A stretch of DNA of 64,000 nucleotides from Pseudomonadota bacterium. GTDB taxonomy: Bacteria > Pseudomonadota > Alphaproteobacteria > GCA-2746255. Numbering within the stretch: the stretch's first letter is position 1; every line of letters begins with the position of its first letter. Positions 1 to 64,000 of the stretch are shown here, piece by piece. The notes under the pieces were generated by a model that ran no database searches, was not told the origin of the DNA, and was given only the letters and a program-made list of their open reading frames with translations. The stretch spans positions 124,001 to 188,000 of the forward strand of contig JBFMHN010000004.1 in the NCBI GenBank assembly GCA_040752895.1, read 5' to 3'. Made by a program: the position numbers and the translations under genes.

Positions 1-1
1 C

Positions 2-382
2 GCGCTTTGCCAGCGGCTGCTGGCGGCGGTCGGTGAGGTGGAGTGGGTTGCGGCGGAGGCCTTGCTCGATCTCGTCACGGCGGTTTCCGGCAGCGGTCCG
101 GCCTATGTCTTTCTGTTCACGGAATGTCTGGCGAAGGCCGGCATCAAGGCGGGGCTTCCGGCACCGCTTGCCTGGCGGCTTGCCCGGGCGACGGTTTCCG
201 GCAGCGGCAGCCTTCTCGACCAATCCAGCGAGGCGCCGGAAGTGTTGCGCCAGCATGTGACGAGCCCGGGCGGTACGACGGCGGCGGCGGTTGACGAATT
301 GCTCGCCGACGATGCCCTGGAAGCTCTTCTCGAGCGGGCCGTCGCCGCCGCCGTCCGCCGTTCCCGCGAGCTTGGCGACTAG
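2..382 (+). CDS. proC: Pyrroline-5-carboxylate reductase, C-terminal part
   Basis: The window opens inside this gene; the frame is open from base 2 and ends at TAG 380-382. ProC makes the last step of proline synthesis, reducing pyrroline-5-carboxylate with NAD(P)H. What remains is the C-terminal dimerisation domain: it shows the family motif AVSGSGPAYVFLF and, further on, TSPGGTTAAAV, both typical of ProC signature regions. The N-terminal Rossmann domain lies outside the window. The call rests on these motifs and on the expected C-terminal length. The next gene, a phasin, has its own promoter, so the two are probably not one operon. Confidence 0.93.
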   Translation, partial: ALCQRLLAAVGEVEWVAAEALLDLVTAVSGSGPAYVFLFTECLAKAGIKAGLPAPLAWRLARATVSGSGSLLDQSSEAPEVLRQHVTSPGGTTAAAVDELLADDALEALLERAVAAAVRRSRELGD

Positions 383-421
383 GAAAGACGGCCGGAAAGG
401 CTCGTAATTCCGCAGTTTTTG

Positions 422-489
422 TGCAGTGCAAAAAATTCTTGACGCCCATCATTCGGGGGCGCATATTCTCCCCTGAATTGTGCAATGCA
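422..489 (+). promoter_or_regulatory. Phasin promoter flanked by two PhaR-type TGC-N3-GCA operators
   Basis: Two copies of the dyad TGC-N3-GCA lie at 422-430 (TGCAGTGCA) and 481-489 (TGCAATGCA). Between them is a sigma-70-like promoter: TTGACG at 439-444, 17 bases, CATATT at 462-467. PhaR repressors of polyhydroxyalkanoate-storing alphaproteobacteria are known to bind TGC-rich dyads at phaP promoters. The position, one site before -35 and one just after the expected start of transcription, fits repression of the phasin at 561. Inference only; no phaR is in the window. Confidence 0.6.
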
Positions 490-560
490 ACATATCGCAA
501 CATGACGGTCAGACGCCTTCGGATTTGGCGGATCGTTGAAAGGAACGCAAGGTGATTGAG

Positions 561-1082
561 ATGGAAAAGATGTACCCGTTTACCAACGTGGATGTGACGA
601 AACTTTTCGGCGATTTCCGTAATACGGATGTGACGAAACTTTTCGGCGATTTCCGTTTCCCGGAATTCGATATCGAAGCGGTGCTGGTTAGCCAGCGCAA
701 GAATCTGGAAGCCATGACGACCCTAAGTCAGCTGGCTTTCGACGGGGCGCAGACTCTGGCGAAACGCCAAGCGGAACTCGTCAAGGAGTGCTTCGATTGT
801 TGCACGAAGGGGGCAACCGCGGTGTTCGAAGCCGAAGCGCTTGAGGACAAGGCGGTGAAGCAGGTTGATCTGGCGAAGGACCTTTTCGAAGAGACGCTCG
901 CCGATCTCAACGAAATGGCCGATTTGACGGCGAAATCCACCAACGCGATTTTCCACGTCTTCGAGAAGCGCGTGGCAGAAAGCTTGGGTGAGGTCCGCAA
1001 CGCCGTGCAAAAGCAGGCGAAGGGCGCTACCAAGGCGGCAAAGGCAGCCACCGTCGGCAAGTCGTCCGTGAAGGCCGCCTAA
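561..1082 (+). CDS. Phasin family protein (PHA granule-associated)
   Basis: Encodes a 173-residue, mostly helical, charged protein with an alanine/lysine-rich tail (AKGATKAAKAATVGKSSVKAA), the look of phasin_2 family proteins that coat polyhydroxyalkanoate granules. The central LSQLAFDGAQTLAKRQAE segment matches the phasin helical core. The ATG at 561 is chosen; a GTG at 552 is also in frame. The N-terminus contains a perfect repeat, DVTKLFGDFR twice, from a 36-base tandem unit (591-656). The upstream promoter has PhaR-like operators, which supports a role in carbon storage. An intrinsic terminator follows. No pha synthase genes are in the window. Confidence 0.85.
   Translation: MEKMYPFTNVDVTKLFGDFRNTDVTKLFGDFRFPEFDIEAVLVSQRKNLEAMTTLSQLAFDGAQTLAKRQAELVKECFDCCTKGATAVFEAEALEDKAVKQVDLAKDLFEETLADLNEMADLTAKSTNAIFHVFEKRVAESLGEVRNAVQKQAKGATKAAKAATVGKSSVKAA
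591..656 (+). repeat. In-frame tandem repeat in phasin gene
   Basis: A 30-base sequence is repeated without mismatch at 591-620 and 627-656, a period of 36 bases (12 codons). It encodes DVTKLFGDFR twice, separated by two residues. Identity at the DNA level suggests a recent duplication. Confidence 0.95.
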
Positions 1083-1109
1083 CCTAGGTCGCTTTTCGAC
1101 GCAAGATTA

Positions 1110-1146
1110 GAGGCCGCCGGCTTGCCGGCGGCCTCATTCTTTTTGG
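1110..1146 (+). terminator. Rho-independent terminator after phasin
   Basis: An 11-base perfect stem (GAGGCCGCCGG at 1110-1120 with CCGGCGGCCTC at 1125-1135) closes a CTTG loop and is followed by ATTCTTTTT. It ends the phasin transcript; the stop codon of the convergent kinase gene (1134) lies in its right arm. Confidence 0.9.
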
Positions 1147-2459
1147 GCGGTATCCAGCGGCAGCCGCAGGCGGACACGCAAACCGCCAAGCGGGGAATCG
1201 TCGAGCGCAATCTCTCCGCCGTGGCCCCGGAGGATATCCCGGCAGATCGAAAGGCCAAGCCCAACGCCACCCGTCTCGCGGTTGCGCGAGGTGTCCAGGC
1301 GATAGAAGGGGCGGAAGACCGCCTCGCGCTTGTCCGCTGGAATGCCCGGGCCGTCGTCGTCGATCGTGATGACGACATCGTCTTTCCGCCGCCCGGCACG
1401 GACCGCGATATGGGTGGCGTGACGCACGCCGTTCGAGATCAGGTTGGCAAGCGCGCGCCGGAAGGCGTCGCGTCGAAGTGGCAGGATCATTTCCCCTTCG
1501 ATGTGGAGATCGATGACGATCCCCTCCCGCCGCGCCTGCTCCGTCGCCTCGCGAAGGAGCGGGGCGAGATCGACTCTGGTCGGCGCTTCGCCTCCCTCGC
1601 CGCGGGCGAAGGCGAGATAGCCTTCCAGCATGGTTTCCATATCGGCGACGTCGGCCCGCAGGTTCGCAACGTCTGGGCCGTCCTTCAACATGGCGAGCTG
1701 AAGCTTGATCCGCGTGAGCGGGGTTCTCAGGTCATGGGAAACACCGGCCAGCATTTCCGTGCGCTGGGAAATTTGGCGCTGGATGCGTTCGCGCATGACG
1801 TTGAAGGCGCTGGCCGCCTGGCGGACCTCAAGGGCACCGGCCGGCCGGAAGTCCGGTACGTCGAGGCCGCGCCCAAAGCGGTCAGCGGCCAGCGCCAGCC
1901 GGCGGATCGGGCGCACCTGGTTGCGCATGAAGACCGTCGCGATCGCAAAAAGAATGAGGGAGACGCCGACCATCCACAGGATAAAGACGTAGGTTGTCGA
2001 GCTGAAGAGACGCTTGCGCGGAGCGACAACCGCAAGCACGCCTTCCGGCAGCTGGACACTTACCCCGACCTCCCGGTCATAGCTTTGGGTATCGATCTGG
2101 AAGGGGTAACGCAGCCGCAGGCCGAGCTCGTGCCGGAGGGTGTCGTCGAGCGGGCTGAAGATCGGCGTCGGCGGCCCTTCGGGCAAGGCTTCGCCCGGCC
2201 GGAGAACGGCGCGAATTTCGAGATAGCTCAGGGCTTCGTTCAGGATGACCTCGCGGTCCCCCGCTTCGGGGTTGCGCTCGATCATCTGGGTGAGGATGGC
2301 GATCTCGCCGGCCAAGTCGCTGGCCAGGCGGCGGGTGATCGTATCCCAATGGCGTTCGTAGAAGATGTAGGTCGAAACGATTTGCAGCAGCACGAGCGGG
2401 GTCACGATGATCATCAAGGACCGTCCGAGAAGAGTCTGCGGCAGGAAGCGTTTCAGCAT
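1134..2459 (-). CDS. EnvZ-like sensor histidine kinase
   Basis: A 441-residue membrane kinase. It has a transmembrane segment at about 12-34, a periplasmic domain to about 155, a second membrane helix at 157-177, and a HAMP linker from 178. The phospho-acceptor box is GVSHDLRTPLTR with His242, followed by N box (NLISNGVRH), G1 (DDDGPGIP) and G2 (GVGLGLSICRD) ATP-binding motifs. It starts 8 bases after the OmpR-type regulator, so both are co-transcribed. The signal is unknown; EnvZ proteins respond to osmotic or envelope state. The 3' end overlaps the terminator of the convergent phasin gene. Confidence 0.93.
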   Translation of the reverse strand: MLKRFLPQTLLGRSLMIIVTPLVLLQIVSTYIFYERHWDTITRRLASDLAGEIAILTQMIERNPEAGDREVILNEALSYLEIRAVLRPGEALPEGPPTPIFSPLDDTLRHELGLRLRYPFQIDTQSYDREVGVSVQLPEGVLAVVAPRKRLFSSTTYVFILWMVGVSLILFAIATVFMRNQVRPIRRLALAADRFGRGLDVPDFRPAGALEVRQAASAFNVMRERIQRQISQRTEMLAGVSHDLRTPLTRIKLQLAMLKDGPDVANLRADVADMETMLEGYLAFARGEGGEAPTRVDLAPLLREATEQARREGIVIDLHIEGEMILPLRRDAFRRALANLISNGVRHATHIAVRAGRRKDDVVITIDDDGPGIPADKREAVFRPFYRLDTSRNRETGGVGLGLSICRDILRGHGGEIALDDSPLGGLRVRLRLPLDTAQKE

Positions 2460-2467
2460 GCTTTGCC

Positions 2468-3154
2468 TCAGCGGTCCGGCCGCAGCGCATAGCCCTGGCC
2501 GCGGATGGTTTGGAGATAGCGGGGCAGCCTGGGGTCGGGCTCGATCTTGCGGCGAAGACGCGTCACCTGAACGTCAACCGCCCGCACGCCGCCCCGGATG
2601 TGGCCCTCCTCGACCAGCTTCTCCCGGCTCAACGCCTGCCCGGCGTTGCGCGCCAGCGTGGCAAGCAGACTCATCTCGGCGCCGGTCAGGCGGACGAGGG
2701 TATCGCCCTTTCGCAGTTCCTCGCGGGCGAGATCGAAGGCGAAATCTCCAAGCCGGATTTCCTGCGGGGTTTTCTCCTCCGTTCGGGTGCGGCGCAGGAT
2801 CGTCTGGATTCGGAGCACAAGTTCCCGCGGCTCGAACGGTTTCGGCAGGTAATCGTCGGCGCCCATCTCCAGCCCCCTGATGCGGTGATCGGCTTCCGCC
2901 ATGGCCGTCAGCAAGAGGATGGGGGTGTCGTTTTCCTTGCGAAGCGCGTGCGTAAAATCAAGGCCGCTTTCGCCGGGCATCATGACATCGAGCACGATAA
3001 GGTCAAAAACCAGGCTTTGCAGTTTGTCGCGCGCCTCCGCCGCGTCCTGCGCCGCCGTTACGCGGAAGCCGTTTTCCGTAAGGTACTTCTTCAAGAGGCC
3101 GCGAAGCCGGGTATCGTCGTCGACAACCAGGATATGGGGGCATGCCGCCGTCAT
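2468..3154 (-). CDS. OmpR-family response regulator
   Basis: A 228-residue regulator. The receiver domain has the acidic pocket VDDD (11-14), phospho-acceptor Asp56 in DLIVLDVMMP, a switch Thr in LLLTA and Lys in LPKPFEP. The C-terminal winged helix ends with RRKIEPDPRLPRYLQTIRG, diagnostic of OmpR/PhoB DNA-binding domains. It is the cognate partner of the downstream kinase. In photosynthetic alphaproteobacteria an OmpR-type PetR is paired with a MarR-type PetP in the same arrangement as here with the gene at 3187; this is a family analogy, not proof of the same target. Confidence 0.94.
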   Translation of the reverse strand: MTAACPHILVVDDDTRLRGLLKKYLTENGFRVTAAQDAAEARDKLQSLVFDLIVLDVMMPGESGLDFTHALRKENDTPILLLTAMAEADHRIRGLEMGADDYLPKPFEPRELVLRIQTILRRTRTEEKTPQEIRLGDFAFDLAREELRKGDTLVRLTGAEMSLLATLARNAGQALSREKLVEEGHIRGGVRAVDVQVTRLRRKIEPDPRLPRYLQTIRGQGYALRPDR

Positions 3155-3186
3155 GGGGGGAGTATAGCGGATGGCGGGTCCGCGCC

Positions 3187-3684
3187 CTAGCTGTTCGGGT
3201 TGTCGATCCGCGGCAGCTTGGCCCTTTCGCTCTCGTCGATCATGCCGATGAGGACCTTGCGGTAGCCTTCGACGGCCTCGGCGCCGGCCGCCCGGAAGGC
3301 GCGCGCCACGCGTCGGCGCTGGGATTCGGAAAGCCGGCGTTCCAGCTCGGCGCCTTTTGCCGTGAACTGCAACAGGCGTTGGCGGCGGTCGCGTTGACCC
3401 GGCTGCTGGGTGATGAAGTTTTGGCGGACAAGCTCGCTCAGAACGCGCGAGAGGCTTTGCTTCGTGATACGCAGGATGGCGAGCAGTTCGCTGACGCTGA
3501 TCAGGGGGTAGCGGCCGACGAAGTAGATGACCCGATGATGGGCCCGGCCGAGCTTGTATTCGGCAAGGATGGCGTCCGGCTCGGCGGTGAAATCCCGGTA
3601 GGCGTAAAACAGGAGCTCCATGCCCTGACGAAGCGCTTCTTCGCGTAGAAATAGCGGGTTTGCACCGAATTTTACGTCAGTCAT
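3187..3684 (-). CDS. MarR-family transcriptional regulator (PetP-like)
   Basis: A 165-residue winged-helix protein. The recognition region is ELLAILRITKQSLSRVLSEL followed by the beta-wing TQQPGQRDRRQRLLQFTAKG, the MarR DxR wing. The start ATG at 3684 (MTDVKFGANPLF) is preferred over a TTG at 3720 because the extra 12 residues look random. The neighbourhood (OmpR regulator on one side, divergent ilvE on the other) recalls petP. It may bind the short divergent region 3685-3776, where an 8-base palindrome CATATATG (3690-3697) sits beside a promoter-like TTGACA. Confidence 0.88.
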   Translation of the reverse strand: MTDVKFGANPLFLREEALRQGMELLFYAYRDFTAEPDAILAEYKLGRAHHRVIYFVGRYPLISVSELLAILRITKQSLSRVLSELVRQNFITQQPGQRDRRQRLLQFTAKGAELERRLSESQRRRVARAFRAAGAEAVEGYRKVLIGMIDESERAKLPRIDNPNS

Positions 3685-3685
3685 G

Positions 3686-3714
3686 TTGACATATATGAAG
3701 GGGAATGGTACTCG
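3686..3714 (+). promoter_or_regulatory. Candidate promoter for ilvE
   Basis: TTGACA at 3686-3691 and TACTCG at 3709-3714 with a 17-base spacer face ilvE. The -10 is poor. The element overlaps the start of the divergent marR gene and contains the palindrome CATATATG, a possible MarR contact. Confidence 0.35.
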
Positions 3715-3776
3715 AATCAACTCCCTTTCGGCAAAGGCAGGGAATTCCTAGGGTTTATCCCGGAAAGACACTGGCC

Positions 3777-4652
3777 ATGGCGGTGCTGCCCTTCGATGAC
3801 CGCGACGGGGTCATCTGGTATGACGGCGTCCTCGTTCCCTGGCGCGAGGCCAAGCTCCATGTGCTGAGCCACGGTCTCCATTACGCAAGCTGCGTCTTCG
3901 AGGGGGTGCGGGTCTATGGCGGGAATATCTTCAAGCTGACGGAACATACCGAGCGGCTTTTTGCTTCCGCCGCCGCGCTTCGATTCAAGATTCCTTATAC
4001 GGTCGCGGAAATCGACGATGCCTCGCGCCAGGTCGTCACGGCGCTTGATATTACGGACGGCTACCTCCGTCCCTTCGCCTGGCGCGGCAGCGAGATGATG
4101 GGTGTGGCCGCCCAGCAGACGCGGATCCATGTCGCGATCGCGGCCTGGCCGTGGCCCTCTTATTTCTCGAAGGAGGCGCGTCTCAAGGGTTTGCGCATGG
4201 TAATCTCGGAATGGGCGCGGCCCGCTCCGAACACGGCGCCGACCAAGACGAAAGCCGCCGGCCTTTACATGATTTGCACGCTTTCCAAACACGCCGCCGA
4301 GGCGGCGGGCTACGACGATGCCCTCATGTTTGACTGGCGGGGGCGGATCGCCGAGGCGACCGGCGCCAACATCTTTTTCGTCAAGGACGGCATGCTGCAC
4401 ACGCCGGTTCCGGATTGCTTCCTCGACGGGATCACGCGGCGCACGGTGATCGGCCTTGCCCGCAAGCGCGGTATCAAAGTTGTCGAGCGGGCGATCCAGC
4501 CGGAGGAAATGGCGGGCTTCGAGCAAGCCTTCCTTACCGGCACGGCCGCCGAAGTCACCCCCATCCGCGAGATCGCCGAGTTCCGTTTTACCGTCGGCGA
4601 GATCACGCGCCACCTGATGGAAGACTACGACCACTTGGTGCGCGGGCTATAA
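3777..4652 (+). CDS. ilvE: Branched-chain amino acid aminotransferase
   Basis: A 291-residue class IV PLP enzyme that interconverts Leu, Ile, Val and their keto acids with glutamate. The family start (ALPFDDRDGVIWYDGVLVPW-like) fixes ATG 3777, with GGAAAG about 9 bases before it. Lys159 in TKTKAAGLY is the PLP lysine by alignment with E. coli IlvE; FEGVRVYGG and the late segment EATGANIFFVKDG are also family-typical. Convergent with moaE, with only 4 bases between stops. Confidence 0.94.
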   Translation: MAVLPFDDRDGVIWYDGVLVPWREAKLHVLSHGLHYASCVFEGVRVYGGNIFKLTEHTERLFASAAALRFKIPYTVAEIDDASRQVVTALDITDGYLRPFAWRGSEMMGVAAQQTRIHVAIAAWPWPSYFSKEARLKGLRMVISEWARPAPNTAPTKTKAAGLYMICTLSKHAAEAAGYDDALMFDWRGRIAEATGANIFFVKDGMLHTPVPDCFLDGITRRTVIGLARKRGIKVVERAIQPEEMAGFEQAFLTGTAAEVTPIREIAEFRFTVGEITRHLMEDYDHLVRGL

Positions 4653-4656
4653 GGTC

Positions 4657-5190
4657 TCAAGGTTTCCTTTCGATCCAGCGTGCCATTGCCGCGTCGTCCT
4701 TGGCGTCGGCGTCCACCCAGCGCGCGCCAGCCGCCGTTTCCTCCCGTTTCCAGAAGGGCGCCTTCGTCTTCAGCCAGTCGATCAGGAACCGGCAGCTTTC
4801 GAAAGCGGCTTCCCGGTGCGCGGAAGTGGTCGCCACCAGCACGATGCGATCGCCGGCCTTGAGCCGTCCATAGCGGTGGACGATGAGGCTTGTCTCCAGC
4901 GGCCAACGGCGGTGCGCCTCCGCGTCGATTTCTTCGAGCTTCTTCTCGGTCATACATGGGTAGTGCTCAAGCGTTATGGCGACCTGCCCTACATCCGCCG
5001 CGGTTTCCCTTGGCTTTTCACCAGTCATACTTGGGTAGTACTCAAGCGGTATGGCGGCGGATGGCCCTACCGCCGCCGGCTGGCGTACGACGCCGACGAA
5101 GATGGCGACGCCGCCGATCTTCGCGTTGCCTTGCGTGAGTTTCTCCAACTCCTGGCCGACGTCGAAATCTTCCTGCTGCAGACGAATCAT
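4657..5190 (-). CDS. moaE: Molybdopterin synthase catalytic subunit, with internal duplication
   Basis: MoaE with MoaD inserts the two dithiolene sulfurs into precursor Z. Family features are present: IFVGVVR near residue 30, ITLEHYPCMTEK, HRYGRLKAGDRIVLVATTSAHR and the catalytic-lysine region LKTKAPFWKRE. The protein has 177 residues against about 150 usual. The extra length is a 25-residue tandem duplication: residues 40-64 (IPLEYYPSMTGEKP) are a diverged copy of 65-89 (ITLEHYPCMTEKKL). The gene overlaps moaD by ATGA (5187-5190), and its start codon lies within the extra tail of moaD. Whether the duplicated form is active is unknown. Confidence 0.92.
   Translation of the reverse strand: MIRLQQEDFDVGQELEKLTQGNAKIGGVAIFVGVVRQPAAVGPSAAIPLEYYPSMTGEKPRETAADVGQVAITLEHYPCMTEKKLEEIDAEAHRRWPLETSLIVHRYGRLKAGDRIVLVATTSAHREAAFESCRFLIDWLKTKAPFWKREETAAGARWVDADAKDDAAMARWIERKP
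4949..5055 (-). repeat. Diverged direct repeat inside moaE
   Basis: The 32-base segments at 4949-4980 and 5024-5055 differ at three positions by eye and are spaced 75 bases apart, i.e. exactly 25 codons. They are the DNA trace of the amino-acid duplication in MoaE. Confidence 0.9.
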
Positions 5191-5444
5191 GACCGGCCTC
5201 CAGTGACCGGGGGAAAAAGGGCGACCTCGTCTTCCGGCTTAAGCGCATGGTCGCCGGCCACGTAGTCGTGGTTGACGGCGATCCGCACGAGCTTGCGGTC
5301 GGCCAGCGCCTCGGCGTGGCCGGGGCTTCTTCCCTTGAGCCAGTCGAGAAGCCCCTCGACGCTTCGCACATGGGCGGGCAGGGCAAGGTCTTCTTCCGCG
5401 CAGCCCACCTTCTCGCGCAGCCAGGCGAAATAGAGGATTTTCAT
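5187..5444 (-). CDS. moaD: Molybdopterin synthase sulfur carrier subunit with Arg-Ser tail
   Basis: An 85-residue ubiquitin-like protein starting MKILYFAWLREKVG and ending FPPVTGGRS. MoaD normally ends exactly in Gly-Gly, whose carboxylate is adenylated by MoeB and turned into a thiocarboxylate. Here two codons (Arg, Ser) follow before the TGA that overlaps the moaE ATG. ATG 5444 overlaps the moeA stop (ATGA at 5441-5444). Either the tail is trimmed, another MoaD exists, or the sequence has an error here. Confidence 0.9.
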   Translation of the reverse strand: MKILYFAWLREKVGCAEEDLALPAHVRSVEGLLDWLKGRSPGHAEALADRKLVRIAVNHDYVAGDHALKPEDEVALFPPVTGGRS

Positions 5445-6697
5445 GGCATCAACTCCGCATAGGGCAGAAAATCCACCGCCATGCCGACCTCGATTTTCGT
5501 CATGTCCTCCGGCAGTTCGACGAGGCCATCCGATTCGACCATCGAGGAGAGAATACCCGACCCCTCGCGGGGGAACCGCTCGGCGACCCGGTCGCCGGCA
5601 CCGTCCCGGACGAGGCGGCAGCGGATCCACTCCCGGCGGCCCGCCTTCTTTTTTATGGCAAAGCCCGCCTTCACCCGGTAGGCGACGGGGTCCGGGCTTT
5701 CCGCGCCGGCGAGGCGGAGGATCGCAGGCCTCGCGAAACGGAGGAAAGTGACGGCGGCGGCGACCGGGTTGCCAGGCAGCCCGATGAACGGCACCCGCCC
5801 CACCTGGCCTAGCGCGATCGGCCGGCCGGGCTTAATGGCAAGCTGCCAGAAGTGCAAACGCCCCAAAGCCGTCACCGCCGCGCGCACATGGTCTTCCTCG
5901 CCCACCGAAACGCCGCCCGAAGTGAAGAGAAGGTCATGCCGGCCGGCGGCCTCCCGCAAGGCTTCCCGGATCGTTTCCAGCCGGTCCGGCAGGATGCCGA
6001 GATCGGTGACCGCGCACCCCATGCCCTCGAGAAGCGCCATCAGCGTGTAGCGGTTGGCGTCGTATATGCCCCCTGCCGCCAAGCCGTGTCCCGGCTCCGT
6101 CACCTCGTCGCCGGTCGAGAAGACGGCGACCCGAAGCGGTTTGAAGGCGCGCAGACGCTCGGCGCCGAGCGAAGCGGCAAGACCTACGTCCGGCGGTCGC
6201 AGGCGTCGCCCGCGGGTCAGCACGATGTCGCCCCGCCGGATGTCCTCGCCGCGCTTGCGCACATTCGCCCCACGCGTGATTCCGGCCGGCAGGCGAACGG
6301 CGTTTGCCTCCTCCGCGCCGTCTTCCTGCATAAAAACGGTGTCCGGGCCCGGGGGGACGGGCGCGCCGGTAAAGATGCGAAGCGCCTCACCGCGTTTCGC
6401 GGGGCGGTCCAAGGGATGGCCGGCGGCGATGCGCGCCGTTACCGGCAGCGTCGTTTCGCCTTCCGGCTTCAGGTCGTCGAAGAAGACAGCGTAACCGTCG
6501 ACGGCGGTGTTGTCGTGGGGCGGCACGTCAAGGGGAGAGCGGATGGCCTCGGCCAGGATCCGCCCCGCCGCCTTGCGCAAAGGGATCATTTCGGTTTCCA
6601 CGACGGCATCGAGACGCGCCTTCAGGATGGCGAGGGCTTCCGCCGCCAGCATCCGGCGTCCGCCCGCCTCGAAGCAATCGTCGGAGAGCTGCGTCAT
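5441..6697 (-). CDS. moeA: Molybdopterin molybdenumtransferase
   Basis: A 418-residue protein that inserts molybdate into adenylylated molybdopterin. Seen in order: MoeA N-terminal domain with DVPPHDNTAVDGYAV near residue 60 (the conserved P-x-x-D-N-S/T-A-x-D-G-Y motif), the MoCF-binding core with FSTGDE and TSGGVSVGEEDH, the KPGRPIALG and GLPGNPVAA motifs, then the C-terminal domain. Overlaps both moaD and mobB by ATGA, so the four genes form one translationally coupled unit. Confidence 0.96.
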   Translation of the reverse strand: MTQLSDDCFEAGGRRMLAAEALAILKARLDAVVETEMIPLRKAAGRILAEAIRSPLDVPPHDNTAVDGYAVFFDDLKPEGETTLPVTARIAAGHPLDRPAKRGEALRIFTGAPVPPGPDTVFMQEDGAEEANAVRLPAGITRGANVRKRGEDIRRGDIVLTRGRRLRPPDVGLAASLGAERLRAFKPLRVAVFSTGDEVTEPGHGLAAGGIYDANRYTLMALLEGMGCAVTDLGILPDRLETIREALREAAGRHDLLFTSGGVSVGEEDHVRAAVTALGRLHFWQLAIKPGRPIALGQVGRVPFIGLPGNPVAAAVTFLRFARPAILRLAGAESPDPVAYRVKAGFAIKKKAGRREWIRCRLVRDGAGDRVAERFPREGSGILSSMVESDGLVELPEDMTKIEVGMAVDFLPYAELMP

Positions 6698-7215
6698 CGG
6701 GCTTCCTTCAGTCGCCGGACGACGAACTCGGCGATGGTAGCGATGTCGTTGAGATCGAGGACCGGGAGGTTGAGCCCGGGCAGGGGACGGTCGGAGGCGA
6801 TGGCGACGATCTCCGCATCTTCCGTGCAGAAAAGCGCCTTCCCGGTTGCGCCGCGGTGCACCTCAAGCTTGCCGAGCGGGCAGCTCTGTCGCCCCTCGAC
6901 GAGGATAAGGTCGACCGGCGCCATGCGCGAACACAACCCCTCGAGATCGCGCCGGTCTTCGTCCTCCGCGTAGTCGTGAAACAGCGCCCAGCGGTTCTTC
7001 GACACCAGCATGACTTCCCGCGCGCCCGCCGTCCGATGGTTGTGGCTGTCCTTGCCGGGCCGGTCCATTTCAATATCGTGGTGGGAAAGCTTCATCGTGG
7101 AAACGGCAATGCCCCGGCGCTTGAATTCGGGAAGAAGTCTTGCGATCAGCGTCGTCTTGCCGCTGCCGCTTGGGCCGGTGATGCCGAAGATGCCGTTGTT
7201 GGGCCGCCGTTTCAC
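6694..7215 (-). CDS. mobB: Molybdopterin-guanine dinucleotide biosynthesis protein B
   Basis: A 173-residue P-loop GTPase-like protein with GPSGSGKT at 14-21, then KLSHHDIEMDRPGKDS, the MobB-specific region contacting the cofactor. It assists MobA in making the bis-MGD cofactor used by NarG and NasA, both in this window. The start is GTG 7215. It is the first gene of the moa/moe block; mobA is not present here. Confidence 0.92.
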   Translation of the reverse strand: MKRRPNNGIFGITGPSGSGKTTLIARLLPEFKRRGIAVSTMKLSHHDIEMDRPGKDSHNHRTAGAREVMLVSKNRWALFHDYAEDEDRRDLEGLCSRMAPVDLILVEGRQSCPLGKLEVHRGATGKALFCTEDAEIVAIASDRPLPGLNLPVLDLNDIATIAEFVVRRLKEAR

Positions 7216-7263
7216 TTTCGCTTTCCCCGCGTTCCGTGAAGATCGGAACTTTCTAAAGGAATT

Positions 7264-7872
7264 TCAAGTCGTTGTGGACGACCCTCGCGACGAGTCGGCG
7301 TCCGGTTTCTCTCCCGGCGGCGCCTTCAGCACGTGGACGAGGCCGGAGCGGAAGTAATCGTAACCGGTGAGGAGGGTCAGCGCGGCCGCCCCCCAGATGC
7401 CGACAACACCCGCCGTCTCAAGCGGCAGGCCCGGCACGGCGTCGCCCAGCAGGAGGCAGGCGATCGCCACCATCTGGATTCCCGTTTTCCATTTTGCGAG
7501 GCGGCTGACCGGCACGCCGATCTGCACTTCGGCGAGGAATTCCCGAAGCCCGGAAACCAGAATCTCCCGGCACAGGATCACCAGCGCCGGCAGCACGACA
7601 AGGCCCGCGATGCGGTCGAACGCGGTCAGCATGACGATCGCGCTCACGATCAGAAGCTTGTCGGCGACGGGATCGAGAAACCGCCCAAAGCTGGACACCT
7701 GTCGCCGGGCGCGGGCGATGTAACCGTCAAAGAAATCTGTTATTCCGGCCAGCGCGAAGACCACGAAGGTAACCCACCTGGCGGCCGGGTCCGCCAGGTA
7801 AAAGCCGCCGACGAAAAGCGGCAGAAAAAGAATACGCGAAATCGTCAGCAGATTCGGAAGGTTCAGGATCAT
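7264..7872 (-). CDS. pgsA: CDP-diacylglycerol--glycerol-3-phosphate 3-phosphatidyltransferase
   Basis: A 202-residue membrane enzyme that makes phosphatidylglycerol phosphate. The CDP-alcohol phosphotransferase motif DG-xx-AR-x8-G-xxx-D-xxx-D is complete in DGYIARARRQVSSFG followed by RFLDPVADK. The N-terminus MILNLPNLLTISR is typical, so ATG 7872 is chosen; an upstream ATG at 7911 would add 13 unconserved residues. The position next to uvrC is common in Proteobacteria. Confidence 0.93.
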   Translation of the reverse strand: MILNLPNLLTISRILFLPLFVGGFYLADPAARWVTFVVFALAGITDFFDGYIARARRQVSSFGRFLDPVADKLLIVSAIVMLTAFDRIAGLVVLPALVILCREILVSGLREFLAEVQIGVPVSRLAKWKTGIQMVAIACLLLGDAVPGLPLETAGVVGIWGAAALTLLTGYDYFRSGLVHVLKAPPGEKPDADSSRGSSTTT

Positions 7873-7938
7873 GACGTATCCGGGAAGCCGCCGCTTTTGT
7901 GCGCCATGCACCGCGCGGGATTCGGGCTTGGCGACATT

Positions 7939-9861
7939 CTAGCCGCCGCTATGGAAATGATCATAAATTTTTTTCGCGATGGCGTGGCTTATACCCTCCA
8001 CTTTTTCCAAATCCTCGATCCCGGCGCCGGCGACGCTTCGCGCGGAGCCGAAATGGTGAAGAAGCGCACGCTTACGCTTGCCACCGACGCCCGGGATGGC
8101 GTCGAGGAGGGATTGGCCGATTGCCTTTGACCGCTTCGCGCGGTGCGCGCCGATGGCGAAGCGATGGGCTTCGTCCCGCAGCCGTTCGAGGAAATAGAGG
8201 ACAGGATCGCGCCGCTCGAGCGTAAAGGGCGGCCGGTCCGGCTGGAAGAAGCGTTCGCGGCCGGCGTTGCGGTCGGGCCCCTTCGCGATAGCGGCGACCG
8301 CAAGGTTGCTTAGGCCGAGATCGGCCAGCGCCTCAAGGGCGGCGCGCAGGTGGCCGGCGCCGCCGTCGATCAAAAGCAGGTCCGGCCAGGTGGCGCTCGC
8401 CCGTTCGGGGTCTTCCTTCAGCGTCTGGCCGAAGCGCCGGGTCAACACCTCGCGCAACATGCCATAATCGTCGCCCGGCGAAATACCGCCGTCGTCGGCC
8501 GGCCGGCCGGTCGTGCGGATGGTGAATTTTCGGTAAGCGTTTTTTACGAAGCCGCCCGGCCCGGCCACGATCATGGCGCCGACGGCGTGGGCGCCGAAGA
8601 CGTGGCTGTTGTCATAGACTTCGATTCGTTCCGGGGCGGCGTCCAGGCCGAAGACCTCGGCCACCCCTTCCAGCAACTTGCGCTGGGCCGTGCTCTCCGA
8701 AAGCCGCCGGCCAAGGGCTTCCCGAGCGTTGAGCAGGGCGTTGGCGACCAACTTCCGCTTTGGTCCGCGCCGGGGGTGGGAAAGCGTCACCTTGCGGCCG
8801 GCTTTCAGAGAAAGCGCTTCCGCCATCAGTGGAAGTTTTGGGATCGCGTGGCTTAGGAGGACGGCTTTCGGTGGCGGCGTGCCGTCGTAGAACTGGCCGA
8901 GAAAGGCGGCCAGCACCTCGCCGGCTTCGGCCCCTTTCGCCTGAGTCGGAAAGTAGGCCCGGTTCCCGAGATTCTGGCCGGCGCGGAAGAAAAAGACCTG
9001 GATGCACCAGGCGTCGCCGGCTTGGTGGACGGCGACGACATCGGCATCTTCCATCCCTTCGACGGCGACACCCTGGCGGCCTTGAATCTCGGTCAGGGCC
9101 TGGATGCGGTCGCGGTAGAAGGCGGCCTTCTCGTAGTCAAGCCCCAGGCTTGCCGCCCGCATCCGTTCATCAAGCTTCTTCTGGATCTGCCGCGACCGCC
9201 CGGTCAGGAAGTCGCGGGCTTCCTGGACGATCGCCGCGTAATCCTCGGGTGCGATGCGCCCGACGCAAGGCGCCGCGCAGCGCTTGATCTGGTATTGCAG
9301 GCAAGGCCGCGTGCGGCTTGCGAAAATGCTGTCCGGGCAGGAGCGCAACGGAAAGGCGCGTTCAAGCGTGGCGAGCGTCTTGTTCACAGCCCCCGCCGAG
9401 GCGAAAGGGCCGAAATATTCGCCCTTCCGGCTGCGTGGTCCCCGATGCTTCCGGATTTGCGGCCATGGGGGATCGGCGGTGATCAGGATGTAGGGGAAGG
9501 ATTTGTCGTCCCGGAGCAAGATGTTGTAATGGGGTCTGAGCTTCTTGATGAGGTTCGCCTCGAGAAGAAGCGCCTCGGCCTCGGTGTGGGTGGTGATGAA
9601 CTCCATCGCCCTGGTTTCCGCCACCATGCGGGCAAGCCGGGTCGAAAGGCGCGAAGGGATGCGGTAGGTCGAGACGCGTTTGCGCAGGTTTTTCGCCTTG
9701 CCAACATACAGAACCTTCTCTTCCCGTCCGATCATCCGGTAAACGCCCGGGGTTTCCGGCAAGGTGGCGAGCAGGGCCGCGATAACGGCAGCGCCGCTTT
9801 CCAGGCGAAGGGCGGCGCTTGCCTTGGAGGGGGCAGGGGATGGGGTAGGTTTCCTTGCCAT
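7939..9861 (-). CDS. uvrC: UvrABC excinuclease subunit C
   Basis: A 640-residue nuclease making both incisions in nucleotide excision repair. The GIY-YIG domain starts at about residue 34 (GVYRMI ... [10 protein letters not shown]), followed by a cysteine-containing segment, a UVR motif ([19 protein letters not shown]), the RNase H-like nuclease domain ([20 protein letters not shown]) and a C-terminal helix-hairpin-helix ([15 protein letters not shown]). ATG 9861 is chosen because the 60 codons upstream show no family similarity. Confidence 0.95.
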
Positions 9862-10159
9862 GGGCACGGTCCGGTTGGCGGTCGGTACGATAGGATATGG
9901 GAAGAGCGGTGCTTCCGCCAAAATTGTGGATAAGTTTGAGGATGACGGCTCCCGAAAGGTTAAGATGTCTTTTTCCCGGATCCTTCCCGGTTGCCGGGGT
10001 CTCCTTCTAACTGATTGATTTAAAAGTAAAAATCTTGCCAATATAGAAAGAGCGCCGGGGGGTTGGCGGATTTCTCCGCCGTTTTACCGGGCTAGACGTC
10101 CTGTGCACAACTTTGCTTCAGCTTGCCAGGATAACGCGTTGGTTTAATTGTGGGATTGG

Positions 10160-10579
10160 CTATCGTTCGTGGGAATCCCGGCGCCGTGTGATCGCGACGC
10201 CTACGCTACCCACATCCGGAAAGACATCGAGCTTCTCGATCCGTACGCGCGCCTCGGCCACGCGCGGGTCATCGAGACAGAGGCTGGCGACCCGTTCGGC
10301 CAGCGTCTCGACGAGGTTGAGATGGCCGGCCGCCGCGATTCCGCGGATGCCAGCGATGATCTTCTCGTAGCAGACGACACCCTCGAGCCGGTCCGCGATG
10401 GCGGCGTCGTTCTCATGGACGGCGAGGTCCACGTTCACCCGCACGCGTTGCTCGCAGGTGCGTTCGTGATGATGGACGCCGATTCGGCAGGGCAGCACAA
10501 AATCGCGCACGAAGACGCGCCGTAGCGGCTTTGCCGTCTTCGATGCCGGTTTCGGATGCACGAGGTTGAGCGGGGTCAT
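10160..10579 (-). CDS. folB: Dihydroneopterin aldolase
   Basis: A 139-residue FolB-type enzyme of folate synthesis that cleaves dihydroneopterin to 6-hydroxymethyl-dihydropterin. Conserved parts are the VRDFVLPCRIGVHHHE start of the tunnel fold, VNVDL, VCYEKI and LVETLAERVASLCL. It lies 43 bases after the short-chain dehydrogenase on the same strand, and they probably form one unit. About 300 bases separate it from uvrC. Confidence 0.9.
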   Translation of the reverse strand: MTPLNLVHPKPASKTAKPLRRVFVRDFVLPCRIGVHHHERTCEQRVRVNVDLAVHENDAAIADRLEGVVCYEKIIAGIRGIAAAGHLNLVETLAERVASLCLDDPRVAEARVRIEKLDVFPDVGSVGVAITRRRDSHER

Positions 10580-10622
10580 GGCGGAAAATTTCCCCAGGGG
10601 CGCTGATGGAAGGTCGCGCCGT

Positions 10623-11402
10623 CTATTCCGGCGGCTGGGCCTTGCCGGACGGCTGGGCCCAGCCTAAGTGCTGCCCACCATCCAAGGCAATCATTTGCCC
10701 GGTCACGGCAGGGGCCGCAAGCAGAAAACGAAGGGCGTCGCAAATCTCCTCTGGCGTCGTGCCGTGCCCCAGCGGCAGGCGGGCGGCCTGGTGCGCGAAT
10801 TGTTCCTCGCTTTGCCGGCGGGAAGGTAGCGTCGGTCCCGGTCCGATCGCGTTCACGCGGACGCGGGGCGCCAGCGCCAGCGCCATCGTCTGCGTCAACG
10901 TCCATAGGCCGGCCTTGCTCAGCGTGTAGGAAATGAAATGCGGCGTCAGGTTCCACACACGCTGATCGATCAAGTTGACGACGTTGCCGCGTGCTTCCGC
11001 GGGCATGGCCTTGACGAAAGCCTGGGCGAGGACGAAGGGGGCCCGCAAATTGACCTCCAGATGGTCGTCCCAGGATTGGCGGGTCGCTGTTTCCATCGTA
11101 TCGAGCTCGAAGATCGAGGCGTTGTTGACGAGAAGGCCAAGCGGGCCCAGCGCGTCCATGGCCCTTGGCACGAGGGTCGCCGTTGACGCCTCTTGGCCGA
11201 GGTCGCCCTCCAGGAGAACGGCTTCGGAGCCGGCCTCTCGGATAGCCTCGGCCACGGCTTTCGCGGCCTCCGGAGAATCGCGGTAGTGTACGCCGATGCG
11301 CCAGCCATGACGGGCAAGGTCGAGGGCAATGGCCCGGCCGATCCGCTGGGCGGCCCCGGTGACGAGCGCGGTCCGGTATGTCGAATCCGTCGGGTTTCTC
11401 AT
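10623..11402 (-). CDS. Short-chain dehydrogenase, possibly pteridine reductase-like
   Basis: A 259-residue classical SDR: cofactor motif TGAAQRIGRA near the N-terminus, NNASIF, catalytic Tyr-x3-Lys in SYTLSKAGL, and IGPGPT. The NN-Asp-like and R residue after the glycine motif point to NADPH. Start ATG 11402 (MRNPTDSTYRTALVTG) is preferred to 11447. Because folB follows directly, a role in pterin metabolism (FolM or PTR1-like dihydropterin reductase) is plausible; this is inferred from context only. Confidence 0.8.
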   Translation of the reverse strand: MRNPTDSTYRTALVTGAAQRIGRAIALDLARHGWRIGVHYRDSPEAAKAVAEAIREAGSEAVLLEGDLGQEASTATLVPRAMDALGPLGLLVNNASIFELDTMETATRQSWDDHLEVNLRAPFVLAQAFVKAMPAEARGNVVNLIDQRVWNLTPHFISYTLSKAGLWTLTQTMALALAPRVRVNAIGPGPTLPSRRQSEEQFAHQAARLPLGHGTTPEEICDALRFLLAAPAVTGQMIALDGGQHLGWAQPSGKAQPPE

Positions 11403-11470
11403 GGGCGGAGGATGCGCGAGGAAAAGGGGAGAAGCAAGGCCGGCCAAGGCTAGCCGCCCATGTCGGCGCC

Positions 11471-12427
11471 TTAAAGCCCGGCGGCAAGGCTGCCGATATA
11501 AAGCGCGTAGGCAATCAGGAAAAGGCCGCCGAGACTGCGCGAAAGTCGCCTGCCCCGGAACATGAGCAGGACGAAGAGAAGGGTGGCGGCCAACAGGACC
11601 CAGTTGTCGAAGCGGACAATCTCCGGCCCGATGGGAATCGGTGCGACAAGGCCCACGATGCCCAGGATGCCAAGAAGATTAAAGAAATTGCTGCCCAGAA
11701 TGTTGGCTATGGCGACGTCGCCATGGCCGCGCCGCGCCGCGACGAGGGAGGTGGCAAGCTCCGGCAACGACGTGCCGACCGCGACCAGCGTCAAGCCGAT
11801 CACGGTTTCCGGGATGCCGAGGCTTTGGGCGATGCCGACGGCGCCGGTGACTAGAAACTGAGCGCCGAAGATCACGCCGAGCAAGCCGCCGGCGACCGCC
11901 AAGAGGTTTGCCCAGAGTGGCCAGTGGGTGTCGAACTCCTCCGCTTCGCGGGCATGCAGTTCGGCCGTCTTCCTGTCTTGCCGTTCGCGCCAGTAGCCGA
12001 ACACCGTATAGCCGATGAGGCCGGCCAGGAAGGGACCGGCCATCCACGGCGCGATTCGGCCGGTGGTCATAGCGAAGACGACGTAAAGAAGCGAGGCGGC
12101 GGCGACGGCGAGGCCGTCCCATTTCAAAAGGCCGCGTTCGAAGGTGACGGTGGCCACGACGGCGGCCAGGCCTCCCACCAAAAGGATATTCGCGATGTTG
12201 CTTCCGATCACGTTGCCGATGGCGATTCCGGGCGACCCGGTCAACGCCGCTTCGAGGCTTGCAAACATTTCCGGCAGCGACGTACCCCAGGCGACGACCG
12301 TCAAGCCGATCAAGGCCGGCTGGATCCGCAAGCGATGGGCAAGCGCCACGGCACCCCGCACCAGAAGCTCGCCCCCCGCGAAGAGGAAAAGCAAGCCGAT
12401 TACCGTTTCGAACAAGACCGTTATCAT
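11471..12427 (-). CDS. Calcium/sodium antiporter family protein (CaCA)
   Basis: A 318-residue inner-membrane protein with about ten hydrophobic segments and the two inverted alpha repeats of the family: VVAWGTSLPEMFASL with GNVIGSNIANI in the first half and LVAVGTSLPELATSL with NILGSNFFNLLG in the second. These hold the ion-binding glutamates. It resembles YrbG-type exchangers; the cation cannot be told from sequence. It diverges from the Kef-type gene. Confidence 0.92.
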   Translation of the reverse strand: MITVLFETVIGLLFLFAGGELLVRGAVALAHRLRIQPALIGLTVVAWGTSLPEMFASLEAALTGSPGIAIGNVIGSNIANILLVGGLAAVVATVTFERGLLKWDGLAVAAASLLYVVFAMTTGRIAPWMAGPFLAGLIGYTVFGYWRERQDRKTAELHAREAEEFDTHWPLWANLLAVAGGLLGVIFGAQFLVTGAVGIAQSLGIPETVIGLTLVAVGTSLPELATSLVAARRGHGDVAIANILGSNFFNLLGILGIVGLVAPIPIGPEIVRFDNWVLLAATLLFVLLMFRGRRLSRSLGGLFLIAYALYIGSLAAGL

Positions 12428-12655
12428 TCAGGCTGGCCATGTGGGCGATGGATGGAGCGCTCTTTTTTAGCACACCCTCCGGCCCTGGCACGAGTGGCGT
12501 GCGAAGCAAAAGGTGCCCCGCGTTCGCGCGATGGTGTCGGTATGCGGGAAGGATCGCTTGGACTTCGCCTTGGCGGTCTTTACATTCGGATAGTCACCTT
12601 CGGATCATCCAGGTGGCACGGTTGGAAAAGAAGCCGGAAAAAGGAGGGTCGCCGG

Positions 12656-14419
12656 GTGCCCGAAGCGAACCATTTGCTAGACGTCCTTTTCCTGCTGATC
12701 GCCGCCGTTATCGTTGTTCCGATCGCCCAGCGTCTCCGTCTGAGTCCCATTCTCGGCTATCTGATTGCCGGGGCCGTCATCGGGCCTTACGGTTTTGCCA
12801 TCCTCGCCAACGTGGAAGGGACCAAGACCCTTGCCATCTTCGGCGTCGTCTTCCTTTTGTTCATGATCGGGCTCGAGCTTTCCGTCGAACGGCTGCGGGT
12901 GATGAGCCGGCTTGTCTTCGGGTTCGGTGCCGCCCAGGTTCTCCTCTGCGGGGTCGCCCTGGGCGGGCTTGCCATCTGGTTCGGCCAGACGGGAGGGGCG
13001 GCGATCCTTATCGGGGCCGGGCTTGCCCTTTCCTCGACGGCGCTCGTCCTGCAAACCCTGGTCGAACGGGGCGAACTTGCCAGTCGGGTAGGGCGCACCT
13101 CGCTCGGCATCCTGCTTTTCCAGGACCTCGCCGTCGGGCCGCTTCTGCTGCTGGCCGGCATGCTTGGCCAGGACGCGGCTTCGATTCCGGAAGCCCTTGG
13201 GCTCACCGCGGTACGCGCGGTGACTGCCCTGGCCGCGATCTATGTCTTCGGCCGTTTCTTGCTGCGCCCGATCTACCGGGCGATCGCCTTGGCCGGGAAT
13301 CCCGAAATCCTTTCGGCGATGACCCTGCTTATCGTGCTCGGCATCGGCTGGGCGACGGAGCGGATTGGCATCTCCATGGGGCTTGGCGCTTTCCTCGCCG
13401 GCATGATGTTGGCCGAAACGGAATACCGCCACCAGGTGGCGGCCGATATCCAGCCCCTGCGGGGTATCTTTCTCGGCCTCTTCTTCATGACCGTCGGCAT
13501 GCTGATCGACCTGCCGCTCATCCTCACGCATGCCGTTACCGTTGGCCTGATCGTCCTCGGCATCCTTGCCGTGAAAACGGTCCTGATCGTCGGTATGTGT
13601 CGGGTCTTCGGCTACCCATGGCACCGCGGGCTGCATATCGGCCTCCTGCTTGCCCAAGGCGGTGAATTTGCCTTTATCCTGTTCGGTGCGGGCATGCAGT
13701 TCGGCGTCCTGCCGCCGGCGACCGGCCAGCTTTTGTTGGCGGCGGTCGCGCTGACGATGGCGTTGACGCCGTTTCTAGCCATGCTTGGCACCACCCTTTC
13801 CAGGGCGATGATGCAGGCGCGGGAACCGGAGGTCGAGGAAATCGCGGAAGAAACGGAGCGCCTGATCGGCCACGTCATCGTCGCGGGCTTCGGCCGGCAG
13901 GGACAGACCGTTGCGCGCATCCTGACGGAACGCGGTGTGCCCTACGTCGCGATCGATCGCGACGCCAACAACGTAACGCTTTGGCGGGCCCGCAAGCTTC
14001 CGGTCTATTTCGGGGATGCCAGCCGCCCGGATATCCTGCAGGCGGCCGGTGCGACTCGGGCGCTGGCGGCGGTGATCGCGATAGACGACATGGCGGCGAC
14101 GGAGCGCACCTTCGAGGTGCTGCGGCGCGATTTTCCAGACCTTCGCATCGTCGTCCGCGCCCGCGACCACCACCATGGCCGGGCGCTCGAGTCGGCCGGC
14201 GCTGCGGCCGCCGTTTCGGAGGCGCTCGAAACCAGCCTTCAACTGGCCGGTACGGTCCTGCGTGTGGTTGGCGCCTCGGAAGAGGACATCCACGACGCGA
14301 TGGAGGAGGCCAGGCGCAACAACTACGCCTCCTTCGAACGTGAAATCCGTCCGCCCGGTCACCCGCAGCGGAAGGAAGAAAAAGAGAAAAAAAAGGAAGG
14401 CACGGAAAGCCCGGCCTAG
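12656..14419 (+). CDS. Kef-type monovalent cation:proton antiporter with TrkA-N domain
   Basis: A 587-residue protein. Start GTG 12656 follows a strong AAGGAGG at 12641-12647. The first 390 residues form a CPA2 transporter (GYLIAGAVIGPYG, LLFMIGLELS, GEFAFILFGAG), the rest a Rossmann RCK/TrkA-N domain starting HVIVAGFGRQGQTVA. The tail is lysine/glutamate-rich (RKEEKEKKKEG). KefB/KefC proteins export potassium under electrophile stress and are gated by glutathione and NAD(H); the exact ion and gating here are inferred. No KefF/KefG partner is nearby. Convergent with uvrB, 2 bases apart. Confidence 0.9.
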   Translation: MPEANHLLDVLFLLIAAVIVVPIAQRLRLSPILGYLIAGAVIGPYGFAILANVEGTKTLAIFGVVFLLFMIGLELSVERLRVMSRLVFGFGAAQVLLCGVALGGLAIWFGQTGGAAILIGAGLALSSTALVLQTLVERGELASRVGRTSLGILLFQDLAVGPLLLLAGMLGQDAASIPEALGLTAVRAVTALAAIYVFGRFLLRPIYRAIALAGNPEILSAMTLLIVLGIGWATERIGISMGLGAFLAGMMLAETEYRHQVAADIQPLRGIFLGLFFMTVGMLIDLPLILTHAVTVGLIVLGILAVKTVLIVGMCRVFGYPWHRGLHIGLLLAQGGEFAFILFGAGMQFGVLPPATGQLLLAAVALTMALTPFLAMLGTTLSRAMMQAREPEVEEIAEETERLIGHVIVAGFGRQGQTVARILTERGVPYVAIDRDANNVTLWRARKLPVYFGDASRPDILQAAGATRALAAVIAIDDMAATERTFEVLRRDFPDLRIVVRARDHHHGRALESAGAAAAVSEALETSLQLAGTVLRVVGASEEDIHDAMEEARRNNYASFEREIRPPGHPQRKEEKEKKKEGTESPA

Positions 14420-14421
14420 GG

Positions 14422-16575
<2,154 letters not shown>

Positions 16576-16727
16576 GCGTTATTTTAGGCGCGTTGGCGCA
16601 GGCTTTGCCAGTCTCCGTCCCGGTTCCGATCAGGGGGGCCGCCTTCAGAGCGGAAGTGGCGCCGGTCGGAGAGGCTCGCTAAACTGGCGCCGCCAATCAA
16701 TAGCCAGCTTCCGAAACGGGGATCGGC

Positions 16728-18766
<2,039 letters not shown>

Positions 18767-18844
18767 AACCAAGGCCTCTCACGGGGAATCGAGTTGCACC
18801 GCGCCCGCCGCGTGGATAGGTTTTTCGCAAGGGAGGCAAGCGAG

Positions 18845-19819
18845 ATGCCGATACCCCACCGCCGCGAATGGGCGCTGCCGGAGAGTCGCGCAACGTCGGA
18901 AGAAGTCTTCCGAAAGCGGCGTGAGTTCATGCTGGGAATCGCGGCGGGCTCGATCCTTGCCGCCACCCCCTTTTTCCCTTCGTTTCTGGCGGAGACCCGG
19001 GCGGCCGAGGCGGACCCCGCCGCCGGTCTTTACCCCGTTCCCCGCAACCCGCGCTACACCGCGACCCGCGCCGTCACCGGCGAGACCTACGTTACGACGT
19101 ACAACAATTTCTATGAGTTTGGCTCCCACAAGGAAATCCACGAGGCGGCCCAGGCGCTGCCCATTCGCCCGTGGACGGTCGTCCTCGACGGCCAGGTGGA
19201 GAAGCCGATAACGATCGGTTTCGACGATCTCCTGAAGAAAATGCCGCTCGAGGAGCGCGTCTACCGTCACCGCTGCGTCGAGGCGTGGTCGATGGTCGTG
19301 CCGTGGAGCGGTTTTGCGATGCGCGCGCTCGTCGATTTCGCGAAGCCGAAGGCCGGCGCCAAGTTCGTGATGATGGAAACCTTCTTCGACCCGAAGGTGG
19401 CCCCCGGCCAGAAACAGCATTGGTATCCCTGGCCTTATACGGAAGCGCTTACGATGGAAGAGGCGCGCCACGAACTCGCCTTTCTCGTCACCGGGGCCTA
19501 CGGCAAACCGATCCTGCCCCAGAACGGGGCGCCGCTTCGCTTGGCGGTGCCGTGGAAATACGGCTTCAAGTCGATCAAATCCATCGTTCGTTTCACCTTC
19601 GCCGCCCAGCGCGCGGAGACTTTCTGGGAAACGGTCTGGCCGCGGGCATATGGCTTCTGGGCGAACGTGAACCCGGACGTTCCGCACCCGCAGTGGAGCC
19701 AGGCGAGGGAGCGCGTGCTTGGCACCGACGAGGTCGTCGCCACCCGGCTTTACAACGGCTACGAGGAATACGTGGCCGGCCTTTACAAGGGCTTCGAGAA
19801 AGAACCGCTTTTCATGTAG
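18845..19819 (+). CDS. msrP: Protein-methionine-sulfoxide reductase catalytic subunit
   Basis: A 324-residue periplasmic molybdoenzyme (formerly YedY) that repairs oxidised methionines in envelope proteins. A Tat signal is at about 23-45 (KRREFMLGIAAG then a hydrophobic run). The Mo-coordinating cysteine is Cys144 in YRHRCVEAWSMVVPWSGF. ATG 18845 with an upstream GGGAGG is chosen over an in-frame start at 18794. The usual membrane heme partner MsrQ is not adjacent; the next gene, trxB, is convergent. Confidence 0.94.
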   Translation: MPIPHRREWALPESRATSEEVFRKRREFMLGIAAGSILAATPFFPSFLAETRAAEADPAAGLYPVPRNPRYTATRAVTGETYVTTYNNFYEFGSHKEIHEAAQALPIRPWTVVLDGQVEKPITIGFDDLLKKMPLEERVYRHRCVEAWSMVVPWSGFAMRALVDFAKPKAGAKFVMMETFFDPKVAPGQKQHWYPWPYTEALTMEEARHELAFLVTGAYGKPILPQNGAPLRLAVPWKYGFKSIKSIVRFTFAAQRAETFWETVWPRAYGFWANVNPDVPHPQWSQARERVLGTDEVVATRLYNGYEEYVAGLYKGFEKEPLFM

Positions 19820-19838
19820 GGACGGCTCAGACCGTCGC

Positions 19839-21841
<2,003 letters not shown>

Positions 21842-22017
21842 CGCTTTGCGTTCGCAGCATACAGCGGCATCGCCGTCGGGAGATAGGCCGAGGCGCAAAA
21901 GCCCGGCGGGAAGAGGCGGATCAACGGGGTCAATTGTCGGTTTGCCTTCCCTCGGTCATCGGGTAAGATCGAGTAATATAATTTCAATTTTTTCTGCAAA
22001 TGGGGAGTCTTCGAACC

Positions 22018-22545
22018 GTGGCGCGAGTCAAGCTTGACCGCATCGACCGCCAGATACTGAGCGACCTGCAACGCGACGGCCGTATGACGAACGTGGAGCT
22101 GGCGCACCGCGCCGGCATCTCGCCGCCGCCTTGCTTGCGCCGGGTGCGGGCGCTGGAGAAGGCGGGGTACATCCGCGGCTACCACGCCGACATTGATCCG
22201 GAGGCGCTCGGCTTCGGTGTCACCGTCTTCGCCCAGGTCGGCCTTAACAGCCAGGCGGAGACGGACCTTGAAGCGTTCGAGGCGCGTGCCGCGAAATGGC
22301 CGGAGGTAAGCGAGTGCCACATGCTGGCCGGCGAGACGGATTTTCTGCTGAAGATCTACGCCGAAAGCTGGGACGGCTACCAGCGCTTCCTGACGACGCA
22401 ACTGACCCCGGCGCCGAACGTGAGTCACGTGAAATCGGCGCTGGCCATTCGCAGCTCGAAATGTACGCCGGGTGTTCCGATCATTGTCGTTGGCCAGGAA
22501 GAGCAAGCCCCCGCCGCGCCCCCCGCCAAGAAGCGCAGCGCGTGA
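22018..22545 (+). CDS. Lrp/AsnC-family transcriptional regulator
   Basis: A 175-residue regulator with an N-terminal helix-turn-helix (LDRIDRQILSDLQRDGRMTN, then ELAHRAGISPPPCLRRVRALE) and a C-terminal RAM ligand domain (GFGVTVFAQVGL, ECHMLAGETDFLLKI). GTG 22018 after GGGGAG is preferred because MARVKLDRIDR is the usual start; an ATG at 22000 is 6 codons earlier. A Lys/Ala/Pro tail is species-specific. The target is unknown; it may regulate itself or the divergent gene. Confidence 0.9.
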   Translation: MARVKLDRIDRQILSDLQRDGRMTNVELAHRAGISPPPCLRRVRALEKAGYIRGYHADIDPEALGFGVTVFAQVGLNSQAETDLEAFEARAAKWPEVSECHMLAGETDFLLKIYAESWDGYQRFLTTQLTPAPNVSHVKSALAIRSSKCTPGVPIIVVGQEEQAPAAPPAKKRSA

Positions 22546-22563
22546 GGCGGGGCGGACCGGCCT

Positions 22564-23037
22564 CTAGCGGTATTTCACGGAAAGAATTTCGTAGGACTTC
22601 GAGCCGGCCGGCGTCATCACTTCGATGGCATCGCCCTGTTCCTTGCCGATCAGGGCGCGGGCCAGCGGAGAGGAGATGGAAAGCAGCCCCCGCTTGATGT
22701 CCGATTCATCGGCGCCGACGATCTGGTACGTCGCCTTTTCGTCGGTGTCCTCGTCAAGCAGTTTCACGGTGGCGCCGAACTTGATGGATTTGCCGGAAAG
22801 CTTGCTGACATCGATAACTTCGGCGCGGCTGGTGATTTCCTCGATTTCGGCGATGCGGCCTTCGATAAAGGACTGCCGTTCACGCGCGGCGTGGTATTCG
22901 GCGTTCTCGGACAGATCGCCATGGGCGCGCGCTTCGGCAATCTGCTGAATCACCGCGGGTCTTTCGGCGGTCTTCAGGTGCCTTAGTTCTTCTTGGAGGT
23001 GCTGGAGCCCCCCCGCCGTCATCGGAATTTTTTCCAT
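22564..23037 (-). CDS. greA: Transcription elongation factor GreA
   Basis: A 157-residue protein that rescues backtracked RNA polymerase. The N-terminal coiled coil contains the acidic tip [17 protein letters not shown] with the conserved D and E, and the C-terminal FKBP-like domain has [11 protein letters not shown] and GD-x-IEV. ATG 23037 ([10 protein letters not shown]) is chosen because it gives the standard length. It follows carB on the same strand. Confidence 0.97.
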
Positions 23038-23117
23038 GGCCAAAAATAGCTCCACCCTTTTGGCAGTGTGCGCCATCGGGCAAGGGGGCCGACAGGTTCC
23101 CGGTCTTTCCGGAAGGT

Positions 23118-26364
<3,247 letters not shown>

Positions 26365-26372
<8 letters not shown>

Positions 26373-27552
26373 GGGCTTTGATCCGATCCAGGAAGCGGGC
26401 GAACAAATAGTGGCTGTCGTGCGGGCCGGGCGAGGCCTCCGGGTGGTACTGGACGGAAAAGACGGGCTTTTCCACCACTTTCAGGCCTTCGAGCGAGCGG
26501 TCGAAAAGCGAGACGTGCGTCATGGCGACCCCTTTGGGCAGGCTCGCCTCGCGGACGACGAAGCCGTGGTTCTGGCTGGTGATCTCGACGCGGCCGGTTT
26601 CCAGGTCCTTGACCGGGTGGTTGGCGCCGCGATGGCCGAGGAACATCTTCTCCGTGCTGGCGCCGAGGGCCAAGGCCAGCAGCTGGTGTCCCAGGCAGAT
26701 GCCGAATATCGGTATCCCTGAGGCAATTAGATCCTTGAGCACCGGCACGGCGTATTTCCCCGTCGCCATCGGATCACCGGGTCCGTTCGAAAGAAAAACG
26801 CCGTCGGGTTTGCGCGCCAGAATTTCCGGCGCTTTGGCGGTTGCCGGCAGCACGGTAACGCGCACGCCGGCGTCGGCCAAGGAACGCAGGATGTTCCACT
26901 TGGTGCCGTAGTCGATGGCGATGACGTGATGGGTCGGCGCTTGAAGCCGGCCATAGCCTTGGCCAAGCCGCCAGCAGGTTTCGTCCCAGTCGAAGGCCGC
27001 CTCGCACGTCACCTCCTTTGCCAGATCCATTCCTTCGAGGCCGGCCCAGCCGAACGCCAGCGCGTGCAGCGCGTCGAGATCGAAACGGCCGTCGGCGGGA
27101 TGGGAAATCGCCCCCTTCGGGGCACCCCCGTCCCGGATGCGGCGGGTTAGGCGCCGCGTGTCCACGCCTGCGATCCCGATCAGGCCTTGCGCTTTCGTCC
27201 AGTCGTCGAGATGGGCCTCGCTTCGGAAGTTCGCCGGCGCCGAGATGCCGGCGCGCAACACGAACCCCCGGGCGGCCGGCCGGGCGTATTCCAGGTCTTC
27301 CCGGTTGGTGCCGACGTTGCCGATATGGGGAAAGGTGAAGGTGATGATTTGGCCGGCGTAGGAAGGATCGGTCAGGATTTCCTGATAACCGGTCATCGCG
27401 GTATTGAAACAGACTTCGCCGACCGCCTGGCCGTGGGCACCCACCCCTTTGCCCCACACCACGTGGCCGTCCTCGAGCACCAATACCGCCGAGGCGCCGG
27501 GAGGGGGGCTCCCATCCGGCCTGAAGGCGCGCGTCGGCTGGGCGGGGGGCAT
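26365..27552 (-). CDS. carA: Carbamoyl-phosphate synthase small subunit
   Basis: A 395-residue glutamine amidotransferase subunit that gives ammonia to CarB. The N-terminal CPSase domain has [17 protein letters not shown]; the class I amidotransferase domain has the nucleophile in [12 protein letters not shown] and the His/Glu pair in [17 protein letters not shown] 27552 ([10 protein letters not shown]) is chosen over 27615. It is divergent from the yqeY-like gene. Confidence 0.96.
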
Positions 27553-27857
27553 GCTAGCTATGGCTTCCTTTCGCGTCCTTCTGGCAGCAACAGCCGCTTC
27601 CAGCCGTTCGGGCAAGTGCCTATCCGCCCATCCGCTTATCGCGCGGTCCGTGGTGGCCGCCGCTGGGAACGGATGGGTTTTTTAGGGGACCCGGCGTTAC
27701 ATAAGCAAAAGCCGTGCCGCCGTCAAGTGGGCACCGTTCTGAAAACGAAAACAAAATCAATCGGTTACTAAACAATCGGTGGTTGCCAAAGGGCGGCGAT
27801 TCCTGTACGTTCAGAGGTTTCCACCATTCCTGACATGACCTTTTCCGGCCTAACCGT
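27553..27857. other. Divergent intergenic region carA / yqeY-like
   Basis: About 305 bases with no gene I can support. On the minus strand the 8-mer ACCGATTG occurs twice (27758-27765 and 27773-27780), 15 bases apart, near an A/T-rich stretch that may hold the carA promoter. No clear attenuator or ARG box was seen. Confidence 0.4.
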
Positions 27858-28313
27858 ATGCTGCGCACTGAACTGAACGAGGCGCTCAAATCCGCCCTCA
27901 AGTCGCAGGACAAAATCGCAGTCTCGACGCTTCGCCTGATTCTGGCGGCGCTTAAGGATCGCGACATTGCCGTGCGGCCGGAACGTGGCAACGCCGGCCT
28001 CGACGACAGCGAAATCCTGCAGATGCTGCAAAAGATGATCAAGCAGCGCGACGAATCGATCGCTCTTTACGAACAGGGCGGACGGCAGGAGCTCGCCGAC
28101 CGCGAGCGCGCCGAGATCACGATCATCTCGCGCTTTCTTCCCAAGCAGATGGAAGGGGACGCGCTGCGCCAGGCGATCGTGGCGGTCGTCGAGGAAGAGC
28201 AGGCCGCGCATCTGAAGGACATGGGGCGGGTGATGGCAGCGCTTCGCGAACGCTACGCGGGCCAGATGGATTTCGCGAAGGCGAGCGGCGTCGTAAAAGA
28301 GATGCTTGGCTAA
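27858..28313 (+). CDS. GatB/YqeY domain-containing protein
   Basis: A 151-residue YqeY-family protein. It has the start MLRTELNEALKSALKSQDK, the central RDESIALYEQGGRQELADRE and the late ALRERYAGQMDFAKASGVVK, matching the domain shared with the tail of GatB amidotransferase. It may act as a tRNA-related amidotransferase accessory, but the function is unproven. It stands just before dnaG and rpoD, the usual alphaproteobacterial order. Confidence 0.9.
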   Translation: MLRTELNEALKSALKSQDKIAVSTLRLILAALKDRDIAVRPERGNAGLDDSEILQMLQKMIKQRDESIALYEQGGRQELADRERAEITIISRFLPKQMEGDALRQAIVAVVEEEQAAHLKDMGRVMAALRERYAGQMDFAKASGVVKEMLG

Positions 28314-28362
28314 GAGCCTTCCCGGCGGGGAAAGCTTCAAAAGGGTTGCACCGGGCCGGCTG

Positions 28363-30144
28363 ATGAGTTTTTCGCCTCAATTCCTGGATGAGATTCGCGC
28401 TCGAGTGCCATTGGCCGAGATCGTCGGCCGCCACGTGCGGCTGCAGCGGCGCGGCCGCGAATATTCGGGCCTTTGCCCTTTCCACAAGGAAAAGACGCCT
28501 TCCTTCACCGTGAACGAGGAGAAGGGCTTTTACCACTGCTTCGGCTGTGGGGCGCATGGCGATGCGATTGCCTTCGAGATGCAGATCGGCGGCCTTGCCT
28601 TCCCCGAAGCCGTCGAGCGGCTGGCCGGCCTCGCCGGCTTGCCGATGCCGAAGCCGGACCCGGCGGGGGCGGCCCGCACCAGGGAGGCCGACCGGATGCT
28701 TGGCCTGCTGGAGGCGGCGACGCGCTGGTTCGAGGGCGAATTGCACGGGCCCCGCGGTCGGGGGGCTCTCGCCTATTTGCAGGAACGCGGCCTCGATGAA
28801 GCTTCGATCCGCGCCTTTCGTCTGGGTTTTGCGCCGGAGGCGACGGGCCTTTTGAAAGAAGTCCTTGCCAAGGCGGGCTATTCCGAAAAGGAGATGGTGG
28901 AGGCCGGCCTCCTCGTCGCTACCGATCCGCCGAAACTTCCCTATGACCGCTTCCGCCGGCGCATTCTTTTCCCGATCACCGATCGCCGCGGCCGCGTCAT
29001 CGCCTTTGGCGGGCGGATCTTCGGCCCGGCCGGGGAGAGGATCGCAAAATACATCAATTCGCCGGAGACTCGCCTCTTCAGTAAGGGAAACGTGCTCTAT
29101 GGACTGGCGGCAGCAAGGGAGACCGTGCAGAAGCGCCGCGAAGCCCTGGTCGCGGAAGGCTATATGGACGTGCTCGCCCTGCACCGGGCCGGTTTCCGCA
29201 ACGCGGTCGCGCCCTTGGGCACGGCGCTGACCGAGGCCCAGATCCAGGAGCTCTGGCGGCTTACGCCCGAGCCCGTGCTTTGCTTCGACGGCGATACGGC
29301 GGGCCAGCGCGCGGCGATTCGCGCCGCGGAGCGGGCGCTGCCTCTTCTCGGTGCCGGCCGTTCCTTGCGGTTCGCGACACTGCCGCCGGGCGAGGACCCG
29401 GACAGCCTCTTGTTGGGCGAAGGTGCCCCGGCGATGCAGCGCGTGCTTGACCAGGCCCGGCCTCTGGCCGATGTGCTGTGGGAGGCGATTCTCCAGAGCC
29501 AGCCCCCCGACACGCCCGAGCGACGCGCCGCGCTGGAAAGCCGCCTCGAGACGGCCGTCCGCCGGATCGCCGACCGCCGGGTCCAGGTCTATTACCGGGA
29601 TGACTTCCGGTCCCGCCTTTGGAACCGAGGGCCGCGGCGGTCGGCAAAAGCGCCGGTTACGGCGGCTGCCGCCGCCCCGCCGTCCGAGCCGTTGAAAAAA
29701 TGCCAGCAGATTCTAGTGGTGGTTGTCCTCAACCATCCCGATCTCTATAACGAGGTGGCCGAACGCTTCGGGAATCTGGCCTTTCCGCTCAAGGATCTCG
29801 ACCGTTTGCGGCAGGCCATCGTCGAGGCCTTCAGCGAGCAGCCAGATCTTGACTCGGAGGCCCTGAAGCGCCATCTCGAAACGCGCGGCTTTTCGGAGGA
29901 TTTGGCGCGGCTTTTGCGGCCGGATTTCTATACGAGCGTCGGCGCTTTTGCGCGACCGGAGGCGTCCAGCGAGCAGGCTCTGGAGGGCTGGCAAGAAGTT
30001 CATCAGCGCTTTCAGCGGCAAGCCGAGGAAGCCGAGTTGCGCGAAGCGGAACGGGCCATGACGGATAATTTGACGGAAGAGGCGTGGCAGCGGTTCAAGG
30101 TGCACAAGCGGCACGGCGGTGCGGCCTCGACCGCGTCGGACTAA
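28363..30144 (+). CDS. dnaG: DNA primase
   Basis: A 593-residue primase that lays down RNA primers at the replication fork. The zinc-binding domain uses Cys38, His41, Cys59 and Cys62 (CPFH ... CFGC). The catalytic core has EGYMDVLAL and the Toprim acidic cluster [13 protein letters not shown] helicase-binding C-terminal domain follows. ATG 28363 ([12 protein letters not shown]) is chosen as family-typical. rpoD starts 98 bases downstream. Confidence 0.97.
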
Positions 30145-30242
30145 ACGGGTTTCAGGCATCGGGTCCTTTTTCGCTCCGCTTCGGCGGGTCGTGCGGGAAA
30201 AGGCGGATGCGAAGAATAGAATACAGAGGAGCAAAGAGACGC

Positions 30243-32252
30243 ATGGCTTCAAAGTCAGCATCCTTGCCGGTCGCCGGCAAAGAAACCGAAATGGTGAAAG
30301 ATTCCCCGCTCATCGATACGGTGAACGCGGCCGTAAAAAAGCTGCTTAGCCGCGGCAAGGAGCGCGGCTACGTCACCTACGACGAGTTGAACGCGGCCTT
30401 GCCGGCGGGCGAGGCGTCCTCCGAACAGATTGAAGATATCATGGCGATGATGTCGGAAATGGGCATCAACTTCGTCGAGAACGAGGACGGCGAAAACGCC
30501 GACGAGTCGGCGGACGATTCGAGCGAAGAGGAAAAAGAGGAAAAAGAAGAAAAGGGCGAAGACGGCGCCATCGCCGGTAATTACGACAACACCGAGCTCG
30601 GCCGGACGGACGACCCGGTTCGCATGTATTTGCGCGAGATGGGCAGCGTCGAATTGCTTTCCCGCGAAGGCGAAATCGCGATCGCCAAGCGGATCGAATC
30701 GGGCCGGAACAAGATGATCGGCGGCATCTGCGAAAGCCCGACCACGATCCGCTCGATCGTGGATTGGCGCAAGGGCCTGATGGAAGGCACCATCTTGCTT
30801 CGCGACATCATTGATCTCGACGCGACCTACGGCGGCACGGCCGCGGCGGCCGAGGGCGCCGCCGTCGAGGAAAACGACGAAGACGAGGAAGCCGCCGCGG
30901 AATCCCAGCCCGAAACCTATAAGGGGGCGGCCGACGGGAAGCCGCACGAGCGGGAGGAGACCGACGCCGACGGCGAGGAAAACCCGGTTTCCCTGGCCGT
31001 GATGGAAGAGGAATTGCTGCCGAAAATTCTCGACATTTTCGACGACATTTCCTCGACCTATAAGAAATTCCATCGCCTTCAGGAGAAGCGATTCGCCGCC
31101 TTCCAGAAGGCGGAGAAGACGACGTCCGCCCAGGAAAAACGCTACGAAAAACTCAAAACCGACCTTGTCGAGCTGATGGAGGGCGTTCACCTCAACAACG
31201 CCCGAATCGAGGATTTGGTTGACTATCTGAAGGTGCTGAACCGCCGCCTCGTCATGCTGGAGGGCCGGCTTTTGCGGCTTGCCATGCACTGCAAGGTGAA
31301 GCGCGAAGACTTTCTCGAACGCTATCTCGGTCTTGAGCTTGACCCCAACTGGTTGCGCCGGGCGGCGCGGCTGAAGGCGAAGGGCTGGAAGGAGTTCGCG
31401 AAGCGGCACGGGCCCGAGGTCAAGGACATTCGCACCGAGATCACCGAGATTTCGAAGGAGGCGGGGCTTCCCATCAGCGAATTCAAGCGCATCGTGCATA
31501 CCGTCCAGACCGGCGAGCAGGAGGCGAACCAGGCGAAGAAGGAAATGATCGAGGCGAATTTGCGTCTCGTCATCTCGATCGCCAAGAAGTACACGAATCG
31601 CGGCCTGCAATTCCTCGACCTTATCCAGGAAGGCAACATCGGCCTGATGAAGGCGGTGGACAAGTTCGAGTACCGCCGCGGCTACAAGTTTTCGACTTAT
31701 GCGACGTGGTGGATTCGCCAGGCGATCACCCGCTCGATCGCCGACCAGGCGCGCACGATCCGCATCCCCGTTCACATGATTGAGACGATCAACAAACTCG
31801 TTCGCACCTCGCGTCAGATACTGCACGAGATCGGCCGCGAGCCGACGCCCGAGGAGCTGGCGGAAAAACTCAGCATGCCGCTTGAGAAGGTGCGGAAGGT
31901 GTTGAAGATCGCGAAGGAGCCGATCAGCCTCGAAACCCCGATCGGTGACGAGGAGGACAGCCACTTGGGCGATTTCATCGAGGACAAGAACGCCGTCCAG
32001 CCGTTGGACGCTGCGATCCAGGGGAACCTGCGCGAGACGACGACGCGGGTGCTGGCCTCGCTGACGCCGCGCGAGGAGCGTGTGCTGCGCATGCGCTTCG
32101 GCATCGGCATGAACACCGACCACACGCTCGAAGAAGTCGGTCAGCAATTCACAGTGACCCGCGAGCGCATCCGTCAGATCGAGGCGAAGGCGCTCCGCAA
32201 GCTCAAGCACCCCTCGCGCTCGCGTAAGCTGCGCAGCTTCCTCGATACGTGA
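30243..32252 (+). CDS. rpoD: RNA polymerase primary sigma factor (sigma-70)
   Basis: A 669-residue RpoD. Region 1.1 is at about 20-75, followed by a very acidic stretch at 79-108 (runs of Glu and Asp), region 1.2 ([17 protein letters not shown]), the non-conserved region with a second acidic run, region 2 ([20 protein letters not shown], then [12 protein letters not shown]), region 3 and region 4.2 ([19 protein letters not shown]). ATG 30243 starts [10 protein letters not shown]. It belongs to the dnaG-rpoD macromolecular synthesis unit. A tRNA gene follows 19 bases later. Confidence 0.98.
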
Positions 32253-32271
32253 TAGGGGTCTATCCGTGACC

Positions 32272-32348
32272 GGGCCCGTAGTTCAGCTGGTTAGAACCGG
32301 CCGCTCATAACGGTCATGTCGCAGGTTCGAGTCCTGCCGGGCCCACCA
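32272..32348 (+). tRNA. tRNA with CAU anticodon, probably tRNA-Ile2
   Basis: A complete 77-base cloverleaf with encoded CCA. The acceptor stem GGGCCCG (32272-32278) pairs with CGGGCCC (32338-32344), the anticodon arm is CCGCTCATAACGG and the T arm has GGTTCGAGTCC. The CAU anticodon with a Ile2-like stem, directly after rpoD, points to the lysidine-modified tRNA-Ile rather than tRNA-Met; base modification cannot be seen. Foreign DNA begins right after its 3' end. Confidence 0.9.
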
Positions 32349-32393
32349 TTTTACTCCCGCCGTAGACGCGTCCGGAACGTTCCGACGACGAGG

Positions 32394-32433
32394 GGGGCGG
32401 AGTTCAGAGATATGGGGCGGAGTTCAGAGATAT
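32394..32433 (+). repeat. Perfect 20-base tandem repeat
   Basis: The 20-mer GGGGCGGAGTTCAGAGATAT occurs twice head to tail (32394-32413, 32414-32433) without mismatch. It lies between the tRNA end and the transposase remnant, and may be a relic of element ends or target duplication. Confidence 0.95.
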
Positions 32434-32440
32434 AAAGACC

Positions 32441-32575
32441 CTGCAGAAATTCGCCACCACCCATGCCTCGTTCCACAATCACTTCAACCAAGCCCGCTAC
32501 CTAAACCGCCGCAATATCTTCAAACAGAACAGCGCTACCGCGCTCGCCGAGTGGCGTCAATCACGAGCAGTGTGA
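32441..32575 (+). mobile_element. Transposase C-terminal remnant (IS6-like DDE family)
   Basis: An open 44-codon segment ends in TGA 32573-32575 and encodes a transposase-like tail: HNHFNQARYLNRRNIFKQN followed by ALAEWRQ. This resembles the C-terminal end of IS6/IS26-type or related DDE transposases. No start, no catalytic DDE residues and no full inverted repeats remain, so it is a dead fragment. A second, different remnant in the same orientation is at 40579-40740; together they bracket the metal-efflux genes. Confidence 0.65.
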
Positions 32576-32635
32576 GCCAAAGTGATGGCGGAGGATGGCT
32601 TGAATGCTTTTGCTTGTAATGGTAGCGTTCATGCC

Positions 32636-33019
32636 ATGTTTGCCGTGGCACTCAAACACCTGTTTCTTGCTTTGGCCGTGCTCGCCTTCTTCGGCAGTGC
32701 GACGACGCAGGCGATGTTGTTTTCACATGCGATGGGCATGTCGTCGACCGCAGATGGTATGATGGTGGCAGGCGACTGCGACCAGATGGACATGATGGGA
32801 TCCAAGAGCGCTATCAACAAGTCGATGCCGTGCAAGTCCATGAGCTTGGATTGCCTGCAACTGATAGCATGCTCCGGGTCCACAGTGAATCTTGCGGCAA
32901 ACTCCTATGCGGTCTCCGAGCCTGTCGCATACGGCGCTGTGAACTATTGGCCCCCCTCTGTGATGGGAATGGGCTTTTCCGTCCCGCCTGACCCTTTCCC
33001 TCCCAAGACCCTTACCTAA
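32636..33019 (+). CDS. Small secreted Met/Cys-rich protein, unrecognised
   Basis: A 127-residue protein starting with a signal peptide (MFAVALKHLFLALAVLAFFG, cleavage near SATTQA). The mature part is rich in Met and Cys (HAMGMSS, CDQMDMMGS, MPCKSMSLDCLQ), a composition seen in periplasmic copper or silver binders. I do not recognise a family. ATG 32636 is chosen because it puts the signal peptide at the N-terminus; an in-frame GTG at 32582 exists. It is the first gene of the cus-like cluster, so a metal-buffering or delivery role is inferred. Confidence 0.7.
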   Translation: MFAVALKHLFLALAVLAFFGSATTQAMLFSHAMGMSSTADGMMVAGDCDQMDMMGSKSAINKSMPCKSMSLDCLQLIACSGSTVNLAANSYAVSEPVAYGAVNYWPPSVMGMGFSVPPDPFPPKTLT

Positions 33020-33186
33020 AAGCCCGGCCGCGCGCCACGTGCGCGTGTGCCCATTCCGCTTCACGGATAACCGACACGCGTACGCGTTGTCTTCTCCGCG
33101 AGGGGATCACCAATGCTTGGGTTGTCGCCGCTCTCGAATGGAACGCCATAGAAAGGCTCCGTTGTGCGGCTCAGAGGGAAAATGTC

Positions 33187-33645
33187 GTGTCACTCAATCG
33201 TACAGCCCCGCTTGCGCGGGGAGCTATCGTCACGCTCTTGCTTGTCATTGCGGGCTCTCTTGCCCTTGGAGGCTGCAAGCCGTCGTCCGCGCCCAAATCC
33301 AGTTCCGAAGGCGCGAGCTACCAGTTCGAGCTTGTGGGCGCGCCGCAAAAAACCGCACCAGGAATACGCGTTGTGTCGGTGCGATTGGTGCACCTGCCCG
33401 ACAAGAAGCCCGTGCCAGATGCCGTTATCTTCGAAACCAGGGCAGACATGGGCCCCGATGGCATGGTCGCGATGACCGCACCTGTCAGGGCGTTGCCTGA
33501 ACCCGAGCCGGGCATTTACCCGTTCGAGATCGAATTCGGACCGGTGTGGAACCGACCGGGCGACTGGGCGCTCTTACTCGCCGCAAAAGTTCAAGGCGAG
33601 ACGGAGACCGTCCGTGGCAGCGTGACCGTTAATCTCGAGCCGTGA
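33187..33645 (+). CDS. YtkA-like domain lipoprotein
   Basis: A 152-residue protein with a lipoprotein signal peptide ending at Cys30 (LALGGC). The following beta-rich domain (YQFELVGAPQKTAPGIRVVS, RADMGPDGMVAMTAPVRAL, PGDWALLLAAKVQG) matches YtkA-like/FixH-like periplasmic domains often found beside RND metal pumps. Start is GTG 33187 with GAGGGA upstream. The outer-membrane channel gene starts 1 base after its stop, so the two are translationally coupled. Likely a periplasmic accessory of the pump; the ligand is unknown. Confidence 0.78.
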   Translation: MSLNRTAPLARGAIVTLLLVIAGSLALGGCKPSSAPKSSSEGASYQFELVGAPQKTAPGIRVVSVRLVHLPDKKPVPDAVIFETRADMGPDGMVAMTAPVRALPEPEPGIYPFEIEFGPVWNRPGDWALLLAAKVQGETETVRGSVTVNLEP

Positions 33646-33646
33646 C

Positions 33647-35062
33647 ATGTCTGGTCAATCGAACAAAACTTCCGCCGCGCAGACGCGCCGGCGAGTCTTG
33701 CAACGGGCTATGCTCCACTTCTCGGTGCGAAGCCTGGGCAAGCTCATCTGTAATATGCTGCTCGCTCTAACGGTGGCGTGTGGGACCGCTGTAACGGCAA
33801 CGGCCAAGGACAATCTCTTTGCTGGCGCGCAGACTCTCGAGCTGGAGCAACTCATTGAGCTTGTGCAAGCGCGAAACGCGGATCTTGAAGCCGCACGCGC
33901 AGGGGCGGAGGAGGCAGCAACTCGCATCAAGTCTGCGGGAGCTCTCGAAGATCCCATGCTTAGCTACAAGCTCGCCCCGGCCACGATCGGCTCGCGAGAA
34001 ATCGGTACAAGGCAAGGCGTCGAGGTTTCGCAGACTCTGCCGTGGCCGGGCACACTCCACGCGCGCGAAGCAAAGGCTAAGGCAGAAGCTGAGGCTGCAC
34101 AGAACGACACAAGCATGCGCACACTCGAAGTGGTCTCCGATGCCAAAGCAGCCTTTGCTGAGTGGGTATTCATATACGCGGCGCTGAAGATCAACCGTCA
34201 GCACCAAATCCATCTCGGGGACCTGGAAGCGGCGGCGGAAAGAAGTTACGCAACCGGTGTCGGGCGCCAACAGGATGCGCTCAAGGCAAGCCTCGAGCTC
34301 GCCCGCGTGGAGAATGAGGCGCTTGGATTAGAGAGCCAGCGCCGCATGGTCCAGGCCCGGATTAATGCGCTATTGAACCGTGCTCCCGTTGCCGAGCTGC
34401 CCGAACCGACGCCTTTCCGTTTGCTCACACGACTTCCTCCGCTCGATCACCTCGGAACTATGGCGATGGCGCGCCATCCCGAGTTGAAGGGGCTTGAAGC
34501 CACGCTCGATTCGACCGAAGCGGTGGTCGCTTTGGCTAGGAAGGCGTTCTATCCAGATCTCAGTGTACAGGCTGGTTACGACGAGATGTGGGACGCCAAG
34601 GAAATGCGGCCGAGCGTTGGCATCTCGTTCAATGTGCCTCTCCATTGGGAGCGGCGCGAAGCAGAGCTTGCCAGTGCACGCGCCGCGCAACGACGTGCCG
34701 AATGGAAGGTTGCCGATCGACGCGCGACACTTCTGGCGGCCGTGGCTGAGGCCTATGCGAGTGTGGATCAGGCCGCGCGATCCATTGCTTTGTATAAGGA
34801 GAGGCTCCTGCCATTGGCGGACGCTGCCGTGTTGGCCGCGCTCGCCGATTACCGCCTGGGGACAGGCGGCTTTTCCTCGGTTATCGACGCGGAGCGCAGC
34901 AAGCTCGATCAGCAACTGAGCCTCGAGCGCGCCATAGCGGATCAATACCGGAGCCTCGCAGCCTTGGAGCAGGCGATCGGCGGACCGCTTGTCGAAGCGG
35001 ACTCCGAGGTTGGTTCTCCTGCCAGTAATGGCGCAATCGACCATCGGGAGTATCGCCCATGA
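33647..35062 (+). CDS. Outer membrane efflux protein (TolC/CusC type)
   Basis: A 471-residue TolC-family channel. After a signal-like hydrophobic stretch (residues about 30-47) come the two OEP repeats: LEQLIELVQARNADLEAARA in the first, DHLGTMAMARHPELKGLEA in the second, with long helical segments. It forms the outer-membrane exit of the pump encoded by the next two genes. Its stop overlaps the ATG of the fusion-protein gene (ATGA 35059-35062). The long N-terminus suggests the true start could be an internal ATG near 33752. Confidence 0.9.
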   Translation: MSGQSNKTSAAQTRRRVLQRAMLHFSVRSLGKLICNMLLALTVACGTAVTATAKDNLFAGAQTLELEQLIELVQARNADLEAARAGAEEAATRIKSAGALEDPMLSYKLAPATIGSREIGTRQGVEVSQTLPWPGTLHAREAKAKAEAEAAQNDTSMRTLEVVSDAKAAFAEWVFIYAALKINRQHQIHLGDLEAAAERSYATGVGRQQDALKASLELARVENEALGLESQRRMVQARINALLNRAPVAELPEPTPFRLLTRLPPLDHLGTMAMARHPELKGLEATLDSTEAVVALARKAFYPDLSVQAGYDEMWDAKEMRPSVGISFNVPLHWERREAELASARAAQRRAEWKVADRRATLLAAVAEAYASVDQAARSIALYKERLLPLADAAVLAALADYRLGTGGFSSVIDAERSKLDQQLSLERAIADQYRSLAALEQAIGGPLVEADSEVGSPASNGAIDHREYRP

Positions 35063-36492
35063 CAATAACCTTGCGCGGCGGGCTTCGTCGTTTCCTACAC
35101 TTGATTGCGGCTGGTTTAGCGATTGCTGCCGTTGGCGGCGCTCCTGTTATCGCCGGCGACAAGACGGAGAATCCTGCGCAACGGCAGGAGCGGGCACCAC
35201 TCTATTACCAGCATCCTGACGGTAAGCCTGTTTATGCCCTGACGCCGAAGAAGGGCAAGGACGGGCGTGATTTCGTGCCAGTTTACGAGGACGAATCCAC
35301 GTCGGCAGGACCGCCGGCGCAGCAATCCGCGACACCCTCGGCTGACAAGGGGCGGATTCTCTATTACCGCAATCCGATGGGTCTGCCGGACACCTCCCCC
35401 GTGCCGAAGAAAGACTCCATGAGCATGGACTACATCCCGGTCTACGAGAACGAAGTCGCTGAGGTGGGAATCGTTCGTGTTAGTCCCGGCAAGCTGCAGA
35501 TGCTTGGGGTACGGACGGCGCCGGTTGAGATGCATAAAACCCTGGTGCGCAGCGTTCGTGCCACCGGGAGTGTGCAGCTTGACGAACGGACACTCGCCGT
35601 CGTCACCACAAAGATCGGCGGGTGGATCGAGTCGCTTCAGGTCTCTGCTGTGGGCGATGACATTCGGCGTGGTGATCCGCTTCTCCAGATCTACTCGCCT
35701 GAGCTTGTTGCCGCGGAGGAGGAATACCTCGTTGCGTCTCGACTGACAACGTCACACGGCGATGGGGCGCGTGGAAGCGCAGAAGCGCTGACGGCAGCAG
35801 CGGCGCAGCGCTTGCGGGCGTTCGGCGTGCCCGAGAACGAGATCGCACGTTTGAGGCAGACGGGAAAGGCCAGTCGTGCCATTACGGTGCGTGCGCCCAT
35901 CAACGGCATCGTGGTTGAAAAGCCTGCCGTACAGGGCATGCGCGTCGAGTCGGACTCGGTTCTCTACCGATTGGCGGATCTCACGACCGTGTGGCTCGTC
36001 GCACAGGTTCAGGAGCGGGACCTCGGAAAAATTCAGAAAAGGCAGCGCGTGCGTGCGTCTTTCGTGGCGTTTCCCGAGCGCACCTTCGAGGGCATCGTCG
36101 ACTTCGTCTATCCCACACTATCGGCGGAAACGCGAACGGCACGGGTTCGCCTCCTTATGCCTAATCCGGATCTCATGCTTCGCGAGAATATGTATGCAAC
36201 GATCGAGATCGAAACACCTGTCACGTTAGGCAAGAGCCGAATGCTGATTGTACCAGACTCTGCTATCATCGACAGCGGCGCACACCAAATCGTTCTGATC
36301 GATCGTGGTGAAGGACGTTTCGAGCCAAGGGCTGTTCGTCTTGGTGCTCGTGGTGATGGCAACAGGGAGGTGCTCGAGGGACTGAAAGAGGGCCAGCGTG
36401 TCGTCGTTGGTGCGAACTTCCTGATCGACTCGGAAAGCAATCTCCGGGCGGCACTGCAGAGCTTCATGCCCACGACAGGAAACCCCCAATGA
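35059..36492 (+). CDS. cusB: RND membrane fusion protein with two heavy-metal-binding motifs (CusB type)
   Basis: A 477-residue periplasmic adaptor. After an N-terminal hydrophobic segment (14-32) there are two copies of a short heavy-metal-binding domain: LYYQHPDGKPVYALTPKKG at 48-66 and LYYRNPMGLPDTSPVPKKD at 101-119, each ending in a FVPVY/YIPVY motif. Then comes the HlyD-like barrel-sandwich and lipoyl region (LDERTLAVVTTKIGGWIESL) and a beta-barrel. It links pump and channel and probably hands over metal ions. Overlaps both neighbours by ATGA. Confidence 0.92.
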   Translation: MTITLRGGLRRFLHLIAAGLAIAAVGGAPVIAGDKTENPAQRQERAPLYYQHPDGKPVYALTPKKGKDGRDFVPVYEDESTSAGPPAQQSATPSADKGRILYYRNPMGLPDTSPVPKKDSMSMDYIPVYENEVAEVGIVRVSPGKLQMLGVRTAPVEMHKTLVRSVRATGSVQLDERTLAVVTTKIGGWIESLQVSAVGDDIRRGDPLLQIYSPELVAAEEEYLVASRLTTSHGDGARGSAEALTAAAAQRLRAFGVPENEIARLRQTGKASRAITVRAPINGIVVEKPAVQGMRVESDSVLYRLADLTTVWLVAQVQERDLGKIQKRQRVRASFVAFPERTFEGIVDFVYPTLSAETRTARVRLLMPNPDLMLRENMYATIEIETPVTLGKSRMLIVPDSAIIDSGAHQIVLIDRGEGRFEPRAVRLGARGDGNREVLEGLKEGQRVVVGANFLIDSESNLRAALQSFMPTTGNPQ

Positions 36493-39400
36493 TCGCGCGC
36501 GTTATCGAGCTCTCTGTCCGCAATCCGGTTTTGATTGCATTGGGAACACTCGCAATACTGGCCGCTGGCCTTTGGGCACTCCTCAACACGCCGCTCGATG
36601 CCATTCCGGACCTCTCCGACACTCAGGTTATCGTCTACACCGAATATCCTGGTCAGGCGCCCCAGGTGGTCGAGGATCAGGTCACCTATCCCCTGACGAC
36701 GGCGCTCCTTGCGGTGCCGCGCTCGAAGGTCGTGCGTGGCTTCTCGAATTTCGGCGTATCGTTCGTCTACGTCGTGTTTGAAGACGGCACCGATCTCTAC
36801 TGGGCACGCAGCCGCGTGCTCGAATATCTCAACTTCGCCCAGAAACGCCTACCAAGCGGCGTCACGCCGTCGCTCGGTCCGGACGCGACAGGCGTGGGCT
36901 GGGTTTATCAATATATCGTGCAGGGCGTGAACCACTCGCTCGCCGAGCTGCGTAGCCTCCAGGACTGGCTCATTCGCTACCATCTCACCAAAGCGAGCGG
37001 CGTTGCCGAGGTGGCCTCGGTCGGGGGCTTCGAGAAGCAGTATCAGGTGATCGTCGATCCCCGGAAGTTGCAGGCCTATAGCATTCCCCTGTCGCAAGTG
37101 ACCGACGCCGTGCGGATGAGTAACCGCGATGTTGGTGGCCGCACCCTCGAGATGACCGAGACCGAGTATATGGTGCGCGGCCGCGGCTATCTGCGCGGGA
37201 TTGATGACATTGAGCAGATTATGCTCAAGGCTGATCCGGCTAGTGGCACGCCGGTGCTGCTTAAGGATGTTGCCCGCGTCGAGCTTGGCCCGGATGAGCG
37301 GCGCGGCATCACGGAGTTCAATGGCGAGGGCGAAGCAGTCGGCGGCATTGTTGTGAAGCGCAATGGGGCCGACGCGCTGACTACCATCCGGAGCGTGAAG
37401 GAGACGATCAGAGATCTGCAGTCGAGCCTGCCCCAGGGTGTCTCCATAGAACCGGTCTATGATCGATCCGAGCTCATTGGGCGGGCAATCGCCACGCTCA
37501 AGCGAACCCTCGTAGAAGAGAGCCTTATCATCGCCCTTGTCTGTGTGATTTTCCTTTTCCATGTCCGGAGTGCGCTGGTGGCGATCTTGACCCTGCTGCT
37601 CGGAGTCCTGATCACCTTCACCGCTATGCACCTCCTCGGCATCAGCTCGAATATCATGAGCCTCGGCGGCATCGCGATCGCGCTCGGCGCAATGGTCGAT
37701 GCGAGCATCGTCATGATCGAGAATGCGCATAAACATCTCGAACGCTTAGCGCCCGGCGCCTCACGCCGTGCCGCGCTCCTCAGGGCAGCCAAGGAGGTGG
37801 GGCCTTCTCTGTTCTTCAGTCTGCTCGTGATCACCGTTTCCTTCCTGCCGGTCTTTGCGCTTGAAGCGCAGGAGGGCCGCCTCTTCAAGCCGCTCGCCTA
37901 CACCAAGACCTTTGCCATGGCGGGCGGAGCACTACTCTCGGTGATGCTCGTGCCAGTACTCATGGTGGCCTTCATCCGTGGGCATATCCTTCCGGAAGAG
38001 AAGAACCCGCTCAACCGGATCCTCATCCGGCTCTATCGGCCGCTCATCGCCCGCGTTCTGCAAGCGCCGCGCGCCACCGTCGTTCTGGCTGTTATCGTTC
38101 TCCTCCTCACGGTTCTTCCGGTCATGCGCCTCGGCAGCGAATTCATGCCGAATCTGAATGAGGGGACGTTGCTTTACATGCCGGTGACACCTCCGGGAAT
38201 CTCCATCACAAAAGTTGCGGGACTTCTGCAGACCCAGGATCGCATTATCAAATCCTTCCCCGAGGTTCAGTCGGTCTTCGGTAAGGCGGGTCGTGCTGCG
38301 ACGGCCACCGATCCAGCGCCGACCGAGATGATAGAAACGGTCATCAGCCTGAAGCCGGAGAGCGAATGGCGCTCCGGCATGACCCTCGATAAACTGATTG
38401 TCGAAATGGATGACGCGCTCCGCCTTCCCGGCGTGAGCAATGCCTGGACCATGCCGATCAAGGCACGCATCGACATGCTCTCGACTGGGATACGCACACC
38501 GGTCGGTGTCAAGGTGTTCGGCCCGGATCTCAAGGAACTTGAGCGGCTTTCGACGGAGATTGAACATGTCGTGCAGGCGGTGCCCGGGACGACGAGTGCC
38601 TATGCGGAGCGACTCGGCGGTGGTTTCTACCTCGAGATTGCACCAGACCGCGCGGCGTTGGCCCGCTACGGGCTCTCCATGGACGAAGTCCAGAACGTCA
38701 TTGCGACCGCGCTCGGCGGAGAGTCACTCACCACGACGGTCGAAGGGCGGGAGCGCTACAGCGTGATGGTGCGTTACCCTCGCGATTTCCGGAATGACCC
38801 CGAAGCGATCGCAAGCCAGGTGCTTGTGCCCACCACGGGCGGTGCGATGATTTCCCTTGGCCAAGTCGCAGCGATCCGTCTCACTCAGGGTCCCCCGAAC
38901 ATCCGCACCGAGAATGCCCAGCTCGTCGCCTATATCTATGTTGATATGCGTGGCCGGGATATCGGCGGCTTCGTTGCCGATGCCGCCCGAGCAGTCCAGG
39001 GAGAAATCAAACTTCCGCCAGGCTATCGCGTCCAATGGAGCGGCCAGTTCGAGTATCTCGAGCGGGCAAAGGCGCGGCTTGCAATCGTCGTTCCGGTCAC
39101 CTTAGCCATCATCTTTCTTCTGCTCTATCTCAATTTCCGCCGGATGACTGAGGCGCTGATCGTCATGCTTTCCGTGCCATTCGCGCTCGTGGGGGGCGCT
39201 TGGCTCATGTGGCTTCTCGGATACAATCTGAGTGTCGCAGTTGCAGTCGGGTTCATCGCGCTTGCCGGTGTTGCCGCAGAAACGGGCGTGGTGATGCTGA
39301 TCTATCTCACCCACGCGCTTGATGAGGTTAAGGAGCGGTGTGAAAGGGAGGATCGGCCCTTTGGTCCAGCTGACCTTAAGGAAGCGATCATCGTGGGTGC

Positions 39401-39692
39401 CGTCGAACGCGTCCGGCCGAAAATGATGACCGTGACCGCAATCATGGCGGGACTTCTTCCCATTCTATGGAACCATGGCACGGGTTCAGAAGTCATGCGC
39501 CGCATTGCCGTTCCGATGATCGGTGGCATGGTTTCTTCGACCGTGCTAACGCTGCTCGTGATCCCGGCGATCTACGCGCTTGTAAAGCGCAGACAAACGG
39601 TGACGGTAGCGTACAATAAAACACTTGAATCTTCTCAGGGCAAGCAACGAGTGGGTCAGGAAGTCAAAGAGGATGTGTCTGTCGATTCGTAG
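36489..39692 (+). CDS. cusA: Heavy-metal efflux RND pump (CusA type)
   Basis: A 1067-residue inner-membrane proton-driven pump of the HME-RND family. It has the N-terminal IARVIELSVRNPVLI, TM4 motif GGIAIALGAMVDASIVMIEN and late IALAGVAAETGVVMLIY. By alignment with E. coli CusA, the metal-binding methionines in TEMIET and RIDMLSTG are kept, while the first site (PGM in E. coli) is PGI. This fits copper/silver efflux or a related monovalent metal, with altered specificity possible. Last gene of a four-gene coupled unit; no CusRS or CueR regulator is present. Confidence 0.93.
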   Translation: MIARVIELSVRNPVLIALGTLAILAAGLWALLNTPLDAIPDLSDTQVIVYTEYPGQAPQVVEDQVTYPLTTALLAVPRSKVVRGFSNFGVSFVYVVFEDGTDLYWARSRVLEYLNFAQKRLPSGVTPSLGPDATGVGWVYQYIVQGVNHSLAELRSLQDWLIRYHLTKASGVAEVASVGGFEKQYQVIVDPRKLQAYSIPLSQVTDAVRMSNRDVGGRTLEMTETEYMVRGRGYLRGIDDIEQIMLKADPASGTPVLLKDVARVELGPDERRGITEFNGEGEAVGGIVVKRNGADALTTIRSVKETIRDLQSSLPQGVSIEPVYDRSELIGRAIATLKRTLVEESLIIALVCVIFLFHVRSALVAILTLLLGVLITFTAMHLLGISSNIMSLGGIAIALGAMVDASIVMIENAHKHLERLAPGASRRAALLRAAKEVGPSLFFSLLVITVSFLPVFALEAQEGRLFKPLAYTKTFAMAGGALLSVMLVPVLMVAFIRGHILPEEKNPLNRILIRLYRPLIARVLQAPRATVVLAVIVLLLTVLPVMRLGSEFMPNLNEGTLLYMPVTPPGISITKVAGLLQTQDRIIKSFPEVQSVFGKAGRAATATDPAPTEMIETVISLKPESEWRSGMTLDKLIVEMDDALRLPGVSNAWTMPIKARIDMLSTGIRTPVGVKVFGPDLKELERLSTEIEHVVQAVPGTTSAYAERLGGGFYLEIAPDRAALARYGLSMDEVQNVIATALGGESLTTTVEGRERYSVMVRYPRDFRNDPEAIASQVLVPTTGGAMISLGQVAAIRLTQGPPNIRTENAQLVAYIYVDMRGRDIGGFVADAARAVQGEIKLPPGYRVQWSGQFEYLERAKARLAIVVPVTLAIIFLLLYLNFRRMTEALIVMLSVPFALVGGAWLMWLLGYNLSVAVAVGFIALAGVAAETGVVMLIYLTHALDEVKERCEREDRPFGPADLKEAIIVGAVERVRPKMMTVTAIMAGLLPILWNHGTGSEVMRRIAVPMIGGMVSSTVLTLLVIPAIYALVKRRQTVTVAYNKTLESSQGKQRVGQEVKEDVSVDS

Positions 39693-39945
39693 AATTGGAT
39701 TTCAAACCAACGCATCACTGGAGGCGCGGCGCGCTGGACGTGCATTCAGCTTACTTTGTTCGTCATCTCGTGTGTGCTAGTTGGGGGCCCGATGGGTGTA
39801 TAGCGAATCGATACTCACCCTGTACCTTCTGAAAATTCCATCCGCCACTGAAATCTCTGTGGTTCGGGATTTCGATGATGGTTGTATTTTGAGGGCGGAC
39901 TGCGTTCGCGCAGCTGGGTCAGCCATTTTTTCAAGGGGCTAGGCC
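39693..39945. other. Unassigned junction sequence after cusA
   Basis: About 250 bases without a gene I can support. It contains an imperfect inverted repeat, GGGTGTAT ... ATACTCACCC (about 39792-39818). The minus-strand frame reads PLKKWLTQLRERSPP, not a family I recognise; it may be a fragment of a mobile element that truncated nnrS. Confidence 0.4.
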
Positions 39946-40515
39946 CTAAAGCGACGGGTAATGATGATCGAACTTGTCGCCCAGGCGCTGACCGAAAAGG
40001 CCGGTCGAGGCTTGGCCGGCAGCATCTATATGGATCAGAACGTTCGCTACAAGCAGCCCGCCGAGAGCGACGGGCATCAACAGATTGCGCCAGTTGCGAC
40101 CGAATACGATCTCGCGCAGGACGACGAGGAACGAAAGGTCGAGTGCCGCGGTGAGGCCGGGGCCGATGAGGGCCGAGGTAGCCATGGCAGCACGGCCAAG
40201 AACCCAGGTTCCGAATAGAACGATCAAGGGCAAGCCCTGAAGCGGCATGCGGCCCGTCCAATTAGGGATCGCCGTAAGCAGGAAGCCGGCGATGACTCCG
40301 GCGGCAAAGCCGAAGATCATTTCATGGGCATGCCAGGCGGCCGGGCTGAAGGCGGGCGGCATCGGAACCGCGCCCGACATGACCGCAAGCCAGAACGCGA
40401 CGCCGATGAATCCCTAGAAGCCAGCGCCCAGAAAGAACGGGCGGAAGCCCTGGCAAAAAAGTGCCGGTCCGGCGAAGGGGCGATGGCGAGGTGTTCCGGC
40501 GCCTTGCGTGCTCAT
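39946..40515 (-). pseudogene. nnrS: Broken nnrS (NnrS-family membrane protein)
   Basis: Read on the minus strand from ATG 40515, the frame gives an NnrS N-terminus (CQGFRPFFLGAGF) and then a TAG stop (complement of 40414-40416), after which the same frame continues as typical NnrS (FSPAAWHAHEMIFGFAAGVI, then AGFLLTAIPNWTGRMPL). The match ends near residue 185 (GQRLGDKF), followed by unrelated sequence and a stop, so more than half of the usual ~400 residues is missing. NnrS is a heme/copper membrane protein that lowers NO stress. An in-frame stop plus 3' loss marks it as non-functional. Confidence 0.85.
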
Positions 40516-40578
40516 CGCGGTTCCGGACATCGCCAGAATAACCGGGCAGAAAGTTCGTATGTTCCAGCGCGGCGATGA

Positions 40579-40740
40579 AAATGTAGGATGCGGCGATTCA
40601 AGGCACAGCTTTCAGCGCGGCAATTTCTTTCAATCCACGGCTCCATCTGCAATCCGTTTAACCTCCAGCGCCATTTGAGCCCCCGGCGCATACGCAGAAT
40701 CTTCCGTAACGATGCGATGGCGGAGTGGCAAGCTATTCCG
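40579..40740 (+). mobile_element. Transposase C-terminal remnant (IS6 family)
   Basis: After a stop at 40576-40578 the frame reads KCRMRRFKAQLSARQFLSIH and continues FNLQRHLSPRRIRRIFRND, the characteristic tail of IS6-family transposases. About 50 codons remain, running into the 3' end of the convergent crp/fnr gene. The catalytic core and the ends are lost. Same orientation as the remnant at 32441, but sequence-different, so they derive from distinct elements. Confidence 0.75.
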
Positions 40741-41559
40741 TCAGCTATCCCGGCCATCGATCAACGGTGTCGGTTTCGCGAAGGTTTCCAGTTCGGCGAG
40801 CTTGCTCAACCGGATATCGGCGCCGACGACGGATACGCCATAGGGCTTCAGCGTCCCGAATGCGCGGGAAAGGTTTTCCGGGGTCATCCCGAGCAGAGCG
40901 GCAAGCGTCCTTTTGTCGATGGCGAGCGTCAGCGCGCCGGTCGCGCCCTGCGCGGAATGCGCGCTCAACAGGTAGTTCGCTAACCGTTCGACAGACGTGC
41001 GAAGTTTCTGGTTCTTCAGTGTCCGGACCAAAGACCGGTAGGCGGTCGCCTGCTCATGGACCATCGATCGCGCAAAACCGGGATCTCGCTCGAACATGAC
41101 CCGAATGTCTTTCGAGGGGATCAATAGAAGACGTGACCTTTCGGTCGTTCGGGCCGACATCAGATAGGGGGCGTCCTTCAGGGTCGCGGCCGCGATAAAC
41201 GTGGAAACCGGTTGTATGAGTTCGATGGTCGATCTTCGCTCCTTGGTCTCCGCGAACATCTCTACGCAGCCTTCGACAATAACATAGAGAAAATCGGCGG
41301 GTTCCCCTTCCCCGATGAGTTGCACATGCGGCGGGAAACGCTGGAGATAGGCGGCCTGCATAAGCTCGACAAAATTGGCCGCGGCCATCTCGACGAAGAG
41401 CGGCAGGTCGCGAACGGCTTCAATGTCTACGCTGGGCATACCAATTATGTTCGGGTTCTCGACGCCGAAGGACATTCCCATCATCAATTGATAAATGTCA
41501 AGCAAGCGGTTGCGGCTGGGCGCTTCCAGAATTGACATTTTATTTTTACTGTATGACAT
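40741..41559 (-). CDS. Crp/Fnr-family regulator without Fe-S cysteines (NarR-like)
   Basis: A 272-residue regulator: a cyclic-nucleotide-like sensor domain (about 60-165), a dimer helix (ERDPGFARSMVHEQATAYRS) and a C-terminal helix-turn-helix (DKRTLAALLGMTPENLSRAF). The E-x2-SR of the recognition helix matches FNR, predicting TTGAT half-sites. Only one cysteine is present, so it cannot carry the FNR cluster. Divergent from narK, as is narR of Paracoccus pantotrophus, a nitrate/nitrite-responsive regulator; NarR identity is inferred. The 3' end abuts an IS6 remnant. A shorter start at 41538 is possible. Confidence 0.85.
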   Translation of the reverse strand: MSYSKNKMSILEAPSRNRLLDIYQLMMGMSFGVENPNIIGMPSVDIEAVRDLPLFVEMAAANFVELMQAAYLQRFPPHVQLIGEGEPADFLYVIVEGCVEMFAETKERRSTIELIQPVSTFIAAATLKDAPYLMSARTTERSRLLLIPSKDIRVMFERDPGFARSMVHEQATAYRSLVRTLKNQKLRTSVERLANYLLSAHSAQGATGALTLAIDKRTLAALLGMTPENLSRAFGTLKPYGVSVVGADIRLSKLAELETFAKPTPLIDGRDS

Positions 41560-41697
41560 CTTGGGATGTTTGATTTTTTTCTTTCCATAACCAATAAAAA
41601 CCGGGGAAGTATTATTTAAACGAGGAATAAAACGTAATAAATTTTCGTGGTTGTTCTACAGGCCCGGCGATCCGATCGGGGTTGGGGAGAATTCCAC
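41560..41697. promoter_or_regulatory. Divergent control region narR-like / narK
   Basis: A 138-base A/T-rich region that must hold both promoters. I see one FNR-type half-site TTGAT at 41570-41574 but no full TTGAT-N4-ATCAA dyad. Confidence 0.4.
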
Positions 41698-44436
41698 GTG
41701 CATCAGCTTGAAGGCGTTTCCGCTAGCAAACAAAACCGCATGCTCGCGATGAGTACGGTCGCGTTCACGGTGTGTTTCGCGGTCTGGACCATATTCTCGA
41801 TCCTCGGCGTGCAGATCAAAGAGGAGATGGGTCTCAGCGACACCCAGTTCGGGCTGCTCGTCGGCACCCCGATTCTCACCGGATCGCTGAGCAGGATTTT
41901 TCTCGGCATCTGGTCCGACCAGTATGGTGGCCGGATCGTCTATTGCCTGGTCATGATTCTGGCGGCTCTGGCGACCTTCCTGCTGTCGCACGCGACTTCC
42001 TACGAAACGATGCTGCTCGCAGCGCTTGGCGTCGGGCTTGCCGGCGGCGCCTTCGCAGTCGGCATCACCTATGTGTCCAAGTGGTACCCCAGGGAAAAAC
42101 AGGGCACCGCGCTTGGCATATTCGGCGTCGGCAATGTCGGCGCTGCGGTGACCAAATTTCTCGCTCCCTTCGTGATGGTAGCCTTCGGCTGGCCGATGGT
42201 GGCCCAAATCTGGGGGGCCGCGCTGGTTCTCATGGCGGTGGTTTTCTGGTTTACGACCGATGACGATCCCGAACTAAAGGAGAGGCGGGCGAAGGGCATG
42301 AAGCCGCGTAGCATGCGGCTCGAACTCGCGCCGCTCAAGAATCTGCAGGTCTGGCGTTTCTCGCTCTATTATTTCTTCGTCTTCGGGGCGTTTGTCGCTC
42401 TGGCGCTCTGGCTGCCGCGTTATTTGGTCGGTGTCTACGGGCTGGATATCAAGACCGCGGGCATGCTCGCTGTTTTCTACTCAGTTCCGGCAAGTCTGTT
42501 CCGCGCCTATGGCGGCCATCTTTCCGATCGCTATGGCGCCCGGACGATCATGTACTGGACCTTCGGGGTCTCGGTCCTTTGCACCTTCATGCTCTCTTAT
42601 CCGAACACGGATTACGTGATTCACGGCATCCGAGGGCCAATCGCATTTTCAACCAGCATGGGGCTGGTGCCGTTCGTCATGATCATTTTCGTGCTCGGCT
42701 TCTTCATGTCGCTCGGTAAGGCGGCAGTCTATAAGCACATCCCCGTCTATTACCCCAATCATGTGGGTTCCGTCGGCGGGCTGGTCGGCATGATCGGCGG
42801 TCTTGGCGGATTCGTGCTGCCGATCGCCTTTGGTGTCATGAACGATCTTACCGGCGTGTGGACAGGATGCTTCATGCTTTTGTTCGGACTGGTCGCGACC
42901 GCGCTGATCTGGATGCACCTCGCCATTCGGCGGATGGAGCGGACCGCCTTGCCGGACGACATGCCCGATTTGCCTCAGCTGCCGGAGATGAAGGAACTCC
43001 ACAAACCGGAGCATAAAGGTGTGCTGGGCCCTGTTATCGAAGACTGGCGGCCCGACGATAAGGGGTTTTGGGAGACGACCGGAAGGAAGATCGCGCTGCG
43101 CAATCTGTGGATTTCAATCCCGGCGCTGCTGCTTGCCTTTGCGGTCTGGCTGGTATGGAGCGTCGTTGTCGCCAAGCTGCCGTCCATCGGATTTAAATAC
43201 ACCACGGATCAGTTGTTCTGGCTGGCGGCGTTGCCGGGCCTGTCCGGAGCGACACTCAGGATTTTCTACTCCTTCATGGTGCCGATCTTTGGCGGACGCC
43301 TATGGACAACCATGTCATCGGCGTCTCTGCTGATTCCGGCTTTGGGCATTGGCTACGCGGTTCAGGATCCAACGACGCCCTATTTCCTGTTCATCGTGCT
43401 GGCGCTGCTGTGCGGCCTCGGTGGCGGTAATTTTGCCTCCTCCATGGCCAATATCAGTTTCTTCTTTCCGCGGGCGCAGAAGGGCAACGCGTTGGCGCTC
43501 AACGCCGGTCTTGGCAATGTGGGCGTCAGCGTCATGCAATTCGTGGTGCCGCTGGTGATCACCACCAGCGTGTTCGGGGCGATCGGCGGCGAGCCGCAAA
43601 TAACCAGCGCTGGCACCAAGATGTGGATGCAGAACGCGGGCTTCATCTGGGTTCCGTTCCTGCTCATATCAAGCGCTGCAGCCTTTTGGGGCATGAACGA
43701 TCTTGTGTCGGCAAGGGCATCGTTCAAGGAACAGGCGATCATCTTCCAGCGCAAGCACAACTGGATCATGTGCTGGCTCTATACCGGCACCTTCGGTTCC
43801 TTCATCGGGTACTCCGCGGGTTTTCCGTTGCTTGCCAAGACCCAGTTTCCCGAGGTGAATTCCCTGCAATACGTGTTTCTCGGCCCGCTTGTCGGCGCGC
43901 TGTCGCGAGCGGCGACAGGCTGGATTTCGGATAAGTATGGCGGTGCGCGCGTCTCCTTCTGGGTGTTCGTGCTGATGATCGCCGCGGTCGGGGGCGTGCT
44001 CTATTTCCTCGGCATCAAGGAGCAGCCAGGCGCGTTCTGGGGCTTCTTCGCGATGTTCATGGTGCTGTTCATGGCCACCGGTATCGGCAATGCGTCGACC
44101 TTCCAGATGATCCCGGTGATCATGCGTCAGGAGATCAGCCGGCTAATGCCGGGCGGCTCCCCGGAAGAGCGGCTGCGTCAAGCGGAAAAGGAATCCGCTG
44201 CGATCATCGGATTTACATCGGCGATTGCGGCCTACGGCGCCTTCTTCATCCCGAAGTCGTACGGCACCTCCATTGCCGCGACCGGAGGCCCTTCTGCCGC
44301 GCTGTGGGTTTTCATGATCTTCTACGTCAGCTGCGCGCTCATCACCTGGTGCGTCTATTCGCGCCGTGGCGGCGTGCTGCACGAGGTCGAAAGACTGGGC
44401 GAGTGTACGGCCGCCGCCAGCCAGTCCGCGAAATGA
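41698..44436 (+). CDS. narK: Fused NarK1-NarK2 nitrate/nitrite transporter
   Basis: A 912-residue membrane protein made of two complete MFS transporters in tandem (about residues 15-430 and 480-905), about 24 helices. Each half has the NNP nitrate signature (GNVGAAVTKFLAPF in the first, GLGNVGVSVMQFVVPL in the second). In Paracoccus the same fusion joins a proton/nitrate symporter (NarK1) to a nitrate/nitrite antiporter (NarK2). GTG 41698 is chosen because GGGGAGA ends 7 bases before it. The gene leads the nar operon, 13 bases before narG. Confidence 0.94.
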   Translation: MHQLEGVSASKQNRMLAMSTVAFTVCFAVWTIFSILGVQIKEEMGLSDTQFGLLVGTPILTGSLSRIFLGIWSDQYGGRIVYCLVMILAALATFLLSHATSYETMLLAALGVGLAGGAFAVGITYVSKWYPREKQGTALGIFGVGNVGAAVTKFLAPFVMVAFGWPMVAQIWGAALVLMAVVFWFTTDDDPELKERRAKGMKPRSMRLELAPLKNLQVWRFSLYYFFVFGAFVALALWLPRYLVGVYGLDIKTAGMLAVFYSVPASLFRAYGGHLSDRYGARTIMYWTFGVSVLCTFMLSYPNTDYVIHGIRGPIAFSTSMGLVPFVMIIFVLGFFMSLGKAAVYKHIPVYYPNHVGSVGGLVGMIGGLGGFVLPIAFGVMNDLTGVWTGCFMLLFGLVATALIWMHLAIRRMERTALPDDMPDLPQLPEMKELHKPEHKGVLGPVIEDWRPDDKGFWETTGRKIALRNLWISIPALLLAFAVWLVWSVVVAKLPSIGFKYTTDQLFWLAALPGLSGATLRIFYSFMVPIFGGRLWTTMSSASLLIPALGIGYAVQDPTTPYFLFIVLALLCGLGGGNFASSMANISFFFPRAQKGNALALNAGLGNVGVSVMQFVVPLVITTSVFGAIGGEPQITSAGTKMWMQNAGFIWVPFLLISSAAAFWGMNDLVSARASFKEQAIIFQRKHNWIMCWLYTGTFGSFIGYSAGFPLLAKTQFPEVNSLQYVFLGPLVGALSRAATGWISDKYGGARVSFWVFVLMIAAVGGVLYFLGIKEQPGAFWGFFAMFMVLFMATGIGNASTFQMIPVIMRQEISRLMPGGSPEERLRQAEKESAAIIGFTSAIAAYGAFFIPKSYGTSIAATGGPSAALWVFMIFYVSCALITWCVYSRRGGVLHEVERLGECTAAASQSAK

Positions 44437-44449
44437 ATGGGGGTCCGTC

Positions 44450-47400
44450 ATGAGTCATCTGCTCGATCGTTTGCATTTCTTTACCAAGAAGGAAACCGGC
44501 CGCTTCGCCGACGGTCACGGCATCACGACGCGGGAGAATCGGGGCTGGGAGGAGGGCTACCGGCAACGCTGGCAGCACGACAAGATCGTGCGCTCCACCC
44601 ATGGCGCCAACTGCACCGGGTCGTGCTCGTGGAAGATCTACGTTAAGGGTGGGATCGTCACCTGGGAGACCCAGCAGACCGATTATCCGCGTACCCGCCC
44701 GGACCTGCCCAATCATGAGCCCCGCGGTTGCAGCCGCGGAGCGAGCTACAGTTGGTATCTTTATTCCGGCAACCGGGTGAAATACCCGCTGATCCGCTCG
44801 CGGCTGCTCAAGGCGTGGCGCGCGGCGCGCGCCACCAGGACGCCGGTCGCCGCCTGGAAGGCGATCGTCGAAGACCCCGGCACGCGAGCCTCGTGGGTGA
44901 AGATCCGTGGCCATGGCGGCTTCGTCCGCGCGGCCTGGGACGAGGTCACCGAGATCATCGCCGCGGCCAATGCCTACACCGCCAAAACATATGGACCCGA
45001 CCGGGTGATCGGCTTTTCGCCGATCCCAGCCATGTCGATGGTTTCCTATGCGGCGGGCGCTAGATACCTGTCGCTGCTGGGCGGCGTCTGCATGTCGTTC
45101 TACGATTGGTATTGCGATCTGCCGCCGGCGTCCCCGCAGACCTGGGGTGAGCAGACGGACGTGCCGGAATCGGCCGACTGGTACAATTCAGGTTTTCTCA
45201 TGCTGTGGGGCTCGAACGTGCCGCAGACGCGCACGCCGGATGCGCATTTCTATACCGAGGCGCGCTACAAAGGCACCAAGAGCGTAGTCGTTTCGCCCGA
45301 TTACAGCGAGGCCGCGAAATTCTCCGATATGTGGCTGCACCCCAAGCAGGGCACCGATGCGGCCCTTGCCATGGCGCTTGGCCACGTGATCCTGCGCGAG
45401 TTTCATCTCGACCGGCAGGCCGAGTATTTCGAGGATTACTGCCGGCGATACAGCGACATGCCGATGCTGGTCCGGCTGGTGAAGCAGGGCGACCATTACA
45501 TACCCGATCGCTTGGTACGCAGTTCGGACTTCGCGGACGATCTGGGACAGAAGAACAACCCCGACTGGAAGACCGTCGGTATCGATCGCAGCAGCGGCCG
45601 CATCGTCGTGCCGCAGGGTTCCATTGGCTTCCGCTGGGGCGAACAGGGCAAGTGGAACCTGGAGGCGAAGGACGCCGGTAGCGCGGACGTCGAGCTGCAG
45701 ATGTCGCTGATCCAGGATGAAGATCACGACGAAGTCGCGGAAGTCGGGTTCCCTTATTTCGGAAACCGCAAACACGACCATTTCCAGGGAACCGACCACC
45801 CCGACGTGCTGGTCCGTCGCGTGCCTGCCAGATCCGTGACGCTCAAAGACGGCGACGCGCTGGTCGTGACCGTGTTTGACCTGTTTGTCGCGAATTACGG
45901 GCTCGATCGCGGTCTTGGCGGCGAGAACGTCGCCACCTCTTATGACGAGAACGTGCCCTATACGCCGGCCTGGGCGGAACGAATCACCGAAGTGCCGCGC
46001 GATCAGATCATCACGGTGGCGCGCGAGTTCGCGCTGAACGCGGAGAAGACCCACGGCAAGTCCATGGTCATTCTCGGCGCCGGGCTAAACCACTGGTACC
46101 ACATGGATATGAACTACCGCGGTATCATCAATCTGCTGGTCATGTGCGGCTGCGTCGGGCAATCCGGCGGCGGGTGGGCGCATTATGTCGGCCAGGAAAA
46201 ATTGCGGCCGCAGACCGGCTGGCAGCCGCTCGCCTTCGCGCTGGACTGGAACCGGCCGCCCCGGCAGATGAATTCGACGTCATTCTGGTACGCTCACACG
46301 GACCAATGGCGCTATGAGACGCTGGAAGCGTCGGAAATCCTATCGCCTACGGCGCCGGAGGGACCGTGGAACGGCGCGCTCATCGACTTCAACGTGCGCG
46401 CCGAACGCATGGGCTGGCTGCCGTCCGCGCCGCAGCTGCAAACCAACCCGTTGGAGGTCGGCAAGGCCGCGGCTGCCGCCGATGGCGGGCCCGGATCCTA
46501 TGTCGTCGAAGGCCTAAAGTCCGGTGCGCTTCGCCTTTCGTGCGAGGACCCCGACAATCCGGCGAACTGGCCGCGCAACCTGTTCGTCTGGCGGTCGAAC
46601 CTGTTGGGTTCATCGAGCAAGGGGCATGAGTATTTTCTCAAGCATCTTCTCGGCACCTCGCACGGGGTTCAGGGCAAGAATCTGGGCGAAGCCGGGCTAC
46701 AAAAACCGACCGAGGTCACATGGCACGACACGGCACCGGAAGGAAAGCTCGACCTTCTGGTCACGCTCGATTTTCGGATGTCGACCACTTGCGTCTATTC
46801 CGACATCGTTCTGCCGACGGCGACCTGGTATGAGAAAAACGATCTCAATACCTCCGACATGCATCCGTTTATCCATCCGCTGACCGCGGCCGTGGATCCG
46901 GTGTGGGAATGCAAGAGCGATTGGGAAATCTACAAGGCGATCGCCAGGAAGTTCTCCGAGGTCGCGTCGGAGGTGCTCGGCGTTGAAAAAGACGCGGTTC
47001 TGGTGCCGATCCAGCACGACACGCCGGCTGAGCTTGCCCAGCCGCTCGACGTCAAGGACTGGAAGAAAGGGGAAGTTGACCCGATTCCCGGCAAGACGAT
47101 GCCGCAGGTCGCGATCGTCGAGCGCGATTACCCAAACCTATACAAACACTTCACCGCGTTGGGGCCGTTGTTGGAGAAGCTCGGCAATGGCGGCAAGGGG
47201 ATTGCCTGGAACACCGAACACGAGGTCGAGAACCTAAAACGGCTCAACGGCGAAGTAACCGAGGAAGGGCCAACTAAGGGAATGGCCCGAATCGAGACCG
47301 ACATCGACGCGACCGAGGTCATTCTCATGCTGGCGCCGGAGACCAACGGCGAGGTCGCCGTAAAGGCGTGGAAGGCGCTAGGCGAGAAGACGGGTCGCGA

Positions 47401-48196
47401 TCACGTCTGCCTTGCCGCCGGCAAGGAGGACGAGAAGATCCGCTTCCGCGATGTCGTGGCGCAACCGCGCAAGATCATTTCCTCGCCGATCTGGTCCGGG
47501 CTGGAGTCGGAGAAGGTCTGTTACAACGCGGGCTACACCAATGTTCACGAGTTAATCCCGTGGCGAACGCTAACCGGGCGCCAACAGCTTTATCAGGACC
47601 ACCTCTGGATGCGCGCCTTCGGCGAAGGGCTTTGCGTCTATCGTCCGCCAATCGACACGAAGACCGTCAATTCGATCATCGAAGACAAGTCGAACGGCAA
47701 TCTGCAAATCGTGCTCAACTTCATCACGCCGCACCAGAAGTGGGGCATCCATTCCACCTATACCGATAATTTGCTGATGCTCACCCTGTCGCGGGGCGGC
47801 CCGATCGTGTGGATTTCCGAAACCGATGCGGCGAAGGTCGGCATCGCCGACAACGACTGGGTCGAGGCCTACAATTTGAACGGCGCGTTGGTCGCCCGTG
47901 CGGTGGTATCCCAGCGTATCCGCGAAGGAACCCTCTTTATGTATCACGCACAGGAGAAGATCGTGAACGTGCCGGGTTCGGAAGTAACTGGCCAGCGCGG
48001 CGGGATCCATAACTCGGTCACGCGCGCGATACTCAAACCGACCCACATGATTGGCGGCTATGCCCAGCAATCCTATGGCTTCAACTATTACGGGACGGTG
48101 GGGTCGAACCGCGACGAATTCGTCATCGTTCGCAAAGTGGACAAGGTCGATTGGCTTGAAGGCCCGGCCACACACGCGATGGAGGCGGCGCAATGA
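44450..48196 (+). CDS. narG: Respiratory nitrate reductase alpha subunit
   Basis: A 1248-residue Mo-bisMGD subunit reducing nitrate to nitrite on the cytoplasmic face. The FS0 [4Fe-4S] ligands are His51, Cys55, Cys59 and Cys94 (HGANCTGSC ... RGC). The Mo-ligand aspartate region is DWYCDLPPASPQTWGEQTD. A Tat-like remnant at the N-terminus (GRFADGHGITTRENRGWE) is typical of NarG. ATG 44450 gives the family start MSHLLDRLHFF. It overlaps narH by ATGA (48193-48196). Confidence 0.98.
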   Translation: MSHLLDRLHFFTKKETGRFADGHGITTRENRGWEEGYRQRWQHDKIVRSTHGANCTGSCSWKIYVKGGIVTWETQQTDYPRTRPDLPNHEPRGCSRGASYSWYLYSGNRVKYPLIRSRLLKAWRAARATRTPVAAWKAIVEDPGTRASWVKIRGHGGFVRAAWDEVTEIIAAANAYTAKTYGPDRVIGFSPIPAMSMVSYAAGARYLSLLGGVCMSFYDWYCDLPPASPQTWGEQTDVPESADWYNSGFLMLWGSNVPQTRTPDAHFYTEARYKGTKSVVVSPDYSEAAKFSDMWLHPKQGTDAALAMALGHVILREFHLDRQAEYFEDYCRRYSDMPMLVRLVKQGDHYIPDRLVRSSDFADDLGQKNNPDWKTVGIDRSSGRIVVPQGSIGFRWGEQGKWNLEAKDAGSADVELQMSLIQDEDHDEVAEVGFPYFGNRKHDHFQGTDHPDVLVRRVPARSVTLKDGDALVVTVFDLFVANYGLDRGLGGENVATSYDENVPYTPAWAERITEVPRDQIITVAREFALNAEKTHGKSMVILGAGLNHWYHMDMNYRGIINLLVMCGCVGQSGGGWAHYVGQEKLRPQTGWQPLAFALDWNRPPRQMNSTSFWYAHTDQWRYETLEASEILSPTAPEGPWNGALIDFNVRAERMGWLPSAPQLQTNPLEVGKAAAAADGGPGSYVVEGLKSGALRLSCEDPDNPANWPRNLFVWRSNLLGSSSKGHEYFLKHLLGTSHGVQGKNLGEAGLQKPTEVTWHDTAPEGKLDLLVTLDFRMSTTCVYSDIVLPTATWYEKNDLNTSDMHPFIHPLTAAVDPVWECKSDWEIYKAIARKFSEVASEVLGVEKDAVLVPIQHDTPAELAQPLDVKDWKKGEVDPIPGKTMPQVAIVERDYPNLYKHFTALGPLLEKLGNGGKGIAWNTEHEVENLKRLNGEVTEEGPTKGMARIETDIDATEVILMLAPETNGEVAVKAWKALGEKTGRDHVCLAAGKEDEKIRFRDVVAQPRKIISSPIWSGLESEKVCYNAGYTNVHELIPWRTLTGRQQLYQDHLWMRAFGEGLCVYRPPIDTKTVNSIIEDKSNGNLQIVLNFITPHQKWGIHSTYTDNLLMLTLSRGGPIVWISETDAAKVGIADNDWVEAYNLNGALVARAVVSQRIREGTLFMYHAQEKIVNVPGSEVTGQRGGIHNSVTRAILKPTHMIGGYAQQSYGFNYYGTVGSNRDEFVIVRKVDKVDWLEGPATHAMEAAQ

Positions 48197-49719
48197 AAAT
48201 CCGCGCACAAATCGGTATGGTGCTGAACCTGGATAAATGCATCGGGTGCCACACCTGCTCAGTTACCTGCAAGAACGTCTGGACCAGTCGCGAGGGCATG
48301 GAATACGCATGGTTCAACAATGTCGAAACCAAGCCCGGCATTGGCTACCCCAAGGACTGGGAGAACCAGGCGCATTGGAATGGCGGCTGGGTCCGCAAGT
48401 CGTCGGGCGCGTTGCAGCCGAAGATGGGGGCAAAGTGGCGAATCCTCGCCAAGATCTTCGCCAACCCGGATTTGCCGGAAATCGACGATTATTACGAACC
48501 TTTCACCTTCGATTACGGGCATCTGCAGACCGCTCCCGAATCGCAGGCGATGCCCACCGCGCGGCCGCGTTCGCTGATTACCGGCGAGCGGATAGAGAAG
48601 ATCGAGTGGGGGCCTAACTGGGAGGAAATCCTCGGCGGCGAATTCGCCAAACGGTCCAAAGACTACAACTTCGAGGGTGTCGAGAAGGAGATCTACGGCG
48701 CTTTCGAGAATACTTTCATGATGTATCTGCCGCGCTTGTGCGAGCACTGCCTGAATCCGACTTGTGTCGCCGCCTGTCCTTCCGGAGCGATCTACAAGCG
48801 CGAGGAAGACGGTATCGTCCTCATCGACCAGGAGAAATGCCGGGGGTGGCGCATGTGCGTCTCGGGCTGCCCCTACAAGAAAATCTATTACAACTGGTCG
48901 ACGGGAAAATCCGAGAAATGCATCTTCTGCTATCCGCGGATCGAAGCCGGCCAGCCAACCGTATGTTCCGAGACCTGTGTCGGACGCATTCGCTATCTTG
49001 GCGTGCTGCTGTATGACGCGGATCGAATCGAGAAGGCTGCCAGCGTGCCCGACACGCAAGACCTTTACGAGTCGCAGCTTTCGGTCTTCCTGAATCCGAA
49101 CGATCCAAAAATCCAGGCGCAGGCGCGTCACGATGGCGTGCCCGAGGCCTGGCTGGAGGCGGCGCGAAAATCACCGGTCTGGAAGATGGCGATGGAGTGG
49201 AGGGTTGCTTTTCCGCTACATCCGGAATACCGCACCTTGCCGATGGTCTGGTACGTGCCGCCCTTGTCGCCCATTCAGTCGGCGGCCGAGGCTGGAAAGA
49301 TGGGCATTGATGGCGAGATGCCGGATGTCCGCTCGCTGCGCATTCCGCTGCGCTATCTCGCCAATCTGCTGACCGCCGGCAAAGAAGAGCCCGTTGCGGC
49401 CTGTCTCGAACGCATGCTCGGCATGCGCGCCTATATGCGGGCAAAGACCATCGATGGCGCGATCGACGAGGCCATCGCGTCGCGCATCGGCCTCACGCCG
49501 GTCCAGATAGAAGAGATGTACCACGTGATGGCGATCGCCAATTACGAAGACCGGTTCGTCATTCCGACGAGCCATAGAGAAGTCGGCGAGGACGCCTATG
49601 ATTTGCGCGGCTCCTGCGGCTTCAGCTTCGGTAACGGCTGCTCCGGCGGCACCAGCAAGGCAAACCTGTTTGGCAGCCCGCGCAAAAAGAGTGTGCAGAC
49701 ACCGACGGAGGTGATGTGA
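48193..49719 (+). CDS. narH: Respiratory nitrate reductase beta subunit
   Basis: A 508-residue electron-transfer subunit. Four cysteine groups are visible, starting with CIGCHTCSVTCKNVW, then CEHCLNPTCVAACP, CRGWRMCVSGCP and CIFCYPRIEAGQPTVCSETC. The Trp in CRGWRMC marks the [3Fe-4S] centre. It carries electrons from NarI hemes to NarG. Confidence 0.98.
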   Translation: MKIRAQIGMVLNLDKCIGCHTCSVTCKNVWTSREGMEYAWFNNVETKPGIGYPKDWENQAHWNGGWVRKSSGALQPKMGAKWRILAKIFANPDLPEIDDYYEPFTFDYGHLQTAPESQAMPTARPRSLITGERIEKIEWGPNWEEILGGEFAKRSKDYNFEGVEKEIYGAFENTFMMYLPRLCEHCLNPTCVAACPSGAIYKREEDGIVLIDQEKCRGWRMCVSGCPYKKIYYNWSTGKSEKCIFCYPRIEAGQPTVCSETCVGRIRYLGVLLYDADRIEKAASVPDTQDLYESQLSVFLNPNDPKIQAQARHDGVPEAWLEAARKSPVWKMAMEWRVAFPLHPEYRTLPMVWYVPPLSPIQSAAEAGKMGIDGEMPDVRSLRIPLRYLANLLTAGKEEPVAACLERMLGMRAYMRAKTIDGAIDEAIASRIGLTPVQIEEMYHVMAIANYEDRFVIPTSHREVGEDAYDLRGSCGFSFGNGCSGGTSKANLFGSPRKKSVQTPTEVM

Positions 49720-50450
49720 TGATGCGGACGCTTAAGGTGCTGTCGGCGCTTCTGTCCTATCCCGACGACGCGCTCAAAGAGGGAGCGCCCACGCTCCGCG
49801 AGGCAATCGTCGAAGAGGCCCTGCTGCCGGCCCATGCGCAGGAGCGGGTGCTGGAGCTGATCGGGCAGATGGAAGCCCGCGATCTCTACGATCTGCAGGA
49901 GCGCTATATCCTGCTGTTCGACCGCACGCGCTCGCTATCGCTTCATCTTTTCGAACACCTCCATGGAGAAGGACGCGATCGCGGTCAGGCGATGGTCGAT
50001 CTGATGGCGCTTTATCAACGCCACGGGCTGGAAATCAGCGCCAAGGAATTGCCCGACTATCTGCCGCTGTTCCTGGAGTTCCTGTCGATTTTGCCGCTTG
50101 AGGAGGCGCGTGAGACACTGTCGCAGCCGCTTCACGTCATCGCGGCGCTGGGTGAAAGACTGCGCAAGCGGGAAAGCCCGTATGCCGGCGTTTTTGCCGC
50201 GCTACAGGATTTGGCAACGGGCACGCCGGATGATGCCGATCTCAAGGCGCTGATGGATGAGCCCGAGGATGACCCCAACGATCTGGTTGCTCTCGACGCG
50301 AGATGGGAAGCAGAGGCCGTCACCTTCGGTCCCACCGCTCCCGACCCGGCGGGCGGGTGCCCCAGGGTGTCCGACATACTGAAGCAAATGCGCGCCGACC
50401 CGACGCCACCGGATAGCCTGGCGGGAGACGCGCCCCCTGGCACAAACTGA
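49719..50450 (+). CDS. narJ: Nitrate reductase molybdenum cofactor assembly chaperone
   Basis: A 243-residue helical chaperone (MMRTLKVLSALLSYPDDAL, YVLLFDRTRSLSLHLFEHLHGE-type core) that holds NarG until the cofactor and Fe-S centre are inserted. It is not part of the final complex. ATG 49719 overlaps the narH TGA. Confidence 0.95.
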   Translation: MMRTLKVLSALLSYPDDALKEGAPTLREAIVEEALLPAHAQERVLELIGQMEARDLYDLQERYILLFDRTRSLSLHLFEHLHGEGRDRGQAMVDLMALYQRHGLEISAKELPDYLPLFLEFLSILPLEEARETLSQPLHVIAALGERLRKRESPYAGVFAALQDLATGTPDDADLKALMDEPEDDPNDLVALDARWEAEAVTFGPTAPDPAGGCPRVSDILKQMRADPTPPDSLAGDAPPGTN

Positions 50451-50462
50451 GGAGACGATCCG

Positions 50463-51200
50463 ATGGCCGACTATCTCAATATGCTGGTTTTTGGCATCTA
50501 TCCCTATATCGCGCTTGCCGTGATGGCGACCGGCTGCATTGTGCGCTACGACCGCGAGCCCTATACTTGGCGGTCCGGATCTAGCCAGCTTCTGCGCCGG
50601 CACCAACTGGTCTGGGGGTCCAACCTCTTCCATATCGGTGTGCTGATTGTCTTCCTTGGTCACTTGGTCGGGCTGCTGACCCCGATCGAGATATTCGACG
50701 CGGTGGGGATCGGCCATGGCTTCAAGCAGCTGATGGCAACCGTGGTCGGCGGTATCGCGGGCGTCATGTGCCTGACCGGCGGCGCAATGCTACTGCATCG
50801 CCGCCTGGCCGACCCGCGCATCCGGCACACCTCGTCATTTGGCGACATCGCCATTTTGATCTTGCTGTTGCTCCAGCTGGTGCTCGGACTTGGCACCATT
50901 CCGGTATCCATGGGGCATCTGGACGGGCAGGAGATGGTCAAGTTCATGGCCTGGGCGCAGGGCATCTTCACCTTCCGGTCCGGGGCGGCACTTCACGTGG
51001 CGGATGTGCATTGGGTGTTCAAGACGCACCTTTTCTTGGGGCTCACCATTTTTGTGGTGTTTCCATTCACGCGGCTGGTTCACATGTTGAGCATGCCGGT
51101 CCGGTATTTCTGGCGGCCGGGTTACCAGATCGTGCGGACGCGTGGATCCCATGCTATACGCCGCGCCGGCAATCCCGGCGGCGGGACGCCGAGGGAGTAA
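50463..51200 (+). CDS. narI: Respiratory nitrate reductase gamma subunit
   Basis: A 245-residue membrane cytochrome b with five hydrophobic segments that oxidises quinol. The heme ligands by position are His57 and His67 (NLFHIGVLIVFLGH) and His189 and His207 (KTHLFLGL, LVHMLS), agreeing with the two bis-His hemes of E. coli NarI. GGAG about 8 bases before ATG 50463. Confidence 0.97.
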   Translation: MADYLNMLVFGIYPYIALAVMATGCIVRYDREPYTWRSGSSQLLRRHQLVWGSNLFHIGVLIVFLGHLVGLLTPIEIFDAVGIGHGFKQLMATVVGGIAGVMCLTGGAMLLHRRLADPRIRHTSSFGDIAILILLLLQLVLGLGTIPVSMGHLDGQEMVKFMAWAQGIFTFRSGAALHVADVHWVFKTHLFLGLTIFVVFPFTRLVHMLSMPVRYFWRPGYQIVRTRGSHAIRRAGNPGGGTPRE

Positions 51201-51209
51201 GACGGGATC

Positions 51210-52004
51210 ATGGAAACCATCGTCGTCAATGGAACGGAAATTCCACCGGCCGTCATTGCGGCGGAAATTCAGAACCACCCCGCCGCCAGCGCCGATAAGG
51301 CGCGCGCCGACGCTATTTGCGCTCTGGTCGTGCGGGAGCTCCTGCTTCAGGAAGCGCGTCGGCTCGGGCTTGCGCCGGACCCGATGGTGGACGAGGACGG
51401 CCGACGCGAGACCGATGACGAGGCCCTCATCCGCCAGCTTTTCAATCGTGAGGTCGTTGTGCCGGATGTCGACGATGCGAGTTGCCGGCGCTACTATGCG
51501 AATAACCTCAATCGGTTTCGCAGCCAGGACATCTTCGAAGCGGCGCACATCTTGCTGTCCGCATCGCCCGCGGACGCAGAAGCCTACGAAGCTGCCGCCC
51601 GCGAAGCGAAGGCGATCCTATCTACGGTGATGGACGATCCGAAGTCATTCGCGGGCATCGCCCGGCAGCGATCCGACTGTCCGTCCGGAAAGGATGGCGG
51701 CTGCCTCGGCCAGGTGACGCGCGGCCAGACATTGCCCGAATTCGAGACGTTTCTGTTTGCGTTGGAGGAGGGGCAGCTTTCGCCGGTGCCAGTCAAGACC
51801 CGATATGGTATCCATGTGCTTCGGCTCGATCGCAGGATCGAGGGCCGGACACTGCCGTTCGATTTCGTGAAGGCCAAAATCGCCGCCTATTTGGAAAACG
51901 CGAGCTGGCGTCTTGCCGTCTCTCAATATATCAGAATTCTGGCCGGCCGGGCCGAGATCAAGGGGGTTGACCTGGCGGGCGCGGAAAGTCCCCTTGTTCA
52001 ATGA
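51210..52004 (+). CDS. Parvulin-type peptidyl-prolyl isomerase in nar operon
   Basis: A 264-residue PpiC/NifM-like protein. The rotamase domain is at about 105-205 (FEAAHILLSASPADA, then GGCLGQVTRGQTLPEFETFL, SPVPVKTRYGIHVLRLDRR). There is no signal peptide, so it should act in the cytoplasm, where NarGHJ mature; by analogy with NifM it may fold a nar subunit (inference). It starts 10 bases after the narI stop, so it is part of the operon. Confidence 0.88.
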   Translation: METIVVNGTEIPPAVIAAEIQNHPAASADKARADAICALVVRELLLQEARRLGLAPDPMVDEDGRRETDDEALIRQLFNREVVVPDVDDASCRRYYANNLNRFRSQDIFEAAHILLSASPADAEAYEAAAREAKAILSTVMDDPKSFAGIARQRSDCPSGKDGGCLGQVTRGQTLPEFETFLFALEEGQLSPVPVKTRYGIHVLRLDRRIEGRTLPFDFVKAKIAAYLENASWRLAVSQYIRILAGRAEIKGVDLAGAESPLVQ

Positions 52005-52025
52005 ACGCGATGCGGGCAGACACAG

Positions 52026-52571
52026 ATGAACAAACCTGCTGACACCCCGTCCTGGATCGCGCCCATGCCGCGGGACCTGCTCGGCGATCCACTCGCATTC
52101 TTTGCGGCCGATCATTTGCGCCAGCGCGCGGCTTTCGTCCTTATCGAACAAGTGGCCACGGCGGATGCGCTGGATCGCGCCCTTGCCGCCCACGTGCTCG
52201 AATTTTTGGGGAAGGATATGGTCGTGCATGTGCTTGACGAAGAGCACGCTCTGTTTCCGCTGCTTCGTTGTCGGTGCGCGCCGGAGGACGACATCGAGCA
52301 TGTGCTCGGGGATCTTTCGGCGGAGCACGCGGTGGAAGAACGCATCGCGGTGGATATCCTCATCGGGTTAGCCGAGGCGCTCGAGGCCGATTGCGCGGTC
52401 GGCGACATCGAGGGGCTTGGCAAACGGATGCTTGCCTTTGCGCATGCGGAGAGCCGTCATCTGGCGCTCGAAAACGGAATCATCCTTCCCCTTGCACGGG
52501 CGCGGCTGTCGGAGGGCGACCTGCGCGATCTAAGCGCACGTATGATCCGGCGCCGCGCCGCCGGCTCGTAA
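52026..52571 (+). CDS. Hemerythrin HHE domain protein
   Basis: A 181-residue helical protein with the spacing of a non-heme di-iron hemerythrin domain: DHLRQRAAF, HVLDEEHALFP, SAEHAVEERIAVD and HAESRHLALENGIILPLA provide His and Glu ligands. Such proteins bind O2 or NO, or help iron-sulfur repair. 22 bases separate it from the parvulin gene; a link to nitrosative stress during nitrate respiration is inferred. Confidence 0.86.
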   Translation: MNKPADTPSWIAPMPRDLLGDPLAFFAADHLRQRAAFVLIEQVATADALDRALAAHVLEFLGKDMVVHVLDEEHALFPLLRCRCAPEDDIEHVLGDLSAEHAVEERIAVDILIGLAEALEADCAVGDIEGLGKRMLAFAHAESRHLALENGIILPLARARLSEGDLRDLSARMIRRRAAGS

Positions 52572-52646
52572 AAAGCGCTGGATTTCAGCGGCTTGCGGGA
52601 ATTGCGAGGGAAAACATCCCGTCCTTCGTTTGGAAAAGGGACCTTG

Positions 52647-54170
52647 GTGGCGTCTGATATTTATGATCTCGCGATCATCGGCGGCGGCATCAACGGTGTT
52701 GGAATCGCTCGCGACGCCGCGGGACGCGGCCTTTCCGTATTGCTTTGCGAGCGCCGGGATCTTGGTGCGGCGACCTCGTCGGCCAGCACCAAGCTCATCC
52801 ATGGCGGGTTGCGCTATCTGGAGCATTTCGCCTTCCGTCTGGTCCGCGAGGCGCTGACCGAGCGCGAGGTGTTGCTCGGCATCGCGCCCCAAATCGTCCG
52901 GCCAATGCGCTTCGTCATGCCCCATGCCGCGGAACTTCGGCCCGGCTGGATGATCCGGCTCGGGTTGTTCCTTTACGATCACCTGGGCGGGCGGAAACGG
53001 CTGCCGGCTTCCGCCGGGATTGCGTTGGGCGGGCATCCCGCAGGCGGCGGCCTGTTCCCGGAACGGACGCGGGGCTTCGTCTACTCGGACTGCTTGGTCG
53101 ATGATTCGCGGCTGGTCGTCCTGAATGCCCTGTCGGCGGCCGAGAAAGGCGCCGTGATACTGCCCCGAACGTCGTGTGTCGCGGCCTGCAGGGAAAGGGG
53201 GTGGTGGAATTTGACCCTGCGTTCGGTGGGGGGCTTGGAAACGGACACCCGGACGGTGCGCGCCCGTGCCCTGGTGAATGCCGCCGGGCCGTGGGTATCC
53301 GAGACGCTGGACCGGGTTGTTTCGGTTCCAAGCAGCCGGGCGGTGCGCTTGGTCAAGGGCAGCCATTTCGTAGTGCCCCGGCTGTTCCGCCATGACTTCG
53401 CCTATGTCTTCCAGAACGATGACGACCGCGTGGTTTTCGCCATCCCCTATGAGGACGACTTCACGCTGATTGGTACGACCGAGGTCGAATATACGGGCGA
53501 TCCCTACGAGGCGCGGATTACTGAGGGCGAAATCTCTTACTTACGCGCCGCCGTCAACCGTTACCTCCGCACGCCGGTCGATGCCGAGGCGATCGTCTGG
53601 TCGTTCGCCGGCGTGCGGCCCCTGTTGGATGACGTTGCGGATGATCCGTCCGTCGTCACGCGCGAATATTACCTGGAAATTGACCAGCCCCCCGGCAAGG
53701 TGCCGGTGCTTTCGGTATTTGGCGGCAAGATTACGACCTATCGCAAGCTGGCCGAACGCGCCCTCGAAATGTTGAAACCGGCGCTCGGTTTCACCGCCGG
53801 TTCGTGGACGGGTGGCGATCCTCTTCCCGGGGGCGATATCGGGGACGGTGGCCCGGGCGGTTTTGCCCGGCGGCTTTGCGGCCAATACGAATGGCTTCCC
53901 GAAGAGCTGGCCCGCCGCTACGCTCGGACTTACGGGACGCGCACCCATGTTCTGCTGGATGGAATCGGCGGCCTGAAGGAAATGGGGCGCCATTTCGGCC
54001 ACCACCTTTATGAGGCCGAGCTCCACTATGTTTTGGCCCACGAATGGGCCGCCAGCGCCGAGGACATTCTGTGGCGGCGGACCAAACTGGGCCTCCGCCT
54101 CGACGCGTCCGGGCGGGCAGCCCTTGAGGCGTGGATTCGAAAAACACCCGGCCCGGCTTTGTCGAATTAA
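52647..54170 (+). CDS. glpD: Glycerol-3-phosphate dehydrogenase (quinone-linked)
   Basis: A 507-residue flavoprotein on the inner face of the membrane that oxidises glycerol-3-phosphate and reduces quinone. FAD motif DLAIIGGGINGVGIARDAAG, then SSASTKLIHGGLRYLE, VNAAGPWVSETLD and FGGKITTYRKLAERAL, all GlpD signatures. GTG 52647 follows AAAAGGGA; the frame opens at 52593. Its place behind the nar genes suggests coupling to quinol:nitrate respiration. Confidence 0.93.
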   Translation: MASDIYDLAIIGGGINGVGIARDAAGRGLSVLLCERRDLGAATSSASTKLIHGGLRYLEHFAFRLVREALTEREVLLGIAPQIVRPMRFVMPHAAELRPGWMIRLGLFLYDHLGGRKRLPASAGIALGGHPAGGGLFPERTRGFVYSDCLVDDSRLVVLNALSAAEKGAVILPRTSCVAACRERGWWNLTLRSVGGLETDTRTVRARALVNAAGPWVSETLDRVVSVPSSRAVRLVKGSHFVVPRLFRHDFAYVFQNDDDRVVFAIPYEDDFTLIGTTEVEYTGDPYEARITEGEISYLRAAVNRYLRTPVDAEAIVWSFAGVRPLLDDVADDPSVVTREYYLEIDQPPGKVPVLSVFGGKITTYRKLAERALEMLKPALGFTAGSWTGGDPLPGGDIGDGGPGGFARRLCGQYEWLPEELARRYARTYGTRTHVLLDGIGGLKEMGRHFGHHLYEAELHYVLAHEWAASAEDILWRRTKLGLRLDASGRAALEAWIRKTPGPALSN

Positions 54171-54232
54171 CCGGAAGTGGTAGCGAATGGTTTGCTATCC
54201 TGAAGCGTTATGCAAAAGGAACGGTGCGGCCC

Positions 54233-54763
54233 ATGCAAGTAGAGAACAAACGAAGCGTCGTTGGCGTTTTTCGCGAAGTCGCAGCGTTCGAGCGCGCGCT
54301 CGATGGCTTGCTGAAAGCAGGCTTCGATGCATCGGCGATCAGCGTGCTTGGCAGCCATCAGGCGATTGTCGATCATTTCGGGCGGGTCCCGCGGCCTAAC
54401 GAAATGACCGACGCTCCTGACACGCCACGCGAAGCGCTGGACACCGAAGTCGCGCTGCACAAGGCGATCGACTTTATCGCCGGCACGCTGGCGTTGATCA
54501 GCGAAGTCGGTGCGGCGGCCGCCGCCTATGCGGTCGGCGGCCCGATCGGCGTTGCCGCGGCTTCGGCCGATCTGACCGACACCACCGTCGACAGCGTTCT
54601 ATCGGGATATGTCGACGACAGCTACCGGGAACGGTTCGAGCAGAACGTTCGGGACGGCGGCATGATATGTTGGGTACGCACACCAAGCGAGGATGCGGTT
54701 GTGGCGGCTTCGCGTATCCTGGCTGCAGCCGACGGACGGCATATCCATGAGACCGAAATTTGA
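54233..54763 (+). CDS. Putative stress protein, GSP17M/YflT-like domain (paralog 1)
   Basis: A 176-residue protein beginning MQVENKRSVVGVFREVAAFE, with an N-terminal ferredoxin-like segment (ALDGLLKAGFDASAISVLG), a small-residue-rich middle (EVGAAAAAYAVGGPIGVAAA) and a C-terminal part (GGMICWVRTPSEDAV). The plan matches the gene at 55971 and resembles general-stress-protein 17M type domains. Function unknown. It is the first gene of a stress-like cluster. ATG 54233 is chosen since the upstream frame overlaps glpD. Confidence 0.65.
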   Translation: MQVENKRSVVGVFREVAAFERALDGLLKAGFDASAISVLGSHQAIVDHFGRVPRPNEMTDAPDTPREALDTEVALHKAIDFIAGTLALISEVGAAAAAYAVGGPIGVAAASADLTDTTVDSVLSGYVDDSYRERFEQNVRDGGMICWVRTPSEDAVVAASRILAAADGRHIHETEI

Positions 54764-54895
54764 AGGTCTAGCCGACGGACGCGGCGCGCGTCGCTGCGGC
54801 TTTACGCTCCGATCAGGGGCGCTTTAAGAGGGCCGGCGGCGCAGGCGGGGTGAATTGCAGGCGTCCCGCCGGACAAATGGCGGCGTGCTCACTCC

Positions 54896-55324
54896 TCAAT
54901 GCGAGATGTAATCACGCATCGATTCGTTATCCTTTGCCAGGTCGTCGAGACGTAGCTTGACCACATCGCCTATGCTAACGATTCCGGTGAGTTGGCCAGC
55001 TTTCACAACCGGCATGTGGCGTATGCGCTGCTTGGTCATTCGCGCAAGCAGGCTCACGGTCGTGTCCCGTGGCGAGCAGGTCTCCACCTCACGGATCATG
55101 ATCTCGCCGACAGGCCGTTTAAATAACGAGGGGCCCGATTGGCTAAGCCCGCGGATGATATCCCGCTCAGACAATATTCCGGCCACGGAAACACCGTCGT
55201 CGCTCACTACCAATGCGCCGATGTTGTGCTGGGAAAGAAGCTGAATCGATTCCGTAACAGTGGTGTCCGATCGAACGGTCACCGTGGTCGCGCCCTTTCG
55301 ATCGAGGATCCGTGCAACTGTCAT
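54896..55324 (-). CDS. Twin CBS-domain protein
   Basis: A 142-residue protein made of two CBS domains (about 8-60 and 72-125): VRSDTTVTESIQLLSQHNIG, VAGILSERDIIRGL, then ARMTKQRIRHMPVV and LTGIVSIGDVVKLRL. CBS pairs bind adenosine nucleotides as energy sensors. ATG 55324 is preferred over 55330 because GAGGGAG then lies 6 bases upstream; the long upstream frame is not similar to the family. Confidence 0.9.
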   Translation of the reverse strand: MTVARILDRKGATTVTVRSDTTVTESIQLLSQHNIGALVVSDDGVSVAGILSERDIIRGLSQSGPSLFKRPVGEIMIREVETCSPRDTTVSLLARMTKQRIRHMPVVKAGQLTGIVSIGDVVKLRLDDLAKDNESMRDYISH

Positions 55325-55653
55325 CTGCATCTCCCTCAAAAAGGTGCCGTAGGGTTCATCTATATCCCGCTTGCAGCCTAATTTACAGGGCTTTGGATCG
55401 CCCTGCGATTTCCGATGCATTTTTGATTGGAAATGCCGAGACGGCAAACCCACATAAAAGGCGTTGGGCTGGCGGCTTCGTGTGACCGGCAAGGGGCGCC
55501 CTAGCTTGAAGGCGCATGACTTTTGGCAGGGGCGGGAGGGGCTCTGTTTGTTCTTCAGGTCTGCATGAAGTGTAAATCTCGCAACGTTTGGCATGGGGGC
55601 CTCTCACGCGGGCCGCAATCCAAGCGCAAGAAAATGGAAAATGGAGGGTTTGG
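55325..55653. other. Intergenic region CBS protein / dodecin
   Basis: 329 bases between two divergent genes. I see no supported gene. It should hold both promoters, but no clear -35/-10 pair was found. Confidence 0.4.
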
Positions 55654-55863
55654 ATGAGCGATAATGTGTACAAAGTGATTCGTCTCGTCGGCTCCTCTTC
55701 GTCAAGCATCGAGGAGGCCATTCAGAACGCGATCAAGAAGTCTTCCAAGACACTGAAAAACTTACGCTGGTTCAAGGTCATCGAGACACGCGGGCATATC
55801 GAGAACGACAAGGTTGATCACTTCCAGGTAACGCTGGAGGTGGGGTTCACGCTGGAGAATTAA
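55654..55863 (+). CDS. Dodecin (flavin-binding)
   Basis: A 69-residue dodecin, starting [20 protein letters not shown]. The conserved [19 protein letters not shown] holds the Trp that stacks on flavin. Dodecins form 12-mers that store riboflavin or FMN. Start ATG 55654 has GGAGGG about 6 bases upstream. Confidence 0.95.
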
Positions 55864-55970
55864 ATCGCGTGAGCGCCACCTGTCGCTGGGTGGGCGACGC
55901 ATCTCGGACACGCCAAGCGCAACAATTTTGCAGCTAGCCTTCGACGCACCCAAAAAAAAGCCACCGAATC

Positions 55971-56531
55971 TCAGGCGCTGGCGACGACTTCGTGCACATG
56001 CACGTCGGTTGCGTTATGGCGCTTAAGAATATCGGATGCTTTTTTCTCGTCCGCTGGGGTTCGCAGATGTATCCACAGCAAGATGCCGCCGCGTTCGATC
56101 TGGCGCTCGTAATATTCGGCGTGTTCCCGGCCGATCTCACCGGCCACCAGGCCTCCGAACGTACCAGCCAGTCCGCCAGCTGCGATGGCTGCGCCGATTG
56201 CCGGCAGGAGGGCGCCCGCGGTTGCCACCACCGCTCCCGCCGCGGCGACGGCCGCGACAAAGAAGGGTGCGCCTATTACGGCCGCTTCTTCGACATCGAC
56301 GGCTCGCCTTGACACCCAGGCGGCGCGAGGCGCTTCGGGATCGTCCTCCGCCTTTTCGGCCCTTGTATAGTGGTGGCCCAGCTTCTTCTCCACCACCTTG
56401 TCATGGGCCAACAGGCTCAGTTCCGACACGTTGAAACCGGATACCTGTAACTCGTCCACGGCGAATTCCAAGTCTTCTACCGAATGGAACACGCCGACGA
56501 CTTCGCTTACGGTTTTTTGGAAGGTCGTCAT
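55971..56531 (-). CDS. Putative stress protein, GSP17M/YflT-like domain (paralog 2)
   Basis: A 186-residue protein with the same plan as the gene at 54233: VVGVFHSVEDLEFAVDELQ at the start, a long Ala/Gly hydrophobic middle (FFVAAVAAAGAVVATAGALL and on to about 135) that may associate with membrane, and a C-terminal GGILLWIHLRTPADEKKAS. GGAGGAGAG lies before ATG 56531. Function not established; the pair flanks the CBS and dodecin genes. Confidence 0.68.
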   Translation of the reverse strand: MTTFQKTVSEVVGVFHSVEDLEFAVDELQVSGFNVSELSLLAHDKVVEKKLGHHYTRAEKAEDDPEAPRAAWVSRRAVDVEEAAVIGAPFFVAAVAAAGAVVATAGALLPAIGAAIAAGGLAGTFGGLVAGEIGREHAEYYERQIERGGILLWIHLRTPADEKKASDILKRHNATDVHVHEVVASA

Positions 56532-56871
56532 AGCCGCTCTCCTCCTAACAGGCTTTGGTTCCCAATAGAGACAGATAACCCATTCTTTTTCTTTTTATTA
56601 TATGGGGATAGTTGGCGGCCTTTTTAAGGAACCGGCGGTAGGGGCGAACGATATATCCCCATCCAGAAGTCAAAAGGTCCCTTTGTTGAAACAGATAACA
56701 CGGCAATCCCGGCAAGGGTGCCCGCAGAATTGCAGCCTCTATTTTCAACGGGAAATGGCAAACCTGAATACCCATATTTTACTTGACGCGCTGGCTTGGC
56801 TTCGCGGGGACAGCCAGGCAGCTTTCCCCGCAACCCGCGTCTTGAAGGGGGGCTAGAGATGGAGGGGTGTC
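56532..56871. other. Intergenic region, no clear gene
   Basis: 340 bases. Open frames here (for example 56602-56856) lack family similarity and a good ribosome site. An inverted repeat GCGGGGA ... TCCCCGC at about 56806-56833 is visible. It must contain the promoter of the 92-residue gene and of the divergent stress gene. Confidence 0.4.
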
Positions 56872-57150
56872 ATGCTTGAAATGACAAACATTCATGAATA
56901 CCGGAAATTGGACGAGGGCGTGGTCAAGGCGATCGCCGAGCATGAGCATATGCCGGATACTGTCGCCGCCGATGTTGGAGATCACTTTCTCCACTCCGAG
57001 GGCGGAGTCCGCGAAATCTGCAAGATGATCGTTGAGGACATCACCGCCGCCCGGCGCGAGGGTAATCTCGTTCATATTATGGAGCTCAAGGTTATCCTGG
57101 CTCGATTCATGAAGCTTTTCACCAGGGCCGCTCACGCGCCGCTCGGGTAA
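56872..57150 (+). CDS. Unrecognised 92-residue protein
   Basis: A small acidic protein of 92 residues with a strong GGAGGGG about 4-6 bases before ATG 56872. It has HEYRKLDEGVVKAIAEHEHM, with several histidines near the N-terminus, and two amphipathic helices (REICKMIVEDITAARREGNL, ELKVILARFMKLF). No family is recognised and no membrane or signal segment is seen. It stands alone between the stress cluster and the convergent nasA gene. Confidence 0.6.
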   Translation: MLEMTNIHEYRKLDEGVVKAIAEHEHMPDTVAADVGDHFLHSEGGVREICKMIVEDITAARREGNLVHIMELKVILARFMKLFTRAAHAPLG

Positions 57151-57227
57151 GTAGAGGCGCTCGCTCCAAGCCGCCCTCATCCCCTTCTCGGGGAGAGGCT
57201 GTTTGCCGCCGCCGCTTTTCCATCCGA

Positions 57228-59909
57228 TCAGGCGGCGTTAGGGCGGGTATGGCCGAGCAACTCCTTGAGTTCGGGCAGGCAAGAGCCGCAGTTGGTGCCG
57301 GCCTTAAGCGCTTGCCCGATGGCTTCGACACTGGTGAGCTTGCGCTCGCCGATAGCGGCGACCAACCGCTTGAGACCGACGCCAAAGCAGGCGCAAACAA
57401 TCCGCCCTTCGTCCGCTCCTGGCGTTGGCGCGGCGCCGCCAAGCAACACACGCTGCGCGGATGCGTCAATGCGATCGTGCCGAAACAATTCCAACAGCCA
57501 ATCGCGCTCGGGAAGCGCTTCGCTGCGCGAGACGAAAAGACAGGCATCCAGCCCGATGGCGTGGAGCTTCACCCAGCGCCAAATCCCGTGTGTCGGGTCG
57601 CGGAAACGGATGAGTTCATCGGTGGCGGCGGCCTCGAGAAGATCGCCGGCCCAGCCGTCGATGGCATCGGGAAGGTGCGCGCCGGCGAGTTCGTAAACGA
57701 AGCATTGTTCGGCCGCATGGCGGCACCAATAGTCAACGTCGCGCGGCCGACATTCCCGCCGCGAGATCAGGAAACCGCTCCAGCCGGCGGCAAAAGGCGA
57801 AATACGCACCCGGGCGTTTTTCGAATCGGGCTGGCCCGAGATCGGGTCAGTCCGCGCCGGCACCAAACGGCCAATGACCGAATTTCCGGTAAAGGCATCG
57901 CTCCAATGCATCGGAACGAAAACTGAGCCGGGCTGCTGGCCTGCGCTCAGGCGAACGCGGATGAGAATTTCACCGTTTTGGTTTGCGATTCGGGCAAGCC
58001 CGCCGTCGCTGAGACCGAATTTTTCGGCGTCGCCGGGGTGAACTTCGGCAAACGGCTCGGGCTCGGTTACGGCGAGGCGCGGCGATTTTCCGGTTCGGGT
58101 CATGGTGTGCCACTGGTCGCGAACCCGGCCGGTATTGAGCACAAGCGGAAACTCGACCCCTGGCGCGTGGCCCGACGGCGTTTGCGAAACGGCGACGAAT
58201 CGCGCGCGGGTGTCCGGCGTCGCAAATCCGCCATCGGCGAAGAGGCGTTTCGGGCTTGCACCGCCTGCCTTGCGCTTCCCATCGTTCGCCTTTGGCAGCG
58301 GCCATTGCACGGGCGCGAAAGCGTCGTATTCCGAATCCGTGATTTCGGCCAAGCCGCCGATGTCGAATCTGCGGTCGCCTTGATTTTCAAAACCCGAAAG
58401 GGCGGCGTGCTCGCGAAAAATGTCGGCCGGCGATTCGTACGCGAATTGCTCGGTCCACCCCATGCGGCGCGCCACTTGGGTGACGATCCACCAATCCGGG
58501 CGCGCTTCGCCCGGCGGGTCGATAAAACGCCGCTGGCGCGAGATTGTCCGCTCGGAATTGGTCACCGTGCCGTCCTTTTCACCCCAAGCAGCGGCGGGCA
58601 AAAGAACATCGGCATAGCGCGTGGTGTCGGTCTCGGCGACGCAATCCGAGACGACGACCATCTCACAAGCCTCGAGTCCGCGCCGGACCTTGTCGGTTTC
58701 GGGCAAGCTAACCGCCGGGTTGGTCGCCATGATCCAGATCGCCTTGATCCGCCCCTCGGCCACGGCCTGGAACATATCGACGGCCTTGCGGCCCGGCCCG
58801 CGCGCGATGCGGGGCGCTTGCCAGAAGCGGGCGACGCGGGCGAGGGCGGCGTCCTCGAAGCCCATATGGGCGGCAAGCTGGTTGGCCAGCCCACCGACCT
58901 CGCGCCCGCCCATGGCATTGGGCTGACCGGTGGCGGAAAAGGGTCCCATGCCGGGACGGCCGATGCGGCCCGTGGCGAGATGGCAATTCAGGATGGCGTT
59001 GACCTTGTCCGTGCCTTGCGCCGACTGATTGACGCCTTGGGAAAAAACCGTAACGGTCTTTTCGGTGGTGGCGAACCAGTCGAAGAAGCGCGCAAGATCG
59101 TCGGGGTTAAGGCAAGTGCCGGCGGCGATCGCGGCGATCTCGCCGGCCTCGTTGCGGGCGGCGGCAAGGGCTTCAACGAAGCCTTGGGTATGCGACTCGA
59201 TGAAGCTTCGATCGAGGGCTGCCGCTTGAGCGAGATGGGCCAGCAGCCCGTTCCAAAGCAGCACGTCGCTGCCCGGCTTGAGCGGCATATGCAAGTCAGC
59301 GATTTGGCAAGTGACGGTGCGCCGCGGGTCGATGGCGACAACCCGCGTGCCGCGGCGCTCGCGCGCCTCGCTCAGCCTTTGAAACAAGACCGGGTGGCAC
59401 CAGGCCAGGTTCGAGCCCGTCAGCACCACGAGATCGGCCTCTTCGATATCTTCGTAACAGCCGGGAACGGTGTCCGAGCCGAAGGCGCGGGTATGGCCGG
59501 CCACGGTGGACGCCATGCACAACCGTGAATTGGTGTCGATATTGGCGGCGCCGATGAAGCCTTTCATCAACTTGTTGGCGACGTAGTAATCTTCGGTCAG
59601 AAGCTGACCCGAAACATAAAAGGCGACGGCCTCGGGGCCGTGCCGATCCATCGCCCGGCTGAAGCCATCGGCAACGGTGGCGATGGCCGACGGCCAATCG
59701 ATCCGCCGTCCGCCCAGGCGCGGATAAAGCAGCCGGCCGTCATGGCTTAGGGTCTCGGCCAACGCCGCGCCCTTCGAACACAGTCGCCCGAAATTGGCCG
59801 GATGCCCGCGGTCGCCGGCGAGCACGACTTTGCCGCCGGGGTCGCGCCGGACAAGGACGCCACAGCCGACGCCGCAATAGGGGCAAGTGGTGCGAACCGG
59901 CGCGCTCAA
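57228..59909 (-). CDS. nasA: Assimilatory nitrate reductase catalytic subunit
   Basis: An 893-residue cytoplasmic Mo-bisMGD enzyme reducing nitrate to nitrite for assimilation. The N-terminal [4Fe-4S] uses Cys9, Cys12, Cys16 and Cys44 (CPYCGVGC ... LCSKG). The molybdopterin oxidoreductase and molydopterin-binding domains follow. The C-terminal BFD-like [2Fe-2S] domain has CACFGVGLKRL and CGSCLPELKELL. It starts with TTG 59909, overlapping the nirD stop. No separate electron-transfer subunit is adjacent; by analogy with Paracoccus NasC, electrons probably come from NirB through NirD. Confidence 0.95.
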   Translation of the reverse strand: MSAPVRTTCPYCGVGCGVLVRRDPGGKVVLAGDRGHPANFGRLCSKGAALAETLSHDGRLLYPRLGGRRIDWPSAIATVADGFSRAMDRHGPEAVAFYVSGQLLTEDYYVANKLMKGFIGAANIDTNSRLCMASTVAGHTRAFGSDTVPGCYEDIEEADLVVLTGSNLAWCHPVLFQRLSEARERRGTRVVAIDPRRTVTCQIADLHMPLKPGSDVLLWNGLLAHLAQAAALDRSFIESHTQGFVEALAAARNEAGEIAAIAAGTCLNPDDLARFFDWFATTEKTVTVFSQGVNQSAQGTDKVNAILNCHLATGRIGRPGMGPFSATGQPNAMGGREVGGLANQLAAHMGFEDAALARVARFWQAPRIARGPGRKAVDMFQAVAEGRIKAIWIMATNPAVSLPETDKVRRGLEACEMVVVSDCVAETDTTRYADVLLPAAAWGEKDGTVTNSERTISRQRRFIDPPGEARPDWWIVTQVARRMGWTEQFAYESPADIFREHAALSGFENQGDRRFDIGGLAEITDSEYDAFAPVQWPLPKANDGKRKAGGASPKRLFADGGFATPDTRARFVAVSQTPSGHAPGVEFPLVLNTGRVRDQWHTMTRTGKSPRLAVTEPEPFAEVHPGDAEKFGLSDGGLARIANQNGEILIRVRLSAGQQPGSVFVPMHWSDAFTGNSVIGRLVPARTDPISGQPDSKNARVRISPFAAGWSGFLISRRECRPRDVDYWCRHAAEQCFVYELAGAHLPDAIDGWAGDLLEAAATDELIRFRDPTHGIWRWVKLHAIGLDACLFVSRSEALPERDWLLELFRHDRIDASAQRVLLGGAAPTPGADEGRIVCACFGVGLKRLVAAIGERKLTSVEAIGQALKAGTNCGSCLPELKELLGHTRPNAA

Positions 59910-60244
59910 GCGGCTTCGGTCGCTGTTTCTGGGCGATCGAGGGAGATCAGGACCATGCCCTGCTCAACGCGCACGGGGTAGCTATTGGCGCAGCCTTCGT
60001 CGGGCGCTACCGCCTTCCCCGTCGTCAGGTCGATGACAAAATCGTGCAGGGGGCAGGTGACGAAATGGTCATGCACGATGCCCTGCGATAGCGGTCCCCC
60101 GCGATGCGGGCAACGGTCGGTCAGCGCGAATACGCGGTCGTCGCTGGTGCGAAACAGGCTGATATTGCCGCCAGGCGTGGGCAGGACCCGCGCGCCGAGC
60201 CGCGGGATTTGTTCGAGAGGGCAAATTTCGGTCCAGTCGGTCAT
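59906..60244 (-). CDS. nirD: Nitrite reductase small subunit, Rieske type (NasG-like)
   Basis: A 112-residue Rieske-fold protein. Cys45-x-His47 (CPHRGG) and Cys64-x2-His67 (CPLH) form a complete [2Fe-2S] ligand set, which E. coli NirD lacks. In Paracoccus denitrificans the similar NasG carries electrons from NasB to NasC. It lies 3 bases after nirB and overlaps nasA by TTGA. Confidence 0.93.
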   Translation of the reverse strand: MTDWTEICPLEQIPRLGARVLPTPGGNISLFRTSDDRVFALTDRCPHRGGPLSQGIVHDHFVTCPLHDFVIDLTTGKAVAPDEGCANSYPVRVEQGMVLISLDRPETATEAA

Positions 60245-60247
60245 CGT

Positions 60248-62683
60248 TCAGGCGTTCACGGTCAAGGGCACGAACTCCGTCCGGTCGAGGCCCGTCGCCC
60301 GTTCCGCCCAGGGGTCTTTCTGCACGAAGGTCTGGGCGTGCAGGAAGCGGGCATGGAGCGCCTTGCGTCCTTCCTCGTCCTCGACAATGCGCTGCTTGAT
60401 GTAAGGCAGCCCGACCCGCTCGATCCAGGGCGCTGTGCGTTCGAGATAATGCGCCTCCTCGCGATAGAGCTGAAGATAGGCGCCGCAGCATTCTTCGACT
60501 TCCTCGGGCGTCTTGACCTTGCATAGCAAATCCGTCGCCCGCACCTTGACGCCGCCATTGCCGCCGACATGAAGCTCCCAGCCGGATTCGACGGCGACGA
60601 CGCCAAAATCCTTGATTGTCGCTTCGGCGCAGTTGCGCGGGCAGCCCGACACCGCCATTTTCACCTTGTGCGGCGTCCAGCTGCCCCAACTCATCCTTTC
60701 GAGCGCAATCCCCATCGCGGTCGAATCTTGCACCCCGAAGCGGCACCATTCCGAGCCGACGCAGGTCTTGACCGTGCGCAACGCCTTGCCATAGGCGTGA
60801 CCAGACACCAGCCCGGCCTTGCTGAGATCGCTCCAGACGGCGGGCAAGTCCTGCTTCTTCACGCCCAGAAGATCGATGCGTTGACCGCCGGTGACCTTGA
60901 CCGTGGGGATGTCGAACTTATCGGCAACATCGGCAATCGCCCGCAATTCCGCAGGCGTGGTGACGCCGCCCCACATGCGGGGGACGACCGAAAAGGTGCC
61001 GTCGCGCTGGATGTTAGCGTGGGCGCGCTCGTTGATGAAGCGCGAGCGGGAATCGTCGCTGTATTCACCCGGCCACGCGCACAAGAGATAATAATTAAGC
61101 GCCGGGCGGCACTTGTGACAACCGTCCGGCGTGCGCCATTCGAGAAATGTTCTGACTTCGGAGATCGATTTCAGGTTTTGTTCGCGAATGACCCGGCGGA
61201 CCTCGTCGTGGGAATACTCGGTGCACGCGCATATCGGCTGCATTTTCGGGGAAACGGAGTAGTCGCTGCCAAGCGCGCTGGCGAGCAATTGTTCGACCAG
61301 CCCAGTGCAAGAGCCGCAAGACGACGAGGCCTTGGTATGGGCGCGCACATCCTGCAGCGTGAAAAGTTTCTTGGCGGTTATGGCGGCTAGAATCTGCCCC
61401 TTGGAAACGCCATTGCAGCCGCAGATCTCCGCTTCATCGGCGAGTTGCATCGTCGCCGAATGCCCGCCGCGTCCTGAATCCCCGAGATGGAACCGGCCGA
61501 ACATCAGTTCGTTGCGGAGCGCCGAGACGTCGGTGCCCTCGCGCAGCAATTGGAAATACCAGGCGCTATCGACGGTATCGCCATAGGTGACCGCGCCGCA
61601 GATGCGGTTGTCTTTCAAGACCAGCTTCTTGTAGACGCCCTGGAAGGGATCGTGCAGAACGATCTCCTCGCCGCCATTGCCGCTCTGGAAATCGCCCGCC
61701 GAGAAAACCTCGACGCCGGTGACTTTGAGCTTGGTCGAGGTGACCGACCCATTGTAGCCGGCGTGGCCGCGGCGTGCGAGCTGATTGGCGCAAACCTTGG
61801 CTTGTTCAAACAAAGGCGCGACCAGTCCATAGGTTTTGCCGCGGTGCTGGACGCATTCGCCGACGGCATAAATGCGGGGGTCGTAGGTCTGCATGGTATC
61901 GCCGACGGCGATGCCGCGCTCGCAGTGCAAGCCGGCTTTTTTCGCCAGTGCGATGTTGGGCCGGATGCCGACGGCCATGACCACGAGATCGGCGGCGATC
62001 TCGGTGCCGTCTTTCAGCCGAACGGCGCTGACGCGATCTTCGCCCAATATCGCCTCGGTCTCGGCCGGCATGTGGAAGACAATCTTGCGGGCTTCGAGGG
62101 ATTGCCGGAGCATGCCGCCCGCGATCGGGTCGAGCTGGCGCTCCATCAGCGTATCCATCAAGTGGACGACGGTCACCGCCATGCCCCGTTTCAGAAGGCC
62201 ATAGGCAGCCTCGAGGCCCAGCAACCCCCCGCCGATGACGACGGCCCGGCGATAGCGTTCGGCGGCCAACCGCATAGCCTCGACATCGGCGATGTCGCGG
62301 AAGGTCACAACGCCCGGCAGGTTCCTGCCGGGCAACGGCAGAACGATCGGATCGGAACCCGTCGCCAGCAACAGCCGGTCATATTCGGCGAAAGTTCCAT
62401 CGGAGGCGACGACGCGCCGCCGCTTCCGGTCGATCTCGACCGCTGCCTTGCCTTTGTGCAAAGCGATGCCGTGTTCGGCATACCAGTCTTCGTCGTTGAG
62501 CGTGACCTCTTCCAGGCTCTTGTCGCCCGCCAGAACCGACGAGAGCAGAATCCGGTTGTAGTTGCCATGCGGCTCAGCCGAAAAAACCGCGATGTCATAG
62601 AGATCGGGCGCGATGGCCAGCAACTCTTCGACCGTCCGCATTCCGGCCATTCCGTTGCCGATGACGACGAGACGCTGCTTCAC
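60248..62683 (-). CDS. nirB: NAD(P)H nitrite reductase large subunit
   Basis: An 811-residue enzyme reducing nitrite to ammonium. In order: FAD/NADH domains (LVVIGNGMAGMRTVEEL, AVVIGGGLLGLEAAYGL), two BFD-like cysteine regions (CGCNGVSKG ... CGSC, and CACTEYSH ... CHKC), and the siroheme/[4Fe-4S] domain with CVGSEWC and CPRNC. GTG 62683 is chosen: GGAG lies 9 bases upstream and the sigma-54 start site at about 62768 rules out the ATG at 62761 for most transcripts. Confidence 0.96.
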   Translation of the reverse strand: MKQRLVVIGNGMAGMRTVEELLAIAPDLYDIAVFSAEPHGNYNRILLSSVLAGDKSLEEVTLNDEDWYAEHGIALHKGKAAVEIDRKRRRVVASDGTFAEYDRLLLATGSDPIVLPLPGRNLPGVVTFRDIADVEAMRLAAERYRRAVVIGGGLLGLEAAYGLLKRGMAVTVVHLMDTLMERQLDPIAGGMLRQSLEARKIVFHMPAETEAILGEDRVSAVRLKDGTEIAADLVVMAVGIRPNIALAKKAGLHCERGIAVGDTMQTYDPRIYAVGECVQHRGKTYGLVAPLFEQAKVCANQLARRGHAGYNGSVTSTKLKVTGVEVFSAGDFQSGNGGEEIVLHDPFQGVYKKLVLKDNRICGAVTYGDTVDSAWYFQLLREGTDVSALRNELMFGRFHLGDSGRGGHSATMQLADEAEICGCNGVSKGQILAAITAKKLFTLQDVRAHTKASSSCGSCTGLVEQLLASALGSDYSVSPKMQPICACTEYSHDEVRRVIREQNLKSISEVRTFLEWRTPDGCHKCRPALNYYLLCAWPGEYSDDSRSRFINERAHANIQRDGTFSVVPRMWGGVTTPAELRAIADVADKFDIPTVKVTGGQRIDLLGVKKQDLPAVWSDLSKAGLVSGHAYGKALRTVKTCVGSEWCRFGVQDSTAMGIALERMSWGSWTPHKVKMAVSGCPRNCAEATIKDFGVVAVESGWELHVGGNGGVKVRATDLLCKVKTPEEVEECCGAYLQLYREEAHYLERTAPWIERVGLPYIKQRIVEDEEGRKALHARFLHAQTFVQKDPWAERATGLDRTEFVPLTVNA

Positions 62684-62777
62684 TGGGGCAATCTCCGCGC
62701 TTCGTGTTCGAGCCTTTCGCGATGGGCGCCGGTCATTCAGGGGCGGCACGCTCGCGAACAACTTTCAGAAAACATCA

Positions 62778-62793
62778 CGCAAGCTTCGTGCCA
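62778..62793 (-). promoter_or_regulatory. Sigma-54 promoter of nirB-nirD-nasA
   Basis: On the minus strand 62793 to 62778 reads TGGCACGAAGCTTGCG, a match to TGGCACG-N4-TTGCW except for the last base. GG and GC are 10 bases apart, as required. Expected start of transcription is about 62768, giving an 85-base leader before GTG 62683. Confidence 0.85.
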
Positions 62794-62926
62794 TTCCCGG
62801 CATTCCGGTAAAGCTTTGGTAGAATAAGGACTTAGCTGGGCCGTGCCGGCAAAATGAACGGTGCGCCCGGCCTATTTATTGAGCAGCGCAATAATTATCG
62901 CCCAGATTACGATCAATTATCTTTAG

Positions 62927-62943
62927 TGCACTATTTTTGATCA
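62927..62943. promoter_or_regulatory. Candidate NtrC-binding site
   Basis: TGCACTATTTTTGATCA agrees at 13 of 17 positions with the classical glnA NtrC site TGCACTATATTGGTGCA. It is about 57 bases before the transporter's -24 element and about 134 bases from that of nirB, a usual distance for an enhancer. Confidence 0.45.
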
Positions 62944-62999
62944 ACTTAATAACGCCATGATTTACAAGGAAAAAACCAATTTTATCGCAAATTATAGGC

Positions 63000-63015
63000 T
63001 GGCATGCCCCTTGCT
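63000..63015 (+). promoter_or_regulatory. Sigma-54 promoter of nitrate transporter gene
   Basis: TGGCATGCCCCTTGCT matches TGGCACG-N4-TTGCW at all but one base, with the 10-base GG/GC spacing. Start of transcription about 63026, some 26 bases before ATG 63052. Confidence 0.85.
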
Positions 63016-63051
63016 TGTTGCACTGCAAGAAAGACAAGAAGGAGCAAACGG

Positions 63052-64000
63052 ATGGGACCGATGGATTTTCGCGATTTCCGCAAGGCCGGGCATTGGCCAA
63101 CGCTGCTGGCGGCGTTCCTGTATTTCGATTTCAGCTTCATGGTCTGGGTCACGCTTGGACCGCTGATCATCTACATCTCGCGCGATCTCAATATCGCGAT
63201 GGAGGAAAAATTCACTCTGGTGGCGATTCCGATATTGGCTGGCGCGTTGTGGCGATTGCCGGTCGGTATGCTGGCGGATCATTTCGGCGGAAAGCGCACC
63301 GCTACCGTCGCGCAATCGCTGGTCATCGCCGCCATGGCGTACGCATGGATTTTTGGCTTGAACAGCAAGCTCGACGTTCAGCTTCTTGGCGTCGTGTTGG
63401 GGATCGCCGGCGCTTCTTTCGCGGTCGCCTTGCCGCAAGCGAGCCGCTGGTATCCGCCGCATTATCAGGGCATTGTCATGGGTATTGCCGGGGCTGGTAA
63501 TTCGGGGGTAGTGCTGAATACTTTGATCGTGCCCTCGCTTGCCGAAACGTATGGCTGGCAAAACGTGTTCGGCTTTTTGCTGATCCCTCTGCTGGTGGTA
63601 TTTGCGGTTTATCTGTTGCTGGCCAAAGATGCGCCAAACGCCCGCCGGCCGGTGAATTGGCAAAGCTACCGCGCGCTGCTTGGCGATCGAGATAGCTGGT
63701 GGTTTATGTTCTTTTACTTCATCACCTTCGGCGGTTTTGTCGGGCTTGCCAGCGCCTTGCCGGTTTACTTCACGGTGCAATATCACGTCTCGGGCGTGGC
63801 GGCAGGGCTTATGGTCGCCATCATCGTCTTGTGCGGCTCCTGCTTTCGCCCCGTCGGCGGCTTTGTCGCCGATCGCTTTGGCGGCATCCGCAGTTTGCTT
63901 ATTTTATTCACCGTGGTCGCGGCGGCTTATTGCATCATCGCGAATATGCCGGGTGGCCCCGCCCCCGACACGGCGGCCGGCGCGTCTTGGGCCATTACCG
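63052..64000 (+). CDS. MFS nitrate/nitrite transporter, 3' end beyond window
   Basis: An NNP-family nitrate porter, open to the window end (316 codons). Hydrophobic helices start at about residue 15 (FLYFDFSFMVWVTLGPL); the loop motif GMLADHFGGKRTA and the nitrate signature GIAGAGNSGVVLNTL are visible. AAGGAG is 8 bases before ATG 63052. It is a single transporter, unlike the fused NarK, and is divergent from nirB, so it likely imports nitrate for assimilation (nrtP/NasA-transporter type). Confidence 0.92.
   Translation, partial: MGPMDFRDFRKAGHWPTLLAAFLYFDFSFMVWVTLGPLIIYISRDLNIAMEEKFTLVAIPILAGALWRLPVGMLADHFGGKRTATVAQSLVIAAMAYAWIFGLNSKLDVQLLGVVLGIAGASFAVALPQASRWYPPHYQGIVMGIAGAGNSGVVLNTLIVPSLAETYGWQNVFGFLLIPLLVVFAVYLLLAKDAPNARRPVNWQSYRALLGDRDSWWFMFFYFITFGGFVGLASALPVYFTVQYHVSGVAAGLMVAIIVLCGSCFRPVGGFVADRFGGIRSLLILFTVVAAAYCIIANMPGGPAPDTAAGASWAIT

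Follow-up and report, generated by a model that had tools for sequence, protein, structure and literature searches.

A putative CutF-like copper-sensing leader ahead of a ytkA-cusCBA operon in an alphaproteobacterium

Gene content of the cus locus

The window (the whole 64,000-nucleotide stretch of DNA analysed here) comes from a 2.29-Mb alphaproteobacterial genome that is 99.87% complete and encodes three full RND pumps. After a dnaG-rpoD region and a tRNA-Met gene, a run of five genes on the forward strand comprises a small leader ORF, ytkA, cusC, cusB and cusA (Table 1). The leader stop codon is separated from the ytkA start by 167 nt, and the genes from ytkA to cusA lie almost end to end or overlap. 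In an NCBIfam scan the pump scored 1218 bits against TIGR00914 (CusA/CzcA family; cut-off 701). With a CusA/CzcA permease, a CusB-type adaptor and an OEP channel, the system is assigned by its family profiles to the CusCBA type, the substrate metal being putative. By eye, the cusB product carries two N-terminal metal-binding-type repeats (YY..P.G/YYRNPMG). An earlier note on this DNA had described two genes leading a channel-adaptor-pump operon, and that layout was recovered here.

Table 1. Features of the leader-cus region, in window positions
Feature	Position	Strand	Remarks
tRNA-Met(CAT)	32272..32348	+	ARAGORN and Rfam RF00005; boundary between dnaG-rpoD region and cus/nar segment
CutF-like leader ORF (putative)	32636..33019	+	hydrophobic N-terminus, Met-rich middle, C-x6-C-x5-C, C-terminal PPDPFPPKTLT
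Predicted anti-Shine-Dalgarno TTTCCCTC	32995..33002	+	within the leader's C-terminal (P)FPP codons
GC-rich hairpin	33038..33084	+	shortly 3' of leader stop; z = -3.1 for 33030-33084
ytkA Shine-Dalgarno region GAGGGAAA	33174..33181	+	predicted paired with 32995-33002, probability 0.93-1.0
ytkA-like lipoprotein gene	33187..33645	+	PF13115; lipobox LGGC (by eye); Met motif DMGPDGMVAM
cusC-like outer-membrane channel gene	33647..35062	+	PF02321 OEP
cusB-like adaptor gene	35059..36492	+	PF16576
cusA/czcA-family RND pump gene	36489..39692	+	TIGR00914

Since three congeners lack the leader, the segment that carries it may have been acquired. A search of the window for a second copy of the tRNA-Met 3' end, as at an island boundary, found none, and no sigma-70-type promoter was detected for the leader-cus operon. 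Between the tRNA gene and the leader lies the end of an in-frame ORF (32420-32576, + strand), which we take to be integrase/transposase-like; a stretch 81% identical to it is present in the same genome (G000 C1:626571). Downstream, nar genes adjoin the cus operon (41647-52004, + strand), comprising a NarK-like double transporter of 929 aa (MFS), narG, narH, narJ, narI and a PPIase, with a Crp/Fnr-type regulator nearby on the - strand (40741-41559). Two short overlapping frames at 39815-40380 on the - strand resemble what is presumably a broken NnrS-type membrane protein.

Read from the ATG at 32636, the leader has 127 aa with, by direct count, 13 Met and 4 Cys; the start is uncertain, with an in-frame GTG at 32645 and a longest ORF from 32582. 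It has a hydrophobic N-terminus, and AlphaFold2, run on a shallow 10-sequence alignment, gave a confident N-terminal helix (residues 2-31) and little else (mean pLDDT 53). A cleavable Sec signal may be present, and we infer that the protein is exported. No Pfam or NCBIfam model matched it at E up to 1, and 14 members of the leader family likewise had no confident assignment in either database. CopL (NF033807) did not match the window leader; two of the 14 relatives matched it, the best at E 0.0025, below the curated cut-off. The description of this ORF as a secreted Met/Cys-rich protein of no recognised family is thus borne out, its secretion being putative, and no non-metal family turned up that would have spoken against the earlier proposal.

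The leader is shorter than 150 aa and has a PP within its last 15 residues. Across the 14 diverse leaders only C73 and C79 (C-x5-C) and P118, P122 and P123 are invariant. In 48 sequence strings, which include the window leader twice with its two alternative starts, the distance from the last Cys to the PP is 42 in 39 strings and 39-43 in 46, and the PP starts six residues before the C-terminus in 41.

Relatives of the leader and their neighbours

Of 72,556 plasmid records covered by a translated search, 25 carry a leader relative at 34-39% identity, and every one of these bears a Sphingomonad genus name. Scanning genome contigs added 62 loci, with titles nearly all from Sphingomonadales and with the leader nearly always upstream of cus genes. 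Given these numbers, the leader-cus arrangement is more than chance. Downstream of the 62 leaders we found an OEP gene at 59 loci, cusB at 53 and cusA at 49; of the nine loci lacking cusB, eight run out within 2.5 kb, and L076 is the one real exception. A CusF-like match was present at 50 loci, possibly within the C-terminus of CusB. At 59 of the 62 loci a 90-aa Met/Cys/His protein stands downstream of the leader in place of YtkA. In locus L003 (8370-8642) this second gene of Sphingomonad cus operons encodes an unnamed secreted protein ending NCNCDMMQMSADDCMAAMHRGHDKPSAG, with no Pfam family. One plasmid relative (L005) is followed by a transposon and no pump.

A profile matched leaders in 9 of 387 Alphaproteobacteria genomes. 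Four loci (L092, L093, L094 and L095) have the same order as the window, leader-ytkA-cusC-cusB-cusA, and L096 reads leader-cusC-cusB-cusA-cusF. Leaders in 6 of 39 genomes of one family added two ytkA-type operons, L106 and L107, in which leader-ytkA-cusC-cusB was seen in the part of the locus covered. Across the phylum, 13 of 397 genomes matched, two of them seemingly spuriously (486-aa frames, L187 and L188, removed); in the new loci the leader stands directly before CusC, the 90-aa protein or CusB, except in L185, which is of the multicopper-oxidase type. Co-occurrence with pump genes, which the earlier note had left to a genomic survey, is therefore conserved. A second leader-like ORF lies after cusA in L094 (704-1045, - strand), with DPCNSASCGCVATACC and PPNLHPPSARV. 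A different Cys-rich leader type, ending PP and with CCP...C..CP..A.C or similar, precedes ytkA-cusB, ytkA-cusC or fused ytkA-cusB operons (L112-L116, L119, L123, L125, L131).

The window's own genome holds a leader paralogue (contig C5) located 140 nt upstream of a multicopper oxidase gene whose product has a Tat-like N-terminal region; next comes a DUF411 gene. This is the cutF-cutO-cutG layout of Rhodobacter capsulatus, CutG being, we presume, a DUF411-type protein. Profile comparison of window-type leaders with multicopper-oxidase-operon leaders (L091, L097, L108, L109 and L110, the oxidase itself lying outside the L110 stretch covered) gave a probability of 96.5 and an E of 7e-10 over 108 columns. 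Kinship with R. capsulatus CutF was probed indirectly, through these oxidase-type leaders. Another Cys-rich leader-like ORF of the window's genome (L091, 1219-1632, - strand) ends FRPPRARV and lies upstream of a cupredoxin-like gene (431-1117). The leader and multicopper-oxidase region of L091 (G000) looks nearly identical to that of L099 (G045), which is assigned to a different family; recent transfer or contamination would account for this.

CutF is described as a nascent exported copper sensor that depends on a Cys motif, on a proline motif at its C-terminus and on being translated in cis, and that opens a stem-loop concealing the Shine-Dalgarno of the next gene (PMC9973294). Like CutF, the window leader is a small protein, predicted to be exported, with a Cys metal motif and a C-terminal PP (PMC9973294, PMC8456105); it is the first gene of a copper-detoxification operon, and the Shine-Dalgarno that follows is, in the window by prediction, masked (PMC9973294). 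Unlike CutF, which by its original definition has CxxxC, the window leader has C-x6-C-x5-C (PMC9973294), although CutF-like sequences with Cys variants exist (PMC8456105). Its target is a YtkA-CusCBA pump operon, whereas that of CutF is an oxidase; the gap to the next gene is 167 nt, compared to 40 for cutF; and the predicted anti-Shine-Dalgarno sits among the C-terminal codons of the leader itself, whereas that of cutF-cutO is described in the intergenic stem-loop (PMC9973294). In the survey of CutF-like proteins reported there, OEP (CusC) is the commonest downstream neighbour, a type that the window operon fits; YtkA is not mentioned as a neighbour in the text of that survey, and the main text has no occurrence of 'Sphing' (PMC9973294).

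Membership of the DUF2946/CruR family (PF11162) was considered and dropped. Against 22 DUF2946 sequences, those usable out of 25 loci, the profile-profile probability was 2-11; the leader had no Pfam match, and PF11162 had no matches in the window's genome.

Predicted pairing of the leader end with the ytkA Shine-Dalgarno

In predicted folds of the window RNA, the C-terminal codons of the leader pair with the Shine-Dalgarno region of ytkA, and GAC at 32990-32992 contributes three further pairs. When the leader codons were excluded (33020-33215) the Shine-Dalgarno region was mostly unpaired, the pairing appearing only with the leader end included. The predicted pairing would provide an RNA element masking the Shine-Dalgarno of the next gene.

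Compared to synonymous recodings of the leader, which gave a mean pairing of 0.47, the native window sequence reached 0.99, a value attained by none of 200 recodings. The high recoding null arises because proline codons resemble anti-Shine-Dalgarno sequences, poly-proline being naturally complementary to the Shine-Dalgarno. L098 and L099, near-duplicates of L097 and L091, were left out of this test. Pairing of at least 0.5 was predicted for 16 of 20 leaders, which are interrelated, and for five of 26 pairs of ordinary adjacent genes (Mann-Whitney p = 5.5e-5); the set of 20 includes 10 of 20 folded Sphingomonad loci, and the 10 non-Sphingomonad leaders taken by themselves gave p = 0.004. In a hold-out of later-found leaders 5 of 8 reached 0.5, bringing the total to 21 of 28. 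L107, whose leader seems broken at its 3' end, and L110, in which no downstream gene was identified, were dropped from the RNA tests, as were L177 and L184 (long gap or overlap) from the hold-out. Start codons of downstream genes were picked by eye.

Matched leader and Shine-Dalgarno arms paired at -18.9 kcal/mol versus -14.2 kcal/mol for swapped arms, and none of 20,000 permutations was as good, although genome base composition may favour matched pairs. With the six ytkA-type operons alone the test was weaker (388 of 20,000). The leader register that the ytkA Shine-Dalgarno contacts in L092, L093 and L095 is the one used in the window, lying 18-25 nt from where the stop codon ends. Across the 20 folded Sphingomonad loci, the partner of the downstream gene's Shine-Dalgarno is the end of the leader, chiefly its last codons and the stop codon. 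Pairing was intermediate in L019 (0.39) and L186 (0.30), and the leader end was not the predicted partner in L094, L108, L109, L180 and L181 (0.00-0.18, some starts being uncertain); in L094 a local hairpin pairs with the ytkA Shine-Dalgarno instead.

YtkA, CusF and a proposed mechanism

The second gene encodes a 152-aa protein with a GTG start, which matched PF13115 (YtkA) at 39.2 bits, above the gathering cut-off of 25.9, confirming the YtkA-like lipoprotein proposed earlier. The domain occurs in a single copy in the window's genome and was matched in 92 of 387 genomes. At 17 of 30 YtkA loci examined, cus genes lie within 1.5 kb. Under a strict rule a leader is present at 11 of these 17 loci (14 with a laxer length or by profile) and at none of the 13 loci that are not beside cus genes. 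Read by eye, a Met motif, DM(G/A)P..M..M, is present in 15 of the 17 cus-linked copies, L124 and L130 having other Met clusters. It was not seen in the 13 non-cus copies, of which a loose regular expression flagged two; two of these 13 lie at contig edges and are poorly read, and L118 was read from L093, at the same place. Single reading frames in L123, L131 and L124 encode a YtkA domain joined to CusB. A single-sequence AlphaFold2 model was all-beta with seven strands (pLDDT 60.9); Foldseek with this model gave no meaningful match, and phmmer found no PDB sequence match.

The YtkA/CtaK family (PF13115), whose domain the window protein shares, is a lipoprotein family implicated in extracytoplasmic copper handling, namely CuA assembly and copper delivery to cytochrome oxidase in Bacillus (PMC13344008). 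Unlike CtaK, the window protein belongs to a copper-export operon, has the cus-specific Met motif and counts natural CusB fusions among its relatives (PMC13344008). On the strength of the Met motif, the CusB fusions and the copper-delivery role of CtaK/YtkA (PMC13344008), YtkA is the likelier candidate for a CusF-like copper carrier than the leader protein. Our literature search found no paper combining YtkA-like, CusF and copper, or FixH, CusB and efflux, nor did FixH appear among the matches listed when it was paired with CusA or with resistance to copper.

CusF (PF11604) had no matches across the whole window genome (E. coli control positive), so its absence, as the earlier note had it, extends genome-wide and sets this genome apart from E. 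coli. Five of six genomes with ytkA-type leaders lack CusF (G000, G312, G246, G222 and G341) and G425 has two copies, the search omitting G401, the genome of L107. CusF was nevertheless present in 9 of 19 genomes searched alongside YtkA, and leader and CusF coexist in Sphingomonadales. A strict replacement of CusF by YtkA was rejected, since the two share genomes; this coexistence makes YtkA an alternative or an addition to CusF, with which it would share the feeding of Cu(I) to CusB. Of the suggestion that leader and YtkA replace CusF as a capture and transfer pair, what holds is that CusF is absent here and that YtkA is a plausible carrier. A metal-related role for both genes, as predicted, is supported. 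The small protein as half of such a pair fares badly: it is accompanied at 59 of 62 loci by another small protein and not by YtkA, it also heads multicopper-oxidase operons, and its features match a CutF-type nascent-chain copper sensor.

Gene content, conservation, homology to multicopper-oxidase-operon leaders and the predicted RNA pairing with its controls were established directly. With moderate confidence we favour a reading in which the small ORF serves as a CutF-like copper-sensing leader, with ytkA as the first gene under its control; leader export, copper binding, pausing, induction and a carrier function for YtkA are what this reading would entail. The leader would be translated and exported co-translationally. 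In the absence of copper, translation would be completed, the two strands of Table 1 would pair and ytkA would be poorly initiated. Cu(I) on the emerging Cys/Met segment would cause the ribosome to pause at the C-terminal P-F-P-P codons; as these would also be the anti-Shine-Dalgarno strand, the paused ribosome would cover it and free the ytkA start, and the closely packed cusCBA genes would follow. The YtkA-like lipoprotein would then probably pass Cu(I) in the periplasm on to CusB, a task that falls to CusF in E. coli. The small protein probably serves as a short-lived sensor, its own synthesis turning on the pump genes, rather than as a carrier of metal. We suggest more tentatively, as a possibility short of even, that poly-proline pause codons double as anti-Shine-Dalgarno, letting a paused ribosome open the next gene, and that in one lineage the CusF of a copper pump was replaced by a YtkA-type lipoprotein. 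Compared with the published text on CutF, rather than its lists, the predicted novelties are the pause codons as anti-Shine-Dalgarno strand and the YtkA-Cus target (PMC9973294).

The hydrophobic N-terminal segment, the 13 Met and 4 Cys and the nearly constant copper-handling contexts would also suit a true periplasmic copper-binding protein handing Cu(I) to YtkA or CusB, as the earlier note had supposed. We regard this as unlikely, because the leader PP lies at a near-constant distance from the Cys, little structure is predicted, the gene directly downstream varies (YtkA, the 90-aa protein, CusC, CusB or a multicopper oxidase) and the leader's own codons take part in the RNA pairing. Moreover, its relative CutF was undetected in cells and inactive in trans (PMC9973294).

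Two further explanations concern the RNA. Should the pairing arise incidentally from proline codons and a high G+C content, control would lie at transcription only and the ORF would be either a relic or a secreted protein of minor importance; the high recoding null in the window and the several unpaired leaders agree with this, but the failure of every recoding and every permutation of matched arms to do as well, and the strong conservation of Cys and PP at the protein level, make it doubtful, and we give it a small chance. Smaller still, in our estimate, is the chance of a CruR-like device, in which Shine-Dalgarno masking plays no part and Rho-dependent termination within the 167-nt gap depends on a stall that copper either lifts or brings about. 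Like the window leader, for which export is putative, CruR is a short exported leader whose Cys and Pro motifs keep a constant spacing, and it is copper-responsive; the gap is similar in length to that of cruR-bfrG (162 nt), a strong hairpin lies 3' of the leader stop codon, and both proteins are predicted to be poorly structured (PMC9426467). However, the window leader lacks CxxC and RAPP and is unmatched by the DUF2946 profile, the codon test favours Shine-Dalgarno pairing, and CruR lowers an uptake operon with copper, the opposite of what an exporter needs (PMC9426467).

If the CutF-like reading holds, a Cus-type pump would have its copper export controlled in translation through the export of a tiny sensor peptide, by a simple geometry in which the pause codons are the anti-Shine-Dalgarno. 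It would explain many unnamed Met/Cys-rich ORFs before alphaproteobacterial cus operons, and would indicate the YtkA-type domain as an alternative to CusF.
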